Below are positions 1 through 64,000 of a stretch of DNA of 64,000 bases, piece after piece. Each line of letters starts with the position of its first letter. The first letter of the stretch is position 1. A program made the position numbers and the translations under genes. This DNA comes from Sphingomonas sp. IW22 (GTDB taxonomy: Bacteria > Pseudomonadota > Alphaproteobacteria > Sphingomonadales > Sphingomonadaceae), in assembly GCF_041321155.1 (NCBI RefSeq), contig NZ_JBGGWB010000001.1, forward strand, positions 2,295,649-2,359,648, in the 5' to 3' direction. The notes beneath the pieces were generated by a model. The model searched no databases. It worked only from the letters and a program-made list of their open reading frames with translations, and was not told the DNA's origin.

Positions 1-320
1 GCCCCAATCAAGATTGCGCGGTCGCGGCTGACTTCGCATTTGCATATAATCAATCCGTTCACCTCTTGAAACCGCCGAAGGAAGACTGACTCCACGTCCC
101 GGTGACGACCTGAGAAGTCGGTCAGGAGGCGTCGCAATTCTTCGCGCAACTCGGCTTCATCGAGCGCAAGCACCCGATCTGCGATGCGTTGTGCGCGCGG
201 ACGATCTCCCTGGTCGAACCCCTTCGGATCCGCCGCTGGGGTGTAAGGCCGAATGACCACGCGCGCTGGATCGGACCGAAGCAACACAGGCAGGCGGGTC
301 ACAAAATCAGCCTTCGACAT
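1..320 (-). CDS. GH130-family glycoside phosphorylase, N-terminal part (runs off left edge)
   Basis: About 106 residues from an ATG at 320, preceded by GGAG at a normal distance; an in-frame ATG at 332 is less well placed. The protein reads RSDPARVVIRPY, then LALDEAELREEL and RHRDVESVFLRRF. These line up with RPDPSRTVVRPF, VALDEAELARQL and NHRDVDAMLLRRF at the start of the complete GH130 protein at 9941-11230. GH130 enzymes phosphorolyse beta-mannosides such as mannosyl-glucose or beta-1,4-mannooligosaccharides, in the cytoplasm. It is the last visible gene of the minus-strand pentose-phosphate operon, 81 bp after the HAD gene. The active site lies outside the window, so substrate is unknown. 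Family assignment rests on similarity to the neighbour. Confidence 0.75.
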   Translation of the reverse strand, partial: MSKADFVTRLPVLLRSDPARVVIRPYTPAADPKGFDQGDRPRAQRIADRVLALDEAELREELRRLLTDFSGRHRDVESVFLRRFQEVNGLIICKCEVSRDRAILIG

Positions 321-401
321 GATGAGCTCCATTGCTGTTGTCTCGCGGCTTCGTCCGCCGGTCGGATAGAATCTCGGTGCGCTTGTTCGGGAAGCCTTTG
401 T

Positions 402-1181
402 TCAGGGCACTGGATCCCCTCGACCATTTGCCTGTGAAGGCCTCAGGCAAGCGATGATCGCCGAGATCGCGGTCCTGGTCTCGGCGACGTCCCGGACTGC
501 GATCGTATCAATCCCCGCCTCACGAACAGGGTTGTCGTTGCCCCCCGGGTAGATCGCGTCGCCGAGGAAGAGCATTTCGGCGAAGGGAACGCCGGCATGC
601 TTGGCTAGCTTGCGCATTCCGTAAGCTTTGTCGATGCCATGACGAGTGATGTCGATCGAGGTTGATCCGCCAATGTTGACCGAGAGATCGTGGAGCGTCG
701 TTCGGAGGGCCGCCTGGAGGCGTTTGCGCTTGGCGAAGTCTGGATCCCACGCGGTCTTTGCGTCGAGGGGAGCGAGCTGCCCGAGCCCGGAAAACGTGAT
801 CTGGCTGCCGCGATCCTCCACTCGTTCGCCCCATATCTGGGTCTCGCGGAGCCCACTCTCGTCGGCTGCCCTGGTTAACGCATCGAGGATGCGGCTGCGC
901 TCTTCTTGCGAGAAGACGTCGGCGTACACGACCTGCCAGCCCTCATCGAAACGGTAGAGCTTGGTACCCGTGGTCGGCATGATGAACAGCTGACGGAGGT
1001 TGGTTTTCCTGGGCAGCCGCGACACGACTTGTGTCTCGAACTGTGGCCAGTCGCCCCCGGAGATCACCGCAACGCGGAGGAGATCGAGAAGCTCGGCAAG
1101 CAACTCGGCCGTCGCTTGGTCGATCGGCTGTTTGCTCTCGGCCAGGGTGCCGTCCAAGTCGAAAGCGATAAGTCGCTTCAT
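402..1181 (-). CDS. HAD-IIB hydrolase (sugar-phosphatase / phosphomannomutase-like)
   Basis: 259 residues. The N-terminus carries the HAD nucleophile motif FDLDGT (Asp8 and Asp10), a second motif VISGG near residue 40, and an acidic motif GDAIYPGGND near residue 205. This is the HAD layout with a type IIB cap, as in trehalose- and sucrose-phosphate phosphatases and eukaryotic-type phosphomannomutases. It probably removes or moves phosphate on a hexose phosphate in the cytoplasm. It lies 54 bp after a second HAD gene and upstream of a GH130 gene, so a role in phosphosugar handling is likely. The exact substrate cannot be read from sequence. Confidence 0.75.
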   Translation of the reverse strand: MKRLIAFDLDGTLAESKQPIDQATAELLAELLDLLRVAVISGGDWPQFETQVVSRLPRKTNLRQLFIMPTTGTKLYRFDEGWQVVYADVFSQEERSRILDALTRAADESGLRETQIWGERVEDRGSQITFSGLGQLAPLDAKTAWDPDFAKRKRLQAALRTTLHDLSVNIGGSTSIDITRHGIDKAYGMRKLAKHAGVPFAEMLFLGDAIYPGGNDNPVREAGIDTIAVRDVAETRTAISAIIACLRPSQANGRGDPVP

Positions 1182-1235
1182 CGGAAAGCTCCACTCATGA
1201 TGCCGTCGTCCGGCGGATCGTTGAAATCGCCTCGC

Positions 1236-2051
1236 TCATGGAGCCGCTTCCGGCAGGATGATCTCGTCTATCGCATGGGCAACGCCGTCCTCCTCGTTCG
1301 ACCGAGTTACCCGGTCAGCGGCGGCCCGGACGGCATCGGGACCCTGTCCCATTGCAATCGAGAGACCTGCGCGCGCGAACATTGGCAGGTCATTGCGCTC
1401 ATCGCCGAGCACGGCGACGTTGGCGAGCGGCACGCCGATCGCGGCAGCTAGTGCGGCGACGCCATCGCCCTTGTTGGCGCGGGGGGCGGTGATGTCGAGA
1501 TAGTAGGGCTGGGAACGTCCGACGGTCGCGTCCCGCCCGAGTGCCGCCGCGATCTCTCCGTCAAGTCGGGCGAGCAGTGCATGATCGTCGCTGACGCCGA
1601 CGATCTTGTCGGGTTGGGCGAGCAGTCCAGCGAAGTCGCCCCTGATGATTGGCTCGATGTTGGCCGCGCGTCGCTCGCGCGGAACATACTCGTTGTCGGT
1701 TGCGCGGGCATACCAGAGGCCGCCTGCGAACAACCACGGCGTGACGGCCGGGTGATCCAGCAGCGCAAGCGCCCGCGCGGCGCATTCGGGCTCGAGCCGG
1801 TCGGCCGAGACGACAGTCCCGTCGGGCTGGACGATCGTGCCTCCATTGAATGCGCCGATGACGCCAGCGAGCTCCAGCCGTTCCGCGATCCACAGCATGC
1901 CGCTGGGCGGGCGGGCGCTGATAAGGCTCACCTCTATGCCGGCCGCCTTGACTCGCCTGAACGCTGAGATCACGCCTTCGGAGAGGCTCTTGTCGCGGCG
2001 GACGAGCGTGCCGTCGATATCGGACACGAGTAGCCGGATGCGCCCGCTCAT
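1236..2051 (-). CDS. Cof-type HAD-IIB phosphatase
   Basis: 271 residues from the ATG at 2051, which overlaps the zwf stop codon as ATGA; an in-frame extension to 2153 lies inside zwf and is unlikely. Motifs seen: VSDIDGT near residue 10 (nucleophile aspartates), SARP near 45, and LGDERNDLPMF near 210, the usual GDxxND metal-binding motif of Cof-type HADs. Members dephosphorylate sugar phosphates, FMN or related metabolites. Translational coupling to zwf suggests a task in sugar-phosphate control or damage clearance. Distinct in sequence from the HAD gene that follows. Confidence 0.8.
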   Translation of the reverse strand: MSGRIRLLVSDIDGTLVRRDKSLSEGVISAFRRVKAAGIEVSLISARPPSGMLWIAERLELAGVIGAFNGGTIVQPDGTVVSADRLEPECAARALALLDHPAVTPWLFAGGLWYARATDNEYVPRERRAANIEPIIRGDFAGLLAQPDKIVGVSDDHALLARLDGEIAAALGRDATVGRSQPYYLDITAPRANKGDGVAALAAAIGVPLANVAVLGDERNDLPMFARAGLSIAMGQGPDAVRAAADRVTRSNEEDGVAHAIDEIILPEAAP

Positions 2052-3478
2052 CCGAGGCGATGCCAGCGTCGGTGCGAGCGGTGCATCAGCGCGTCCGCAC
2101 TTTCGGGGCCGGCGCTGCCCGCAGCATATTCCTCCGGAGTGCCCTGAGCCCACACATCGAGGAGCGGCTGCACCGCGCGCCAGCCACCTTCGATCTCGCC
2201 GGCCCGCTGGAACAGCGTCTGGTCGCCGGTTAGCACGTCGTAGAGCAAGGTCTCGTAACCAGTCTGGTGGCCGACCTCGAAATGGTCCTTGTAGCGGAAG
2301 TCCATGGTGACGGGCGCGGTGTTCACGACGGGCCCCGGCCGCTTGACCACAAACTCAAGGCTGATGCCCTCATCCGGTTGGATTTGCATGACGAGGCGGT
2401 TGGGGGGCAGTCGATCCACCACCGTCTCTCGGAACAGCGCCAGTGGCACGTCACGGAACTGGACCACGATCTCGGTATCGCGTGTCGGCATCGCCTTACC
2501 GGTGCGTAGATAAAAAGGCACGCCCGACCATCGCCAGGTCTCCACGTGCACCTTGAGCGCGGCGAAGGTCTCGGTGCGGCTGGCGGGATCGACGTCCGGT
2601 TCGGCGAGGTAAGCGGGTACTGCCACGCCGGCTACGCTGCCGGCTGCATAGCGGCCGCGAATTGCCTCTGCCGGATCGATCGGACGGATCGCGGCGATGA
2701 CCTTCCCCTTCTCGATACGGATTGCCTCGGCATCGAAGCTGATCGGCGGCTCCATCCCGATCATCGCCAGCAGCTGAAAGAGGTGATTGGGCACCATGTC
2801 GCGCAATGCGCCGGTGCCGTCGTAGAATTTGCCGCGCGTACCGACAGTCACTGCCTCGGCGGCGGTGATCTGGACATGATCGACGTAGCGGTTGTTCCAG
2901 ACGGCTTCGATCATGGTGTTGCCGAAGCGTGCGACCATGATGTTCTGCACGGTCTCCCTTCCCAGGAAATGATCGATCCGGTAGATCTGATCCTCGCTCG
3001 CTCGGGCCAGGATCCGGCTGTTGAGCGCATGCGCCGAGGCAAGGTCGGTGCCGAACGGCTTTTCGATCACGATGCGGCGGAAGCCATTAGTCTCGTTGAG
3101 CAGCCCCGCTTCGCCGAGCTGATCGACGACGGTCCCGAAGAAGTTCGGTGCGGTGGCGAGGTAGAAGACCGCGTTGCCGGTGAGTTGGGTGCCGAGCGCC
3201 TGGTACGTGGCGGTGTCGGCGAAATCGCCCCGCAAATAGCGGATACGGTCGCGGAGCTTCCGCCAAGCGGCATCGTCCTCCACGAAATCGTCGAGCGCCT
3301 GGCGCAGATGTTCGTCGTCGCCGTCGTGATGGCTGATGCCGAGAAGCGTCATGTCATCGGCGAGCAACCCGGCCCGGACGAGGTTGACGAGCGCGGGTAC
3401 CAGCAACCGGCGGGTGAGGTCCCCTCGTGCCCCGAAGATGACGAAGGTTGCAGGGGGTGCAGCCGGAGCATTGCTCAT
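2048..3478 (-). CDS. zwf: glucose-6-phosphate 1-dehydrogenase
   Basis: 476 residues, about the usual family length. It oxidises glucose 6-phosphate to 6-phosphogluconolactone with NAD(P)+, the entry to the oxidative pentose-phosphate and Entner-Doudoroff routes. The N-terminus has the dinucleotide-binding motif [10 protein letters not shown], followed by IEKPFG and the diagnostic substrate-binding motif RIDHFLGRE near residue 170 (family RIDHYLGKE). The ATG at 3478 overlaps the gnd stop as ATGA and its own stop overlaps the next HAD gene, so it is translationally coupled on both sides. No 6-phosphogluconolactonase gene is visible in the operon. Confidence 0.96.
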
Positions 3479-4458
3479 TGTGGCACCTCGACATGTCCGC
3501 CGAAGCCGAACCGCATCGCCGAGAGGAGCTTGTCGCCGAAGGTCGTGTCGACCCGGCTGCGGTAGCGCGCGAACAGCGCCGCGGAGAGGACGTAGGCGGG
3601 GACCGCTTCCTCCATTGCCGCCTCAATCGTCCAGTGACCCTCGCCCGAATCCGCGACTTGGCCGGAGAATTGCTCAAGCATCTGGTCTTTCGCGAGCGCC
3701 GCGGCCGACAAGTCGAGCAGCCAGGATGAAATGACGCTACCGCGGCGCCAGACTTCGGCGATGTCGGTGAGGTTGAGATCGAAGCGCTCGTCTTCCGGTA
3801 GTTTGTAGGAGGATTTGCCCTTCAGGATGTCGAACCCCTCAGCATAGGCCTGCATCAGGCCATATTCGATGCCGTTGTGGACCATCTTGACGAAGTGGCC
3901 CGAACCCGCGGGACCGGTGTGTATATAGCCTTTTTCGGCGCGTGGGTCCTCGTTGGGGTCGCCGCGCTCCGGCGTGCGTGGGATCGTGCCCTGGCCTGGT
4001 GCCAGTGCCTCGAAGAGGGGATCAAGGCTGTCGAGAGTCGCGACATCGCCGCCGATCATCATGCAATAGCCGCGCTCGAGGCCCCACACACCGCCTGAGG
4101 TGCCCACATCGACATAGTGGAGTCCTTTCATCGCGCACAGCTTCGCCCGGCGGATGTCGTCCTTGTAAAAGCTGTTGCCGCCGTCGATGATGATGTCGCC
4201 TGGAGCGGCCAAGCCCATCAGTGTCGCGATCGTGCTCTCCGTAGGCGGCCCCGCCGGCAGCATAACCCAGAAGATTCGCGGGCTCTCGAGCTTGTCGGCG
4301 ACCTCCTCAAGCGAGGCGGCGGCGGTTGCGCCTTCGCTCGCCAGCTTTTCCACCGCCGGAGCGTTCCGATCGAAGGCGACGATCTCGTGACCGCCGCGCA
4401 TCAGCCGGCGCGCTATATTGGCTCCCATCCTGCCCAGGCCGATCATCGCGAGACGCAT
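3475..4458 (-). CDS. gnd: 6-phosphogluconate dehydrogenase, decarboxylating, short form
   Basis: 327 residues against about 470 for the E. coli type, so it belongs to the short bacterial class, often NAD-preferring. It converts 6-phosphogluconate to ribulose 5-phosphate with release of CO2. Seen: the N-terminal Rossmann motif [25 protein letters not shown] near residue 95, a TSGGVWG motif near 122 and the catalytic-region motif [15 protein letters not shown] near 185. It sits between tal-pgi (11 bp upstream) and zwf (4 bp overlap), which gives the operon both oxidative dehydrogenases of the pathway. Confidence 0.95.
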
Positions 4459-4469
4459 GCGCTGTATCC

Positions 4470-7277
4470 TTAATTCTGGGCTGCCGCGACGACCGCCGCG
4501 CGCAAGGCTTCCATTCCGCCGCCGCCCTTCTTCAGGTGGACGCGCAGAACGCGCCGGCCGCGCGCGGCCAGAACGTCCATGTCGCCGCGCGCCTGCGCGA
4601 TCTGGACGGTGCCGAAGCTGGCCTTCCTGCCAGGAATCGCGAGATCGGGATCGGGATCGCGCGTAATCGTCAGAAACGCGCCGCTCGCCGGGCCGCCTTT
4701 ATAGGCCTGCCCCGTCGAATGGAGGAAGCGCGGCCCGAAGCCCGCGACCGTCGCCACCCCTTTGGCATCTCGCACCGCTACCCGGATGGCAGCGATGCTC
4801 GCCGCGTTCGCCTCGTCGCGCTCCACAAATCCGAGGAACCCGGCATAATCGCCGGGCACGAGGCTTGCGAAATGCATCCGCAGCAGCGCGGTCGGCTCGG
4901 CTGAACCCAAGGCGCTGTCGCCTGCGGCGAAGATGGCAAAATCGGAATCCTCCGTAACGGCTGTCTCCGGTTCCAGGGCATCGGACGCCTCATAGGCATC
5001 CACCAGCTTGCGCGTGGCGATCTTGGCATCCTCCACGTCCGGCTGGTCGAACGGATCGACGCCGATCACCGCCCCCGCGATCGCGGTGGCTATCTCCCAG
5101 CGGAAGAATTCCTGCCCGATCAGTTCCCGGCTAGCCACATAAATGGTCACCAGCGGCTGTCCGGCATCGCTTAGCGCCTTCAACTGCGCTTCCAGGCCTG
5201 CGTCGCTGTCGCCTTCCAGGTGGAAATGGACGAACAGCCGGTCGCTCCCGTAGCTTGCCGGAGCGCCGACCGGTTCCAGGTCCACCGGCACGACGCCCTT
5301 GCCCCGCTTACCGGTCGATTCTGCCAGCAACTGCTCCAGCCACGCGCCGAACGGCTCCAGGCCCTTGGACGGCAGAATAGTGAGCTTGTCGCGCCCCGCC
5401 ACCGCCGCCTCGCCGATGATCGCGCCCAGCCGGAAGCCCGGGTTGAGGGCGGGCGGCACATCGGCCCCGCAGGCAAACACCATCGCCGCGGTCGACTCGA
5501 AGAAAGCGTGGGTGTCAATTCCCATCACCGCCGCCGGCACCATCCCGAACGCCGACAGCACCGAATAGCGCCCACCGATCGCCGGATCGCCGGGCACGAT
5601 CATCGCGAAACGGTCCGCCTTGGCCGAAGTCTCCAACTTCGAGCCCGGATCGGTGACCGCGACGAAGCGATCGCCATCCTCGCCCGACAGATCCCAGAAA
5701 AAGGCGCGCAGCAGCTCGGGCTCCATCGTCGAGCCCGACTTCGACGAGACGATGAACAAGGTATTCGTGGGATCGATCGCCGCGGTGACGGTCGCGATCT
5801 GTCCTGGGTCGGTCGTGTCGAGCACGTGCAGCTTCGGACTACCGGGTTTGCAACCCAGGATCAGCGACAGCACCTCGGGCCCGAGGCTCGATCCGCCCAT
5901 GCCCAGCAGCACCGCGTCCTTGTACGATTTCGCCTTGTCGGTCAGCTGCATCAGCTGATCCGGATCGACCTGCTGCCCGTGCGCCGCGGAGAGCCAGCCG
6001 AGCCACTTAGCCTCGTCCTTGCCGGTCCACAGCGTCGCGTCGCCCTGCCAGAAGCGCCGGCCCCAGCCAGCCGCGCGCGCCGTCTCCAGCCGCGCCTCGA
6101 CCGCCTTTTCCAATCCCTCGGGGAGGGCAGCCGTCATGCGGTTCTGCTGATTGCCCAGGAACGCCTCGCGCTTGCCGGCCACGGCGCCAAGCAGCGAGTC
6201 CGCCGCGTCCGCGAACAGGCGCACGCCATTCGTCACGAGTCCCGCCGTCACGTCGCCCAGCTTAAGCCCCAGCCGCTCGGCCTCCACCAGCAGGTGGCGC
6301 GCAGCCTCGACATCTTCGGTCAGCGTCTGATGCGGAGTGCCGCGGTCGCGAAACGCGTCCATCGTCTTGGGCGGCATAGTGTTGACCGTATCCGGCCCGA
6401 TCAGCGTGTCGATGTAGAGCGTGTCGGGATAGGCGGGATCCTTCGTGCCGGTCGACGCCCACAGCAGGCGCTGCGGCATCGCGCCCTTGGCGGCGAGCGC
6501 GTGCCAGCGGTCGGACGCGATCATCTCCTGATACCAGGCGTAGGCGACCTTGGCGTTCGCGATCGCCACCTTGCCGCGGAGCTCTTTCAGCGCCTCTGCC
6601 TCGGCATCGCCCGCCTTCACCCGCTCGTCGATCGCCTTGTCAATCTGCGCGTCGATGCGGCTGACGAAGAAGCTGGCGACGCTGGCGATCCGGTCGATCG
6701 GCTTGCCCGCCTTCGCCCGCGCCTCGAGCCCCGCCAGATACGCCTCGGCCACCGCCTGATAGGCCCCGAGCGAGAACAGCAGCGTGACGTTGATGTTGAT
6801 GCCCTCCGCGATCAGTCGGCAGATCGCGGGGATGCCGGCCTTTGTGGCAGGCACCTTCACCATCAGGTTCGGCTCACCGACGGCCGCCCACAGGCGCTCC
6901 GCCTCCTCGATCGTCGCATCGGTGCTGTTGGCGAGATAAGGCGAGACCTCGAGGCTGACATAGCCGTCCTTGCCCTCGAGGCGATCATAGACCGTCCGCA
7001 GATCGGCCGCCGCCGCCTTGATGTCGGCGATCGCCTGGCTTTCATAGGTGTCCGCCACGCTCGCATCGGCCTTGCCGAGGAATTCGGTGAAGCCGGCGTC
7101 ATAGGCGTCGCCATGGCCCATCGCCTTCTCGAAGATCGAAGGGTTGGAGGTGACGCCGGTGAGCCCATCCTCCTCGATGAGCTTGCGCAGCCCGCCTTGG
7201 CTCAAAAACTTGCGATCGACAAAATCGAGCCAGACGGCCTGACCCGCTTCGCTGAGTTGCTTCAACCGGCTGGTCAT
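4470..7277 (-). CDS. tal-pgi: bifunctional transaldolase / glucose-6-phosphate isomerase
   Basis: 935 residues, a natural fusion known from sphingomonads and some other bacteria. Residues 1 to about 370 are transaldolase ([13 protein letters not shown] near the start; the Schiff-base lysine region [11 protein letters not shown] near 140). From about residue 380 onward is phosphoglucose isomerase ([11 protein letters not shown] near 505). It interconverts sedoheptulose 7-phosphate plus glyceraldehyde 3-phosphate with erythrose 4-phosphate plus fructose 6-phosphate, then isomerises fructose 6-phosphate to glucose 6-phosphate for Zwf, so it closes the oxidative pentose-phosphate cycle. Its ATG at 7277 overlaps the tkt stop as ATGA. 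No internal frameshift is seen. Confidence 0.95.
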
Positions 7278-9364
7278 CTGTTCTTCTCGATCAGGTCGCG
7301 CGCCACGGCGCAGATATTGTCGACGTTGAAGCCGTATTTCTCCTGCAGCTTGGCAAGCGGGGCGGAGGCGCCAAACGTCTTCATCGTGATCGTGCCGCCA
7401 TCATGGCCGACATAGCGATCCCACCCCATGGAACCGGCCTGCTCCACCGCGAGGCGCGCGCGCACCGCATTGGGTAACACCGTCTCACGATAGGCATGGT
7501 CCTGCTTCTCGAACAGGTACCAGCTCGGCAGCGATACCACGCGGGACTTAAGCCCCTCGGCGACCAGCTTCTCGTGCGCGGCGACCACCATCGGCAGCTC
7601 GCTGCCGGTGCCGATCAAAATCACGTCGGGATCGCCGTCCTCCACATCCGCGAGGATATAGCCGCCCCGCTCCAGCCCGTTGGCGGACGCATATTTCTCG
7701 CGGTCGAGCGTCTGGATCGCCTGGCGGGAGAAAATCAGCGCGGTCGGTTCGCGGGTATGTGATAGCGCGACTTTCCACGCCATCGCCACCTCGTTGGCAT
7801 CGCCCGGCCGGATTGTGTCGAGCCCCGGGATCGCCCGCAGCGTTGCCAGATGCTCGATCGGCTGGTGGGTCGGCCCATCCTCGCCCACGCCGATGCTGTC
7901 GTGGGTGAAAACGAACACCACCGGCAATTCCATGATCGCCGCCAGCCGGATCGGCGCGCGCATATAATCGGCGAAGACCAGGAAGGTGCCGGTGTACGAA
8001 CGCAGGTAACGCAGCGCCATGCCGTTCGCGATCGATCCCATCGCATGTTCGCGCACGCCGAAATGCATGTTGCGGCCGGAATAATCGTCTCGCTCAAAGG
8101 TGCCCGCACCCTGGAAGGTGAGGTTCGTCTTGGTCGAGGGGGCGAGATCGGCCGAGCCGCCGATCAGCAGCGGTATACGCGGGGCGATGGCGTTGAGGAC
8201 CGTGCCACCGCTGTCGCGCGAGGCAAGGCCCTTGGGATCGGCCGGGAAGCTCGGGATGTCGGAATCCCAGCCATCCGGCAGCTTGCCCTGGAGCAGTAGG
8301 GCCAATTCGGCGGCTTCGGCGGGGAAGCTCTCGCGGTAGCGGGCGAACATCGCCTCCCACGCCTCGCGCGCCGGCTTGCCCCGGCTGGACACGGCGGCGT
8401 TGAAGTCCTCCGCCACGCCATCCGGCACGAAGAACTGCGCATCCTCCGGCCAGCCATAGGCTCGCTTGGTCGCGCGGACATTCTCCACGCCCAGCGGCTC
8501 GCCGTGCGCCTTCTCGCTGCCGGCCCTGGGGCTGCCCCAGCCGATGACCGAATTGACGACGATGAAGGTCGGCCGGTCCTCCGTCGCGCGGAATGTCTTC
8601 AGTGCCTCCGCGAAGACGGCGGTGTCGTTCGCGTCGTCGACGTGGATGACGTTCCAGCCATAGCCCTCGAACCGCTGGCCGACATCTTCGGTGAAGGCGA
8701 GCTTGGTCGATCCCTCGATCGAGATGTGGTTGTTGTCGTAGATCCAGCACAGGTTGGAGAGCGCGAGGTGGCCGGCGACTGACGCTGCCTCGCCCGAAAC
8801 GCCTTCCATCATGTCGCCATCGCCGCACAGCACATAGATGTCGTGATCGAATAGGTCGAAGCCGTCGCGATTGAAGCGGGAGGCGAGCACACGCTCGGCA
8901 ATCGCCATGCCGACCGAATTGCCACAACCCTGACCGAGCGGGCCGGTAGTCGTTTCGACCCCGCTGGTCATGCGATACTCGGGATGGCCAGGGGTCTTCG
9001 ATCCCAATTGCCGGAACTGCTTGATGTCGTCGAGACTGACCGCGGGCTTACCCGTCAGCTTTCCGTCAGCATCGATCTCCTTCACCCCCGCCAGATGCAG
9101 TACGGCATAGAGCAGCATCGAGGCGTGGCCGACCGAAAGAAGGAAGCAATCGCGGTTCGGCCAATTTGGGGTGTCCGGATCATAGCGCATGAAGTCTCGC
9201 CACAGCGTATAGACCACCGGCGCGAGCCCCATCGGCGTGCCTGGATGGCCCGAATTGGCCTTCTGCACGGCATCCATCGCCAGCGTGCGGATGGTGTCGA
9301 TCGCGAGTCTTTCCCTCGATCCGTCCTCATGCGATGGCTGTGCCGACGCCGTTGTACCGGGCAT
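7274..9364 (-). CDS. tkt: transketolase
   Basis: 696 residues from the ATG at 9364; GAGGAGG lies just upstream, although the spacing is short, and a longer frame to 9415 lacks such a site. It is a thiamine-diphosphate enzyme that moves two-carbon units between ketoses and aldoses. Seen: SGHPGTPMGLAP near residue 40, the ThDP-binding stretch GDGDMMEGVSGEA near 160 with a downstream NN, HDSIGVGEDGPTHQP near 470 and a final transketolase C-terminal domain. It is the first gene of the pentose-phosphate operon; an FNR-type site lies about 106 bp upstream of this start. Confidence 0.95.
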   Translation of the reverse strand: MPGTTASAQPSHEDGSRERLAIDTIRTLAMDAVQKANSGHPGTPMGLAPVVYTLWRDFMRYDPDTPNWPNRDCFLLSVGHASMLLYAVLHLAGVKEIDADGKLTGKPAVSLDDIKQFRQLGSKTPGHPEYRMTSGVETTTGPLGQGCGNSVGMAIAERVLASRFNRDGFDLFDHDIYVLCGDGDMMEGVSGEAASVAGHLALSNLCWIYDNNHISIEGSTKLAFTEDVGQRFEGYGWNVIHVDDANDTAVFAEALKTFRATEDRPTFIVVNSVIGWGSPRAGSEKAHGEPLGVENVRATKRAYGWPEDAQFFVPDGVAEDFNAAVSSRGKPAREAWEAMFARYRESFPAEAAELALLLQGKLPDGWDSDIPSFPADPKGLASRDSGGTVLNAIAPRIPLLIGGSADLAPSTKTNLTFQGAGTFERDDYSGRNMHFGVREHAMGSIANGMALRYLRSYTGTFLVFADYMRAPIRLAAIMELPVVFVFTHDSIGVGEDGPTHQPIEHLATLRAIPGLDTIRPGDANEVAMAWKVALSHTREPTALIFSRQAIQTLDREKYASANGLERGGYILADVEDGDPDVILIGTGSELPMVVAAHEKLVAEGLKSRVVSLPSWYLFEKQDHAYRETVLPNAVRARLAVEQAGSMGWDRYVGHDGGTITMKTFGASAPLAKLQEKYGFNVDNICAVARDLIEKNR

Positions 9365-9469
9365 ATACCTCCTCGCGATCCCTTTGTTCGACGCACGTGC
9401 ACAGCACGACTCCATCCGAAGGACGCTCGCTGCGCCTGCCGAAGATTGGCGTGGCGACAGGTCGCGTCA

Positions 9470-9483
9470 TTGACGCAGATCAA
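9470..9483. promoter_or_regulatory. FNR/FixK-type operator upstream of tkt operon
   Basis: TTGACGCAGATCAA is an inverted repeat with the FNR-family layout TTGA(T/C)-N4-(A/G)TCAA. The flanking bases are shared with copies at 15373 and 20120 (core GCGTCATTGACGCAGATC). It lies about 106 bp upstream of the tkt start codon. Seen: the sequence and its repetition. Inferred: activation under low oxygen by the FNR-like protein at 20676-21374. Confidence 0.75.
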
Positions 9484-9607
9484 AGCGTGACATTGCGGGC
9501 GAGGCAACGGGTGAACAAGCTGCCGCACACCATCGGATGGCCGACCGACAATGCAGCTGCTACACCGCGCACGATACCAGGCGCTTCGTCCGCGACATCT
9601 TGCTCAC

Positions 9608-9844
9608 ACGGACCACGCCCGTCGAAAGCCCGCAGAGAAACGGCCATTGCTGGGGCTTTCGTCCGCACGCTCAAGCGTGGCTACGCCCAGGTCATCCTGC
9701 GTCCCGGCGTCGCCGGCGTCATCGGGCGGCTGCCCGCCTGGCTCGATCACTGCAATCGCGGGCATTCGCATCGCGCACTCGCCTACCGGGCGCTTCGCGA
9801 GTTTATCGAACGCTCGATCGGAGAGAACCTGTCCGGCCTTTAGG
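9608..9844 (+). pseudogene. IS3-family transposase C-terminal remnant
   Basis: The final stretch reads AFVRTLKRGYAQV, LPAWLDHCNRGHSHRALAYR and ALREFIERS, which match the C-terminal end of IS3-group integrase-type transposases (family AFVRTFKRDYV, HYNEVHPHKALGYRSPREF). The preceding VESPQRNG lies in another frame, so there is at least one frameshift. The catalytic D, D and most of the fold are missing. The scrap lies between the tkt promoter and the GH130 gene and marks an old insertion or deletion at the operon boundary. Confidence 0.7.
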
Positions 9845-9940
9845 GGAGAACAACAGTGAGCTGTCACGAATGATTTGATGCGGTGGAAGGCTCCGCGCAT
9901 CAACGTAGCCGTGCAATGGATCGAGATCAGGTGAAGCCGC

Positions 9941-11230
9941 CTACTCCATGACACTTAACAGGTTGTCGATTGAGGCCGTAGCAAAGGCTGTAAAGCTATC
10001 AGCTACCGCATATGGCAGGAGCATCGTCCGACCCTGGACGATCGAACCACAGCTATAGACGACGTTGGGCACGTACCCGTCCCGTTCATGCGGACTGGGG
10101 GCTAGGACCGGCCGCGGCGTCCGCGCAAGCAGTTTTGATGGGTCATCCTTGTCGAGCAGGCATGCGCCAATGCAATAGTTGCGCACCGTCCCGACGCCGT
10201 GCACCATGACTAGCCAGCCTTCGGCGATCTCGATCGGCGACCCGCAGTTGCCCATCTGGACGAACTCCCAAGGGAATTGCGGCGCGATGATTTTCGCGCC
10301 GCCTTCCCAGTGGAGTATGTCGTCAGAATAGTGCAGCCAGATGTTTTTGTTATCCTGGCGTCCGAGCATTGCGTAATTGCCCGCGATACGCCGGGGGAAC
10401 AGTGCCATTCCCTTCCCTCTGGCCGCTTCGCCGGTCAGAACGCGCATATCAAACGACTTGAAATCGGTGCTGCTCAGCAATTCCGAGAGCACCTCGGCAC
10501 CGCTGAACGCAGTGTAAGTTCCGTGATAGATTATGCTGCCATCATCGTCGCAGAAGCGGACGAGGCGCATATCCTCGATACCTTGGCGCTGGCTCGGGAG
10601 CACCGGAAAAAGCACGATCTCCGATATCGTTCGACTGCCCGCGCAACACAGGCGCACTGCCACGTCCCCCCCCTTCGCACAGGTCTCGATGAGTGGCGGC
10701 ACCGATGTGGGGCTGGGATCGTCGACTACGAGTTCGCCGCCCGGTGTCCAAGTGCCCGTGCGGAATGTCACCGACGACACATGTCCCTCGCCGATGCCTC
10801 GCAGCGACATCACGAAACGGATGGTGCCCTCAGGGAGACCAGACTGGTCGGGATGGAGCACCACGCTCGGGTTGAACAAGGCCGCAGCCTCATAGGCATA
10901 TTCTTCGCTGCAGTAGGCCCCGATCAACCGCCGCTGCTCGGCGTTGATACGATCGACGCCCTCAATCCGGCCGGCGATCTCGTCGAACCGGCGAAGCAGC
11001 ATCGCATCGACGTCGCGGTGATTCTCGTCCAGTGACAGGGTGACGCCTTCCAGCTGGCGCGCCAACTCAGCCTCGTCGAGCGCCACGATCAGGTCGACAG
11101 TCTCCTGGGTGCGGGACGTGCCGGCGTCGAAACCTTTGGGATAGCCCGGCTCGAACGGCCGGACGACGGTGCGCGATGGATCGGGGCGAAGCACGCGATC
11201 GTAGAAGTTGAGCTTTGCACGTTCGGTCAT
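9941..11230 (-). CDS. GH130-family glycoside phosphorylase/hydrolase
   Basis: 429 residues. The family's five-bladed propeller pattern is recognisable: FNPSVVLHPDQ, the MGNCGSPIEIAEGWLVMVHGVG stretch in the second half, and the C-terminal RDGYVPNVVYSCG. GH130 enzymes split beta-1,2- or beta-1,4-mannosidic bonds, commonly by phosphorolysis that yields mannose 1-phosphate. There is no signal peptide, so it acts in the cytoplasm. Its ATG at 11230 overlaps the preceding stop as ATGA, and AAGGA lies upstream. With the GT4 gene it may make and recycle a mannose-containing glycan. Substrate specificity is not readable. A paralogue is cut at the left edge of the window. Confidence 0.85.
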   Translation of the reverse strand: MTERAKLNFYDRVLRPDPSRTVVRPFEPGYPKGFDAGTSRTQETVDLIVALDEAELARQLEGVTLSLDENHRDVDAMLLRRFDEIAGRIEGVDRINAEQRRLIGAYCSEEYAYEAAALFNPSVVLHPDQSGLPEGTIRFVMSLRGIGEGHVSSVTFRTGTWTPGGELVVDDPSPTSVPPLIETCAKGGDVAVRLCCAGSRTISEIVLFPVLPSQRQGIEDMRLVRFCDDDGSIIYHGTYTAFSGAEVLSELLSSTDFKSFDMRVLTGEAARGKGMALFPRRIAGNYAMLGRQDNKNIWLHYSDDILHWEGGAKIIAPQFPWEFVQMGNCGSPIEIAEGWLVMVHGVGTVRNYCIGACLLDKDDPSKLLARTPRPVLAPSPHERDGYVPNVVYSCGSIVQGRTMLLPYAVADSFTAFATASIDNLLSVME

Positions 11231-11727
11231 ACTAGGTCCTTGTTGTCAAAACAGAAATGCCAATCGAGACAGCCGCTTGCGGATGACCTTGTGGATGACG
11301 TCTGATTGACTAACGCTGCGGTCCGGACGCGTTGACCGCGCAAGGGATCGGCCACTTCCAGCGCCAATATGTCAACGCCTGAACCAAAGCGCGTCGCGAC
11401 CAGATTGCGCGGCGAAACGGTTTGCGTCGGGCGGATGAACGCAGGCGCGGTGGTGATCCCCACGAGCATCTCATGCATGAGTTTGAACATGCCATCATCG
11501 TCGGCGTACGGTAGACTTTTTCGATGAAGGTGGGCCGCTACGAAACCGGCAGACGCACGGATGAGCCACAAATCTCCGCTACGGCGGCTTTCACGGCGAC
11601 TTGCGCGACCTCTGAATTGTGCTCGCGCCTGCTTGGCTTGGTATTGAAGGCCGGCTTGCCTAACCCGGCCTGACGGCACCCCCAAACCGCTCAGGCCTGC
11701 AATGGATGCAGGAGGTCGAGAATTCAT
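11227..11727 (-). CDS. hypothetical protein between GT4 and GH130 genes
   Basis: 166 residues, not recognised. Its start overlaps the stop of the glycosyltransferase gene and its stop overlaps the start of the GH130 gene, each as ATGA, which favours a translated frame. Against this, the first 50 residues are rich in Arg, Gly, Ser and Gln and look like non-coding translation, and no strong ribosome-binding site is seen. The middle part (LMHEMLVGITTAPAF and ALEVADPLRGQRV) is more protein-like. No membrane segment or catalytic motif. Either a small coupled protein or a decayed gene. Confidence 0.4.
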   Translation of the reverse strand: MNSRPPASIAGLSGLGVPSGRVRQAGLQYQAKQARAQFRGRASRRESRRSGDLWLIRASAGFVAAHLHRKSLPYADDDGMFKLMHEMLVGITTAPAFIRPTQTVSPRNLVATRFGSGVDILALEVADPLRGQRVRTAALVNQTSSTRSSASGCLDWHFCFDNKDLV

Positions 11728-14096
11728 ATCGCCTTTGCGACCATGGTACCCGGAAGCACGCTCGCGCCGCTGTCTTGGCGCGCAGAAATGGCATGGCCCG
11801 CATCGACAGCAGCAGGTTTTAGCGGCGTGACAAACTGATGATCGTTTGCGAGTAGCATGGCGGTCAGCGCCGCAAGGTACGCAAGGGTCGATTCCGCGCC
11901 TTGATTGGCGTTCCGCCGATCAGGGTGGAGGCCGTCAAAGCAGGCTCCCGCAGCGGCATCGGCGACGGGGATGCGCAGGTCATTTTCTCCGAGAAACCAG
12001 CTGAATGCCCGCCGAGCTTCCTGCCTCCAGCGATGATCTCCACTGACATTCGCCGCGATAAGGCAAGCGCTGACTGCCGAACACGCTTCTAATGGCTGCT
12101 GATCGAACGGCTCTGGATGGCGACGATCGGTGCCGAAGGTGTCGGTGCCAATGGGCCGGAAGTGGCCCGCCTCGGCCGTCTGCAACTTCATCAGCCAACG
12201 CAGCGTGTCGAGACCGACCTGGATATGGCGAGAATTGGATCGCGCATGGCCAGTCACCAGGAGGGCTTCGCATAGCTTGGCGTTGTCGTAGCCCAGCCGA
12301 TCCTCGAACCAGTTCCAGTCCGGAGCAGCGGCGTCCGACCAGCGCTGAAACAAACGATCGGCGAGGTTGTCCCTCAGCCGCTCGAATCCGCGATGGCCTG
12401 GAAAACGTCCCAGAAAACCTTCGATCCCAAGGAGACCGTATGCCCATGCGCGCGGCGAGGAAGTATCATTCAAGGGCGGCGCGAAGTCCAGCAATCGCGC
12501 AGCGGCCCAGCTATCGAGACGACGCGGATCTTGGTGCCGTGCAACGGCACCGAGTGCCCAGACCGCCCGGCCATGGGCATCGTCGGCACCAGGTTCATCG
12601 AGCCATTCGCGATCGAACCCCATGAAATTATGGACCCTGCTTTCGGCGGGACACCAGGCATGTTCGACGAACGCGGCGTAGGTGAGAGCGAGCCGGTCCT
12701 CCTGTGAAGAAAGGGGTCGCAGTCGGGCAATTTCGGCCATGAGCAGCAGCGCGCGTGCATTGTCGTCGAGGCAGTATCCGTGTCTGCGGTCGGGAACTGC
12801 AAACTGAGTATGCTGGATCAATCCGACGTTATCGGTCAATGCATCAAGGTGGACCGTCGCGAGCGGAGGCAATTCATTCCTTCTTGCTCCCCCTGGAGCG
12901 AAGGGAATGACCTCAGCCTTGGGGGACCGTCTTTCAAGCCTTACGTCGGAAAAGACCTCCAGATACTGTCGTGCGACATTCGACCACGTCATCATCCTTC
13001 CCAGCGCGTAAGCTTGCGTCCGGATTGCGCTGCGGGATGTATCGTCGTCTATCAACTGGCTGACCGCGCCAGCCAGCGCGTTCGGTGCGCCGAACGGTAC
13101 GAGGACGCCGCAATTGTCGGCGAGGAGTTCCTGCGCATACCAGAAGGGCGTCGAGACCACAGCCTTACCCAACGCTACGGCATAGGCCAGCGTGCCCGAG
13201 ACGATCTGGGCCTCATTCGGATAGGGGGACAGATAGATGTCGCAAGCCGCAAGATGGTCCAGAAGTTCGTCCAGTGAGAGGTATCGGTCGACAAAGTGAA
13301 TGTGGTCAGTCACTCCCAGCTCGTCTGCGAGAGCGACGAGACTCGCGCGGTAGCGCTCGCCCTCGTGACGGCGAAGGCTCGGATGAGTCGCACCAACGAT
13401 CATGTAGAGGATCTTGGGGTGGTCGCGAACCAGCGCGGGCATTGCGCCGATCGCTGTTTCGATCCCTTTGCCGGGCCCGAGCAAACCGAAAGTCATCAGC
13501 ACTGTTCGATCCGCAAGCCCCAGATCGTGTTGCGCCATCGCCGGGTCGAGAAAAGGGCGATCAGGGACGCCGTGCGGAATCACGCTGATCCGCTCGGACG
13601 GAACGCCATAGACGTCCTCCAGTATCTGTCGGCCCTTGTCCGCCATGGCAACCAACCGCGCGGAGCGCCCAATAATTTCATCCATAACCTGGCGTTGGGC
13701 GGGGTTGGGCGCCGCCAGGATAGTGTGCAGTGTTGTGACCACGGGCGTCTTTAGCCCGCGCAGCAGTTCGAGCACATTTTCCCCCGCTTCACCGCCGAAT
13801 ATCCCGAACTCGTGCTGCAGGGAGACGACCTCGATGTCGGCGACGTTCAGGAAATCAGCGGCGACTGCGAAGGATGCAGGATCGGAGTGATCGATCTCAA
13901 GCGGTACAAAGTCGGGATAGGCATAGCTCCCGCCACTATCGGTGACGGCGACCGTGATGCACGACAGGTTCGGATCGTGGCTGGTGAGCGCGCGTTGCAT
14001 GTCATCGGTGAAAGTCGCGATGCCGCAATGCCGCGGGACGCAGGTTCCGATCAAAGCAATACGCTTTAGAGCAGGGACCGTGCGTGCGTCGTTCAT
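11724..14096 (-). CDS. GT4-family glycosyltransferase with C-terminal alpha-rich domain
   Basis: 790 residues. Residues 1 to about 390 form a GT-B glycosyltransferase: RIALIGTCVPRHCGIATFT at the start, VVSLQHEFGIFGG near 95, VIPHGVPDRP near 175, FGLLGPGKGIE near 205 and YLSPYPNEAQIVSGTLAYA near 290, the nucleotide-sugar-binding region. The remaining 400 residues are helical with repeated Trp/His-rich stretches (DDNARALLLMAEIARL, FNWFEDRLGYDNAKL-like) and resemble an alpha/alpha-toroid glycosidase or cyclase fold. It heads the operon with the GH130 gene, so synthesis and phosphorolysis of a mannose-type glycan are plausible. Donor and acceptor are unknown. Confidence 0.85.
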   Translation of the reverse strand: MNDARTVPALKRIALIGTCVPRHCGIATFTDDMQRALTSHDPNLSCITVAVTDSGGSYAYPDFVPLEIDHSDPASFAVAADFLNVADIEVVSLQHEFGIFGGEAGENVLELLRGLKTPVVTTLHTILAAPNPAQRQVMDEIIGRSARLVAMADKGRQILEDVYGVPSERISVIPHGVPDRPFLDPAMAQHDLGLADRTVLMTFGLLGPGKGIETAIGAMPALVRDHPKILYMIVGATHPSLRRHEGERYRASLVALADELGVTDHIHFVDRYLSLDELLDHLAACDIYLSPYPNEAQIVSGTLAYAVALGKAVVSTPFWYAQELLADNCGVLVPFGAPNALAGAVSQLIDDDTSRSAIRTQAYALGRMMTWSNVARQYLEVFSDVRLERRSPKAEVIPFAPGGARRNELPPLATVHLDALTDNVGLIQHTQFAVPDRRHGYCLDDNARALLLMAEIARLRPLSSQEDRLALTYAAFVEHAWCPAESRVHNFMGFDREWLDEPGADDAHGRAVWALGAVARHQDPRRLDSWAAARLLDFAPPLNDTSSPRAWAYGLLGIEGFLGRFPGHRGFERLRDNLADRLFQRWSDAAAPDWNWFEDRLGYDNAKLCEALLVTGHARSNSRHIQVGLDTLRWLMKLQTAEAGHFRPIGTDTFGTDRRHPEPFDQQPLEACSAVSACLIAANVSGDHRWRQEARRAFSWFLGENDLRIPVADAAAGACFDGLHPDRRNANQGAESTLAYLAALTAMLLANDHQFVTPLKPAAVDAGHAISARQDSGASVLPGTMVAKAI

Positions 14097-14449
14097 TGGA
14101 GTACCTCAAACGTGTAAATTCTCTTGGAAAATGCGTGCTGAGTACTGAGCTCAGCGCGGGCTCGCAGCTCGTTGGGCGGGTCGTCGTTCGACAGTTCATC
14201 TCTCCAATGGTTGATAAACGAACCCAGGTCAGACTACCCTAACGGACAACCGTGAGCCCTTGTCGCGGCTGGACCATAGTCCAGAGTCAAGGATGTCTTT
14301 CAGCTCATTCACGGTGAACTTCGGCAGGCGTGGTGGAAGAGACATCATGAACGGGTACGGCTGTGCCGCGCACGAACTGGCCGGGTCCGCCTCACATGTA
14401 AGTGGCGAACCAAACGGGCGCCCCACAAGCGTCCAGGTGCTTGGCGCCA
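14097..14449. other. intergenic region holding the GT4 promoter
   Basis: 353 bp between the start of the GT4 gene (minus strand) and the end of the methyltransferase gene (also minus). Apart from the palindrome at 14269-14284 no gene is recognised. A half-site-like TTGAT occurs near 14211 but lacks a matching second half. Confidence 0.5.
14269..14284. promoter_or_regulatory. palindrome CTGGAC-CATA-GTCCAG
   Basis: Perfect 6-bp arms around CATA, about 175 bp upstream of the GT4 start. A longer relative, CCTTGGAC-TATG-GTCCAAGG, lies upstream of the FNR-like regulator gene at 20550-20569. The shared GGAC-N4-GTCC core at two promoters suggests a common dimeric regulator. The regulator is unknown. 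Confidence 0.5.
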
Positions 14450-15133
14450 TCAGCCGGCGTCTTCTGGTTTTACCCGCCCGGCCGCCCTATCGGCGCGGCG
14501 CCAAACGCGAGGAACGAAGGGAGGTACCTGCGCCGCATATCGGCGGTAGTCTTCTCCGAACTCGCGAAGCGCGTCCCGCTCCTCATGGCGTGCGAGACGA
14601 ACGTACATCACGACCAGCACTGGAAACATGCCGAGTGTAAGCAGAGTCGGCCACTGCAGCAGGAAGCCGAACATCACCAGAATGAACCCGACATATTGCG
14701 GATGCCGAATCCGCGAATAGATGCCGCCTGTAGCTAGCTTTTGCTCTTGCTGGGCGGTGTGCAACGCCTTCCATGCCACCGAGATGAGCATAAAACCCCC
14801 GCCGATGAGCACGAAGCTCGCAATGTGGAATGGGCCGAAATGAGGATTGGTCTTCCAGCCGAACATCATCTCAAGCAAATGTCCGGCATCGTGTGAGAGC
14901 CAGTTGACCCCCGGAAACCGGGATTGGAGCCAGCCGGAGAGAAGGTAGATCGTCAGCGGAAAACCGTACATTTCCGCGAACAAGGCCACGAGGAAGGCGC
15001 TGAATACGCCGAAGCTTCGCCAGTCACGCGGCGTATGTGGCTTGAAAAAGCTGAAGGCGAAGACAATGAAGACGGCGGCATTCACTGCCGCGACCCCCCA
15101 CAAGCCATAGGCGGACACATCGCTCTGGGTCAT
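14450..15133 (-). CDS. membrane methyltransferase of the isoprenylcysteine carboxyl methyltransferase/PEMT type
   Basis: 227 residues with about five hydrophobic segments. The C-terminal half carries GGIYSRIRHPQYVGFILVM and then RLARHEERDALREFGEDYRRY, the conserved SAM-binding region of the ICMT/PEMT-like family (RHPxY and EExxLxxxFGxxY). Such bacterial proteins methylate lipid or thiol acceptors at the inner membrane, but the substrate is generally unknown. The gene stands alone on the minus strand and converges with nothing recognisable. The C-terminal tail after PPFVPR is Arg-rich. Confidence 0.8.
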   Translation of the reverse strand: MTQSDVSAYGLWGVAAVNAAVFIVFAFSFFKPHTPRDWRSFGVFSAFLVALFAEMYGFPLTIYLLSGWLQSRFPGVNWLSHDAGHLLEMMFGWKTNPHFGPFHIASFVLIGGGFMLISVAWKALHTAQQEQKLATGGIYSRIRHPQYVGFILVMFGFLLQWPTLLTLGMFPVLVVMYVRLARHEERDALREFGEDYRRYAAQVPPFVPRVWRRADRAAGRVKPEDAG

Positions 15134-15464
15134 GGCCAGGCAGCTCCCCGCCCGCTACCTGACTGGGGAGCGCGGCCGCGCGCCGGGCCAGGGAATGCTT
15201 GTCTGAGCAGGGGGCGTCGCGGTTGGTTAAGCCACGCACTTTGCCGAGAGCCTGTTGCCGACGAACGCACGGCGCTATGTCTCCTCTCCGCTCTGTCGCC
15301 CAGCTCATCGACGATCATTTTCTCATCCTGCTTTATGTCTACGGATCATTGGGTGCCACCCGAGACGCGTCATTGACGCAGATCAAAGCTGCACTCCGCA
15401 CTCAAGGCGACAAGTGTTGCGGGTCGCGGCACGCTCACTGCCACGCCGCTCAGGACTGTACTGC
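15134..15464. other. intergenic promoter region between methyltransferase and pta
   Basis: 331 bp. It contains the FNR-type site at 15373-15386; no protein-coding segment is recognised. The methyltransferase (minus) and pta (plus) are divergent, so the region must hold both promoters. Confidence 0.55.
15373..15386. promoter_or_regulatory. FNR/FixK-type operator upstream of pta-ackA
   Basis: TTGACGCAGATCAA, identical to the copies at 9470 and 20120. It ends 78 bp before the pta start codon, a distance that allows a class II position near -41.5 with a leader of about 35 nt. Direct observation: sequence and position. Inference: anaerobic activation of the acetate pathway. Confidence 0.78.
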
Positions 15465-16805
15465 ATGCAAGCGCTCGAGAATCGCCCCTATGATGAGCTG
15501 GCCATCGGCGAAACTGCCGCGCTTACGCGCGAGCTGGAGCGTCTTGGCCCCTCAGGCCTCGAGGGTGACACCATCGAGCTGCAGCCCGGCGCGAGCGCCT
15601 GGGCCGGCCTGCTCCTCTCGCACCTCATCGAAACGCAGCTGCCGGGGCTCGGCACGATCATCCTCACTCAGACGCTGACCTATGGGCGCCCGGATACGCC
15701 AAGCGGCGCGATCACGGCCACCCTCGCGGTCCGCGAAAAGCGCAGTGACGGTCATGTCGTGCTCGATTTTCAATGCTCGGATCCATCGGGAGCAATCCTG
15801 GTGCATGGCTGGGCCGAGGTCGTCGCCCCGCGCGAAAAGCTGCGGCGCGCGGCGAGCGTGTCCTCTTCCGTAAAGCTCCACACCCCGGGTGCCCGCTATT
15901 GGGCGGCGCTGGAGAAGGCGCAAGGCCTGCCCCCGATCAGAACCGCGGTCGTGCATTCAGTTGACGAAGCTTCGCTTCGCGGGGCGGTCGAAGCGGCTGA
16001 TGCTGGGCTGATCGTGCCAATCCTGGTCGGCCCCGCCGCCCGGATCGCGCAAGCGGCAGAGGCGGCTGGGCTTCCCCTGGGCGCATTCGAGCTGATCGAC
16101 GTTCCCCATAGTCATGCTGCTGCGGAAAAGTCCGTGGCACTGGTCCGCGAAGGGCAGGTGGAGGCCCTCATGAAGGGGGCGCTCCATACCGACGAGCTCA
16201 TGGGCGCGGTCGTGGCCAGTGGCAGCGGTCTCAAGACCGAGCGGCGGATAAGCCACATCTTCGCGCTGGATGTCCCGAGCTACCACAAGCCGCTGTTCAT
16301 CACCGATGCTGCGATCAACATCTACCCGACGCTCGACGACAAGCGAGACATTGTCCAGAACGCAATCGAACTGTGTGTCGCGCTCGGGATCGACCCACCT
16401 AAGGTCGCCATCCTCTCAGCGACAGAGATGGTCCATGCCAAGATCAGTTCCACGGTCGAGGCGGCCGCGCTGTGCAAGATGGCCGAGCGCGGGCAGATTA
16501 CGGGCGGCTTGCTGGACGGGCCGCTCGCGTTCGACAACGCCATCTCAAAGGAGGCAGCGGCAGCAAAGCACATCGCATCGTCCGTGGCCGGCGATGCCGA
16601 TATTCTTCTCGCGCCAGACTTGGAGTCGGGCAATATGATCGCCAAGCAGCTGATCTATCTCGCCGGGGCCGATGCCGCGGGCCTGGTCCTCGGCGCCCGC
16701 GTGCCGATCATGCTGACCAGCCGTGCCGACGGCGCGTTGGCACGGGTCGCGTCCTGCGCGCTGGCGCAGATCTTCATTCGCAGCCGCTTGTCGCGTGCCC
16801 TATGA
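15465..16805 (+). CDS. pta: MaoC-like domain fused to phosphate acetyl/butyryltransferase
   Basis: 446 residues from the ATG at 15465; the open frame extends further upstream but through the FNR-site region. Residues 1-140 form a MaoC/hot-dog-like domain (LVHGWAEVVAPREK at its end). The rest is the PTA_PTB fold (EGQVEALMKGALHTDELM, RRISHIFALDVP, KVAILSATEMVH, ADILLAPDLESGNMIAKQL). This two-domain form is usually annotated as bifunctional enoyl-CoA hydratase/phosphate acetyltransferase. It makes acetyl phosphate from acetyl-CoA, or the reverse. Its stop overlaps the ackA ATG as ATGA, so acetyl phosphate passes to a coupled kinase that yields ATP. Confidence 0.9.
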   Translation: MQALENRPYDELAIGETAALTRELERLGPSGLEGDTIELQPGASAWAGLLLSHLIETQLPGLGTIILTQTLTYGRPDTPSGAITATLAVREKRSDGHVVLDFQCSDPSGAILVHGWAEVVAPREKLRRAASVSSSVKLHTPGARYWAALEKAQGLPPIRTAVVHSVDEASLRGAVEAADAGLIVPILVGPAARIAQAAEAAGLPLGAFELIDVPHSHAAAEKSVALVREGQVEALMKGALHTDELMGAVVASGSGLKTERRISHIFALDVPSYHKPLFITDAAINIYPTLDDKRDIVQNAIELCVALGIDPPKVAILSATEMVHAKISSTVEAAALCKMAERGQITGGLLDGPLAFDNAISKEAAAAKHIASSVAGDADILLAPDLESGNMIAKQLIYLAGADAAGLVLGARVPIMLTSRADGALARVASCALAQIFIRSRLSRAL

Positions 16806-18019
16806 CATCCTCCATCCTGGTCCTCAATGTCGGCTCGTCTACGCTGAAGTTCGCGCTCTTTGACGGTGCCGGACTTGATCTCTTGTGTCGGGGTGTAATC
16901 GAAGATCGGGGCGCTGGATTCCCGGTCAGTACAAGCGGCCCCTATGCCCCCGCCTTCGCCGCTCTGCCGGGAGCTGCAGGGGCAACCCTGCCGGCCCGGA
17001 TCGAATGGCTACTGAGGACCGCCGCAACCAAGCTTGTCGACAGGCCGCTGGCGGCCGTCGGACACCGAGTGGTCCACGGCGGCACAACGTTTGCGGAACC
17101 GGCCATCGTGAATGCAGCGATGCTCGACGAACTGGGGCGGCTCATTCCGCTTGCGCCGGCTCACCAGCCGCACAACATCGCTGCGATCGCCGCCGTAACG
17201 GCGATGGCGCCGGACTTGCCCCAGATTGCCTGCTTCGACACGGCGTTTCATCGCACCCAACCGCGGGTGGCGCAGCTCTATCCGCTGCCGCGGGCACTCA
17301 GCGACGAGGGATTGCTGCGGTTCGGCTTTCACGGACTCTCTTACGAGCATGTCGCACAGGCACTTGTCGAGGTGGCCCCTGATCACGCCAATGGCCGCGT
17401 GATCGCGGCGCATCTCGGGCACGGTGCGAGCCTCTGCGCGATGCGGAATCGACAGAGCGTCGCCACGACGATGGGGTTCACCTCTCTCGAGGGGCTGATG
17501 ATGGGAACCCGTTCGGGGTCGATTGATCCCGGGCTAATCCTCTATCTGATACGCGACCGCGGCATGACGGTAGAAGCCGTTGGCGACCTTTTGAACAGCC
17601 GCTCCGGTCTTCTCGGCGTGTCAGGGCTGAGCGATGATGTTCGCATCTTGGCGCAGAGCCCGGATCCCTCCGCCGCCGAGGCGCTCGACCTGTTCGCGTA
17701 CCGGGCAGCGCGCGAGATTGGCTCGTTGATGGTGGCGGTCGGCGGCTTGGACCTCCTCGTATTTACCGGGGGCATCGGCGAAAACTCTGCGTCCCTTCGC
17801 GCCGCCATCTGCGAACGGCTGCGTTGGGCTGACGTTATCCTTGATCCCGCCCGAAATGAGCAGGGCCTGCCCCGCATCAGCGCGGAGGCAGTACGCGTGA
17901 AGGTCTTCGTCATACCGGCCAATGAGGAGCTTGTGATAGCGACCGCGACGCGAGAGTTGACGGCGGGCCTGGCAGGGCGCAGCGGCGGCAAGCGGCGCTC
18001 GCCGCCTTCGGTCCGATGA
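16802..18019 (+). CDS. ackA: acetate kinase
   Basis: 405 residues from the ATG at 16802 that overlaps the pta stop; about the normal length. Signature motifs are present: VLNVGSSTLKFALF at the start (ASKHA phosphate 1 motif), VGHRVVHGG near 80, FHGLSYEHV near 175, GHGASLCA near 205, TSLEGLMMGTRSGSIDPG near 225 and LVFTGGIGENSA near 320. It transfers phosphate from acetyl phosphate to ADP. With Pta it provides ATP without respiration, which fits the FNR-type site upstream. The C-terminus is Arg/Pro-rich beyond VIPANEELVIA. Confidence 0.95.
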   Translation: MTSSILVLNVGSSTLKFALFDGAGLDLLCRGVIEDRGAGFPVSTSGPYAPAFAALPGAAGATLPARIEWLLRTAATKLVDRPLAAVGHRVVHGGTTFAEPAIVNAAMLDELGRLIPLAPAHQPHNIAAIAAVTAMAPDLPQIACFDTAFHRTQPRVAQLYPLPRALSDEGLLRFGFHGLSYEHVAQALVEVAPDHANGRVIAAHLGHGASLCAMRNRQSVATTMGFTSLEGLMMGTRSGSIDPGLILYLIRDRGMTVEAVGDLLNSRSGLLGVSGLSDDVRILAQSPDPSAAEALDLFAYRAAREIGSLMVAVGGLDLLVFTGGIGENSASLRAAICERLRWADVILDPARNEQGLPRISAEAVRVKVFVIPANEELVIATATRELTAGLAGRSGGKRRSPPSVR

Positions 18020-18027
18020 GCTTCGCA

Positions 18028-18462
18028 TCAGCGTTCTTCGGCATCCTCCTCGAAAAGCCTGATCCGGTTGATGACGGAGACGAAGAACGCGGTCGACCAT
18101 CCAAGCAGGATGATTCCGTTGGCACCTTCGATGGCGCCGACCAACCGCCAGGCTCTCGGGAGAACGACGTCGCCGTATCCGAGAGTGGAGTAGGTCGTGG
18201 TCGAGAAATAGAGCGCGTCGTCGAAGGTCGGGAGCGCCCCGACCGCCGCGTACAGAATCGCGTAGGTCCAGATCTCGATGGTGTGGAGGGCGAACAGCCC
18301 GAACGCGGCGCCAAAGATGACAATGAGCTGGTGAAGCCGAGTGCGACGGACCTGAAGCCGGCGCTGGTGTCGGCGCATGAGCGCGACGAGCAATCCAAGT
18401 CCAACCAGGTGCATGACGACGGTCAGCGCGACCATGATGCTGGCGATGACAAGCTGCGGCAC
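18028..18462 (-). CDS. two-TM potassium channel family protein
   Basis: 144 residues. N-terminal hydrophobic helix (about residues 5-28), a basic stretch RRHQRRLQVRRTR, a second helix near 45-70, then a pore with the selectivity-filter sequence TTYSTLGYGDV near residue 88 and a final helix at 108-130. This is the ion-channel (Ion_trans_2) layout of K+ channels without a regulatory C-terminal domain. It ends 8 bp from the convergent ackA stop. A perfect FNR-like palindrome lies about 150 bp upstream, so channel expression may follow oxygen status. Confidence 0.88.
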   Translation of the reverse strand: MPQLVIASIMVALTVVMHLVGLGLLVALMRRHQRRLQVRRTRLHQLIVIFGAAFGLFALHTIEIWTYAILYAAVGALPTFDDALYFSTTTYSTLGYGDVVLPRAWRLVGAIEGANGIILLGWSTAFFVSVINRIRLFEEDAEER

Positions 18463-18612
18463 AATATCTCCGTGTCTGAGAGGTCCGCCGGGCGTTCGAT
18501 CCTCGACGACCTGCTAGAGCGTTGGCAGGAAGTAAAAATCAATCATCGCCCGTGGGCTCTAGGTCGCGGGCGTGTCGTTCAGCTCGCATTGATCATTCCT
18601 CGCCCATGCACT

Positions 18613-18626
18613 TTGACGTGCGTCAA
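18613..18626. promoter_or_regulatory. perfect palindrome TTGACGTGCGTCAA (FNR/CRP-family type)
   Basis: TTGAC-GTGC-GTCAA with perfect half-sites, about 150 bp upstream of the potassium-channel start on the minus strand. The half-sites equal the left half of the three TTGACGCAGATCAA sites. The distance is long for direct activation unless the leader is long. Confidence 0.55.
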
Positions 18627-18692
18627 TGTGTCTCTAGCGCCGGCGGCTCTACCGTCTCGGCAGGTAGGAGCCCAGTGTGTCTGATCAATCGC

Positions 18693-18923
18693 TCAAGGAA
18701 AACAGCATCGACGGCTCTTGTTGATTGCGACGCTGGTTAGCCAAGCGCGCAACGGGCGGTTCCCGTCATAACCGCCGAGATGCTGGAAAGCGGCCAAAAA
18801 GCAGTCCTGGGTCAGATCGAGCGCCTCTTCGGGGTCCCCGATATGACCGCGGATCATCCGATAGATCGGCTCTCGATGACGACGCATGATCTCCGCAAAG
18901 GCGGCTCCCTCTGCTCCTCTCAC
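18693..18923 (-). pseudogene. truncated ECF sigma factor (region 2 only)
   Basis: 76 residues from a GTG at 18923. The protein RHREPIYRMIRGHIGDPEEALDLTQDCFLAAFQHL followed by LRAWLTSVAINKSRR matches sigma-70 region 2 of ECF sigma factors (core binding and -10 recognition). It stops right after the point where region 2 normally leads through a linker to region 4, which is absent. So it is a 3'-truncated gene, probably non-functional, next to a decayed recombinase. Confidence 0.7.
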
Positions 18924-18959
18924 CTGGAATATGCGTCATAATCGATCATCCAAAATCGG

Positions 18960-19620
18960 GATGCGACGCGATGAACCTGGCAGGGCGACCAGCCAATGAG
19001 GGCTGGCGCCGTCTTCGGCGAAGGAACGCAAGTCCGCGTCGTGGCACTTGCCTTTGGTTCGCCATCCTCGCGGCGGGTTCAAGCGTGCCACCGTATTCAG
19101 ATGGGCGGCGATGCCGGTTGACCGGAACGAGTAGGTGCCACTCGCCGTCTGATCCCGCCCGCGCCCGCACGTCGGTGACCATCTGGAACGCATTGGCCTG
19201 GGGCAGGGGGTGTCGCCTCGTCCCTAAGTCCCGCGCGCGATCGTGCGGAACAGCGGCCCCATACGATCGTCGCGCAAGCCGACTGGGGTCGTCAGTCGAT
19301 CGCGTCGAGCAGCAGCCGCGCCCCGTCGAGTGCCAGCACGGGGTCTTGCCGCGCCTGACGTTATGCGCCCGCCCGCACCGACGCTGCCGGGTTCGCCGGC
19401 ACCACCTGGCCGGTCACCAATCAATCGAACAGGTGCCGCACGCCGGCGAGCGCTGCTTGACCGTGGGCGCGCTCACCTTTCGCGCTAGCGCCTCGATCCA
19501 GGCACCGCCGCGCAGCGGCTGGACGTCCGCGCTCGACGCCACCGCGCGCCTCGCGCCAAGCCAGAAACTCGCCCGCCGCGCGCGCATCAGCGCGGCGCAG
19601 ACACTGCTCATCGCTCAGGT
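18960..19620 (-). pseudogene. decayed tyrosine recombinase (phage-type integrase)
   Basis: Fragments in different minus-strand frames follow the order of a XerC/integrase-type recombinase. Near 19440-19510: EALARKVSAPTVKQR, then after a frameshift GVRHLFDW, a stop, and LVTGQVVPANPAASVR. Near 19240-19340: GKTPVLALDGARLLLDAID. Near 19080-19140: the SFRSTGIAAHLN stretch of the active-site region, then after another shift GGTLEPAARMANQ. Stops and frameshifts make it non-functional and the catalytic residues are incomplete. It marks an old integration event beside the truncated sigma gene. Confidence 0.7.
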
Positions 19621-19642
19621 TTAGCCGTCCCCGCCGACTTTC

Positions 19643-19996
19643 TCACATATCGTGTTCCATAGGCATCGGCTTCATCGCGTCGGGTTTGGGCTTGGCGTCG
19701 ACGGCCCCGGTACCGCGCTTCTTCTCCGCGCGACACTTGGCACCCATTTCGGCCATCTTTTTCTGGCTCATGCCCATTTTCTGCATGCCAGCTTTCGACA
19801 TACACGACGAGGCAGGCATGTTGCCCTTCATCTTGCCGTCCTTCATCCCCGGCATCATGTTGTCATGGCCCATCATGCCGCCGCCCATCGGCTTCGCCGG
19901 TGGTGCCGCGCGGTCTTGAGCAAGTGCGATGCCCGAACTTAGCAGCAGTGCTGAGAAGATTAGGCCCATCTGGGCGCGTGATATCGAAACGTTCAT
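19643..19996 (-). CDS. Met-rich secreted/periplasmic small protein
   Basis: 117 residues. A signal peptide is clear: basic start, hydrophobic core LIFSALLLSSGIALA and cleavage after ALA near residue 26. The mature part is rich in Met, Lys and Gly (PMGGGMMGHDNMMPGMKDG, MSKAGMQKMGMSQKKMAEM) with two cysteines, and ends MPMEHDM. Met/His clusters of this kind often bind copper or silver in the periplasm; that is inference. No family is recognised with certainty. The FNR-type site at 20120 lies 124 bp upstream of the start, on the divergent side. Confidence 0.7.
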   Translation of the reverse strand: MNVSISRAQMGLIFSALLLSSGIALAQDRAAPPAKPMGGGMMGHDNMMPGMKDGKMKGNMPASSCMSKAGMQKMGMSQKKMAEMGAKCRAEKKRGTGAVDAKPKPDAMKPMPMEHDM

Positions 19997-20119
19997 GTAA
20001 AATCCTTTTCATCGAAGTCAAAGCGTGGGCTCAATTAATCGGTAAGTTTTTTCCGCTCGCCCAGGAAATCAGGTTAAGCGTACTGCTGCTAGCCCTGCGC
20101 GCGGTCGCAGGTCGCGTCA

Positions 20120-20133
20120 TTGACGCAGATCAA
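20120..20133. promoter_or_regulatory. FNR/FixK-type operator in the 20 kb intergenic region
   Basis: TTGACGCAGATCAA, third identical copy; the flanks match the 9470 copy over about 40 bp with few changes. Possible targets are the Met-rich gene on the minus strand (start 124 bp away) or a plus-strand transcript that would cover the 44-codon frame at 20191-20325 and end at the terminator at 20327-20364. Confidence 0.75.
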
Positions 20134-20190
20134 AGCGGTACATTGCAGGCGAAGCGACAAGGCGGGCGCTCGCGGCAGGTATCAAGCCAC

Positions 20191-20325
20191 ATGAATGCGT
20201 ACGAATCGGGCGAACGGAAAAGGCGAAAACGCCCCGGTCCTGACCGTGCGGCGGGTCGGTACCTAGAGCAAAATAGGTCGGCCTACGGCGCTACCGCCGT
20301 TCGTCACGGTGATGGCGTCACCTGA
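20191..20325 (+). CDS. candidate 44-residue basic small protein, or part of a short RNA
   Basis: ATG at 20191 to TGA at 20323-20325, 44 codons, with no similarity recognised. The protein is Arg/Lys-rich at its start (SGERKRRKRPGPDRAAGRY). It begins about 58 bp after the FNR-type site and its stop codon lies 1 bp before the stem of a strong terminator, an arrangement expected of a real small gene. The ribosome-binding site is weak (AGGT 10 nt upstream). The alternative is a non-coding RNA of about 180 nt over the same stretch. Confidence 0.4.
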   Translation: MNAYESGERKRRKRPGPDRAAGRYLEQNRSAYGATAVRHGDGVT

Positions 20326-20326
20326 C

Positions 20327-20364
20327 CCCGGCCGCCAGCGGTGGCGGCCGGGTACCTTTTTCCT
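20327..20364 (+). terminator. rho-independent terminator
   Basis: CCCGGCCGCCA and TGGCGGCCGGG form an 11-bp GC-rich perfect stem around a 4-nt loop (20327-20352), followed by TACC and a run of five T. It reads on the plus strand, so a transcript that starts near the FNR-type site at 20120 would end here. Confidence 0.75.
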
Positions 20365-20675
20365 TAAGGATCGCGAAAGTTCGGGCGCGGCGTCGATGGC
20401 CTGGCCGCTGGCAGCCAAACTCGGATGGCTGCCGTGTACAATGGGCTTCTATAGGAGCCAAAGAGATCGTGAAATCCCGCCTCTCAGCGTCACCCCGCGC
20501 TGTGGTCTACAGCGTTTACTGCGGAATTTCTCCGGAATTTCTGGGTTGACCTTGGACTATGGTCCAAGGGCTATCGGTCTCGCGTGGACCATGATCAGTC
20601 AATCATCGGCAACTTCGCCCCAGGCTTGGATGCCCTGGCAGACCAGAGCAGTGATTCGGGCGTGGGTAACGAGGT
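20365..20675. other. upstream region of the FNR-like gene
   Basis: 311 bp without a recognised gene. It holds the palindrome at 20550-20569 and must contain the promoter of the regulator gene. An in-frame TAA at 20667-20669 excludes a start further upstream for the regulator. Confidence 0.5.
20550..20569. promoter_or_regulatory. palindrome CCTTGGAC-TATG-GTCCAAGG
   Basis: Perfect 8-bp arms around TATG, 107 bp before the GTG start of the FNR-like gene. Its inner core matches the palindrome upstream of the GT4 gene (14269-14284). A second, unrelated transcription factor may control both promoters. Confidence 0.6.
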
Positions 20676-21374
20676 GTGAGAGTAGCTTGTCCCGGCTGCG
20701 AAATACGTGATCGGGCGCTATGCGCCGGCCTCAGCGATGCGGAACTGGCGCCGCTCAGCGCCCTGAAGCGTCGACGACGTTTTGCAAAGGGGGAGCCCGT
20801 TATCTGGGCGGGCGACGAAAACATGATCTTCGCGAACGTCGTCTCGGGCGTTCTCAAGCTTAATGCCTCCACGGCGGATGGGCGTGAGCAGATTGTGGGC
20901 CTGATGTACCCAGCCGATTTCATCGGCAGACCTTACGCGTCCTCAACACGCTACAACGTGGTGGCGCTGACGGACGCTGAGCTGTGCGTGTTTTCACGAA
21001 AGCACTTCGAGCAGGCGCTCAGGACCTACGACAAGTTGAAGCGGTTGCTGCTCCAGCGCACGCTGGATGAGCTAGACCATAGCCGCGAGTGGATGCTCCT
21101 GCTCGGCCGCAAGACGGCGGAAGAGAAGGTGGCGAGCTTTCTCGTCCAGATGGCGCGCCGGATCGGCCGTGGCGGTTGCGCCCGGTCGCCGCTGGATGAG
21201 TTCGTCCTACCGCTCAGCCGGGCTCAGATCGCCGACGTGCTCGGACTTACGATCGAGACGGTCAGCCGACAGATGACAAGATTGAGAAGCGCCGGCGTCA
21301 TTGATCTGCCAACGACGCGCTCGATCAGGGTTTTGAACGAAATCGCGCTCTCGGCACGTGCGGAACAGGGCTAG
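20676..21374 (+). CDS. Crp/Fnr-family regulator with FNR-type Fe-S cysteines
   Basis: 232 residues from a GTG. The N-terminus has Cys5-X2-Cys8-X7-Cys16, and Cys104 lies in ELCVFSR, the set that carries a [4Fe-4S] cluster in FnrN/FnrL-type oxygen sensors. A cNMP-fold domain (about 20-120) and a dimer helix are followed by a helix-turn-helix (about 175-205) with IETVSRQ: Glu194, Ser197 and Arg198 correspond to the E-xx-SR residues by which FNR reads TTGA half-sites. This agrees with the three TTGACGCAGATCAA sites in the window. Predicted role: activator under low oxygen. The mechanism is inferred from family knowledge. Confidence 0.9.
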   Translation: MRVACPGCEIRDRALCAGLSDAELAPLSALKRRRRFAKGEPVIWAGDENMIFANVVSGVLKLNASTADGREQIVGLMYPADFIGRPYASSTRYNVVALTDAELCVFSRKHFEQALRTYDKLKRLLLQRTLDELDHSREWMLLLGRKTAEEKVASFLVQMARRIGRGGCARSPLDEFVLPLSRAQIADVLGLTIETVSRQMTRLRSAGVIDLPTTRSIRVLNEIALSARAEQG

Positions 21375-21719
21375 GCCGCCGGTGACATTCGCCCGGAAGT
21401 CCACTCGTGCGGCGCTGCCATCAACTGCCGCCCGGCCACATGGGCAGGTCGAGCGTCCGCGCCGCCACCAGCGGCATGGGAGCGTCGGCAGCGTCAAGGC
21501 TAGGACAAGCTGTGGGCGATTGCCTTGATTTGCCTTCAAGCCTGAGCCGAATCTCGCAGTTGCGTCCCGGTGGCGCTCCAGCCAACAAAAGGAAAGGGGA
21601 CCGCAGCGACTTATCTGCTTTCAGCCCTGATCCTCCTCCCTACGCTCCCATGAGCTGAGCCATCGCCATCGTCTCGGCGAACGTGCGCCCAGCGTTGCCG
21701 CCGGGCGTCTAACGGACAG
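21375..21719. other. intergenic region, nothing recognised
   Basis: 345 bp between the regulator gene and the DUF2383 remnant. Short open frames here have no protein-like features. No clear terminator hairpin with a T-run was seen. Confidence 0.4.
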
Positions 21720-22052
21720 CTACGCTATACTATGCTTGAGCGCGCTTGCGCGGTCGTGACCAGCCTGGACCGAGGCGAAGCCATCACGAATTATCGCTGC
21801 GGTGGATGTCTGCAATTCGGTATCCTTCAACGCTTCTTGGAACTTGGCTTTGATGTAGTCCTCGCCGCGTTCGGCCTCCTGGATGATCGCCTTGTCGATC
21901 TTGCCGGTAAGCGCCTGCTTGAGATCCATGAAACGACGATGCGCTGCGGCGAGCAAGCTGGAGTCATCTTCGGGGGTTCCACCGAGCCGGCGGACCTCGG
22001 CTTGCAACGAACTCGCTACCTGGCTGCGATCACGCGCGAAGTCAGCGAACAT
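21720..22052 (-). pseudogene. PA2169-type four-helix-bundle protein (DUF2383), N-terminally truncated
   Basis: 110 residues: LQAEVRRLGGTPEDDSSLLAAAHRRFMDL, then IIQEAERGEDYIKAKFQEALKD. These match the C-terminal two thirds of DUF2383 proteins, ferritin-like stress proteins of about 145-150 residues. The first helix (about 40 residues) is missing; the frame runs upstream only into the start of another truncated gene at about 22065. The C-terminus is complete. Probably non-functional, created by a deletion that joined two genes head to head. Confidence 0.7.
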
Positions 22053-22064
22053 GGTCGCGAATTG

Positions 22065-22337
22065 GGTGCGATCGTCGCAGCGTTCCTGGGCTGGTTCGCA
22101 GGCGGCTTCTACCTAACCGACCGCAATCCGATTCTAATGACGCACCGCTGGCTTGGAACCGCCATTGCCGGTGTCGGGCTGGTGCTGGTCTACTTGGCGG
22201 CAGGTCATCGCCGCGCGCCGGAGCGATCACGCAAGCTCTACCTGGTCCTGCTCGGCTTGATGACGCTAGCGATCTCGGTTCAAGGCTTTCGTGGAGGAAC
22301 GTTCATGCACGGCGGCTTGAACCATCTGGCATTCTGA
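22065..22337 (+). pseudogene. multi-TM membrane protein, N-terminally truncated (DUF2231-like)
   Basis: About 90 residues from AIVAAFLGWFAGGFY to the stop: WLGTAIAGVGLVLVYLAA, KLYLVLLGLMTLAISVQGF and FMHGGLNHLAF form two to three membrane helices. The beginning is absent and replaced by antisense sequence of the DUF2383 gene. The last 20 codons are repeated almost exactly at 33408-33467, again just before a SnoaL-like gene, so this gene and its downstream neighbour were once a duplicated pair. The family name is tentative. Confidence 0.5.
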
Positions 22338-22353
22338 AATCGTGGGTGAAGAT

Positions 22354-22823
22354 ATGGCTTTCCGTTTGCAGAAGATCTTGGTGGCGTCGCTGCTACTGCC
22401 CACCGCAGCAACCGCGCAGCCTTCGAACCATGCCACCGACACGCTCGCCGTGCAGGCAGTTCTGTCGCAATATAAAGCGGCGACCGAGAAGCTTGACGGG
22501 GCGGGGACCGAGCGGCTGTTCACGCCGGATTCGCGGATATTCGAAACTGGCGGCTCGGAAGAAACCTACGCCAACTATCTCAGCCATCACCTCCGGCCGG
22601 AGCTCGCTGCCTTCAAGTCTTTCAAATTCTCAGACTACAAGGTCGACGTGCGGTTCGAAGGGCCGATTGCGCTCGCACCGAAACCTATCGCTACCGGATC
22701 GAGCCCAAGACTGGAGATGTCGCGGAGCGGATCGGTGCCGCGACGAGCGTGCTCAAGAAGGTCGGCGGCACGTGGAAAATCGTCAGCATGCACAATAGCG
22801 GCCGCCGCCCCAAGGGATCCTGA
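22354..22823 (+). pseudogene. SnoaL/DUF4440-like secreted protein, frameshifted
   Basis: Paralogue of the intact gene at 33478-33948. It has a signal peptide (VASLLLPTAATAQ) and the shared stretch AVLSQYKAATEKLDGAGTERLF, then FETGGSEETYANYL and FSDYKVDVRFEGPIAL. After this, near 22677, one base is missing relative to the paralogue. In the next frame the reading resumes as ETYRYRIEPKTGDVAERIG and WKIVSMHNSGRRPKGS with the stop at 22821-22823. The lesion removes the last 50 residues, so the product is probably dead. Confidence 0.75.
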
Positions 22824-23196
22824 CCGCCGCATCTGTCATATACCAAGATCTCTGGGGGTGCTCATTGCGGGTCAGCGTCCGACGCGGCATCCGCTGAGCA
22901 GCAACAGCGCGAACGCGCGTCACGGCTGTCTACCAAGTCTAGCGAACGCGCTTGAGCGGCGCGCCCGCACAACATTCAATGTCGATTCGGCGGCCACGCC
23001 TGTATCGGCGGACTGTGGCGCCAACCGAAGCGCCTGAGGCAAACCAATCCTTTTGCCCCTTCAAGGGCTCGCCCTCACCTCAGTCGATCGCACCGCAAAA
23101 GGGCTGATGACGTTGGCGCGGGCGAATAGCGGAATAGTGAATGGTTCGACGGCGAGCCCTCCCGCTGGATCTGCCTGCACTGAGCGTCGGAAGTGG
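22824..23196. other. intergenic region, nothing recognised
   Basis: 373 bp between the frameshifted SnoaL-like gene and the end of the CueR-like gene. No coding similarity, RNA gene or clear repeat was seen. Confidence 0.4.
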
Positions 23197-23596
23197 TTAG
23201 GCCGTCCCGATCGCAAGATCGTCCAGGATCGGGCAGTCCGGCCGATCGCCGCCAGCGCAGCGATGAGCCAGATCCTCGAGCGACTTGCGCATGGCGCGGA
23301 GCTCGCGCTCCTTGCGCTTCATCTCACCGGCTCGTGCGATAGCGAGCGCCTTCACCTCGCCTCTCGCGCGGCCACTGTCCTGCCATAGAGCGAGTAGCTG
23401 GCCAATCTCTTGGATAGGAAAGCCGAGATCGCGCGCGCGCCGGTGAGATGAAGCGCAGCATGTGCACCTCGCGTTCGTCATAGTCGCGGTAGCCGGAGTG
23501 ACGTCGCGCGGCCTTCGGGATGAGGCCGATAGCCTCATAGTGGCGGATCATCCGCTGGCTGACGCCCGAAGCTTTGGCCGCCTGTCCTATATTCAC
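23197..23596 (-). pseudogene. CueR/HmrR-type MerR-family copper regulator, frameshifted
   Basis: Starts at GTG 23596 after GAGGAG, 11 bp past the copA stop: VNIGQAAKASGVSQRMIRHY and GYRDYDEREVHMLRFI give the MerR helix-turn-helix and wing. Near 23445, in a run of CG repeats, the frame changes. The rest, RRARDLGFPIQEIGQLLALW through HRCAGGDRPDCPILDDLA, is in the +1 frame and includes the dimer helix and the two-cysteine metal loop (C...DRPDCPI) typical of CueR. As read, the protein would end in nonsense after residue 50. A real frameshift or a sequencing error are both possible. Confidence 0.8.
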
Positions 23597-23607
23597 GTAT
23601 TGTCTCC

Positions 23608-26061
23608 TCAAGCCGCCGTCGGACGCCAACGGCGAAGCGTCAGAGCATTGGCGACGACACTGACGCTCGACAGCGCCATGGCCGCGCCGGCGATCACCGG
23701 GCTCAGATAACCGAAGGCTGCCAGCGGGATGCCGATCAGGTTGTAGATGAACGCCCAGAACAGCCCCTGGCGGATCTTGGCATAGGTCCGCTTCGAGATG
23801 TCGATCGCATCCGCGACCAGGCGAGGGTCGCCGCGCATCAGCGTGATGCCGGCCGCGTGCATGGCGACGTCCGTTCCCGTCGACATGGCGATGCCGACAT
23901 CGGCTGCCGCGAGGGCAGGGGCGTCGTTGACCCCGTCGCCGACCATGGCGACCGTGCGGTCCTCTCCTCGCAAGGCTGCCACCGCATCCGACTTTCCTTC
24001 CGGCAGGACATTGGCGACGACGTCGGCGATGCCCAGCTTGGCGGCCGCTGCGCGCGCGCTTCCCGCATTGTCCCCGGTAAGCATCACGCTGCGTATACCG
24101 CGGCCATGCAGCGCCGCCACGGCGGCCGCAGCGGAGGCCTTCACCTCGTCACCGAACGCGAGGAGGCCGAGGAGGCGGCGCTCGGGAGCGCGTTCCGCGA
24201 CCCAGGAGACCGTCCGTCCCTCCGATTCCAGTCTGGCCGCTTCGACGGCCAGCTGCTCCAGGGCGATACCTTCGTCCGCCATCAAGCGCGTGCTGCCGAG
24301 GATCAAGTTGCGGCCGTTGACGTCCGCAGCGACGCCGCGACCCGGCAGGCCGCGCATGCCTTCAGCGCTGACGGGTTGGACGCCTTCCGATTTGGCCCAT
24401 GCCATGACGGCCCGCGCGAGCGGATGCTCGCTTCCATCCTGCAGTGCTGCGGCGAGCTCGATGAGTTGGGTGCGCTCCACTCCGGCGGCGGGCAGTCCCG
24501 CCAGCAGCGAGGGCTTGCCTTCGGTGAGCGTGCCGGTCTTGTCGAACGCGACGACGTTGATGCGGTGCGCGGTCTCGAGCGCCTCCGCGTCCTTGATCAG
24601 CACTCCTGCTCGCGCGGCGACCCCGGTGCCGGCCATGATTGCGGTCGGCGTGGCCAGGCCAAGCGCGCACGGGCAGGCGATGACGAGCACCGCCACCGCG
24701 TTCAGGATCGCAACTTCCACTCCGGCGCCGGCGATCAGCCAGCCGGCGAGGGTAAGCGAGGCTATGACGAGAACGATCGGAACGAACACGGCGCTAACCC
24801 GGTCGACGAGCCGCTGGATCGGAGCCTTGGCGCCTTGCGCGCTCTCGACCAGGCGCACGATGCGCGCGAGGGTGGTCTCGGCGCCCACGGCTGTCGTCTC
24901 GACCAGGATGAGCCCGTCCGCATTGATCGACCCGCCGGTCACCTTGTCTCCGGCGGCTTTGGGCACCGGCAGGCTTTCTCCCGTGAGCATCGACTCGTCG
25001 ACATGGGTAGCCCCGTCGATCAACAGCCCGTCGACCGGGATGCGCTCGCCGGGCCGGACGCGCACCCGGTCGCCGTTACGCACCTCGGAGAGGGCGACCT
25101 CTCGTTCGGCACCGTCGGCGCCGACGACGCGCGCCTGGTCGGGTCGCAGCGCCATCAGCGCGCGGATCGCCTCGCCGGTCTGGCGCTTGGCGCGGCCTTC
25201 GAGCCACTTGCCAAGCAGGATGAGCGTGATGACGACGGCCGAAGCCTCGAAGTAGTAATGCGCGTCCATGCCGTGCATCGGCGCGAACAGCAGCTGGTAG
25301 AGGCTGAGCCCATAGGCGGCCGATGTGCCGATCGCGACCAGGAGGTCCATACTGCCGGTGCGGGCACGCGCGGCCTTCCAACCCGCGCGGTAGAAGCGCG
25401 CGCCCAGCCAGAACTGCACGGGTGTCGCGAGCAGTAGCTGGATCCAGCCTGGCACCGCCACCTCGATACCGAACGGGGCCAGCAGCATCGGCACGACCAG
25501 CGGCAGCGACAGCGCCGCGGCGATCAGCACATGGCGGAGCTCTCTTGTCGCGGCGGCGTTGGGGCGGGCGTCCTCGATGCCCCGCTCCGTCTCCGCCGAG
25601 CCGGTGCGCGCGGATGCGGTGTAACCGGCGCTTTCGACGGCCTCGATCAGGACATACGCGGGGACGTCCCCTACCGCTTCGATCCTCGCCGTTTCGGCCG
25701 CCAAGTTGACACTCGCGGAGCGGACGCCGGGCACTTTCAGCAGCGCCTTTTCTACCCGACCGACGCACGTCGCGCAGGTCATGCCGGTGATCGTCAGCTC
25801 GGTCGTTTGCGTCACCGGCGTGTAGCCCGCCGCGAGCACCGCATCGGCCACGGCGCCGACATCGGATCGTCCGTCGACGAATTCGACATTTGCCCGCTCG
25901 GTCGCGAGGTTGACCGAGGCGACGACGACGCCGGGCACCCCGGCGATAGCACGCTCGACCCGACCAACGCACGTCGCGCAGGTCATGCCTTCGATGGGCA
26001 GCGACAGCATCTCTTCTCTTCCCGCGTGCGCTGTCGCCTGCAGTCGTGCCGGTGCGTTCAT
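23608..26061 (-). CDS. copA: Cu(I)-translocating P1B-type ATPase
   Basis: 817 residues from the ATG at 26061 (GGAGA upstream; a longer frame begins at a TTG). Two N-terminal metal-binding domains each carry [12 protein letters not shown] (near residues 25 and 95). Then come about eight membrane helices, the TGES actuator motif ([10 protein letters not shown]), the CPC transport motif in [14 protein letters not shown], the phosphorylated Asp in [10 protein letters not shown], the HP motif SEHPLARA and the hinge [10 protein letters not shown]. It exports Cu+ from cytoplasm to periplasm. The promoter shows a MerR-type operator, and the regulator follows it in the same operon. Confidence 0.97.
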
Positions 26062-26088
26062 GGTCGTCTCCAATATCGAGTCGACGAG

Positions 26089-26119
26089 CTTATCGTCCCT
26101 GACATCGTGTCAAGGTCAA
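26089..26119 (-). promoter_or_regulatory. MerR-type promoter of copA
   Basis: On the minus strand, TTGACC (-35, 26114-26119) and GATAAG (-10, 26089-26094) are 19 bp apart, the over-long spacer used by MerR-family activators. The dyad GACAC-G-ATGTC (26101-26111) sits in the spacer. This fits CueR/HmrR control by Cu+. Confidence 0.75.
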
Positions 26120-26136
26120 CAACGAAAACTTACCCC

Positions 26137-26168
26137 TTGACCCTGACACAGTGTCAAACCCCACATTT
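26137..26168 (+). promoter_or_regulatory. MerR-type promoter of the copZ-like gene
   Basis: TTGACC at 26137-26142, the perfect dyad GACAC-A-GTGTC at 26145-26155, and a weak -10 (CACATT or ACATTT) after a 19-20 bp spacer. It is the divergent partner of the copA promoter and shares the dyad type, so one regulator probably serves both. Confidence 0.65.
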
Positions 26169-26196
26169 GCTTCATTCACCTCATGGGAGAACGAAG

Positions 26197-26391
26197 ATGA
26201 TCGATTTCAAGGTACAGGGAATGACCTGCGGCGGTTGCGTGCGGGGTGTGACGAACGCGCTTCAACGCGTCGATGCGGATGCCGTCGTCAACGTCGACCT
26301 GGCGAGCAAGACGGTGTCGGTAAGCTCGGCAGCCGATGTACAGCAACTCAAGCAGGCCATCGAGAAGGCCGGCTTTGTGGTGACGCAATAA
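26197..26391 (+). CDS. copZ: heavy-metal-associated domain copper chaperone
   Basis: 64 residues from the ATG at 26197 behind GGGAGA. It is a single HMA domain: MIDFKVQGMTCGGCVRGVTNAL with the CxxC metal site at Cys11 and Cys14, then VDLASKTVSVSS and IEKAGFVV, the usual beta-alpha-beta-beta-alpha-beta ferredoxin-like pattern. It probably binds Cu+ in the cytoplasm and delivers it to the HMA domains of CopA. It is transcribed divergently from copA with its own MerR-type operator. Confidence 0.85.
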   Translation: MIDFKVQGMTCGGCVRGVTNALQRVDADAVVNVDLASKTVSVSSAADVQQLKQAIEKAGFVVTQ

Positions 26392-26529
26392 ACCCGATTT
26401 TATCTGAGGGCTTTGCGGGGCGGGCGCGTAAAGGGATTGTGCGGTGATCCGCACGTGCCCGCCTCGCGATCATAAGTGCAGCGGGCCTGTCCACGTTCCG
26501 CAGCACAAATGAATGAGGGTGGCAGCGTC

Positions 26530-29217
26530 ATGACCGACATCGAACGCAGCGGGTCCGTGAGCGACAAGGACGCGCGCGAACTGGTCCTCATCACCGGTGC
26601 GAGCGGTTTTATAGCCGCCGCGCTGATCGCTAGGCTTGGCGAACGCTACACGGTTGTCGGCCTCGATCGCGCCGGTCCGCCGGACCCGCCGCCGCCCGCG
26701 GCGGCGATCGACATAGACCTCGGATCGGACGAAGCGGTCCGCGCCGCGCTCGACGAGGTGCGCGCGCGGTTTGGCAATCGCATCGCCTCGGTGATCCACC
26801 TTGCCGCTTATTACGACGTCACGGGCGATCCTAATCCGCTCTATGAGAAGGTCACCGTGCAGGGCACCCGCCGACTGATCGACGGGCTGCAGTCGTTCGA
26901 GGTCGAGCAGTTCGTCTTCGCGAGCACGATGCTGGTCCACAAGCCGACCCCTACTCCGGACGAGCGCATCAGCGAGAAGTCGCCCATCGGCGCGTCTTGG
27001 GCGTATCCGCAGTCCAAAGTCGATACGGAAGCACTGCTGCACGCGCGGCGCGGGAAGATCCCCGTTGTCTTCCTCCGCGCCGCCGGAGTTTATGACGACG
27101 ACGGGCGCTCGGCGTTTCTCGCGCAGCAGATATCGCAGATCTACGAGCACCGCCTGATCTCGCATTTCTATCCCGGCATGCTGTGCGCGGCACAGTCATC
27201 GGTGCACCGCGAGGACTTGGCCGACGCCGTGTTGCGCCTGGTCGATCGGCGGCACGAATTGCCGTCAGAACTGCCGCTGCTCGTCGGCGAACCCGACCCG
27301 CCCGGCTATGCCGAGATCCAGGACATCATCGGGGAGGCGCTCCACGGCGAGGGCTGGAAGACGATCCGCATCCCGCAGCCGCTCGCGAAGGCCGGGATCA
27401 TCCTGCAGAACGAAGCGCTCGGCGGCGACGACTTTATCCAGCCCTGGATGATCGACAGCAGCAACGACCACTATATCCTCGACATCTCGCGCGCACGGTC
27501 GCTGCTCGGGTGGGAACCGAAGCACAGCCTTCGCGACACGCTCCCGGCGATCGTCGCTGCGCTCAAGCGGCATCCGCGGGCCTGGTACCGGAACAACAAG
27601 CTCAACGAGAACCTGGTCGCGTGGGATGAAGAGCCAGAGGCCGAGCTTGCGGGGTCTGGCCACCACCAGCCCGCAGCGGCCGCCGGAACGGGCGGCATAG
27701 ATCACGGCGGGATGGATCACAGCAAAATGGACCACGCGGCGATGGGGCACGGGCCCGGCGCCGCGGTCGCGGCCATGTCGGACCACGGCGGGCACGGCGA
27801 TCACATGGCCTTGATGGACCGCGATGAGCGCCGCGCACGCTGGGCGCTTTACGCCAACATTGGTCTCGGTCTGTGGCTCGCCTCCAGCCCGCTCATCTAT
27901 GACTCCATGACCACGCAGAGCGTCGGCGAAGCCGCGCGTTTCGTAACCGTCGATCGCGGGCTGCCTTCGATCGAATGGCGGGCTAGCGCACTGGCTATCA
28001 GCGATGTCGTCAGCGGGCTCGCCATCGCGCTGTTCGGCGCGCTGTCGCTCGCCCCGCGCACCAAGACATGGGCGCAGTGGGCGGTCGCGTTCGTCGGCAT
28101 CTGGCTGTTCTTCGCCCCGCTGATCTTCTGGAGCCCGAGCGCCGCTCAGTACAACAACAACCTGCTCATCGGCTCGGCCGTGATCGCCCTGTCGGTGCTC
28201 GTGCCGATGATGCCGGGCATGAGCATGGCGGGCATGATGGACCCCAAGAACATCCCGCCTGGCTGGACCTATTCGCCGTCGACCGATGCGCAACGCCTGC
28301 CGATCGTTGCCATGGGCCTGATCGGGCTTCTCACCTCGCGCATCCTGACGGCTTACCAGTTGGGGCACATCGATACCGCTTGGGAGCCTTTTTTCGCTGG
28401 TTCGCTGAGTGATCCTCGCAACGGCACCGAGGAGATAATCACTTCGGGCATGTCGAAGGCGTGGCCGATCCCTGATGGGGGCCTTGGCACGATCAGCTAC
28501 GTGCTCGAGATCCTGATGGCGGTGATGGGCACCCGCGACCGCTGGCGGACGATGCCGTGGATGGTGACCTTCTTCGGCATCCTCGTTATCCCGCTCGGCG
28601 TCATCAGCATCTATTTCATTATCAGCCAGCCGATCGTCATCGGCACGTGGAGCACGCTGGCGCTGATCGCCGCGCTCGCCATGCTCATCATGATCCCGTT
28701 CGCATTGGACGAGGTCATCGCCATGGGCCAGTTCCTCGCCTGGGCAAAGCGCCGCGGCAAGCCGCTGATCCGCACCTTCTTCAAGGGTGACGCGATTGAG
28801 GCGGGGGCCGAGGACGCATCCGACGTGATGGCCTCTCCTTCTGCCTTCTGGGCGGATGCGAAGCGCGGGCTGACGCTGCCGTGGACGCTGGCAGCTAGCA
28901 TCGCGCTCGGCGTCTTCCTCATGCTGACGCGGGTGACCCTGGGCAACGAAGGCGCAATGGCGAACAGCGACCATGTGGTGGGTGCGCTGGTTATCACCGT
29001 CGCGATCATCGCCACCGCCGAGGTCGCCCGCGCCCTGCGCTTTATCAACGTCGCGTTCGGCGCCTGGCTCGTCGCTGCCCCGTTCCTGCTGACAGGGGCC
29101 GGCCCCCTTGGGGCGATCGTGTCGGTGGTCGTGGGAATCGCGCTCATCGGGCTCAGCCTGCCGCGCGGCAAGCGCAGCCCCGAACATTATGCGAGCTGGG
29201 ACAAATACGTAATTTGA
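26530..29217 (+). CDS. NAD-dependent epimerase fused to SPW-repeat multi-TM membrane protein
   Basis: 895 residues from the ATG at 26530 (GAGGGTGG upstream; an in-frame ATG at 26509 is possible). Residues 20-330 are an extended SDR/epimerase: VLITGASGFIAAALIARL (NAD motif) and the catalytic YPQSK near 165. A His/Met-rich linker follows near 395-440 (GGMDHSKMDHAAMGH). The rest has about ten hydrophobic helices with SPW-type features (GLWLASSPLIYD near 465; AFGAWLVAAPFLL near the end). The linker looks metal-binding, and copA/copZ lie next door. A soluble redox/epimerase domain tied to such a membrane part suggests work on a membrane-bound or envelope sugar-type substrate. Function unknown. Confidence 0.75.
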   Translation: MTDIERSGSVSDKDARELVLITGASGFIAAALIARLGERYTVVGLDRAGPPDPPPPAAAIDIDLGSDEAVRAALDEVRARFGNRIASVIHLAAYYDVTGDPNPLYEKVTVQGTRRLIDGLQSFEVEQFVFASTMLVHKPTPTPDERISEKSPIGASWAYPQSKVDTEALLHARRGKIPVVFLRAAGVYDDDGRSAFLAQQISQIYEHRLISHFYPGMLCAAQSSVHREDLADAVLRLVDRRHELPSELPLLVGEPDPPGYAEIQDIIGEALHGEGWKTIRIPQPLAKAGIILQNEALGGDDFIQPWMIDSSNDHYILDISRARSLLGWEPKHSLRDTLPAIVAALKRHPRAWYRNNKLNENLVAWDEEPEAELAGSGHHQPAAAAGTGGIDHGGMDHSKMDHAAMGHGPGAAVAAMSDHGGHGDHMALMDRDERRARWALYANIGLGLWLASSPLIYDSMTTQSVGEAARFVTVDRGLPSIEWRASALAISDVVSGLAIALFGALSLAPRTKTWAQWAVAFVGIWLFFAPLIFWSPSAAQYNNNLLIGSAVIALSVLVPMMPGMSMAGMMDPKNIPPGWTYSPSTDAQRLPIVAMGLIGLLTSRILTAYQLGHIDTAWEPFFAGSLSDPRNGTEEIITSGMSKAWPIPDGGLGTISYVLEILMAVMGTRDRWRTMPWMVTFFGILVIPLGVISIYFIISQPIVIGTWSTLALIAALAMLIMIPFALDEVIAMGQFLAWAKRRGKPLIRTFFKGDAIEAGAEDASDVMASPSAFWADAKRGLTLPWTLAASIALGVFLMLTRVTLGNEGAMANSDHVVGALVITVAIIATAEVARALRFINVAFGAWLVAAPFLLTGAGPLGAIVSVVVGIALIGLSLPRGKRSPEHYASWDKYVI

Positions 29218-29379
29218 GGCCTTACTCGCCTCCAGAGAGGAGGGGCACAGCATGGCGCAGTCCAGGTACCGAGTTCTATCCGGGCGGTCATTCAGGCGGT
29301 TATATGGCCGTCGATTATGGCGGTGCGGTTGCCGATGGCCGGGTCAAGAGCGGCCGAGTATGCCGAGATGAACGAGTTC

Positions 29380-29798
29380 GCGTGAAGCTGCTCCAGGCCG
29401 CAGGCGTCGGCGTGAAGTTCGCGATCCATCCGGTTGCGGGGCGCATGCCCGGTCACATGAACGTGCTGCTCGCCGAAGCCGGCGTGCCCTATGACATCAT
29501 CTTCGATATGGAAGATATCAACGCCGAGTTTGCCAACACCGATGTCGCGCTGGTCATCGGGGCCAACGATGTCGTCAACCCGGCGGCACGCACCGACAAA
29601 TCCTCGCCGATCTACGGCATGCCCATCCTCGATGCCGACCAGGCCCACCAGGTCTATGTCGTCAAGCGCGGTCAGGGCAAAGGTTATTCCGGCGTCGAGA
29701 ACCTGCTCTTCTTCAACGAGAATTGCAGCATGGTCTATGGGGATGCCCAGGCGGTGCTGACGCAGATGGTGCAGGCCGTGAAGGATCTCGGCGCGTGA
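29380..29798 (+). pseudogene. pntB: NAD(P) transhydrogenase beta subunit remnant (domain III)
   Basis: About 138 codons: VGVKFAIHPVAGRMPGHMNVLLAEAGVPYD, DVALVIGANDVVNPAARTD, SPIYGMPILDADQAHQVYVVKRG and GVENLLFFNENC. This is the NADP-binding domain III of PntB, whose full length is about 460 residues. The membrane domain is absent. Just upstream the phase is disturbed (AAEYAEMNEFA in another frame, then a stop), so the start seems to be scrambled. It could still make a soluble NADP-binding domain, but a remnant is more likely. It lies in front of the aldehyde dehydrogenase gene. Confidence 0.75.
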
Positions 29799-29845
29799 CC
29801 GTACCCCTTACCCCCGAAATCTGATTCACCACAGGAGAATGGACA

Positions 29846-31237
29846 ATGACCTACGCGACCATCAATCCCTATACCGGAGACACTGTTGCGACCTTTCCCG
29901 ACGCAACGGACGAGGAGGTGAAGACCGCGCTGGACAAAGCAGACGCGGCTTTCCTCAGTTGGCGCGAAACCTCCTTCGCCGAGCGCGGCCGTATCCTGCA
30001 GAATGCCGCAGACATCCTGCGCCGGGACAGCGATGCTTTTGCCCGCCTGCTGACGCTGGAAATGGGTAAGCTGGTCGCCGAAGCGAAGGCCGAGGTGGAA
30101 CTCTCCGCCAAGATCTTCGAATATTATGTTCGGCATGCGGAAGACCTGCTGAAGCCGGAGAAGCTGCCGGTGCTCGATCCCGCCGAAGGCGAGGCGATGC
30201 TGGTGCACGAGCCGCTCGGCGTCCTCCTGGCGATCGAGCCATGGAATTTCCCTTATTATCAGATTGCCCGCATTCTCGCGCCGCAACTCTCGGCCGGCAA
30301 CACGCTGATCCTCAAGCACGCCTCGAACGTTCCGCAGAGCGCCGCGGCGTTCGAGAGACTGATGAACGAAGCGGGTCTGCCGGAAGGCGCGTTCCAGAAT
30401 CTCTATGCAACGCGCGATCAGATCAACCTCATCATCAACGATCCGCGCGTTCATGGCGTGGCGTTGACTGGCTCGGAAGCTGCCGGCGCGGTGGTTGCAT
30501 CCGAGGCCGGCAAGGCGCTCAAGAAGTCGACCATGGAACTGGGCGGCGCCGACGCCTTTGTCGTGCTCGCCGATGCCGACATGGACAAGACGATCGACTG
30601 GGCCGTCTTCGGCCGGCACTGGAACGGTGGCCAGGTCTGTGTTTCGTCCAAGCGCATGATCGTCGTCGATGAAGTCTACGACACCTTCCTCGACGGTTAT
30701 CGCAAGGGCGTAGCCAAGCTCGTCATGGGCGACCCCTCCGACCCCGGCACCACTCTCGCGCCGCTCTCCTCGCAAAAGGCGGCCGACGACATCAAGGAAC
30801 AGATCCGCAAGGCCGTCGAACTGGGCGCCAAGGCTGAGGAAGTCGGTCCTACAGTGCCGAACAAGGGGGCTTTCGTGCAGCCAACTTTTCTGACCGACCT
30901 CGATGAGGGCAATCCGGCCCGTTATTGGGAATTCTTCGGTCCGGTATCGATGCTGTTCCGTGCGAAGGATGAGGACGATGCCGTGCGCATCGCCAACGAC
31001 TCGCCCTTTGGCCTGGGCGGCTCCGTCTTCACCTCCGATCCTGTCCACGGCGCCGAAGTGGCGAAGCGGATTTCCACCGGCATGGTCTTCGTCAATCACC
31101 CGACTAAGGTGGAGGCCGACCTGCCGTTCGGCGGCATCCGTCGCTCGGGCTATGGCCGCGAACTGCTGGGCCTCGGCCTCAAGGAGTTCGTCAATCACAA
31201 GCTGATCGATGTCGTCGATATCGACGCGCATTTCTGA
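29846..31237 (+). CDS. NAD(P)-dependent aldehyde dehydrogenase, succinate-semialdehyde type
   Basis: 463 residues, start behind AGGAGAATGG. ALDH features: IEPWNFPYYQIARILAP near 132 (family PWNFP), MELGGADAFVV near 230 with the general-base Glu, and NGGQVCVSSKR near 262 with the catalytic Cys. The C-terminal PFGGIRRSGYGRELL is also typical. The closest group is the short GabD/Sad-like succinate-semialdehyde dehydrogenases; other aldehydes are possible. It is followed 15 bp later by an alcohol dehydrogenase gene, so the pair interconverts an alcohol, an aldehyde and an acid with NAD(P)H balance. Confidence 0.88.
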   Translation: MTYATINPYTGDTVATFPDATDEEVKTALDKADAAFLSWRETSFAERGRILQNAADILRRDSDAFARLLTLEMGKLVAEAKAEVELSAKIFEYYVRHAEDLLKPEKLPVLDPAEGEAMLVHEPLGVLLAIEPWNFPYYQIARILAPQLSAGNTLILKHASNVPQSAAAFERLMNEAGLPEGAFQNLYATRDQINLIINDPRVHGVALTGSEAAGAVVASEAGKALKKSTMELGGADAFVVLADADMDKTIDWAVFGRHWNGGQVCVSSKRMIVVDEVYDTFLDGYRKGVAKLVMGDPSDPGTTLAPLSSQKAADDIKEQIRKAVELGAKAEEVGPTVPNKGAFVQPTFLTDLDEGNPARYWEFFGPVSMLFRAKDEDDAVRIANDSPFGLGGSVFTSDPVHGAEVAKRISTGMVFVNHPTKVEADLPFGGIRRSGYGRELLGLGLKEFVNHKLIDVVDIDAHF

Positions 31238-31252
31238 GAGAGGAACATCGCC

Positions 31253-33239
<1,987 letters not shown>

Positions 33240-33251
33240 GGCAGAGGTTCG

Positions 33252-33281
33252 AAGACGATCCTGTTTCGGCAGGCTCGTCTT
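33252..33281 (+). terminator. terminator-like hairpin after budC
   Basis: AAGACGA-T-CCTG and CAGG-C-TCGTCTT pair over 11 bp with one mismatch around a 6-nt loop, 12 bp after the budC stop. The following T-run is poor (CTTGG), so it may be only partly effective. Confidence 0.5.
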
Positions 33282-33312
33282 GGTGCAGCTGTCAGATGCT
33301 GGGAGGCATGCG

Positions 33313-33399
33313 ATGCATGCAATGGTCCTGAATGCGGTCGGTCAGCCGCTCGTGTGGACCGAACTTCCGGATAGAAGGCGTCACCTCAAGGTTTGTGCG
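33313..33399 (+). pseudogene. zinc alcohol dehydrogenase, N-terminal scrap
   Basis: MHAMVLNAVGQPLVWTELPD matches the N-terminus of a YjgB/AdhA-type zinc alcohol dehydrogenase, then after a gap LKVCA, where the domain would continue with CGVCRTD. The rest of the gene is missing and replaced by the tail of the DUF2231-like gene. Different from the AdhP sequence at 31253. Confidence 0.6.
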
Positions 33400-33407
33400 C
33401 CAGACAA

Positions 33408-33467
33408 CTACAAGGGTTCCTGGGGCGCGCCTTCATGCATGGCGGCCTCAACCATCTGGCATTTTGA
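33408..33467 (+). pseudogene. C-terminal tail of a DUF2231-like membrane protein
   Basis: LQGFLGRAFMHGGLNHLAF followed by a stop is nearly identical to the end of the truncated gene at 22065-22337 (VQGFRGGTFMHGGLNHLAF). As there, a SnoaL-like gene follows within about 15 bp. It is a second, even more reduced copy of the pair. Confidence 0.7.
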
Positions 33468-33477
33468 AGGGGGAAAC

Positions 33478-33948
33478 ATGATTTTGGCGTTTAGGGTGGC
33501 AATGGCCACAGCACTGGCGATGCCGATCGCGGTCGCCGCCCAGCCTGCATCGCGCTTCGCGGATACGAAGGCCGTGGAGGCAGTACTGTCGCAGTACAAG
33601 GCGGCGATTGAAAAGCTCGATGCGAAAGGAACAGAGCGACTCTTCGCGGCCGACTCCCAGATATTCGAAACGGGTGGCTCGGAGGGAACCTACGCGACAT
33701 ACCTCGCCCATCATCTTGGGCCAGAGCTGGCAGCCTTCAAGTCGTTTACATTTTCCGACTACAAGGTGAAGGTTCGCTTTGAGGGTCCGGTCGCACTTGC
33801 CACCGAGACCTACCGCTATCGGATCGAGCCGAAGAACGGGGCTGTTGCCGAACGTATTGGCGTCGCAACCAGCGTCTTAACGCGCTCGGGGAGCAGCTGG
33901 AAGATCATCAGCATGCACAGTAGCGCTCGCAAGCCGAAAGGCTCCTGA
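33478..33948 (+). CDS. SnoaL/DUF4440-like secreted protein
   Basis: 156 residues with GGGGGAAAC upstream of the ATG. N-terminal signal peptide (MATALAMPIAVAAQ, cleavage near residue 21). The mature part, AVLSQYKAAIEKLDAKGTERLF, then VRFEGPVALATETYRYRIE and WKIISMHSSARKPKGS, fits the cone-shaped NTF2/SnoaL fold of DUF4440-type nuclear-transport-factor-like proteins. No catalytic function can be assigned. It is the intact paralogue of the frameshifted gene at 22354-22823. Confidence 0.75.
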   Translation: MILAFRVAMATALAMPIAVAAQPASRFADTKAVEAVLSQYKAAIEKLDAKGTERLFAADSQIFETGGSEGTYATYLAHHLGPELAAFKSFTFSDYKVKVRFEGPVALATETYRYRIEPKNGAVAERIGVATSVLTRSGSSWKIISMHSSARKPKGS

Positions 33949-34003
33949 TCGGTCAAGATCACATTGCGCCCGGACCCAGCTTCAGGGGTCGGCAATATGG
34001 CCG

Positions 34004-34204
34004 CTACTGCTTCTTCGCTGGATTCGGCGTAGCCGACTGCGGTGTCGCATTTGTAGAATTCGTCGGGTGATCGTGCTCCGGTATGCCAGCATAATGGTTC
34101 ATCTGATCCTCGGAGATGTCCGACGTTTCCTCGCTGCTGCCACAAGCCGTTACGGCCAGAGGTAACAGAAACATGGCTGTGATAATCGCCCTCGATCTTC
34201 TCAT
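34004..34204 (-). CDS. small lipoprotein
   Basis: 66 residues: basic start MRRSRAI, hydrophobic core TAMFLLPLA and the lipobox VTAC with the lipidated Cys near residue 21. The mature part is short, acidic then Pro/Asn/Thr-rich (DISEDQMNHYAGIPEHDHP), and ends PAKKQ. No family recognised. The IS21 left end begins about 40 bp upstream of its start, so its original promoter may have been displaced. Confidence 0.65.
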   Translation of the reverse strand: MRRSRAIITAMFLLPLAVTACGSSEETSDISEDQMNHYAGIPEHDHPTNSTNATPQSATPNPAKKQ

Positions 34205-34378
34205 AACAGAATACCCTTCGATGCCGATCTGAACCCATCATAGCGGATTCCGGAGTGATCGCGCGCACTATTCCGATTTGATGGCGCGCAGTATTCCGAG
34301 GCGATCGCGCGCAGTTTGGGGTGACGTGAGGCCTGATCGTTGGGACCAGTTTCCTGGCTAAGCAGCCAGGAGGATTGG

Positions 34379-35926
34379 ATGCCGACGAGGAGGGTTGTGA
34401 TGCGCCACGTGCGCGAGATTCTGAGACTGAGCCTGGATGCGAGGCTCTCGACGCGGTCGGTAGCCAAGCTCGTCGGCGCGAGTCCGACGAGCGTGCGTGA
34501 TACGCTGAAGCGGTTTGAGCGGTCGGAGCTTTGCTGGCCGGTGCCGGGCGAGATGAGTGACGCGGATTTGGAGGAGCACCTCTATGGCGTGTCTGGCGTA
34601 AAGCCGGGGCGCCGTAGGCTGGCAGAGCCGGACTGGTCGGTGGTGGCGCGCGAGCTAAAGCGCAAGCACGTGACGCTGCAGGTGCTCTGGGAGGAGTATC
34701 ACGCCGAGCATCCTGACGGCTACCGCTACAGCCGGTTCTGCGATCTGTTTCGCCGCTGGGAAGGTCGCTTGCCCCTGGTCATGCGCCAGAGCCATGTGGG
34801 CGGCGAGAGGCTGTTCCTCGACTACGCCGGCGACACGGTGCCGGTCGTGATCAACCGGCGGACTGGCGAAATCCGCGGTGCCCATATCTTCGTCGCGGTG
34901 ATGGGCGGCTCCAGTCTTTCGTTTGCGCTGGCGACGTGGACCGAGCAGTTTCCCGACTGGATCGAGGGCAACAATGCCGCCCTGGCTTTCTTTGGCGGCG
35001 TGCCGCAGCTGCTCGTTCCCGACAACGCGAAAGTGGCAGTGATCAAGGCGTGCCACTTCGATCCCCAGATCAACCGCAGCTACACCGACATGGCGCGTCA
35101 TTACGGCACGGCCGTCCTGCCAGCGCGACCGCGCAAGCCGCGCGACAAGGCCAAAGTGGAAGCGTGCGTCGGGATTGTCGAGCGCTGGCTGCTGGGCAGA
35201 ATGCGCAACCGGATCTTCTACAGCCTTGCCGAGGTCAACGCCGCGATCGCCGAGTGCATGGCCGATCTCAACGACCGACGAGTGCTGCGTCAGTTTGGCA
35301 AGACGCGCCGACAGCTGTTCGAAGAGATCGACGTCCCCAATCTCAAGCCATTGCCGTCAGAGCCTTGGATCCACGCTGAATGGCGGCGTTGCCGCGTCGG
35401 GCTCGATTACCACGTTGCGATCGAGCGGCATCATTACTCGGTGCCACATCGCTTCGCCCGCCGCGAAGTTGAAGCCAGGTTCACCGCCCGTACGGTCGAG
35501 ATCTTCCTGAATGGCGAGCGCATTGCTGTGCACATGCGCGGCAGCGGCAATGGCCGGCACACCACTGTGCCGGAGCATATGCCTTCCAGCCATCGTCGCT
35601 ATGGCGAGTGGACACCGGCAAAGATCCGCCAAGAGGCACAGCGGATCGGGCCGATGCTGTCCCTGCTGGTCGAGAAGGTCATCGAGGCAAAGCCCCATCC
35701 CGAGCAGGGCTACCGCTCGTGCCTGGGCATCATTGGGCTCGAGAAGCGCTTTGGCGCCGAGCGCCTGGAGGCCGCAGCGCTACGTGCCCTGGAGATCCAG
35801 GCCCGCAATTATCCTTCGATCAAGTCGATCCTCGAGAAGGGCCTGGACCAGGTGCCTGTCCCCCAATCCCCCGAGCAAGAGCCGATCATCCACTCCAACA
35901 TCCGCGGCTCGAGCTACTACAACTGA
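34379..35926 (+). CDS. istA: IS21-family transposase IstA
   Basis: 515 residues from the ATG at 34379 behind AGGAGG. An N-terminal helix-turn-helix (RLSTRSVAKLVGASPTSVRDTL, about 17-38) is followed by the DDE integrase core: FLDYAGDTVPVV near 145 (first Asp), LVPDNAKVAV near 205 (second Asp) and the Glu in KAKVEACVGIVERWL-type context near 260. The C-terminal part is basic and beta-rich. It cuts and joins DNA together with IstB. The frame is intact. Confidence 0.93.
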   Translation: MPTRRVVMRHVREILRLSLDARLSTRSVAKLVGASPTSVRDTLKRFERSELCWPVPGEMSDADLEEHLYGVSGVKPGRRRLAEPDWSVVARELKRKHVTLQVLWEEYHAEHPDGYRYSRFCDLFRRWEGRLPLVMRQSHVGGERLFLDYAGDTVPVVINRRTGEIRGAHIFVAVMGGSSLSFALATWTEQFPDWIEGNNAALAFFGGVPQLLVPDNAKVAVIKACHFDPQINRSYTDMARHYGTAVLPARPRKPRDKAKVEACVGIVERWLLGRMRNRIFYSLAEVNAAIAECMADLNDRRVLRQFGKTRRQLFEEIDVPNLKPLPSEPWIHAEWRRCRVGLDYHVAIERHHYSVPHRFARREVEARFTARTVEIFLNGERIAVHMRGSGNGRHTTVPEHMPSSHRRYGEWTPAKIRQEAQRIGPMLSLLVEKVIEAKPHPEQGYRSCLGIIGLEKRFGAERLEAAALRALEIQARNYPSIKSILEKGLDQVPVPQSPEQEPIIHSNIRGSSYYN

Positions 35927-35936
35927 AGGAGCATCA

Positions 35937-36677
35937 ATGCTGAAGCACCCCACACTCGACCTGCTGAGCCAGCTTGGCCTGGACGGCATGGCCAAGGCCT
36001 TTACCGACCTGGCAGCCAACGACGAGGCCACCAACCTAAGCCACGCCGAATGGTTGGCGTTGCTCCTCGATCATGAGGCGACATACCGGAACGATCGGCG
36101 CCTGCTCCTGCGTCTGCGGCACGCCAAGCTGCGCCACCGCGCCGTCCCTGAGGACATCGACCACCGGGCTCCTCGTGGTCTTGACCGCCGGCTGCTCGAC
36201 ATGCTGCTCAAAGGCGACTGGATCGCCCGTCACGAAAACTGCGCCATCATTGGTCCAACCGGCATCGGCAAAAGCTGGCTTGCATGCGCGATCGGTCACA
36301 AGGCATGCCGCGACAACCGTTCGGTCCTCTACACGCGCCTGCCGCGGCTCATCGACGAACTGACGGTGGCCAAAGGTGATGGCCGTATTGCCGCCCGCAT
36401 GAAGAGCCTCGCGAGGGTCGAGCTACTCATCTTGGACGACTGGGGCCTTCAGCCGCTCGACGGGAACGCCCGACACCATCTGCTTGAGATCCTGGAAGAC
36501 CGCTACGGCCAACGCTCCACGCTCGTCACCAGTCAGCTCCCGGTGGCCCGCTGGCATCAGACGATTAATGATCCAACCTATGCCGACGCGATCCTGGATC
36601 GCCTCGTGCACAACGCTCACCGCCTCGAGCTCGAAGGCGAGTCCATGCGCCGGCCAGCAACACCATCCGCCGCTTGA
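35937..36677 (+). CDS. istB: IS21-family helper ATPase IstB
   Basis: 246 residues from the ATG at 35937, 10 bp after istA, with GGAG upstream. AAA+ motifs: Walker A IGPTGIGKSWLACAIG near 105, Walker B VELLILDDWGLQPL near 165, then sensor-like TLVTSQLPV near 200. It selects the target and activates IstA. The frame is complete, so the element could be active. Confidence 0.94.
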   Translation: MLKHPTLDLLSQLGLDGMAKAFTDLAANDEATNLSHAEWLALLLDHEATYRNDRRLLLRLRHAKLRHRAVPEDIDHRAPRGLDRRLLDMLLKGDWIARHENCAIIGPTGIGKSWLACAIGHKACRDNRSVLYTRLPRLIDELTVAKGDGRIAARMKSLARVELLILDDWGLQPLDGNARHHLLEILEDRYGQRSTLVTSQLPVARWHQTINDPTYADAILDRLVHNAHRLELEGESMRRPATPSAA

Positions 36678-36890
36678 CCAAGCCAACAACATAGGTGACA
36701 TCGACAACCAACGATCAGCCGCTTCAACTGCGCGCGATCAAATCGGAACGCTGCGCGGCATCAGATTGGAATGCCTGCGCGCGATCGTCGGAATCAGCAC
36801 GCAGTCTGACGATAGCGGTCCTAGTCGTCATTGCGGCTGGTTTTTCGTACTTGGCTGGCGCGTCTTTTGGACTGTGGTGACCGTTGCAGG
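36678..36890. other. IS21 right end and traG downstream spacer
   Basis: The first 125 bp are IS21 terminal repeats. The rest up to the traG stop is short spacer with a 9-bp perfect hairpin (GTGGTGACC/GGTCACCAC, 36874-36897) that overlaps the traG stop codon; no T-run follows on the minus strand, so it is at most a weak terminator. Confidence 0.5.
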
Positions 36891-39593
36891 TCACCACTCC
36901 TTCACATCATCCGCTGCTTCTGCACTGGCACCTTGGGCTCCCTTGGTGATCGCGTCCAGACGTCCCCTAGAGCCGGTAATCTTCTGGCGACCGGCCGCCT
37001 GAGCCCTTTGCACCTCTTCATGAAGATCGCCGGCACCTACGCGGGGCACTGAACCGGAACCTCCGCCGCCGGTCTGTGCCCGGCCGCGCACTGAGCCTGC
37101 GCTTGAGATAGCCGGTCTGGATACGGGCAACCCGGGGGCGAGTACGAGCCGATCGTCGATTCCGTCGCGAAGCTGCTCAGCATAGCTTTTAATGAACTTT
37201 GCCTGCAATGCTTGGCCTTCCGGACTGAGCTGGAAAGTGACGTCGTCGAACCGCGCGTTGCCGTAGAAATCGCGGTTGCTCTCAATCTCGGCCAGACCCC
37301 ATTCTCGGTAGGCTTGGGACAGATTGAGACTGCCTGCAGCGCTGTTACCCTCGAAGAAGGACGCCTGGCTCTCGAGACGATTGGCAAGCTCCTCGGCCCG
37401 GCGGGCTTCGATCGTGAAGCTCTGGGCTTCCGTTAGAGAAGCATTCATCCCGCTCGCGGTGCTTGAGATCGACGAGCTTGATGAGGTGCTGACCGAGCGA
37501 ACGAACCCATCGCGGGTGCTCGACCAATTGCGGCTGTCAGACATCTGGGATAGGTTCCCAAAGATCCGGGAGCGGTCTTCGGACGCGATGCCGATGTCGC
37601 TGTCGGTCCATGTGCGTGTCCCACCGCCTTTCAGGCCGACGTTGGCCGAAGCTACTCCGTTTGTAATACCAGCTTTGGCGCCGGCCTCGCCCCCGAGGAA
37701 CCAGGCCGTAGAGATGTCATCGGCCGCTCTGCGCGATAGCCCGAATTGCCGCTGCAGATTGGTCGATGCCTGGTCGACCTCGCTGAATGCAGTCTGGATG
37801 CTGTCGGAGTTCGAGGTGCCGCTCGCACTCTCGAAGGATGCGCCTTGGCTGAATTGGTCCCTGAGCTCGCGGAACTTCGTGACAGCGCTGGCCGTCGATT
37901 CCGTTGCAACATTGGCATAGGTCTCGCTGTTGGCGCGGGACTGTGACGCCATCGTCGAAAGGCGCGCCGTGAAATCCTGGCCCAGCGTCGGCGTGAAGGG
38001 ATAGCTGGAGGTCGGGACCTGGTCGTAACTGCCGTCCGGAAAGCTCGTGGTCATTGCCCCAGTGTCGCTGAATGTCCGCGTCTGCGGCGCACCGTAGGTG
38101 AAGCTCGGCGCAATCGTTCCTTGTGCGAACTGGCGGGTGAGGACGCTCGAGTTTTCGAAGCTGGTGTTGCCGAGCGAGACGTTGCCGGTACTCGCCTCCC
38201 GGGCCGCTTCCTCGGCCGCGTTCTGGCTCGGGTTGAGGTAGCTTGTGGCGTGGTGGGAAATCGCCATGGCGCCCTTGGCCACACCGCCTGCCAGGAACGG
38301 CACCGATGCGATGAGATAGCCAGCTAGCAGACCGATATCGCTGTTGACGTCGGCCATGCCGGTAAAGCTCGCCAGGCTGAGCCCGTTGCTGCCCGTGACC
38401 GCGCTCATGTCAGCCGCGCCCTTGTACATCAGCATCATGTGGAGGATCACAAACAACGGCCCCCAGGCCGCGAGGTAGAAGAAGCCCGTCACATAGCCCT
38501 TGAGTGCGACGGGTCCCGTCTTGGGGAGCAGGAACAGCGGGAAGAGCACCGGAAACAGTGCGTAGAAAAGCACTGTCAGCACGACGTTCAGGAGTGGGAC
38601 CCACTTCATCGCGTTACTTGCGATTGAGCCATAGGTCCGCTCGGTCTGAATGTCGGCGCGGGTCTGGGCGTAGACGTCGACATTGCCCGCGCCGCTGGTG
38701 CCGGACATCGAATGCATGGCCTGGCTCATCGCGTTGATGGTCAGGGTCTGCTTGAAGATCTCGGTCGCGTTGGCCGAGACGCCGGTCAGGTACTGATAGG
38801 CCACCGGCAGGTCAGCAAAGAGCTTGGCCTTGGCGAGCGCGGCTGTCTGGTTGGGGTAAAGCTGACGGCCGAACACAGATCCCATCGCGTCGACCAGCCC
38901 GGTCCATTGCGCATTGAGCGTGTCGTAGGCCTCGCGGCAGGTGACAATGCTCGAGCTCACCTGGCCTGAAGTGGCATCCCTGATCAGGAAGCGTTGCGCG
39001 CGCGCCTGGCTCCCCGGGGCGATCGTCGCCCAGATGTCGCCAGTTTCCGCGAGCTCCTTCATCGAGTAGCGGCCGAGCAGCACGTCGTAGAACACGCACT
39101 GCCGGAAATGCTCGTCGAGATTGGCAGCAAACTCCGGATCGGAAATCCGCAAGGACCGGGTCGCCTCGTAGAGCCTGGCGCCGTAGATCATCCCGTTTTT
39201 CGAATAGTTGAGATCTCCGGGCAGGCCGAACACCACTTCTGCCGAGCCCGTCAGATAGTCGCCGACCTGGCTGGTAAAGCTCGCCATCAAGGCCAGGCCG
39301 AGCGGGACGTTGCTGACATTGGCCGGGGCAAGGCTCGGGTTGAGCCGGTCGGTCACATGGACATCGAGCCGCGGCACCATGAGGCAGGAGTAAATGAGCG
39401 TTGCGCCCAGGAACCAGTTGATCCAGGCGCGCCAGTCCTGATTGAATGCAAGGGTGAGGGCAGACAGGCCAAGCCCCATTACCATCACCACCTGGAGCAG
39501 GCTCTTGTAGCCCCCGTTGCCGGTCCAGGCGGCGACCGCCTGGAAGACGTTGACCAGATAGTCCCCGCCGCCGACCGTGAAAATCTCGACCAT
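36891..39593 (-). CDS. traG: F-type conjugative transfer protein TraG
   Basis: 900 residues, the usual size for F-like TraG. The N-terminal half has several membrane helices (IYSCLMVPRLDVHVTDRLNP near 95; PLLNVVLTVLFYALFPVLFPLF near 335; LAAWGPLFVILHMMLMYKGA near 380). The C-terminal half is soluble, Ser/Thr- and Gln-rich and periplasmic by family knowledge. TraG acts in pilus assembly and mating-pair stabilisation and, in F, in entry exclusion with TraS. Last gene of the transfer operon seen here; an IS21 element lies just downstream. Confidence 0.9.
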   Translation of the reverse strand: MVEIFTVGGGDYLVNVFQAVAAWTGNGGYKSLLQVVMVMGLGLSALTLAFNQDWRAWINWFLGATLIYSCLMVPRLDVHVTDRLNPSLAPANVSNVPLGLALMASFTSQVGDYLTGSAEVVFGLPGDLNYSKNGMIYGARLYEATRSLRISDPEFAANLDEHFRQCVFYDVLLGRYSMKELAETGDIWATIAPGSQARAQRFLIRDATSGQVSSSIVTCREAYDTLNAQWTGLVDAMGSVFGRQLYPNQTAALAKAKLFADLPVAYQYLTGVSANATEIFKQTLTINAMSQAMHSMSGTSGAGNVDVYAQTRADIQTERTYGSIASNAMKWVPLLNVVLTVLFYALFPVLFPLFLLPKTGPVALKGYVTGFFYLAAWGPLFVILHMMLMYKGAADMSAVTGSNGLSLASFTGMADVNSDIGLLAGYLIASVPFLAGGVAKGAMAISHHATSYLNPSQNAAEEAAREASTGNVSLGNTSFENSSVLTRQFAQGTIAPSFTYGAPQTRTFSDTGAMTTSFPDGSYDQVPTSSYPFTPTLGQDFTARLSTMASQSRANSETYANVATESTASAVTKFRELRDQFSQGASFESASGTSNSDSIQTAFSEVDQASTNLQRQFGLSRRAADDISTAWFLGGEAGAKAGITNGVASANVGLKGGGTRTWTDSDIGIASEDRSRIFGNLSQMSDSRNWSSTRDGFVRSVSTSSSSSISSTASGMNASLTEAQSFTIEARRAEELANRLESQASFFEGNSAAGSLNLSQAYREWGLAEIESNRDFYGNARFDDVTFQLSPEGQALQAKFIKSYAEQLRDGIDDRLVLAPGLPVSRPAISSAGSVRGRAQTGGGGSGSVPRVGAGDLHEEVQRAQAAGRQKITGSRGRLDAITKGAQGASAEAADDVKEW

Positions 39594-39626
39594 GTCTGTT
39601 GTCCTGCCTCGATGTGGTTGGCCCGG

Positions 39627-41063
39627 TCAGTGGGTGAGGGCGCGGCTCTGGACGCCGCGCGACCAGTCCAGCGATGCGGCCATTCCGGGCGACATCGAGG
39701 CGGCCAGCACGTTCTCGATGAACGCCGTCTTCTCGATGATCTGCAGCACCGCATTGACCTTGAGATGCGTGTTGGCCTGCCGGTCAGCGAGAGCCTGACG
39801 CACGACATTGACCTGGTTTTGCCACATCGCGATCTTGGCTTCGTCGGCCCCGATGAAACTCGACATCGAGCGGCCCGCCTCGCTGACGATCCGGTCGAGC
39901 ACGGCAAACAGCAGATCGACACTGGCGATCTCGGCCAGGGTCTCCCGGTCGTCGGTCGGCATGCCCCGGCCATAGGCGGCCTGGACGGTCAGGATCTTGT
40001 AGAGCGGGATGGACGCAACCTGCAGCAGTTCCTTCTGCTCTTCGCTGATCGCGGTGTCGTCGCGGATCGCCTGAACCATGCCGCCGATAAGCGCCGCCAC
40101 CCGCGGCCGCAGCGCTTTCGATGCCGGCAGGCTCAGCGACTTGAAGCCCGGGTTGAGGCACTTTTCCGGCTCGTCGCAGTCGAATATGAGGACGTTGCCA
40201 TTCGCGGTGCCATCCAGCAGCGAGGTGACGAGCGTAGACGAGGCTTCGCCGACGATCGGCACGAACTTGCCCGGCTCATCGTCTTTGGGCGGCACGTAGA
40301 TGATCGTGCCCAGCAGCGTCATGGCATATTCGGCGAGCTCCTCGTCGAAGCGGCCTCCGGGCGAGAAGAACGCCGACTTCTTGAGGATCGTCCAGGTGTA
40401 GTTGCGCGGCACCCCGGGATTGACGTCATCATATTTGCCGGAGCCTTGCGCGGTCGTGCTCGATCGCTGCCCCTTGGTGCCACACCCATGCTTGGCCGCG
40501 GCATAGTCGGTGAAAATCCCTTCGGAGTTGCCGATCGCTTCGCAGATCGCCTTGTCGGCAAGGTCGCCCTTGGGCCAGATCCCGCCCACCAGACCCTGGG
40601 CCATCTCGCAGGAGTTGATGTTGAGGTTGTTCATGAGCTGAGCCTTCTGGCTGAACTCCTGCATGATCTTCGAGCATTCCGGGCAGACCGTGTCGATCGC
40701 TAGGCTGAAGGCAAAGCCGACAGCGTTGTTCGCGACTGCCTTCAGCATCGCGACGATCTCGCTCGCGTTGATGAAGCTGAAGGACCCCGCAAAGATGTCG
40801 ATGCCGCCGCAACCGGCGCGAGCGCGCGGCAACTGCAGATTGGCGATGTTGGTCGTCTTCTGCGGGAACCGCGTCCAGACATTGCCGAGGCTGTAATAGC
40901 CGGCCGACTGCCCCTGGAACGCGGTCGGTCCGTTGACGTTGGCAGCGCCCCCGACGTCGCTCAGAAACGAGTCCATCGAACTGCCGACGTCGGCCGATGC
41001 GCCAGACAGAGGGAGGGCGAAGGGGAGGGCGGCTGCAAGAAGCGCAGCGACGGCTCTTTTCAT
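39627..41063 (-). CDS. traH: F-type conjugative transfer protein TraH
   Basis: 478 residues from the ATG at 41063; a GTG 12 bp upstream overlaps traF more deeply. Signal peptide MKRAVAALLAAALPFALPL, then Cys-containing mature protein (RAGCGGIDIFAGSFSFINASEIVAML near 85, typical of TraH; VCPECSKIMQEF near 130; NSCEMAQGLVG near 160). TraH is a periplasmic/outer-membrane-associated component of F pilus assembly and extension. It is followed by traG on the same strand, 33 bp away. Confidence 0.93.
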   Translation of the reverse strand: MKRAVAALLAAALPFALPLSGASADVGSSMDSFLSDVGGAANVNGPTAFQGQSAGYYSLGNVWTRFPQKTTNIANLQLPRARAGCGGIDIFAGSFSFINASEIVAMLKAVANNAVGFAFSLAIDTVCPECSKIMQEFSQKAQLMNNLNINSCEMAQGLVGGIWPKGDLADKAICEAIGNSEGIFTDYAAAKHGCGTKGQRSSTTAQGSGKYDDVNPGVPRNYTWTILKKSAFFSPGGRFDEELAEYAMTLLGTIIYVPPKDDEPGKFVPIVGEASSTLVTSLLDGTANGNVLIFDCDEPEKCLNPGFKSLSLPASKALRPRVAALIGGMVQAIRDDTAISEEQKELLQVASIPLYKILTVQAAYGRGMPTDDRETLAEIASVDLLFAVLDRIVSEAGRSMSSFIGADEAKIAMWQNQVNVVRQALADRQANTHLKVNAVLQIIEKTAFIENVLAASMSPGMAASLDWSRGVQSRALTH

Positions 41064-41064
41064 C

Positions 41065-41916
41065 CTAGTAGTCACGTCCAGCTTCCTTCGATGTGAGGAG
41101 GTAAATCCGGTCCTGAAGCTCGTCGGCGCTCATGACGCCGTAGCCGATCGGGATGGGGCGGCCGGTCTGCGCGTCCCAGAGCACGACCGCTGGCGTGATC
41201 TTGGGCTCGAGCCCCATGCGGCTGCGCTGGTTGGTCTCGACCGTGTAGTTCGGGAAATGTCGCGACGGGCCGCCATCGGTCGAAATCGCGCGCACCGCGA
41301 TATGCCAGGTCGAGGCAACGCTCTGCACGATCGGCGACATGACTTCGCAGGCGCCGCAGCTCTGGGCGAAGAAGTAGAAGAGCCCGTAGCGCTCGGAGAG
41401 CTGGGCCATCGCGGCGTTCCGTTCAGCGCTTCGCGAATCCTGCCATTGGCGCTTGCCGAGCGTCGAGACCGGGCGCTGCAGCGTGTAATCGAGCTCCGGA
41501 TCCTGCCAGATCGCCCGCTGCCAGACGTCGCTGAAGAGCGACGCGCGGTCGAGCTGCGCGCGCTGGAACCGGATATAGGCCGTCACATTTGCTGGCGTCG
41601 GCTCGAGGATCGCCTTGGCCTTCAGTTCGCGCAAGGTCGCCGTAATCGCGTCAAGTTGGCTGGCCGCACTGGCCGGAGGCGTTGGCAGGGGTGCATTCTG
41701 TTCCGGCGGCTTGGGCCGCTCGCAGTAGAACCAGTATCCGAGCCGCCGCTCCTCGCAATAGAAGCTATCCTGGCGCTCGGTCGGCTGGGCGCTGGGCGGC
41801 GCATCGGTCCGGCTTGCGACCGGCTGGGCGGTCGCCGGAGAAAACTGGCAAACGGAATTGGCAATCGCGCAGGCGGCAAGCAGCCACCACGCGGCCTTAC
41901 TGGCGGGCGCGGGCAT
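41065..41916 (-). CDS. traF: F-type conjugative transfer protein TraF
   Basis: 283 residues from the ATG at 41916, overlapping the traN end by 20 bp. N-terminal hydrophobic segment (AAWWLLAACAIANSVC), then FYCEERRLGYWFYCERP, and a thioredoxin-like C-terminal half with FFAQSCGACEVMSPIVQ near 180 (CGAC, here a CxxC pair) and ITPAVVLWD near 232. F TraF lacks the CxxC in many plasmids, whereas related TraF/TrbB proteins have it; here it is present, so a periplasmic disulfide role is likely. Confidence 0.92.
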   Translation of the reverse strand: MPAPASKAAWWLLAACAIANSVCQFSPATAQPVASRTDAPPSAQPTERQDSFYCEERRLGYWFYCERPKPPEQNAPLPTPPASAASQLDAITATLRELKAKAILEPTPANVTAYIRFQRAQLDRASLFSDVWQRAIWQDPELDYTLQRPVSTLGKRQWQDSRSAERNAAMAQLSERYGLFYFFAQSCGACEVMSPIVQSVASTWHIAVRAISTDGGPSRHFPNYTVETNQRSRMGLEPKITPAVVLWDAQTGRPIPIGYGVMSADELQDRIYLLTSKEAGRDY

Positions 41917-43624
41917 AGTAGTCCTCGATCTTCTGTTGGATGTCCTGGGTTGCCTGCAGCTCGTCAGGCAGGCGGGCGGCGCCGGTAAATTCGGCGTAGA
42001 CCTCGCTGAAATCCATTTTCGAGAGGTCGAGCCGGGCAAACTCGTCGATGGTGAAGCCTTGGCATTGCTCGGTCTTCGGCTTACCCCAGGGCTTGTTCAG
42101 CTGCTGGCGGCCTTGCTCCTGCAGGATCCGCGAAAGTTTGGATTCAAAGCAGCAGTAGACCTTGCGCTTGGTCAGGCACACGCCAAGGAACGACGAGGAG
42201 CAATAAGTGCCGACGTAGGCGCACAGACCCTGCGCATCCTTCTGATGCAGCAGCATCTCCTCGCGGCTGCAGCCCAGCGCCACGAGCAGCTGGATGCCCG
42301 GGATAAGCGGGAAGCCCTTGCCCTTGCAGCAGTTGAGCACGCCGAAGACCTTGGACCAGCAGCTTTCCCGGGTCCCCTTGAACAGAGTGAGGTTGTCCGG
42401 ATCGAATTCGCGGCGCGCCTGGTTCATCGCATTCAAGGCGACGGCCGCGTCCTTGAACTCGTCGTTGGCCTCGCGCTGGATGGTCTCGCATGAACCATCG
42501 ATGCAGTAGACATCGCCATCGCAGATGAACTGGTTAGTGTTTGCAGGCTGGTCCGGAACGGGGCAATCGTAGACCCGCTCCCAGGTGCGGCAGGGCTCCC
42601 CCGCGAGGCAGTCTTCGCGCACCAGCTTGCAGCCCGGAGTGGCTTCAATTGTCTGGCAGTCCTGTGCCTCGGTGAACTGCGCACAGCTGTAACTGCGGCT
42701 CCACGCCCAGCACGGCTGCGTCACGGCGATGCCATCGACGATGCGGGTCACCGGATCGCTGTCCGTGCACGTCTCGGTGTCTTGCTGGCACGAGGTATCA
42801 GCCGCAAAACCAGCACACTGGCTTTCATCGCGCGTGGTCGTGACGACGTTCTCGCCTGTCACCGTGTAGGGTGTCGCGCCATCGACCGGCGCCGTGCAAC
42901 TGACGAGATCAACCCTCAGATCGCCCGAGTTACAACCCCAGTAGATCCCGAAATAAGGATCGCACAGGTTGATCGGATAGGACTGCGTGACCGTGCATTG
43001 CGGCGCGGGGTAGCGGTTGCAATTGTAGACCGAAGCCGGATCGACCCCGCTGCCGCCTACGCAATAGTAGCCGTAGACCTGCCGCTGCTCGACACGCGCG
43101 GTTAATGTCACGGGGCAGGTCCGCGTTTCCTGTGTCGCCGTATAACCGACGTTGCAGGTCGCCATGTAGCGCGCCGCGGTTCCGCTGGCCGACGGCAAGG
43201 GCACGCAGCGCCCCTGTGAGCCGCCAATGGCCATTCCGCTCGTATAGGCGAGCGGGTCGTCGCTGATCACATTGCTGCGCGCGATCGTTGCGTCGAGATC
43301 CTGTGGCGCAAACCGGGCGCGCCGGTCCATCGAATCCCGCATGGCCTTGTAGCCTGTGTTGGTCGTCGCCTGGCTCGCCGCTTCGCGGCTCATCCGGTCA
43401 GGATCGTCGAAGTAACCAGACTGGCTCGGCGTGCCGCGGAAATTGGGAATGCGGCTCGCATCGGGGTTCGTCGTTGCCGCGCTTTGCGCCGAGGCTGCCT
43501 TGTCCCGTCCGAAAGCCTTGCCGTCGGCCTTGGCAGCATCAGTTGTGGTTTGGGCGTGGAGCGGGCCGACGAGGGCGAGAAGAAGCGCGCCCACGCCAGC
43601 GAGAGAGAGGACCGATCGTTTCAT
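41897..43624 (-). CDS. traN: mating-pair stabilisation protein TraN
   Basis: 575 residues; signal peptide MKRSVLSLAGVGALLLALVG. The mature part is very cysteine-rich (for example CVPLPSASG, TCQQDTETCTDSDP, CAQFTEAQDCQTIE, CSREEMLLHQKDAQGLC), as in F-type TraN, the outer-membrane adhesin that contacts the recipient and stabilises mating pairs. FQCQGFTIDEFARLDLSKMDFSE-like sequence near the end is typical. Its ATG overlaps the trbC stop as ATGA. Correct folding would require the disulfide enzymes encoded in the same operon. Confidence 0.92.
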   Translation of the reverse strand: MKRSVLSLAGVGALLLALVGPLHAQTTTDAAKADGKAFGRDKAASAQSAATTNPDASRIPNFRGTPSQSGYFDDPDRMSREAASQATTNTGYKAMRDSMDRRARFAPQDLDATIARSNVISDDPLAYTSGMAIGGSQGRCVPLPSASGTAARYMATCNVGYTATQETRTCPVTLTARVEQRQVYGYYCVGGSGVDPASVYNCNRYPAPQCTVTQSYPINLCDPYFGIYWGCNSGDLRVDLVSCTAPVDGATPYTVTGENVVTTTRDESQCAGFAADTSCQQDTETCTDSDPVTRIVDGIAVTQPCWAWSRSYSCAQFTEAQDCQTIEATPGCKLVREDCLAGEPCRTWERVYDCPVPDQPANTNQFICDGDVYCIDGSCETIQREANDEFKDAAVALNAMNQARREFDPDNLTLFKGTRESCWSKVFGVLNCCKGKGFPLIPGIQLLVALGCSREEMLLHQKDAQGLCAYVGTYCSSSFLGVCLTKRKVYCCFESKLSRILQEQGRQQLNKPWGKPKTEQCQGFTIDEFARLDLSKMDFSEVYAEFTGAARLPDELQATQDIQQKIEDYYARARQ

Positions 43625-44385
43625 GGAACCTGCCTTTCAAGACGGGCGAGGTGCTGGGCGGCGAGCAAAGCGCCGGGGCCGCCGCCGCGCGCGAAGGTCT
43701 CGAGCGCGTAAGCTGCGCTGACATTGCCGCTCATCCGGTCGTGCGGCGGAACTTGCGTCCGGCAGTCGAACCCGTCGCATAGATCGAAGTCGCTGCTGGT
43801 GACGACGTAGGTGGGAACCGCCTCGATCCCGAAGGCGCGGAACAGCCGCGGGTCGATGCCGACGCCGTCCAGCTGCTGGCCGGGCTTGGCAACTTTGGCC
43901 AATGCCGCCGTGAGAGCCTTGACGCTGTTGCCGGGCAGCCCGCGCAAGGCAACAACACCGCCAGCCTTGGTCACGTCGTCGATCATCGCACGCAGCGCTG
44001 CAGGCGGCATCGATAGCGAAGCAAAGGCGATGAACCTCGGCGCCTCGCCCATGCCTTCGCTGGTCACGGCGCCTGCATCGGCCACCATTCGGTCAAAATC
44101 GAATGTGCTGGCCTCACCAGGCTTCGCCTTTGCGGCGGCCTCACGCATGTAGCGGCGAGCGTGCGCCTCTGCCTCGTCGGAGCTGGTCCTCGCCTCCCGC
44201 GCCAGGGCTTCGGCTCTGGCGCGGGCATTGGCAGACAGCGCGTCGGCATCGGGGGCACCAGCACTGGCCCGCGCCCGGATAGCGGCCAGATCGAGGTCCG
44301 GTTCGGCCGTCTGCGCCGAGGCGCCAGCCAAAGCAGCAAGGCTGGAAAGCGATGCGACGACAAGAAGATGAGGGAGTTTATTCAT
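43621..44385 (-). CDS. trbC: F-type pilin assembly protein TrbC
   Basis: 254 residues from the ATG at 44385 that overlaps the traU stop. Signal peptide (LLVVASLSSLAALAGASAQ), an Ala/Arg/Glu-rich helical stretch to residue 90, then the TrbC_Ftype domain: FIAFASLSMPPAALRAMIDDV near 125, GGVVALRGLPGNSVKALTAAL near 150, LFRAFGIEAVPTYVV near 190. Periplasmic; required for F-pilus assembly by family knowledge. Coupled to traN by ATGA. Confidence 0.9.
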   Translation of the reverse strand: MNKLPHLLVVASLSSLAALAGASAQTAEPDLDLAAIRARASAGAPDADALSANARARAEALAREARTSSDEAEAHARRYMREAAAKAKPGEASTFDFDRMVADAGAVTSEGMGEAPRFIAFASLSMPPAALRAMIDDVTKAGGVVALRGLPGNSVKALTAALAKVAKPGQQLDGVGIDPRLFRAFGIEAVPTYVVTSSDFDLCDGFDCRTQVPPHDRMSGNVSAAYALETFARGGGPGALLAAQHLARLERQVP

Positions 44386-45410
44386 AGTGCACAGCAATTC
44401 CGCTTGCGCCAGACCAGGTAGCCCATGTCCTCGCCAATGGCGGGATAGACCTGGCCTGCCGACATGAAGGTGGTGGAGGCACCAATGGGCGCGCAGGCGT
44501 AGCGGCCCTTGGTCTGCGGATTGGGATTGGTGGCCTGGAAGCGGTACTGCTGCTTGCGCATCACCGGCATCAGGTACTTGCCGCAAAGCCCTTTGCTGCC
44601 CATCGTCCCCCAAGCGACCAGTTCGCGGTGGAGCTTGTAGGAGAAACGGGCGAGCGCGAGCCGCGATGCCTGCACATGGCCGATCGTTGCCGAGACATTG
44701 CCGTTGAGCGGATACATCGTGCCCTGGCAGCCCGCGCACCAGAACAGCTCATCGGTCGGCAGCTTGGCCGTTGCCGCCACGCAGTCCGCTGCACATGCGG
44801 CAAGCGCCAAGGGATTGGCGAAGAGGACCGCCTCGGGATTGATGATCGCGGTGAGCTCGCTGTCCTGCCACACCGGATCAATCTCGGTGATGTAGAGGAT
44901 GTCGATCGAGCCGGACTCGAGGCACAGGAAATCGGCGACGATCTCCATCCAGTAGATCAGCGGATAGGCATACCAGTGGACATGCCACTGCGAGTTGTAC
45001 TGGGTGTTGCCGCCAACCGCCGATGGCCCCGCCATCGACTTGAAGCCGATGTCGAATCCCGGATCGAGCTTCATCCCGCCGAGATTGACGAAGCACCATG
45101 GCTTCATGCTGACGTCGGCAAGCCGGACCGGCTCCCAGAACCCCATGGCTATGCCGGGCCGCAAACCGCAGAGGCAAACAGGGAGAGCCGGGTTGCTCGG
45201 ATCGGGACGGCTCGACGGCCAGATCTTCAGGCCACCGATCGAGATCGGAAACAGGCACGACCAGCAGATGTCCGTGATCGGATTGACGAACTTGCCAGTG
45301 CAGCGCCCGGGGCCGGCCGCAGCCTGGGCAGGAGCACTGGACACGACGCTCAGGCTGGTGAGCAGAAGTGCTCCGCAAAGCCATGACAGAAGGCGTTTTT
45401 TCTTGCTCAT
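44382..45410 (-). CDS. traU: F-type conjugative transfer protein TraU
   Basis: 342 residues with signal peptide (LLSWLCGALLLTSLSVVSSAPAQA). The mature protein is highly conserved and Cys-rich: CTGKFVNPITDICWSCLFPI near 37, CLCGLRPGIAMGFWEP near 80, VEIVADFLCLE-like YWMEIVADFLCLE near 155, FWCAGCQGTMYPL near 225. This is the hallmark of TraU, a periplasmic protein required for DNA transfer and pilus assembly. It overlaps traW by 4 bp and trbC by 4 bp. Confidence 0.95.
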   Translation of the reverse strand: MSKKKRLLSWLCGALLLTSLSVVSSAPAQAAAGPGRCTGKFVNPITDICWSCLFPISIGGLKIWPSSRPDPSNPALPVCLCGLRPGIAMGFWEPVRLADVSMKPWCFVNLGGMKLDPGFDIGFKSMAGPSAVGGNTQYNSQWHVHWYAYPLIYWMEIVADFLCLESGSIDILYITEIDPVWQDSELTAIINPEAVLFANPLALAACAADCVAATAKLPTDELFWCAGCQGTMYPLNGNVSATIGHVQASRLALARFSYKLHRELVAWGTMGSKGLCGKYLMPVMRKQQYRFQATNPNPQTKGRYACAPIGASTTFMSAGQVYPAIGEDMGYLVWRKRNCCAL

Positions 45411-46054
45411 GACGGCGCACGCTCCTTGAGAGGCACGGGCTGTTCGGTGATGATGAGCGCGCGGCCCTGCTGCTCGACGGTTGCGGGCACCGCGCGAATG
45501 CCAAAGTGTTTCACCAGCGTGCCGCCCTGATCGAAGTAGAAGCGCCGCTGACGGGCCTTCATGAGTTCGAGCGGCGCACCGGCTACGAGGATGAGCTTCG
45601 CCTTGGTGCTGGCAAAGCGGCGGGTGGCCCAGGCGAGCTGCGCCGGGTCGTCCCCGTCGAGAAAGACGAGGGGTGCGCGCAGCGGCACGGTATCCAGAGG
45701 ATTGACCCGCGTGCCTGCGGCAATGATGACCCGGCCCTTGTCGTCGGCAATGTCGCGCGGGGCGGCGATCGTCGGATCGAAGCGCCAGCTGCGCAGCGCC
45801 GAGGCGAGGGTAACGCCCGCGACCGGCTCTGGCCGGTTGACCCGGGCGATTGTCCGCCGCTTCAGCTCTTCGTTGAGACGGGCCGTTTCGCCGGTCTTCT
45901 CAAGCTGGGTGAGCCTGGCATGGATCTGCTGAAGCAGGTCCGGTTCGATGACCGGCCATACCGCGCCGTGCTGGCCGTAATCGCGAGCCATTGCCTGTGG
46001 TGCGATGGCCAGCGCCAGCGCAGTGGTGCAAACCGGCAGAGTGAGGAGCCTCAC
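45407..46054 (-). CDS. traW: F-type conjugative transfer protein TraW
   Basis: 215 residues from the GTG at 46054, which overlaps the stop of the peptidase gene as GTGA. Signal peptide (TLPVCTTALALAIAPQAMA), then YGQHGAVWPVIEPDLLQQIHARL (family G..WPI.E.DLL) and FDPTIAAPRDIADDKGRVI near 95 and PLVFLDGDDPAQLAWA near 130, the typical TraW/TrbC-partner pattern. Periplasmic pilus-assembly factor that interacts with TrbC in F. Confidence 0.92.
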   Translation of the reverse strand: MRLLTLPVCTTALALAIAPQAMARDYGQHGAVWPVIEPDLLQQIHARLTQLEKTGETARLNEELKRRTIARVNRPEPVAGVTLASALRSWRFDPTIAAPRDIADDKGRVIIAAGTRVNPLDTVPLRAPLVFLDGDDPAQLAWATRRFASTKAKLILVAGAPLELMKARQRRFYFDQGGTLVKHFGIRAVPATVEQQGRALIITEQPVPLKERAPS

Positions 46055-46575
46055 AGGATTGGCCTCCCGACCCCGAGTATGCGCGGTCCACAGATCCAAC
46101 CGATCGCGGCATAGCGACTGTCAAAGCCATCCTTGTGTTCGCTGGTGACGAAGTAGCAGCCTTTCGGCACGCGCCCCGTAGGTCCAAGCGCCAGCGGTTC
46201 GCCGAGGCGGCTCTCAAGCTTGGCCTTGGCCACGGCCTCACCGTTGACGAAGTAGATGCGGTTTTGCTCGGTGATGATGTCGCCCGGAACACCGCTCACA
46301 CGCTTGCCGAACGGCTTGGGCTTCGCCCCGAAATGCTTGACCAGCAAAGGCGAGGTGGGCGGGTCGAACAGGATGATGTCCCCGCGATGCACGGGTGCCC
46401 CCCGCGTGACCCAGATGGCCCAGTAGGGCAGGCTGGGGCTCACATTGATCATAAGCGCATGGCCCTGCGCGAAGGCGGCAAGCGAGGAGAGCGCCAGTGC
46501 CCCGGCGCCGAGCCCACCCCAAAGCACGAGCCGGCGCGCCGAAGCTGAGCGGATCAAGAGATCAGCGGGCAGCAT
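46051..46575 (-). CDS. S26-family signal peptidase of the transfer operon (TraF/TrhF-type)
   Basis: 174 residues from the ATG at 46575 (GGAG upstream), overlapping trbI by 14 bp. One N-terminal membrane helix, then NVSPSLPYWAIWV with the nucleophile Ser near 47, DIILFDPP near 68 and GKRVSGVPGD near 92 with the general-base Lys; the final GY..CGPRILG-type box is also present. Such peptidases (TrhF in IncH, TraF in RP4) mature pilin or other secreted transfer proteins. Pilin processing by this protein is inferred. Confidence 0.88.
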   Translation of the reverse strand: MLPADLLIRSASARRLVLWGGLGAGALALSSLAAFAQGHALMINVSPSLPYWAIWVTRGAPVHRGDIILFDPPTSPLLVKHFGAKPKPFGKRVSGVPGDIITEQNRIYFVNGEAVAKAKLESRLGEPLALGPTGRVPKGCYFVTSEHKDGFDSRYAAIGWICGPRILGVGRPIL

Positions 46576-46969
46576 CGGGAAGGGCTCCCATGCGGCGCAC
46601 GACGTCGGCACGCACAGACCCGGTCAGGTCCGGCGTGCTCCCGGCGACCACTGCTTCGGCAACCAGAACTGTCCGGCCTTCGCGTCCGAGCTTCTGTACC
46701 GAGGCTTCCACGGCCTTGAGGTAGGCCTGGACGCGCAGTCTGGTTTCTTCAGGCGGCCGACCGGCACGCGCTTCGGCTTCGATGAAGTCGCCCATGATCC
46801 GGCTCAGCTGGACCGTGACGACCTCGCGTTTTTCAAGGGTGAGCAGCTTGTCCGTCGCCCAGACACCCCACAGCACCTGACCGACCATGCCAGCGCCGAC
46901 CACGACAGCGGTGAGATTGATCGCTGAAAGCCGCACCCGCAGGCTTGATGTTGCCAGAATGTTCTTCAC
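46562..46969 (-). CDS. trbI: F-type conjugative transfer protein TrbI
   Basis: 135 residues from the GTG at 46969, overlapping the upstream stop as GTGA. N-terminal membrane helix (INLTAVVVGAGMVGQVLWGVW, about 18-38), then a periplasmic helical domain (SRIMGDFIEAEARAGRPPEE; VQAYLKAVEASVQKLGREG; VLVAEAVVAGSTPDLT). This matches F-type TrbI inner-membrane proteins, which influence pilus retraction and assembly. Confidence 0.85.
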   Translation of the reverse strand: MKNILATSSLRVRLSAINLTAVVVGAGMVGQVLWGVWATDKLLTLEKREVVTVQLSRIMGDFIEAEARAGRPPEETRLRVQAYLKAVEASVQKLGREGRTVLVAEAVVAGSTPDLTGSVRADVVRRMGALPDAAR

Positions 46970-47358
46970 AGCTTTTCTCCCGAAAGTTCGCGGTCGAGAT
47001 CGCGGATGAAGCGCGGCATGCGCCACACGACGACGAGCGTCGCGAGACCGATCAGAACGAGCTTGCACTGGCCGAGGAATGTCACGCGCCGTGCGAGGTC
47101 GGCCGCCAGGAAGCGGTCACCGAGATTGGCAACATGGGCGAAGAAGGCATCGGGACTGCCGCCTGACAACAGCAGGAAAAACAGCAGCGGCAGGCCCAGC
47201 GCCATCAGATAGGATGAGCCGAGAAACAGGCAGCCGCGAAGCAGGATGTAGCAGCCATCGGCCATGCGCGAGCGAAAGGTCTGCACCTGCGGGCTGACGG
47301 GCTGTTCGTCTTCGGACGGGTCGGTCCGGTCGAACGGAGTGACGAGGTGGAGAGGCAT
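46966..47358 (-). CDS. hypothetical two-TM membrane protein between traC and trbI
   Basis: 130 residues. Helices near 40-67 (ILLRGCLFLGSSYLMALGLPLLFFLLLS) and 93-112 (QCKLVLIGLATLVVVW) flank a loop of about 25 residues; both ends are cytoplasmic and basic or acidic. The position corresponds to the small variable orf found after traC in many F-type operons. No family name recognised. The coupled start and stop imply that it belongs to the transfer apparatus. Confidence 0.75.
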   Translation of the reverse strand: MPLHLVTPFDRTDPSEDEQPVSPQVQTFRSRMADGCYILLRGCLFLGSSYLMALGLPLLFFLLLSGGSPDAFFAHVANLGDRFLAADLARRVTFLGQCKLVLIGLATLVVVWRMPRFIRDLDRELSGEKL

Positions 47359-47387
47359 AGAGATGGGGATCCTTTGGTGATGGGGTG

Positions 47388-49931
47388 TCAGCGGTTGGGA
47401 TGAGCGATGCGCTCGATGGCATCGGCGAGCTGGTGCCCGCGCGCGATCTCGGCATCGATGGCGGCGAAGGTCTGGGGCGAACTCGAGAAGAGCGTTGCCG
47501 AATAGTCATCGAGCACGAGCCGCCCGATCGCCTCGGTCTCCGGCCCCTTGATGAACACCTCGGAATAGTCGCTCCCGGAGCGCTTTAGACTGCGGATCAG
47601 CGTCTCGGTGCGATCGTCCATATCGAGGCGCTTGCTCGCCTTGAAATCGGCGATCGTCTCCGGCTTCTGCTGAAGGATCAGCATCCAGTCGCTGTTCTCG
47701 AGCGCCGCCGTTGCCCCGTCGGACTTGTAGTAGTCGTTGAGCGACTGGGTAGCGGTCGCCAGCGCGCCACCATACTTGCGGCAGGTGCGTGCGTAGGTTT
47801 CGACGAATTCGCCCATCGAGCCGCCCTTGAGCATCGACCAGGCTTCATCGATCAGCAGGAGCTTGCGCAGCGACCTCGGGCTTCGCGTCATGGCTTGGCT
47901 GGTCATGAACATGATGGCTGAGAGCACGACGCTGCGCAGATCCTCCCGGCTCGCGAGGTCGGACATCTCGAAGACCGTGAAGTCCGCATCGAGGTCGAGG
48001 CTTGCCTGGCCTTCAAAGAAGGGGCCGTAGGTTCCGCCAGCCATGTAGGGAGCAAGCGCGGTCGCGATATCGGCGGCGGTGTCATGCCCGAGACTGGCCA
48101 GCATCTCGCCGACGGTGGTGATCGTGGCCGCCGCGCCATGTTCCGTCCAGACCATGTTGACCGCCCGGTCGATCAGTCCGCGCTCGGTATCGGTCAGCTT
48201 CGCGCTGTGGCGAGCCATTTGCCCGACAATCGCCTTGATCATCCCGAAGCAGTCGAGGCGGTAGTCCTCGTCCTCGGCGGCGCGGGCTCCGTCGATCATC
48301 GAGAAGGGGTTGAGGCAGAAGCCCGCAGCAATCGTGAACTCGACAAAGCGGCCGCCCTGCAGCTTGACCGAGTGCTCGAAGCTGCGGCCATCGTCGATCA
48401 CGACCACCTGGGCGCCGGCGCCGCGCAGCGCGGCGCACATCTCCTGGAGCAGCACCGACTTCCCCGATCCCGACTTGCCGCAGATCGCAACATTGTGGTT
48501 GCCGGCCTCGTTCTCGAACGGCGACCAGAAGAAGGGCTGGCCGCGCCGTCCGACGAACAGCAGGTGGGGGTGGGCGCTGCCGAGGTACTCGCCCTGCATG
48601 GGCGCGATATTGGCTGCGGTCGTCGACAGCACGGTCTTGAACCGCTTCAGCCGTTCCATATCGGCGCCGAGCCCGTCAGCCAGGGTGAGCGGCATCGCGG
48701 CGAGCAATCCCTGGATCTGGAGGTAGCGCTCGTCGGTAAGGTCCCAGCCCGCCGCCTTGTAGATCGATTTGATCGCCCGTTCGTGGCGGTCGCCCTGGCC
48801 TAGCGGCGAATAGGCCGTCACGCCGTAGAAAACCCGAACGAGCCGGCGGCCTTCCTGAAGCTCGGCCTGCACATGTTGCCATTCGGCTGCCTGTTCCCCG
48901 ATCCGCGGCAGGAACCGGGCGCTGCGGGTCCCGGCGAGGCTGGTCGTCCGCATGAACTTGAAGCCAGCCTTCGCCGATGCCGCCTCCTGGTCCGGATAGA
49001 CGAGACACAGCATGGTGGCGGCGGGGCAGGGGAAGCGCAGCTTGTCGGTGAACAGGTCGCCGATCAGCCGCGCGCATTCCCACGGGGCCCAGCGCGATGG
49101 CATGTTGCGCACGGCAAAATGCCGGACATCGAAGGCATCGGGATAGACGGTCCCGATCTCGGGCACGCCGTCATTGACCTTGCCAGTGGGACGGAAACGC
49201 TCGGTCACAAGCCGCATGCGATCTTCAGCCACCACCAGTTCGATGTCGTGGCGGATCGCCTGGGCGGCGATTGGATCATTCGGGTTGTAGGGCACCGCAT
49301 CGTCCTGCGGGGCGGTGGTGGGCGAAGTCAGATCATCGATGACAGCGATGAGCGCTTCCGGCCCGACTTCGACCACGCCGAGATTGAGCGACTTGAGCAT
49401 CGCCACCAGGCCATCGCGGGTCTGCTTGAGATCCTCGTTGCTGACCGACTTGGAGGTCGGCACCCCGACCGAGACGATGACCTGGTGATGCCGCGCATGG
49501 AAGGGCGCGTCCGGCGAGCCAGACTCCCAAACCAGCGAATAGAGCCGCCGCGCCCGGTGCCGGGCAATCGCCTCGTACACGCCGCCCTGGATGTACCGCG
49601 GCGCGAACCACGGGGCGATGATCCTGCTGATGCGCGGGCTTGCAAGGTGAAGTACCTGCAGGCAGGCGCCCGCTGGCAGGCCTTCCGAGAAGAACTGACC
49701 GAGAATTTCCCCGGTGCGCTCGTCGGCTCCGATCAGCGGAGTAACCGAAAGGACAAAGCCCTTCGAGCGTGCGTTGAAGTACAGGCGGGTTGCCGGATCG
49801 TAGACCCGGTAGGGGAGCCAGTCGGAGAGCATGTCGACCATGAGCTGCGGGCGGGCTTTGTCGGCGTGTTCGGCATCACCCAGCAATCCGCTGAGCAGCC
49901 GATCGACGACGGTCTTGAGTTGTTTGGCCAT
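47388..49931 (-). CDS. traC: conjugative ATPase TraC
   Basis: 847 residues from the ATG at 49931, which shares one base with the traV stop. N-terminal TraC/VirB4 domain (SDWLPYRVYDPATRLYFN near 35). Walker A ICGKSGSGKSVLLQEMCAAL near 485, Walker B KLLLIDEAWSMLKGG near 710, then GALATATQSLNDYY near 745. It is the VirB4-like ATPase that powers pilus assembly at the inner membrane. Length and motif spacing are normal. Confidence 0.96.
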   Translation of the reverse strand: MAKQLKTVVDRLLSGLLGDAEHADKARPQLMVDMLSDWLPYRVYDPATRLYFNARSKGFVLSVTPLIGADERTGEILGQFFSEGLPAGACLQVLHLASPRISRIIAPWFAPRYIQGGVYEAIARHRARRLYSLVWESGSPDAPFHARHHQVIVSVGVPTSKSVSNEDLKQTRDGLVAMLKSLNLGVVEVGPEALIAVIDDLTSPTTAPQDDAVPYNPNDPIAAQAIRHDIELVVAEDRMRLVTERFRPTGKVNDGVPEIGTVYPDAFDVRHFAVRNMPSRWAPWECARLIGDLFTDKLRFPCPAATMLCLVYPDQEAASAKAGFKFMRTTSLAGTRSARFLPRIGEQAAEWQHVQAELQEGRRLVRVFYGVTAYSPLGQGDRHERAIKSIYKAAGWDLTDERYLQIQGLLAAMPLTLADGLGADMERLKRFKTVLSTTAANIAPMQGEYLGSAHPHLLFVGRRGQPFFWSPFENEAGNHNVAICGKSGSGKSVLLQEMCAALRGAGAQVVVIDDGRSFEHSVKLQGGRFVEFTIAAGFCLNPFSMIDGARAAEDEDYRLDCFGMIKAIVGQMARHSAKLTDTERGLIDRAVNMVWTEHGAAATITTVGEMLASLGHDTAADIATALAPYMAGGTYGPFFEGQASLDLDADFTVFEMSDLASREDLRSVVLSAIMFMTSQAMTRSPRSLRKLLLIDEAWSMLKGGSMGEFVETYARTCRKYGGALATATQSLNDYYKSDGATAALENSDWMLILQQKPETIADFKASKRLDMDDRTETLIRSLKRSGSDYSEVFIKGPETEAIGRLVLDDYSATLFSSSPQTFAAIDAEIARGHQLADAIERIAHPNR

Positions 49932-50740
49932 CACTTGGGCTCCTTGGGCTGCGAGGTGCTGACGATCGGCTGTTCGCCGTTTCTGACTGCCGGGCGGATT
50001 GCAGCTTTCGCGGCTTCAATCGCCGCTGCGCTCGGGAACACCGGAGCGCTCTGCCCCGCCTCAGGCCGAGGGGCTCGATCACGCGGGGGAGGCGACGTGT
50101 CGAACCCCTCGACCGCCGGTGCCTTGGCACCGGCAACGGCCTCGCGCGCCGTGGAGGGGAGGACCAGCGGCGAGGCATCTGAAGTTTCGTTGAAGGGACT
50201 GGGGGCATCGGCGTTCGAGATGCCGCCAGCATGACCCGCGTCGTCGCGTGCAGACGAGAAGGGCGACGCCTCATCAGGTGCGTTCGGGTCTCCCTCCGCG
50301 CCGTCCGGTGCAGCGGCGATCTGAGCGGCTTTCAACTGCCGACGGACCTGGCGCATCAGGGATCCGCCCTGGCCCTCGCCCGCCTTGCGGCGCAGCTCGG
50401 TGGCCCAGCGTGGATTTTCGACGACGGTCCAGGCGACCGCTTCGTCATGCAACGTTCCAGCTTCATCGACATGAGCGGGGAAGACGACGCGCAAGGTGCG
50501 TTCCGCTGTGCGGCTGGTGTCGGCATCCACGACGCCTGACCTCTGCCGCGCGTCAGCATGGAGCAGCGTGCCGTTCGACAGATTGTCCGTCGCCTTGGCA
50601 TCGATAACTTGAGCCGGTGCGCAGTCGCCTTTCGGCGCGCGGCAGGTGAAATCACCCTCGACGTTGGTGCCGAACGTGGCGCAGCCACTGGCAAGACCGG
50701 TCAGACAGGCGCAAGCAAGGAGACGTGTTGGAAACCGCAT
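49931..50740 (-). CDS. traV: conjugative transfer lipoprotein TraV
   Basis: 269 residues from the ATG at 50740. Lipobox LASGC after the hydrophobic LLACACLTG (lipidated Cys near 20), then CATFGTNVEGDFTCRAPKGDC, the conserved Cys-containing start of TraV. The C-terminal half is Ala/Pro-rich and low complexity. It anchors the TraK-TraB core complex in the outer membrane, like VirB7. The gene begins 4 bp after the dsbC stop. Confidence 0.92.
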   Translation of the reverse strand: MRFPTRLLACACLTGLASGCATFGTNVEGDFTCRAPKGDCAPAQVIDAKATDNLSNGTLLHADARQRSGVVDADTSRTAERTLRVVFPAHVDEAGTLHDEAVAWTVVENPRWATELRRKAGEGQGGSLMRQVRRQLKAAQIAAAPDGAEGDPNAPDEASPFSSARDDAGHAGGISNADAPSPFNETSDASPLVLPSTAREAVAGAKAPAVEGFDTSPPPRDRAPRPEAGQSAPVFPSAAAIEAAKAAIRPAVRNGEQPIVSTSQPKEPK

Positions 50741-50744
50741 GGGT

Positions 50745-51659
50745 CTATCCTTTGGGAGCAGGGGTGGGGGCCGATGTGGAGCCAGCGCGCAGGAAGTCCC
50801 GGAGCACAGCGGCAGGCCGGAAGCCTTCGAGAATGGCGCCATCGGCGGGGCGCACGATCACAGGGGTGCCGCGAAAACCGTGGGCCCGCGCGAATGCCTC
50901 GTTGGCATCGAGACCGCTTGTGTCGCAGGGTTTGGGATTGGCGAGCGCCAGACCCGAATAGGCCATATGCAGCGCCAGCTCAGGCCGCGGCGAACACAGA
51001 ACCCGTTCGGCATCGCGTCGGCTTTCCGCCCCGAAGATCGAGATCGGCCGCTCTTCAACCCGCGCTCCGATCGCCTTCAATTCGGCCTCGAGCTTCTTGC
51101 AATAGCCGCAGTGGAAGTCCGAAAAGACGACGACACGCGGACCGTTGGCAGGACCCCAGGTGATCGCGCCTTTGGCGGGAAGCTTGCCGAGCGGGACATG
51201 GCGCGGCGGGGTGTTCCGGGCTGACGCTGCGGCTGCGCTCGGGCTGCCTTCCGCTTGTGTTTCAGGATTGCTGCGCCGCGCTGCCCCCGCTGCCAACAGG
51301 TCGGGATTGAGGGCAAGCAATCGGGCGGCCGTCAGATCCTGACGGGCTTCCATGTCGTAGACCCGGCCGATTACCAGATATTTTGCGGCCCGGTCGACGT
51401 AGAAGAGCGTCGATTTGGACGCGACCTCGCACAGGCCGCCAAGGCCCTTGCAGTTGATTGCGTCGATCGGCGTCTTGGGCAGGCGCAGCTTGAGCGCCTC
51501 TCGTACCTTCGCCGTGTCCGGAGCGGCAGCGGGGGCAGCAAGGCTTGCCACACCCCATCCCGTCGCAGCCGACACGGCGATGATCGCCGCCAGTCCGGCG
51601 CTGGCACGCAACCAGCGGCGCCGACGATTGTCCTGCTCGAGGAGAGTATTTTCAATCAT
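50745..51659 (-). CDS. dsbC: DsbC-like thiol:disulfide isomerase of the transfer operon
   Basis: 304 residues. N-terminal membrane anchor or signal (LRASAGLAAIIAVSAATGWGV), a dimerisation-like region (GGLCEVASKSTLFYVDRAAKYLVIGRVYDM near 75-105), an Ala-rich linker, then a thioredoxin fold with VVVFSDFHCGYCKKLEAEL near 180 (CGYC active site) and GTPVIVRPADG near 270 (cis-Pro). It probably isomerises disulfides in the Cys-rich TraN, TraU and TraH. Its ATG overlaps the traB stop as ATGA. Confidence 0.92.
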   Translation of the reverse strand: MIENTLLEQDNRRRRWLRASAGLAAIIAVSAATGWGVASLAAPAAAPDTAKVREALKLRLPKTPIDAINCKGLGGLCEVASKSTLFYVDRAAKYLVIGRVYDMEARQDLTAARLLALNPDLLAAGAARRSNPETQAEGSPSAAAASARNTPPRHVPLGKLPAKGAITWGPANGPRVVVFSDFHCGYCKKLEAELKAIGARVEERPISIFGAESRRDAERVLCSPRPELALHMAYSGLALANPKPCDTSGLDANEAFARAHGFRGTPVIVRPADGAILEGFRPAAVLRDFLRAGSTSAPTPAPKG

Positions 51660-52996
51660 TGGGAGTTCCTCACGTAGACGCCGTCGAGGAACACGATCTC
51701 GACATCGATGCCGGTCGGCATCTCGACGACGGGTTGGTACTGTTCGGCGCGCTCGATCAGGTATTTGCTGACCGTGTCGGCCGCATCGGCGGCGCCCTGG
51801 CCAAGCCCGCCGCCGAGAATGTCGCCGGCCGATAGCTTGGAGCGACTGCCGTCGGGGTTGGTCGTGACGCCGGAAAAGACGCTGTTGGCATTGGCCGAGA
51901 AGCCGCGCCCAAAGCCGCCGACGATCCCGGCCAGCAGGGCCTGGCTGACGAGGCTACCTTCGCGGCTGACGACGCGGCCGCGGACCCCGGACTTGCCAGC
52001 GAAGCTGATGAAGCCTTTGACCTCGCTCACTGCGACCCTGCCGCCAGGCTGATCGCAGGTCATGCGGGCGAGCTTCACGTAGACCTTCTCGCTGCTGAGA
52101 TCCCCGCGTGCCGCGCCGTTGACAACGCAGCCCTGGATCCGGGTGGTCAGAACCTTTCCGTTCTGCATGACCGAACGAGCAGGGCCGGTGATCCGAAGCA
52201 CCACAGGCAGCGGATCGGTCTGGCTTGCGACGCCTGCCGAGGCATCGACGCCGACGATTACGCGTGCCGGCGCGTAGGAGTTGGGCGGCAGGTAATCGGG
52301 CGAATCCTCGACGACGACCGGTGGCGCATCGGGCCGGCCCACACGGAGGCCATTGGTCGTTGCCTTGTCGGAGCTGAAGCTCATCAGCTTCACCTCGCCA
52401 GGCGAAGGGATCATGCCGCCCTGCGGATCGCCTGCTGCGGCGCCGGTACTGGTCTGAGGTGACCGGGCCCTTGCGTCATAGCCGCCTGCCTGCGGCCCAT
52501 AAGCCGGTGGCGGTACAGCCGGTGCCGGTGATGCAGGCTGCGCGGCAAGCCGGGTCTTGAGCTCGGCGTTCTCTGCCGAGATAGCATCGATCGCGGCCTG
52601 TCCATCGACACGCATGGCCTGGTTCTCGGCTTTGAGAGCCGCCAGCTGCGCCTCGATCTCCGTCCGCGGGACGCTCCCATCCTTCAGCGCCTTCTGCTCG
52701 CGGGTGACCGCATCGAGCCTGTTGCCGTAGGTCGCGACGAACTCGCGCTGGGACAGGTCGCGGTTGACCAGGCCTGCCGTGTCGATCGTCTGCGCCGCAT
52801 TGGGATCGCCGGTCTTGGCCTTGTCGTCGCCGCCAAGGATGAACCAGCTTCCGCCGATGAGGGCGAGTGCTCCCAGCGACCCCAGCAACAGCTTCTGACG
52901 GCGCGCGGTGCGGGCGTTGAGCCCGGAAAGTTCGGACGATGCCGCGCTCTCGGCCTGCAAAGGGGCAGTGCTTGGCGTATGGGTTGCATCAGTCAT
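51656..52996 (-). CDS. traB: conjugative transfer protein TraB
   Basis: 446 residues from the ATG at 52996, overlapping traK by 8 bp. Short cytoplasmic N-terminus, membrane helix LLLGSLGALALIGGSWFILG near 35-55, coiled-coil (EAQLAALKAENQAMRV, ISAENAELKTRL), Pro-rich linker, then the VirB10-like C-terminal domain (APARVIVGVDASAGVASQTDPLPVVLRI near 245; GCVVNGAARGDLSSEKVYVKL near 290). It spans the periplasm and links the inner and outer membrane parts of the channel. Confidence 0.93.
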   Translation of the reverse strand: MTDATHTPSTAPLQAESAASSELSGLNARTARRQKLLLGSLGALALIGGSWFILGGDDKAKTGDPNAAQTIDTAGLVNRDLSQREFVATYGNRLDAVTREQKALKDGSVPRTEIEAQLAALKAENQAMRVDGQAAIDAISAENAELKTRLAAQPASPAPAVPPPAYGPQAGGYDARARSPQTSTGAAAGDPQGGMIPSPGEVKLMSFSSDKATTNGLRVGRPDAPPVVVEDSPDYLPPNSYAPARVIVGVDASAGVASQTDPLPVVLRITGPARSVMQNGKVLTTRIQGCVVNGAARGDLSSEKVYVKLARMTCDQPGGRVAVSEVKGFISFAGKSGVRGRVVSREGSLVSQALLAGIVGGFGRGFSANANSVFSGVTTNPDGSRSKLSAGDILGGGLGQGAADAADTVSKYLIERAEQYQPVVEMPTGIDVEIVFLDGVYVRNSQ

Positions 52997-53747
52997 TGCC
53001 GGTCTCCCCGTTTGCGCCGACAACAAAGGCGGTTGTGCTGGCCCCGGGCTCAAGCTTCGGATCGGCGATCGAGACGGCGAGCGTGTCGCGCGGTGCGAGA
53101 TCGCGTTCGGCGAGCGTCACGGGTTTCGTTCCGCGATTGTGGATGCGGACGACCTTCCCAGTGAGGCTGACGCCGCGATAATCAGCGATGAGCTGGACTT
53201 CGAGATCGCCGACCCGTGCGGGTATGGCAGTCGATTGGCGGACCTCGAAACCGTCGACCGTCCGGTCATTGGCCATCGCCTGGATGAGCCTGACGGCGCT
53301 GGTCTCGATCGGGGTCTGGCTTTCCCAATCCGCCGCCCGGTTCTTCGCAATGGCGGGGTTGGTGATGAAGACCTGGGTTGCCGGAATTTGCTCAACCCGG
53401 CACGCGACCTTGTAGACAAAACCCTTCTTCGTGGTGGTGAAGAAGCTGATCGACCGTGCCGCGTAAGTTTCCGGCACCGACACATAGATGTCGCCGCGCA
53501 CAGGCTCGTTGGTCACTGCAAAGTCGTTGTAGGGCGTCCCGGTCGAGATCTTCGAGACGCTGGCGAACTGGTCGTCGACCAATGCGAAGCGGGTCAGCTC
53601 TCGCGCTGAAACGCTGCACTCGATTCCGGCGCCATCGGCGGCCTGTTTGAACTGGTCGGCCGCATGGGCAGCCTCGGCTGCTACGGCGAGCAGCGCCGCC
53701 GCGCTCAGAAGTAGGACCCGTGCGTGGGCCGCCGATCGGTAAGCCAT
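52989..53747 (-). CDS. traK: conjugative transfer protein TraK
   Basis: 252 residues from the ATG at 53747, sharing a base with the traE stop. Signal peptide (VLLLSAAALLAVAAEAAHA), then a beta-rich VirB9-like secretin domain: IECSVSARELTRFALVDDQF near 42, GDIYVSVPETYAARSISFFTTTKKG near 85, VRIHNRGTKPVTLAERDLAP near 200. Outer-membrane core component with TraV and TraB. Confidence 0.93.
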   Translation of the reverse strand: MAYRSAAHARVLLLSAAALLAVAAEAAHAADQFKQAADGAGIECSVSARELTRFALVDDQFASVSKISTGTPYNDFAVTNEPVRGDIYVSVPETYAARSISFFTTTKKGFVYKVACRVEQIPATQVFITNPAIAKNRAADWESQTPIETSAVRLIQAMANDRTVDGFEVRQSTAIPARVGDLEVQLIADYRGVSLTGKVVRIHNRGTKPVTLAERDLAPRDTLAVSIADPKLEPGASTTAFVVGANGETGND

Positions 53748-54319
53748 CACTGGGCCTCCTTGGATTTTTCCTGTGGGGGGAGCTGCGCAAACCCGGAGAG
53801 CGCGAGGCGCAGGCCGCGGTAAGTCCAGCTGAAGCGGAAGCGGCGTTCGTCACTCGCAATCACCTGCGCGCCGACGAAGGTCTTGAGCGTGCCCGTCACA
53901 TCCGAGGTGAGGCCTTTCGGGTCGACAGTCATCGACCGGATCACGAATGCCTGGGTGACATCCGAGCCCCGCTGCTCTTCGACGATCCGGACGAGCTCGG
54001 CCTTGAGGCGGCCATAGCTTGCAGGATCAGCGAGCTTCAGGATCTCGTTCATCCAGTAATCGAGGCCTTCCGGACTGCGATTGAGAAGAACAAGGGCCGC
54101 ATCGCGGGTGACGAGCTCGAGATAATCGGCCTCGACCCCGGCACTGCTTACGGTGAGCGCTTTGGGAACGGTCGGAACCAGTACCACTTCGCGGTCGCGG
54201 GTGGCGGCAAGGCTCCCGGCGACGACCAGTGCAAGGCCAAGGCCGGCACTGGTGAGCGCAAAGAGGTTCCGCTGGCGCAGCAGCGATTGCTGCCGTTCGT
54301 GGGATATGTCGGAATACAT
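53747..54319 (-). CDS. traE: conjugative transfer protein TraE
   Basis: 190 residues from the ATG at 54319 with GAGGGG upstream; a GTG at 54334 is in frame. N-terminal membrane helix (LFALTSAGLGLALVVAGSLAA near 20-40), then VLVPTVPKALTVSSAGVEADYLE near 47 and RFRFSWTYRGLRLALSGF near the end, the VirB8/TraE pattern. Inner-membrane scaffold facing the periplasm. Confidence 0.93.
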   Translation of the reverse strand: MYSDISHERQQSLLRQRNLFALTSAGLGLALVVAGSLAATRDREVVLVPTVPKALTVSSAGVEADYLELVTRDAALVLLNRSPEGLDYWMNEILKLADPASYGRLKAELVRIVEEQRGSDVTQAFVIRSMTVDPKGLTSDVTGTLKTFVGAQVIASDERRFRFSWTYRGLRLALSGFAQLPPQEKSKEAQ

Positions 54320-54330
54320 GGAAGTGCCCC

Positions 54331-54618
54331 TCAACCGGCGAGTAGTCGGCAGTGAGAAGGCGGCGTTGCCTTGAGGCCCAGAAATCCTGCAGGCAGATAC
54401 CAGTATGCGGCGTGGGCTACCCAGGAGCTGGCGCGTCCTGCTTTTGCCTTTCGCAATGCGAACCAGGCGCCGAAGGCGACTATGATGCCGATAAAGATAT
54501 GCTGGGTGAGGATCCCCCAGGTGAAGGGGGCCAGCATTCCCGCGAACTCGTCGATGGTCCAGAAGCCGATAAGCTCCGGGTCATCGAGCCGTCGAGGAAT
54601 GATGTATGGGTCTGCCAT
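54331..54618 (-). CDS. traL: conjugative transfer protein TraL
   Basis: 95 residues: YIIPRRLDDPELIGFWTIDEF at the start and two membrane helices (MLAPFTWGILTQHIFIGIIVAFGAWF region and near 68-85), the invariant layout of TraL/VirB3-like proteins. Inner-membrane pilus-assembly component. It overlaps traE by a few bases if the longer traE start is used. Confidence 0.93.
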   Translation of the reverse strand: MADPYIIPRRLDDPELIGFWTIDEFAGMLAPFTWGILTQHIFIGIIVAFGAWFALRKAKAGRASSWVAHAAYWYLPAGFLGLKATPPSHCRLLAG

Positions 54619-54644
54619 GGCGACGCCGCCTTCCCTTGCCGCGC

Positions 54645-54974
54645 TCAGATGACCGCGGTCACGACCGAGGTGACGATCGGAACACCCGTGCCGACACCGA
54701 TGCCGACACCAACCGGAACGGCGACCTGGCCGAGCGAAAAACGCCCGGATGCCAGACCGATCAGGCCGCCGGCGAGGCTGAGAACCGTGATGATCTTGCC
54801 GCCCGAGCCTTCCAGAAAGTCCGTGAACTTCGTGAGGGCAGGGGTGAAGGTCGTGTCAGCGCCGGCATAGGCGGCGCTCGCCGCAAGCGCCGCGATTGCG
54901 ACCGGGATGGCAATGTTGAGGGTCTTGCCGAGACCCTTGACGCTGGCGCGCCGGGGGAGGGTGAGAGAGTGCAT
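54645..54974 (-). CDS. traA: F-type pilin TraA
   Basis: 109 residues. Long leader with LNIAIPVAIAALAASAAYA and a predicted cut before GADTTF near residue 38, then two hydrophobic helices (GGKIITVLSLAGGLIGLASG near 58-78 and QVAVPVGVGIGVGTGVPIVTSVVTAVI at the end). The size of the mature part (about 70 residues) and first position in the operon agree with F-type pilin. The S26 peptidase of the same operon may process it. Confidence 0.88.
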   Translation of the reverse strand: MHSLTLPRRASVKGLGKTLNIAIPVAIAALAASAAYAGADTTFTPALTKFTDFLEGSGGKIITVLSLAGGLIGLASGRFSLGQVAVPVGVGIGVGTGVPIVTSVVTAVI

Positions 54975-55324
54975 GTGAAGCTCCGGTTGGAGGGGTGGTC
55001 ACAGCGTTCTTGCGTTCGCTGTGTGTTCCACATGCATCTAGGAAATGGTCGTAGGAAAGTGTTGAGCGGAAATCCTGCCTGGAGGTGGAAGAATGCGGAC
55101 GCATCTTTTGCAGTCCGACGCTCCAAACCAGCGATATCGACGCTAAACTGGTAATTTTATGTCGGTAAATACCGTCGCAACTGACGGGATTCGGCGGCGA
55201 ATCGGGTAGAGGAACTGATTTGCCTCTAAACGAGATGTTCCGCGTATGTTCTTTTCATTTTCCTACATGGGATGCTTCGCGTTATGCCTGCGAGTCGCAC
55301 CAGTGCAGAAGCTAGGAGACAACC
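54975..55324. promoter_or_regulatory. divergent promoter region traA / HTH regulator
   Basis: 350 bp, AT-richer than its surroundings. It includes the palindrome CGGTA-AA-TACCG at 55163-55174 and a near half-site GGTAAT at 55150. The traA leader is about 190 bp from the palindrome. The adjacent HTH protein is the natural candidate to bind here. Confidence 0.55.
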
Positions 55325-55786
55325 ATGTACCATCCAACCGCCGCCGCCAGACCGGCCAATGAAAGTCTGGCCCGCGTCCTTGCCCATGCGATCGAAGCCG
55401 CCGGCAAACCCCGCCACAGGATTGCCAATGAATGCGGCATGCATCGCGAGACCCTGCTTCGCCTTGCGCGCGGCGAGCGGCCTATCGGGCTCGACGAAGC
55501 AGCACGTGTGCTCTCCGCCTGTGGAGCGCAACCTCGCGCATCCATGATTCTCGCGCTCGCCGGGCAGGAAGATCTCGCTTGCGAGTGGATGCATTGCGAG
55601 ATGGGCGAATTTCTCGAAGAGTTCTTCACCAGCCTGCCCCTCCATCTGCAGCGGACGCTGGGACGCCGGATTGAGGATCTGCGGCCTCGGTGGGCTAACG
55701 GCACCTCACAGCTCGTGGCGCGAATGCTTGCCAAGCACATCGATGATTTTGTGGGCCGCGACATCGCAATGTCGCTGTCCCGGTAA
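55325..55786 (+). CDS. XRE-like HTH regulator of the transfer operon (predicted)
   Basis: 153 residues. ESLARVLAHAIEAAGKPRHRIANECGMHRETLLRLARGERPIGLDEAARVLSAC (residues 12-66) is a lambda-repressor-like helix-turn-helix: helix 2-turn-helix 3 over HRIANECGMHRETLLRLARG. The C-terminal half is helical (EEFFTSLPLHLQRTLGRRIEDL) and unrecognised. It is transcribed away from traA; a role in controlling the transfer operon is inferred from position only. Confidence 0.75.
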   Translation: MYHPTAAARPANESLARVLAHAIEAAGKPRHRIANECGMHRETLLRLARGERPIGLDEAARVLSACGAQPRASMILALAGQEDLACEWMHCEMGEFLEEFFTSLPLHLQRTLGRRIEDLRPRWANGTSQLVARMLAKHIDDFVGRDIAMSLSR

Positions 55787-55819
55787 ATCCTTGAGTTCGG
55801 AGGGGACCGAACCTTACGA

Positions 55820-56071
55820 ATGAGATCGACAATGCCGCATGCAACACAAGATGAAACGCACACGCATCAACCGTCCGAAGCAGTGCCGCCGGCACGGCTT
55901 TTACGCCTGCCGGAGGTTATCGCCCGCGTCGGACTACGCCGCTCCGCCATCTACCAGCGTATGAGCGAGGGGCGATTCCCAAGGTCGCGATCGCTCGGCC
56001 CCAAATGCGCAGTTTGGGTTGAGGCAGAAATTGACGAGTGGATCCGCGCTGTATCGCGAATTCCAAACTGA
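55820..56071 (+). CDS. AlpA-family HTH DNA-binding protein
   Basis: 83 residues. RLLRLPEVIARVGLRRSAIYQRMSEGRFPRSRSLGPKCAVWVEAEIDEWIRA (residues 27-78) is the winged MerR-like domain of AlpA/excisionase-type regulators. The start has GGAGGGG about 13 bp upstream; an ATG at 55832 is also possible. It probably forms a short operon with the preceding regulator. AlpA-like proteins activate excision or conjugation genes; the target here is unknown. Confidence 0.8.
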   Translation: MRSTMPHATQDETHTHQPSEAVPPARLLRLPEVIARVGLRRSAIYQRMSEGRFPRSRSLGPKCAVWVEAEIDEWIRAVSRIPN

Positions 56072-56113
56072 TGACGCTGTGATCTATTCGGTTAGGATTC
56101 CTCGCGCTAAGCT

Positions 56114-56472
56114 GTGCCAATGGTTTACCGTTACCCCCTTGGCAATTCTCTCCATCCCGAAGCTCTGAAGGAGAAGCAGCGCTCATTGCGCGAAGGCTTT
56201 CAGACGCCCTTGGCATTTCGCGTTCACCGGGCGCTATCATGGCTTCGGCGTGCGGAAGCCGAGGATCAGGACCATGACGTCCGCTTCATCCTTCTCTGGA
56301 TCGGATTTAACGCAGCCTATGCCGGTGATGTCGAGGCATCAGCCAGCAGCCCAGCACCGGAAGGCGAACGCGGCCTGTTCCAGGCATTCTTCTCGACCTT
56401 GGTGAAGTTCGACGCGCGTCACCGGGTCTACAATTCCGTCTGGCAGCGGTTTAGCCAGGAAATCCGGCTGCT
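56114..56472 (+). pseudogene. HEPN-like protein, C-terminally truncated
   Basis: About 120 residues: VHRALSWLRRAEAEDQDHDVRFILLWIGFNAAYAGD, then [35 protein letters not shown]. This resembles the first half of a HEPN-domain family found on proteobacterial plasmids, which normally continues for about 100 residues to the RxxxxH-type end. At 56472 the frame runs into the tail of an Rnk-like gene. The family name is tentative and the truncation is plain from the change of sequence. Confidence 0.5.
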
Positions 56473-56667
56473 GATGAGGCCAGCGGTGTCGATCGTACGC
56501 TGCAACTTGTCTATCCTCAAGCTGCCGACATCGAAGCGGGGCGTATCTCGATCCTGTCGCTGGTTGGGGCTGGTTTGCTCGGCCTGAGACCGGGGCAGTC
56601 AATTTCATGGCCCGATCGTGCCGGAAAGCAGCGGGCCTTGAGGATCATCGAAGTAAATCAGGAATAA
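56473..56667 (+). pseudogene. nucleoside diphosphate kinase regulator (Rnk/GreA-like), C-terminal part
   Basis: About 64 codons in a frame different from the HEPN-like piece: [37 protein letters not shown] and [11 protein letters not shown], then TAA. This is the C-terminal FKBP-like domain of Rnk/GreA-family proteins that bind RNA polymerase. The coiled-coil N-terminal half is missing. Joined directly to the HEPN-like fragment by a deletion. Confidence 0.7.
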
Positions 56668-56775
56668 GGTAAGGGCGGCACATCGCCCACCCGCACAATC
56701 GCAGGCATTCGGGCGCAGCCGGAAAACGTGACAGATGTTCGGGTGAGGCGCACCCCACCCGAAAGTCCGCCTGGT

Positions 56776-57042
56776 TCAGCGGATATTCCTGCGCTGAACC
56801 ATGTTGACGATCCCGAGCAGGATCACGGCGCCGACGAAGGCAATGATCAGCCCGGTCAGAGAAAATTCCTGTACGCTGCCGCTGATGCCGAGCAGTGGTC
56901 CGGCAACCGCATTGCCGATCAGCGAGCCGATGCAGCCGACAACGATATTCCAGAAAATGCCCATCGAGGCATCACGGTTCATCACCTTGCTGGCGAGCCA
57001 GCCGGCGATGCCGCCCACGATCAGTGCAATGATCCAACCCAT
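56776..57042 (-). CDS. GlsB/YeaQ/YmgE-family membrane protein
   Basis: 88 residues with GAGGAAGAG upstream of the ATG. GWIIALIVGGIAGWLASKVM, then GIFWNIVVGCIGSLIGNAVAGPL and LTGLIIAFVGAVILLGIVNM: three short Gly-rich membrane helices, the transglycosylase-associated/YeaQ family of stress-induced inner-membrane proteins. Function not known in detail. It follows the truncated aquaporin gene by 13 bp. Confidence 0.92.
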   Translation of the reverse strand: MGWIIALIVGGIAGWLASKVMNRDASMGIFWNIVVGCIGSLIGNAVAGPLLGISGSVQEFSLTGLIIAFVGAVILLGIVNMVQRRNIR

Positions 57043-57055
57043 AGTCTCTTCCTCC

Positions 57056-57616
57056 TCAGTTGCGGATTTCCAGGTGCGTCACGCTGACGTCCACGAATTG
57101 ATCGTTGCCGATGTTTTCCGGTGATTCGCCAGGTGACAGCATGACCCGCCAGATCAAGGCGCCGATCGCCGCACCCACAAGAGGGGCGACCCAGAACAGC
57201 CACAATTGGCCCAGGGCCGCGGTGTCGGCGAAGAGGGCCACGCCTGTGGACCGGGCCGGATTGACCGAGGTATTGGTGACGGGGATCGAGATCAGGTGGA
57301 TCAGGGTCAGCGCCAGGCCGATCGCGATCGGCGCAAAGCCTGAAGGGGCCGCCTTTGATGTCGCCCCCAAAATGACGATCAGGAACCCTGCCGTCAGCAC
57401 GATCTCGATCAGCAGGGCTGCCTGCATCGAGTAGCCGCCGGGGGACAGGTCGCCAAAGCCGTTCGATGCAAAACCGCCGGCGCTCCACACGGTCTTGCCC
57501 GAGGCGATGGCGTAGAGCACGACTGCGGCGGCAACCGCGCCTACCACCTGAGCGATCCAGTACGGGATCAGCTCCTTCCACGAGAACCGATTGGCCAGCG
57601 CCAGCCCGAGCGAAAC
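57056..57616 (-). pseudogene. aqpZ: aquaporin Z, N-terminally truncated by an IS3-family fragment
   Basis: About 185 codons from [11 protein letters not shown] to the stop. The second NPA motif is present in [15 protein letters not shown], together with LYAIASGK and [19 protein letters not shown]. The first half, including the first NPA box that normally precedes VSLGL, is missing. The break lies at 57616/57617, where the IS3-type end TGAGCAGCCCCCACC begins. The half protein could not form a channel. Confidence 0.85.
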
Positions 57617-57989
57617 TGAGCAGCCCCCACCGGGTGGTCCGGGTTTATAGTTAGTGCATTGTCGTCTCGGCCGCCATTGCCGGGCGTAGGTGGAGCGAAG
57701 CGGAACCGGAGGCCGGTAATGGCGGTGTTGCCGCTTCCGGGGCCGGCGGTCGGTAGCCCAGGCTGCTATGCGGCCGGACGGTGTTGTAGTGGCGCCGCCA
57801 CGCCTCGATCAGCACTCTGGCCTCGGCGAGGCTGTAGAAAATCTCACCATTGAGCAGTTCGTCGCGAAGCGACCCGTTGAAGCTCTCGTTGTAGCCGTTT
57901 TACCATGGTGAGCCTGGCGTGATGTAGAGCGTCTTCACGCCGATCTGCCCAAGCCATTCCTGGACTGCGGTGGCGATGAACTCGCTGCC
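57617..57989 (-). pseudogene. IS3-family transposase C-terminal fragment with IS end
   Basis: Minus-strand reading: GSEFIATAVQEWLGQIGVKT, LYITPGSPW, a TAA stop in place of Glu, NGYNESFNGSLRDELLNGEI and [18 protein letters not shown]. This is the last third of an IS3-group OrfB with the third catalytic residue lost to the stop. It ends with the terminal sequence TGAGCAGCCCCCACC at 57617. It is sharply cut at 57989, where the IS110-family segment begins. Confidence 0.85.
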
Positions 57990-58027
57990 GTAGCACATTG
58001 GGAAGCGCTGGTTCGGGGGCCGCTATG

Positions 58028-58075
58028 GCCCTGATGAAGGCAAGGCCGCGAAGCGGCCGCAGGCTTCATCAGGGC
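58028..58075. repeat. long hairpin in the 5' non-coding end of the IS110 element
   Basis: GCCCTGATGAAG (58028-58039) pairs with CTTCATCAGGGC (58064-58075); inside, GGCCGC (58044-58049) pairs with GCGGCC (58053-58058). Two stacked perfect stems within 48 bp, upstream of the transposase gene. This is where some IS110 elements encode the guide (bridge) RNA; function here is not shown. Confidence 0.6.
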
Positions 58076-58143
58076 AAGCCATGGTCGGTCAGCAGGTATC
58101 TAAAGTGAGGTTGTCGAGACAACACTTTGGAGGCCGACCGACC

Positions 58144-59415
58144 ATGACCAAGCTCACCTCTACGCCTGCCGGCGCCGTGCTGGTAGCCATCGATATGTCC
58201 AAGAACCGGCAGGAGGTCCTTATCGAGCGACCGGAAGGCGGCCGGCGCCGGCGGATGACCGTCATGGCGACCAAGGAGGACTATGACGGCTTCGTCGAGC
58301 AGCTCGCTGCCATCGGTCGTCCCATCATCGTCGGGTTCGAGGCGACGGGTAATTACCATCGCACGCTGGCGCACCGGCTGCTGACGGCGGGGTTTGAGCT
58401 GCGCCTCATCTCGTCGGTCGCGCTCGCCCGAACACGCGAGGCGTTGCACAATGGCTGGGACAAGAACGACCCCAAGGACGCGCAGGTCATCCTCCACATG
58501 CTGCGGATCGGTGCGACGCAGCGCTATGTGGACCCGCTCGCCGCGGGCATCAATGACCTGCAGGAACTCTCGAAGACCCACGAGACGATCTCCAGGATGA
58601 AGACGCAGACCTGGCACCGGATCCTGACCCACTATCTGCCGCTGTACTTCCCCGAGATCGCCCGCTTCGCAGGTAACAGCCGGTCCGACTGGTTTCTCGC
58701 GCTCATCGAGCGGTTTCCGACGCCGGCCACCATCACGGCACTGGACCGCGAGGCGTTCTCGGCCGCGGCGTGGCCGCTCATCGGCCGCAAGGTCTCCAAG
58801 GCACGCCTCATCAACGACATCTACGAGACGGCGTTCGCCTCGACGGCACTGCCGGTGCCGGAGGACTCCGCCGCCGTCACCATGTTCCGCATGGTCATTG
58901 CACAGGGCCGCAGCCTCATCCACCAGCGCGACGAGATCGAGCGGCTGGCCCATGCGCGGCTCGCCGATGACGTCGACTACCAGCTGCTGCGCAACATTCC
59001 GGGCATCGGTCCGATCAATGCGCTGACCATCCTGGCCGAGGCCGGTGATCTGCGCCGCTTCAACCATCATCGCCAGTTCCTGAAGTTTTGCGGCCTCGAT
59101 CTCGCGACCTGCCAGTCGGGCACGTTCCGCGGCCGCACCAGGCTGTCCAAATACGGCAACGCGCGCCTGCGCCGCACCTTCTGGATGGCTGCCCAGGTCG
59201 CCGCGCGTCAGCGCGACAACAGCTTCCGCGACAAGCTCGGACGATACATTGCCGGGCACGCGGACGATGCCGACCGTCGCCGCAAGGCGATGACGGCGCT
59301 CACCGCCAAGATGGCGCGCGTGGCTCACGCCGTCATCAAGACGGGAACAGAGTACCGGCCGTTCCTCGAACGGTCGGATGCCAGGTGGAAGGACCCCTCT
59401 CTGCAAGTGCCGTGA
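58144..59415 (+). CDS. IS110-family transposase (DEDD recombinase)
   Basis: 423 residues from the ATG at 58144 (GGAGG upstream; an in-frame ATG lies at 58081). The RuvC-like N-terminal domain has LVAIDMSKNRQEV (first Asp), IVGFEATGNYHRT (Glu) and WDKNDPKDAQVILHMLRIG (Asp pair). The C-terminal Tnp domain has LRNIPGIGPINALTILAEAG, FKFCGLD-like LKFCGLDLATCQSGTFRGR with the catalytic Ser, and YGNARLRRTFWMAA. It integrates circular intermediates without a DDE mechanism. Intact frame. Confidence 0.95.
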   Translation: MTKLTSTPAGAVLVAIDMSKNRQEVLIERPEGGRRRRMTVMATKEDYDGFVEQLAAIGRPIIVGFEATGNYHRTLAHRLLTAGFELRLISSVALARTREALHNGWDKNDPKDAQVILHMLRIGATQRYVDPLAAGINDLQELSKTHETISRMKTQTWHRILTHYLPLYFPEIARFAGNSRSDWFLALIERFPTPATITALDREAFSAAAWPLIGRKVSKARLINDIYETAFASTALPVPEDSAAVTMFRMVIAQGRSLIHQRDEIERLAHARLADDVDYQLLRNIPGIGPINALTILAEAGDLRRFNHHRQFLKFCGLDLATCQSGTFRGRTRLSKYGNARLRRTFWMAAQVAARQRDNSFRDKLGRYIAGHADDADRRRKAMTALTAKMARVAHAVIKTGTEYRPFLERSDARWKDPSLQVP

Positions 59416-59654
59416 GGGCGCTCCTCGAGCGACCCTGTAGATAATGTTCGGGCCTTCCACCTGGGTGCGTATCTCGTTTTAAGGATGGTGAGGACCACGG
59501 TCGCCCCGGCGCCGCTGGATCCTGCGTTTGCTATGGCAGGGAGCGATCCCGTTGACGGTGGGAGCCATCTGGCTCAGATTGCATGCCGCGCCGATGGTTG
59601 TCGGCGCATGGATATCTGCTGGCCAAAACCCGCCGCTGCTTCCCGACATAGGAC

Positions 59655-60463
59655 GTTGTCGCTGACGATCATGCCTGGCCGACCACGCTCGGCAACCAGG
59701 TCGACCAGCTCGCGCACGACCCGCTTGCCGGAGATCGAGGTGTCCACCACCGCACGCAGGCATTCGCGCGTGACGTCGTCGACGATGTTGAGCACGCGAA
59801 ACCGCCGGCCGGTGGCAAGCTGGTCATGAACGAAGTCCAGGCTCCAGCGCTGGTTGGGGAGCGCCAGCACCGGCCCAGGTGCCCGCGCGCCCACGGCGCG
59901 CCTTCGTCCCTTCCTGCGCCTCACAGTCAGGCCCTCCTCTCGGTAGAGCCGCTGCGTCTTCTTGCGGTTGATAGTCACGCCGTCGCGCCGCAGCAGGATG
60001 TGCAGCCGCCGATAGCCGAACCGGCGACGCTGGCCTGCCAACTCGCGCAGCCGTGCCCGCAGATCCTCGTCGCCCCCGCGACATGAGCGGTAGCGCATGC
60101 TCGTCCGGTCGGCCCCGATCACGGCGCAGGCGCGCCGCTCGCTCATCCCGAACCCAGCCTGCAACCGCGCGACCGCCTCCCGTTTGGCGGCCGCGCTCAC
60201 CACTTTTTTGCCAGCAGGTCTTTCAACCCCGCATTGTCCAGCATGGCGTCGGCCAGCAGCCGCTTGAGCCTGCCATTCTCGTCTTCCAGTGCCCGCAGCC
60301 GCTTCGCCTCGGACACCTCCAGGCCCCCATACTTGGCCTTCCAGGCGTAGTAGGTCGCGCTCGACATGCCGTGCTTGCGGCACAGCTCCGTCACCACCGC
60401 GCCCGCCTCGGCCTCCTTCAGGATGCCGATGATCTGCTCTTCCGAAAACTGCTTCCGCTTCAT
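59655..60463 (-). pseudogene. IS3-family OrfB truncated after the second catalytic Asp
   Basis: OrfB reads REAVARLQAGFGMSERRACAV, YRRLHILLRRDGVTINRKKT, WSLDFVHDQLATGRRFRVLN (first Asp) and GRPGMIVSDN (second Asp), then is cut at 59655 where the IS110 segment begins. It overlaps OrfA and is reached by a -1 frameshift on A-AAA-AAG at 60203-60209 (reverse strand). The third catalytic residue and the C-terminus are lost. This element differs in sequence type from the IS3 fragment at 57617-57989. Confidence 0.85.
60197..60463 (-). CDS. IS3-family OrfA (HTH and leucine-zipper protein)
   Basis: 88 residues: KQFSEEQIIGILKEAEAGAVVTELCRKHGMSSATYYAWKAKYGG is the transposase_8 helix-turn-helix, then RLRALEDENGRLKRLLADAML is a leucine zipper for dimerisation, ending LLAKKW. 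The slippery A6G lies just before its stop. The IS end TGACGTGACCCCC (reverse strand) is at 60516-60528. Confidence 0.92.
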   Translation of the reverse strand: MKRKQFSEEQIIGILKEAEAGAVVTELCRKHGMSSATYYAWKAKYGGLEVSEAKRLRALEDENGRLKRLLADAMLDNAGLKDLLAKKW

Positions 60464-60525
60464 TCTGGCCGTCCCTTCGATGGGCCGGTCTCTAGGTCCA
60501 GGTGGATGAAGAAACGGGGGTCACG

Positions 60526-61392
60526 TCAGTTAAACTTTGCAGACTCGTTATGCTGCCAATGAATAAGTCCTAGAGGAAGCCGTCCCTCTTGTTCCTCGCC
60601 AATCCGTGTAGCGATGACCTCACGGAGGCACCTAGCCTCGATGTCCTGATCAGACAGAAGGATTTGACGAGCACGTGCCACAGTCTTGGAGTGCATATTT
60701 AGGTCGATGAAGATCTCGCGCACGACCGTGAGGATCGGGTTTTCTCCATCGGCCGCCTGCCCCTGAGCGAGCACAAACCCAGCCCGCGGATCAAGGACGA
60801 GGAACATCACTGACAGCCGGCTGTCGAAGGTTTTGCTGGAGAGGTGACCTTCCTTAACAAGGGTTTTCATCGCTGCCAGGCGATGCTGCCCGTCGATCGT
60901 CGCAGCGAATATCCTTTTCGGATCCCAGCGAAGTGCGCCAGTGGGGCCACTGGCGTGCGTGATGAGCTCCACACTACCAACATTCTTGGTGAGCCAGGTC
61001 GGGGCCTTCGCCCAGTCGAGGGCAGTGGGCGCGGCCGCAGCCTCGCCATAGTCCGATGCAAGCATTCCCTCCTCGTTTAAGGGGAGAAGAGCAACGGTAA
61101 GAGTGCTAAAGAATTTCAGCTTGTTCGGCCGCTTCAGGTAGCCCTTTACAAGGTCCTCCCTTACCCGCTCCCAGTCGATTTCACGCTGAAAGAGCTCCTC
61201 TAGGCGCCAGTTTGCCCTTAGGTCAGAAGGGAGGTTCTCGACCAAGTCGAGCTGGTCGACCACGCTCTTCAGAGGTACCATAGCCTGAAAGAATGGGATT
61301 TCGCTGCCGGACAGGTTCATTGTGCCCGCAAGGATGGGCCATGCCTCAGTATAGTGCGGGCTTTCAGATCCCGGAACGTCAAATCCATCCAT
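60526..61392 (-). pseudogene. DGQHR-domain (DndB-like) protein, C-terminus cut by IS
   Basis: 288 residues. IDGQHRLAAMKTL with D167-G168-Q169-H170-R171 is the DGQHR signature shared with DndB and other DNA-modification-linked or phage-like proteins. VVREIFIDLNMHSKTVARARQILLSDQDI near 235 is the conserved second block. The frame ends PLGLIHWQHNESAKFN followed by a TGA made by the first bases of the IS3 terminal repeat, whereas relatives continue further. So the last part is lost, though the DGQHR region is whole. The start has AAGGACG upstream, 14 bp after a GIY-YIG-like gene. Confidence 0.75.
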
Positions 61393-61406
61393 CTATATCG
61401 TCCTTC

Positions 61407-61982
61407 TTAGCCAATTCGCGAAACGTAGCCGGGTCGGAGTAGGCGGGTTACAATTTCTTCAGTTAATGTCAGGACGTCCTGAGATCGTAACGCCTGAAGG
61501 TCCGGCATTAGCCGGTAAGCAATGACACAACGATCTATGGCGAGACCTGTAGATCGAAGCCTGACTGCAAGATCAGAAGATGGAGATAGATGCTGCCTGA
61601 TGCGTGACTGAACCGTCACTGTCTGACCGACGTAAAGTGGCGCTCTGAGCGGCATACAACGAGCAACTACTGTCGCAATTTCCTCGCGGAAGGTCGGGTC
61701 TTCCGCGCGTTCTCGCAGGATCTCCTTCTTGTGCGAGGAGAGCTCGGAGTAATTATCGAGACTGATCTGATGCAAAGAGCCAGCACGAGCGAACTGGACG
61801 GGAGAAGCGCGCTGCTCGATAAAACCGTTTAACGCCTCCACGAACTCCGTGGCGTTGCTCGTTGGCACGACGGGGGTCGGCGCGAAGAACGCATATACGC
61901 CAGGTGCGTTAGGCAAGCGCTCACAAGCGGCCCATGCACCACCCGGAACATCGGCAAAGTCGATTCTTTTGAAGTCGCTCAT
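61407..61982 (-). CDS. GIY-YIG-like protein paired with the DGQHR gene
   Basis: 191 residues from the ATG at 61982; longer in-frame starts give Arg-rich sequence and are less likely. APGVYAFF (residues 26-33) and PLYVGQTVTVQSRIRQHL (115-132) form the GIY and YIG strands in the degenerate form G-V-Y ... Y-V-G, with Arg127 and Glu175/176 (LTLTEEIVTRLLRPGYV) at the places of the catalytic Arg and Glu of GIY-YIG nucleases. It is the upstream partner in a two-gene operon with the DGQHR gene. Nuclease activity is an inference; a non-catalytic DNA-binding role is possible. Confidence 0.6.
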   Translation of the reverse strand: MSDFKRIDFADVPGGAWAACERLPNAPGVYAFFAPTPVVPTSNATEFVEALNGFIEQRASPVQFARAGSLHQISLDNYSELSSHKKEILRERAEDPTFREEIATVVARCMPLRAPLYVGQTVTVQSRIRQHLSPSSDLAVRLRSTGLAIDRCVIAYRLMPDLQALRSQDVLTLTEEIVTRLLRPGYVSRIG

Positions 61983-62113
61983 CCCTGTTCCGCGCAGTCC
62001 TTTTTTGTCGCTGAAGGTTCCATCGCCACGCTGCGCGCGGCGACGCCGTCCTCGACCTACAGCTTGTGTCGTCCGGGGTATGGGGCCGCAAGACATCTTC
62101 AGCGAGGCGACCG

Positions 62114-62692
62114 TCATCGGTCCGCCCCGCTTATGGTTTCCTGAACCGCGGCAGGAAGGTGTCTATAAAGGGTGGCAACGGAGACGCCGATCGTGAGAGC
62201 AACTTCGCGAGCGGGTGTGCCAGACGCGAGCAGCTTGCGGGCTGCATCGATCCGGCGCGGGGTCATAACCGTCTTGCGCCCCCCTACCCTGCCGCCCCGC
62301 TTCGCGATGATCAGGGCAGCGGTCGTGCGCTCACGGATCAAGTCGCGTTCCATCTCCGCCATAGCGGCCATGATGTGGAACACGAGCTTTCCAGCCGTCC
62401 CGGCCGTATCGATGCCATCAGTTAGGGAGCGAAGGCCGATCTTTCGCTCCGACAGCTCGGCGGCCAGATCGACCAGGCCCTTCATGGTTCGGCCGAGCCG
62501 ATCGAGCTTCCAAACCACTAAGATGTCACCTGCGCGGGCGTGAGAGAGCGCATCGGCCAGACCAGCGCGGTCGGCCTTCGCGCCACTAGCCTTGTCAGAG
62601 AATACTTTCTCGCATCCGGCATCGGTGAGCGCTGCGAGTTGAGGTGCGAGATCCTGCTCCGGGGTCGACACCCGGGCGTAGCCGATCAGCAT
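62114..62692 (-). CDS. serine recombinase (resolvase/invertase family)
   Basis: 192 residues. MLIGYARVSTPEQDLAPQL with the nucleophile Ser near 9, then DILVVWKLDRLGRTMKGLVDL near 57 (R-rich active-site block), FHIMAAMAEMERDLIRERT near 105 (E-helix) and a C-terminal helix-turn-helix (AREVALTIGVSVATLYRHLP). Tn3/Gin-type small serine recombinase, usually resolving plasmid multimers or cointegrates. A pair of 9-bp inverted repeats lies directly upstream. Confidence 0.94.
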   Translation of the reverse strand: MLIGYARVSTPEQDLAPQLAALTDAGCEKVFSDKASGAKADRAGLADALSHARAGDILVVWKLDRLGRTMKGLVDLAAELSERKIGLRSLTDGIDTAGTAGKLVFHIMAAMAEMERDLIRERTTAALIIAKRGGRVGGRKTVMTPRRIDAARKLLASGTPAREVALTIGVSVATLYRHLPAAVQETISGADR

Positions 62693-62699
62693 GGATCAT

Positions 62700-62759
62700 T
62701 CTCAAAACTCATCATCGACATCTAGCACGGCGCTTCCGTTTCGCGAAAGTGTTTTGAGA
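62700..62759. repeat. inverted repeat upstream of serine recombinase (candidate res subsite)
   Basis: TCTCAAAAC (62700-62708) and GTTTTGAGA (62751-62759) are inverted 9-mers 42 bp apart. The TTTCGCGAAA palindrome near 62740 lies between them. The position directly before the recombinase start agrees with a crossover or accessory site for a resolvase, or an autoregulatory operator. Confidence 0.45.
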
Positions 62760-62854
62760 GAGGCTGATCGACTGCTACACGTTCTCACATGAAGGCGCTT
62801 CAAAAAGGATCGTTTGCGAGACGGGGTCGTGCGATCGCTGCCACTCCTAACGCG

Positions 62855-62977
62855 GGTCCGCGAAAGCACGAAAACGGGCGCCAGCTTGGCGTCCTGCCTG
62901 CCTTTCCCGAGAGAGCGAGCGCCACGTTTCGTGCTTTCACGGACCACCGCCGCCCCTCCTTCGTGCTTTCGCGGACC
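62855..62977. repeat. iterons of the replication origin (oriV)
   Basis: Three copies of an 18-mer, GGTCCGCGAAAGCACGAA: 62855-62872 on plus, 62928-62945 on minus (one mismatch), 62960-62977 on minus. The two minus-strand copies are 32 bp apart, about three helical turns, so they would lie on the same face. They end 33 bp before repA, the usual place for iterons bound by RepA-type initiators. Confidence 0.8.
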
Positions 62978-63009
62978 TCAGCCATTGGGCTGCCTCCGGA
63001 GGTCGCTGC

Positions 63010-63870
63010 ATGACCGGGCGTGATGCAGGGCAAGGCGACCTGTTCGTCCTCGACAGCCCGTTGCTGACGGAAGTTCGCGGCGAGCAGTCGTTGATGGCCT
63101 ACCCGTTCTTCGCGCTGACTAAGACAGCGTGGAAGCGATCGCTGATCTACAAGACGGAGTCAGTGTCGATCGAGATCGGGCCCGGTCCCCGCGGCGTGGC
63201 GACCATCTACGACAAGGAAGTGCTGCTCTATATCGCCAGCCTTCTGGTGGCGAAGCTCGATGCCGGGGAGACCGTCGCCCAGGACTTTTACTTCACCGCC
63301 CACGATCTGTTCCGCGTTACCGGCGTCAATGGCTCGGCGCGGTCCTATTCGCGGCTGTCGGATGCCTTGGAAAGACTGCAGGGTACGCAGATCAAGACCA
63401 ACATCGAGGCCGGTGGCGAGGGACAGGCAGGCTTTTTCTCCTGGCTGTCGGAAGCCCAGCTTCATTACCAGAAGAATGCTCGGGGCGAAAAGCGCCTCAA
63501 GGGCGTCAAGGTCCGACTGTGCGATTGGCTCTATCGCGCGATCCTGCGCGACCGGCGCGTTCTGGAATATTCTCCGTCCTACTTCCAGCTCGGACCGGTC
63601 GAGCGCAGACTTTACGAAGTTGCTCGATCAACGTGTACGGCCGGGGCAGTTCAAGTGGGGCTGGACGACCTGCGTCTTCAGCTCGGCTATCAGAATTCGC
63701 TGAAGCACTTCCGACACGTGATGAAGGGCATTTCGGAAGAGAACGCCATCCCGGACTATCACATCGTCATGGGTGATGGTCTTGCTGCCGAAATGTCGAC
63801 GACCAAACGGCGAACGACCACGGCCACAACTGTGACGATTACCCCCAAGCCGTCGCTGTCGGCTGCCTAA
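63010..63870 (+). CDS. repA: replication initiator protein A
   Basis: 286 residues. LMAYPFFALTKTAWKRSLIYKTESVSIEI near 28 and GVATIYDKEVLLYIASLLVAK near 60 are the conserved start of the plasmid RepA family; then DFYFTAHDLFRVTGVNGSARSYSRLSDALERLQGTQIKTNI near 95-135 and LSPSYFQLG-type VLEYSPSYFQLGPVERRLYEVA near 190, two winged-helix units. It binds the iterons just upstream to start replication. The frame is intact and marks the window as plasmid-derived. Confidence 0.93.
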   Translation: MTGRDAGQGDLFVLDSPLLTEVRGEQSLMAYPFFALTKTAWKRSLIYKTESVSIEIGPGPRGVATIYDKEVLLYIASLLVAKLDAGETVAQDFYFTAHDLFRVTGVNGSARSYSRLSDALERLQGTQIKTNIEAGGEGQAGFFSWLSEAQLHYQKNARGEKRLKGVKVRLCDWLYRAILRDRRVLEYSPSYFQLGPVERRLYEVARSTCTAGAVQVGLDDLRLQLGYQNSLKHFRHVMKGISEENAIPDYHIVMGDGLAAEMSTTKRRTTTATTVTITPKPSLSAA

Positions 63871-63919
63871 CAGGGCGTTCCGGGGACCGGTGAGAGGATG
63901 GTCGAAAACGTACGCTCTC

Positions 63920-64000
63920 ATGACTGCCATCCGAGATACTGCCCGAGTTTACCCCTTCGCTGGCCGCAAGACCAGCGTTCGCATTGACCTTGGCGGGTGT
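63920..64000 (+). CDS. start of an unrecognised gene running off the right edge
   Basis: 27 open codons from the ATG at 63920: MTAIRDTARVYPFAGRKTSV and RIDLGGC. The stretch is too short to assign. It starts 49 bp after repA in the same direction. It may be a chance frame; the ribosome-binding site is not obvious. Confidence 0.3.
   Translation, partial: MTAIRDTARVYPFAGRKTSVRIDLGGC

Follow-up and report, generated by a model that had tools for sequence, protein, structure and literature searches.

The island and its FNR-type boxes

The window, meaning the whole 64,000-nucleotide stretch of Sphingomonas sp. IW22 DNA that was analysed, carries a minus-strand block of four sugar phosphate genes identified by Pfam matches. 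These are zwf, encoding glucose-6-phosphate dehydrogenase (2048..3478), gnd, encoding 6-phosphogluconate dehydrogenase (3475..4458), a bifunctional transaldolase/phosphoglucose isomerase gene (4470..7277; TAL_FSA and PGI), and the transketolase gene tkt (7274..9364; Transketolase_N/pyr/C), whose start matches that of the pNXO2 orthologue, with an ATG at 9415 also possible. A GT4-family glycosyltransferase gene (11724..14096, Pfam) and an isoprenylcysteine-methyltransferase-like gene (14450..15133; Pfam PEMT/ICMT) lie on the same strand. Divergent from the latter is pta (15465..16805, plus strand), a member of the bifunctional enoyl-CoA hydratase/phosphate acetyltransferase family (Pfam PTA_PTB; 586.9 bits against NCBIfam PRK08190, cut-off 282), followed by the acetate/propionate kinase gene ackA (16802..18019, plus strand; Pfam, and 333.5 bits against TIGR00016, cut-off 293.4) and a minus-strand gene for a K+ channel-like protein (18028..18462; Pfam Ion_trans_2). 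Outside annotated records, genes were called with our own simple gene caller.

A search of the window found three exact copies of the FNR-type box TTGACGCAGATCAA, all on the plus strand, as an earlier note on this DNA had claimed. They lie at 9470..9483, 105 bp from the tkt start, at 15373..15386, 78 bp before the pta ATG, and at 20120..20133, with a terminator ahead. The related site TTGACGTGCGTCAA (18613..18626, plus strand), which precedes the K+ channel-like gene by 150 bp, is a palindrome as described earlier but not a perfect one: its 6-bp arms match perfectly and its 2-bp centre is asymmetric.

Palindromes of the form TTGAN6TCAA are far more common here than expected. Four occur in the window against 0.34 expected, and none of 100 shuffles held at least four. 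Genome-wide there are 26, against five for a reversed control pattern, and 10 of the 26 fall within C1:2274890-2315781, a 40.9 kb region that makes up 1.02% of the genome (nominal binomial P = 5.7e-14). The exact copies, the shuffles, the genome-wide count and the clustering together rule out a chance origin of the three boxes, and, as in an FNR regulon, the sites stand upstream of operons more often than chance would place them. Elsewhere in the genome, palindromes of the same class adjoin the chromosomal fnr, cydA/cydB, an OmpW-family gene and a hemN-like radical-SAM gene. A further exact box at C4:153294 was considered as a target of the island and set aside as probably due to chance, since a 1077-aa open frame of the AcrB family encloses it.

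Half of the palindrome-bearing 41 kb lies to the left of the window, and there a phosphoketolase gene carries the same box and completes the pathway. Phosphoketolase, transaldolase, transketolase and acetate kinase, the set of the bifid-type phosphoketolase shunt, are together on one island, on which no ribose-phosphate isomerase or epimerase was seen. That pentose-phosphate and acetate/ATP genes are carried together is borne out by the sequence; the boxes and genes proposed for the regulon are present, but the set is about twice as large as supposed and includes a phosphoketolase outside the window.

Both the island and its sites recur on pNXO2, a plasmid of Sphingomonas sanxanigenens NX02, and in the genome of Sphingobium sp. 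CECT 9361. Conjugation genes flank it, in line with the proposal of a mobile segment and with carriage on a conjugative element. When the island copies were aligned, all ten boxes were unchanged (changes in 0 of 140 box columns and in 175 of 2012 flanking ones, 47 of these 175 being the product of an alignment break); this count takes in all ten island palindromes, the two leftmost compared with CECT 9361 only, and the counterpart sites were found by the palindrome search itself. At 18708..18715 we identified a junction at which about 2.7 kb of the CECT 9361 sequence is missing here. The missing segment includes a second fnr paralogue, which is present in both the pNXO2 and the CECT 9361 copies and absent from the window.

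The regulator and a predicted low-oxygen regulon

A Crp/Fnr-family regulator gene with a GTG start lies at 20676..21374 (plus strand). As proposed earlier, its product has the four cysteines of an Fe-S FNR (Cys 5, 8, 16 and 104, in a C-x2-C-x7-C arrangement with one distal Cys) and the E-xx-SR recognition residues (E194, S197 and R198, in an ETVSR helix), two features of the FnrN/FnrL subgroup. It scores 242.1 bits against the NCBIfam FnrL model, under the cut-off of 300; this model, whose short name ends in Rhodb, is taken to be of the Rhodobacter type, and we therefore call the protein FnrL-like and not FnrL. Its identity is 98% to the pNXO2 copy and 58% to the chromosomal FNR. The protein is probably an FnrN/FnrL-type sensor with a predicted Fe-S cluster.

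Taken together, these features suggest that the region makes up the right half of a low-oxygen island on a conjugative plasmid. We consider it likely, judging from the DNA sequence, that an FnrN/FnrL-type protein activates the island's operons for sugar-to-acetate ATP formation through the TTGAN6TCAA boxes. As oxygen falls, the island's own regulator, probably joined by the chromosomal FNR of the host, would hold its Fe-S cluster, bind the boxes and switch on the operons. Sugar phosphates would then be converted to acetyl-phosphate by phosphoketolase, transaldolase and transketolase, and the acetyl-phosphate either to acetate and ATP by AckA or to acetyl-CoA through Pta, giving ATP without the production of NADH.

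The direction assigned to each promoter is tentative. At the class II distance, 22 nt past the box, the hexamers on the gene side are AATCTT for tkt, GACAAG for pta and GAAAAG for phosphoketolase, and those on the side away from the gene are AATGAT for both pta and phosphoketolase. The better -10-like hexamer thus points towards tkt and away from pta and phosphoketolase, and with the minus side preferred at all three boxes, tkt is favoured as a target and pta and phosphoketolase are less certain. Two island boxes stand between divergent genes. The 15373 box is one that lies in such a gap, between pta and the methyltransferase-like gene, which leaves its target uncertain and makes the latter gene a possible second target. 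A sigma-70 scan returned one promoter-like site against 2.7 in shuffles, and none in favour of box-driven promoters.

Candidate RNA, possible metal input and the host's FNR

The 20120 box was reported earlier simply as a site in a gap. The box is there, and in place of an obvious gene target it has, about 200 nt downstream, an intrinsic-terminator-like stem (20327..20352, plus strand) of 11 pairs, 10 of them G-C, followed by TACCTTTTTC. The box may drive a short RNA, a feature that looks new. With its start placed by class II spacing, the candidate FNR-dependent transcript would span 20168..20362 on the plus strand and could be a small RNA or an attenuated leader. That it is a regulatory RNA ending near 20352, with the box serving neither fnr nor the gene for a small Met-rich protein, is a tentative proposal that we would not favour on present evidence. 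The stem is the strongest of nine terminator-like sites, although nine is the number expected by chance (9.0). All three island copies retain the box together with 10 or more of the 11 stem pairs, four 1-nt indels set pNXO2 apart from the other two in the candidate stretch, and the candidate has a fold z of -2.5; yet it is confined to the island copies in our searches, and an Rfam search of it gave no match. At the -10 distance the plus side has GACAAG and the minus side CAGGGC, but the plus-side hexamer in pNXO2 is GGCAAG, which weakens the short-RNA reading. Alternatively, the transcript could represent an fnr leader subject to attenuation. The Met-rich gene (19643-19996) is another possible target, but it lies on the side with CAGGGC.

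A second kind of site lies between this stem and fnr. Operators of the MerR family have a -35 TTGACC followed by a dyad within a spacer of 19-20 bp, an arrangement resembling that of CueR-type promoters. In the candidate MerR-type operators here the dyad CCTTGGAC-TATG-GTCCAAGG follows TTGACC, and the -10 is weak. One, TTGACCTTGGACTATGGTCCAAG (20546..20568, plus strand), lies upstream of fnr. Another, with two mismatches to the pattern, lies upstream of the GT4 gene (14268..14290, minus strand). At four other island promoters, those of a copA-type oxidase, an aldehyde/alcohol dehydrogenase, merR itself and a small gene, an FNR-type palindrome stands 10 bp from such an operator, and this pairing, like the operator upstream of fnr, looks new at the level of sequence.

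A MerR-family metal regulator might activate fnr from 20546 and act jointly with FNR at the four composite promoters, a reading that we regard as conceivable but on balance doubtful. Allowing up to three mismatches, operators occur at seven places in the genome, five of them in the island, against none for a control. With a looser pattern applied to the island stretches, the gap between palindrome and operator is exactly 10 bp in four of six cases here, four of six in CECT 9361 and two of four in the fetched stretch of pNXO2. In the four composite palindromes of this genome both arms are kept while the centres differ, and an operator begins 49 bp upstream of merR. Against this, the composite palindromes would be centred near -54 rather than at -41.5 or -61.5, all four promoters resemble copies of one block, and one is degenerate, TTGACC and TCC being replaced by TTGGCT and TCG. 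No palindrome adjoins the operators of fnr and GT4, the candidate MerR protein falls under every NCBIfam metal-type cut-off, and a search of 84,980 species genomes returned the composite pattern for one species only. Metal input to fnr and to the four promoters would be a further step of interpretation. Less probable again is a complete plasmid circuit joining metal and oxygen, in which a MerR-type regulator would act on fnr through 20546, FNR and MerR together on the 10-bp composites (copper oxidase, aldehyde/alcohol dehydrogenase and merR), and FNR alone on the phosphoketolase-acetate pathway and the 20168-20362 RNA.

The island carries an FnrN/FnrL-type gene, as the idea of a segment with its own sensor holds, but that sensor may not be the sole reader of the boxes. 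The ETVSR motif recurs in the chromosomal FNR (C1:993010-993696), and around the host's cydAB stand boxes of this class, so every island box could be readable by the host's own protein. The boxes might then be real and yet read mainly by the host, with the island regulator redundant, poorly translated or decaying. The island fnr has a poor ribosome site, its GTG start leaves just four residues ahead of the first Cys, and the second island fnr is missing from this genome. Its frame is nevertheless open and close to identical to the pNXO2 copy, comparably short frames of 232-236 codons occur among the fnr homologues compared, and both other island copies hold two fnr genes; we consider this explanation unlikely.

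The box sites are not all independent, because the 9470, 15373 and 20120 sites have 24 identical bases in common and between 9470 and 20120 the match covers 45 bp at 93%, so that at least these two look like copies; that the identical boxes are a mere by-product of segment copying, with no regulatory role, is nonetheless highly improbable, as the flanks of the 15373 site diverge from the other two beyond 24 bp while the ten boxes stay constant between island copies, and the remaining island palindromes differ in sequence.

If activation by FNR through the boxes is correct, a conjugative plasmid would supply a respiring soil bacterium with a ready, oxygen-switched route from sugar to ATP without NADH, with copper genes travelling alongside and maybe tied to the same oxygen switch. 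The island would be a test case for the spread of low-oxygen regulons together with their own regulators, for site sharing between a host FNR and an imported one, and for the possible joint action of FNR and a MerR-type regulator at a single promoter.

Comparison with known systems

The box is not a general trait of alphaproteobacterial phosphoketolases. Among 385 genomes of the class, 15 have a phosphoketolase, at 17 loci, and a perfect box within 500 nt upstream was found only in the island copy (1 of 17); the chromosomal phosphoketolase of this genome has none within that distance. Two other loci have palindromes elsewhere, one inside the gene (L068) and one about 1.5 kb upstream (L073). 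Nor is it a general trait of tkt cassettes, as neither of two distant cassettes (H2 and H7) shows a perfect palindrome in stretches of about 45 kb each. The comparison of loci behind the 15373 box of pta covered 15 of 30 loci with plus-strand matches only, and four of the 15 are the island itself.

Control of phosphoketolase by FNR/FixK has already been published, and the island is a variant of it. The available portions of PMC2908626 and PMC3050613 link FixK to phosphoketolase, and that of PMC6515984 describes its microoxic induction. Our literature searches found nothing on phosphoketolase-acetate kinase with FNR in Alphaproteobacteria, nor on a Sphingomonas plasmid phosphoketolase with transketolase and transaldolase. 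Five of seven annotated plasmid phosphoketolase loci from other alphaproteobacteria hold more TTGAN6TCAA palindromes than expected from a first-order Markov simulation, which is not a rate since the loci were picked (six from the top of 208 records, spread over genera, and one, from Phenylobacterium, through a pta match). Like the island, the Rhizobiales plasmids pSK01 of Rhizobium leguminosarum and pBs162S2a of Bradyrhizobium have a phosphoketolase adjoining acetate kinase, a Crp/Fnr-family regulator and clustered palindromes, with metal ATPases and a multicopper oxidase in addition on pSK01. Unlike the island, both encode universal stress proteins, and their 22-kb stretches are without the zwf-gnd-tal/pgi-tkt block.

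The low-oxygen-activated (lxa) locus of Burkholderia cenocepacia is, according to the accessible parts of PMC6127331 and PMC9104464, a block of genes raised at low oxygen in an aerobe, as is proposed for the island. It encodes six universal stress proteins, whereas neither the pNXO2 stretch, with its 41 annotated features, nor the Pfam results of the scanned island proteins showed any. One B. cenocepacia record contains a pta-like stretch in which 40 kb hold just one palindrome.

Within the FnrN/FnrL regulon of Sphingomonadales, the fnrN/fixK system of Sphingopyxis granuli TFA is similar in its box, in the spacing of its cysteines, the third being shifted by two, and in its Glu/Ser/Arg recognition residues, as far as the available text of PMC7713065 describes it; the box given there for Sphingopyxis Fnr is TTGAc/t-N4-g/aTCAA, mostly at -41.5. 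The same paper used Sphingopyxis fnrN to complement an E. coli fnr mutant. In that text the Sphingopyxis regulon is known for genes of respiration and anaerobic growth, whereas here the boxes accompany phosphoketolase, pentose-phosphate, acetate and copper genes on a conjugative element.

A low-oxygen-type gene set between conjugation genes

The left edge of the window falls midway through an island of low-oxygen-type genes, the rest of which lies further to the left. The left part encodes a CopA-type multicopper oxidase, a cytochrome, an FAD oxidoreductase, a MerR-family regulator, a phosphoketolase with the same FNR-type box as genes in the window, an oleate-hydratase-family protein and a 6-phosphogluconolactonase-family protein. 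Within the window are zwf, gnd, a transaldolase/phosphoglucose isomerase fusion and tkt, then genes for GH130, GT4 and methyltransferase-like proteins, then pta, ackA, a K+ channel-like gene, fnr (20676-21374), a CueR-like frame matching only the C-terminal part of its model, and a metal ATPase gene. Pentose-phosphate and acetate/ATP genes (zwf, gnd, transaldolase/phosphoglucose isomerase, tkt, pta and ackA) are thus carried together on one island, as the earlier note had proposed. In L008, a stretch left of the window (C1:2277000-2296500 on the genome contig), genes for a multiheme cytochrome c, a Pfam-less protein and a large FAD/NAD/ferredoxin-type oxidoreductase lie in a row (4583-7942), a possible electron outlet.

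Beyond the island, the left side has genes for a TrwC-type relaxase and a coupling protein, and the right side those for TraG, TraN, TrbI and TraC, which belong to an F-type conjugation system; with conjugation genes on both flanks, the whole island is most readily interpreted as conjugative-element cargo. In keeping with the mobility suggested earlier, a matching island is on the Sphingomonas sanxanigenens plasmid pNXO2, which is typed conjugative and covers 94% of window positions 1-21700 at 93.8% identity in the same gene order. The eight palindromes in the pNXO2 stretch covered here are all common to the island set, and all ten island palindromes also occur on a contig of Sphingobium sp. 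CECT 9361. Relative to CECT 9361, whose island has a second fnr paralogue, our genome lacks about 2.7 kb at junction 18708/18715, including that gene; pNXO2 has two Crp/Fnr genes. CECT 9361 has intact genes for alcohol and aldehyde dehydrogenases following a composite promoter (L047, a stretch of that genome, 5231-7722); in L008 these genes are interrupted and partly missing.

FNR-type boxes and their putative reader

The three identical boxes of the earlier note, TTGACGCAGATCAA, were re-found as exact matches on the + strand at 9470, 15373 and 20120, as was the related palindrome TTGACGTGCGTCAA of the TTGAN6TCAA class at 18613. This class occurs four times in the 64-kb window against 0.34 expected (four reached in 0 of 100 shuffles) and 26 times genome-wide against five for the reversed control pattern. 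Ten of the 26 lie inside C1:2274890-2315781 (40.9 kb, 1.02% of the genome), with a nominal binomial probability of 5.7e-14; since the sites include copies of one another, this value is over-optimistic. Sites 9470, 15373 and 20120 have 24 identical bases in common, the phosphoketolase site has 22 bases at 95% in common with this group, and 9470 and 20120 have 45 bases in common at 93%. At the three identical sites a further palindrome of 13 bp, GCGTCATTGACGC, runs into the left half of the box (9464-9476, 15367-15379 and 20114-20126).

Palindromes of this class also adjoin the chromosomal fnr, cydA, cydB and an OmpW-family gene, and genes named by resemblance only: ABC-transporter genes placed like cydCD and a radical-SAM gene resembling hemN. 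Few family genomes have the exact 14-mer (23 of 298): our genome has five copies, G057, with a contig that corresponds to pNXO2 by position, has four, and the others have two at most; among the matches listed, two precede HemN-like genes. In alignments of ten sites (three copies for eight, two copies for two), which include all island palindromes of our genome and counterparts located by the same palindrome search, the 140 box columns were all unchanged; changes in the flanks affected 175 of 2012 columns, of which 47 stem from a single alignment break. Counting against generality of the box, about 45 kb at each of two distant tkt cassettes (Sphingobium sp. WTD-1, Sphingomonas parapaucimobilis) contains no perfect palindrome, and among 17 phosphoketolase loci in 15 of 385 class genomes only the island copy is preceded by a perfect box within 500 nt.

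The four cysteines and E-xx-SR motif attributed to the regulator were found (Cys 5, 8, 16 and 104; E194-x2-S197-R198). Its GTG start lies four residues ahead of the first cysteine, with a stop codon shortly upstream. We named it FnrN/FnrL-like because it scores 242 bits, under the NCBIfam FnrL cut-off of 300. The two pNXO2 proteins match it at 98% and 76% identity; the FNR encoded on the host chromosome, which could read all island sites, does so at 58%. One pNXO2 Crp/Fnr gene, NX02_RS29735 (L023, the pNXO2 stretch, 32261-32932), has an annotated start downstream of its own CxxC, which an upstream open frame encodes.

Composite promoters, direction and a candidate transcript

In four island promoters of our genome, a gap of exactly 10 bp separates an FNR-type palindrome from a MerR-type operator downstream of it, presumably of the type to which MerR-family proteins bind between -35 and -10. 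Three have TTGACC plus the dyad GGACTATRRTCC, the fourth a degenerate form; both palindrome arms are kept and the centres differ. Seven places in the genome match the strict operator pattern (at most three mismatches), five of them in the island (control, none); one operator begins 49 bp ahead of merR. Operators upstream of fnr (20546-20568) and the GT4 gene (14268-14290) are common to promoters left of the window. In the genome collection, composite promoters matched only in CECT 9361 (three matches in two stretches). Joint action of FNR and MerR is only a proposal, since the palindrome centre would fall near -54, not a standard FNR position.

At a distance of 22 nt from the box, the + side hexamers read AACGGG (9470), GACAAG (15373), GACAAG (20120; GGCAAG in pNXO2) and GAAAAG (phosphoketolase), and those of the - side AATCTT, AATGAT, CAGGGC and AATGAT, the last shifted by a 1-nt change in the other two copies. 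Such spacing points to tkt at 9470 and to the + side at 20120. The 15373 box (gap 15133-15465) lies between pta and the divergent methyltransferase-like gene, which the better -10-like hexamer faces; spacing thus favours that gene at least as much as pta, and divergent merR at least as much as phosphoketolase. Both boxes may serve both sides.

Downstream of the 20120 box is a strong terminator-like stem (20327-20352), and between them four 1-nt indels set pNXO2 apart from the other copies; these features make a short non-coding transcript more probable than a gene. This candidate transcript (fold z-score, -2.5) could just as well be an attenuated fnr leader.

Proposed working and relation to known FNR/FixK islands

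Phosphoketolase, transaldolase, transketolase and acetate kinase form a textbook route, here applied to a gene list. At low oxygen, the island regulator would most probably hold an Fe-S cluster, bind the boxes and turn on phosphoketolase, pta-ackA and tkt; the first three enzymes would convert sugar phosphates to acetyl-phosphate with no reduction of NAD, and acetate kinase would then form ATP from it. No ribose-phosphate isomerase or epimerase was seen on the island.

In a hand-picked sample of seven annotated plasmid phosphoketolase loci, palindromes exceeded expectation at five (7, 6, 3, 7 and 2 versus 0.07 to 0.55) and numbered zero at two. Rhizobiales plasmid loci L058, L060, L061 and L062, with 3-7 FNR-type palindromes per 22 kb, are put forward as a wider low-oxygen-island class; all four have universal stress proteins, and three (not L058) have metal ATPases.

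In excerpts of PMC7713065, the Sphingopyxis granuli Fnr box is TTGAc/t-N4-g/aTCAA, mostly at -41.5, which boxes 9470, 15373 and 20120 match, and a third cysteine shifted by two, as in the island regulator, marks the FnrN subgroup. The alphaproteobacterial box excerpted from PMC4999443, TTGANCNNGATCAANG, differs in that our boxes have G for C at the sixth base and no final G. The FixK-phosphoketolase link is already in print, as excerpts attest: phosphoketolase is a predicted FixK target (PMC2908626), Rpal_1869 was 9.4-fold lower in a fixK mutant in one tabled condition, with little change in most others (PMC3050613), and bll2518 was induced microoxically (PMC6515984).

Judged from sequence, the gene set is real, conserved and mobile, and it carries both FNR-type boxes and an FNR-type regulator of its own. 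Of interest are the metal/oxygen pairing at its promoters and the circuit's portability as a whole. The island is a variant of FNR/FixK islands already known in outline, with two apparently new features: the fixed-gap pairing of FNR palindrome and MerR operator, and the 20120 box facing a strong terminator-like stem.
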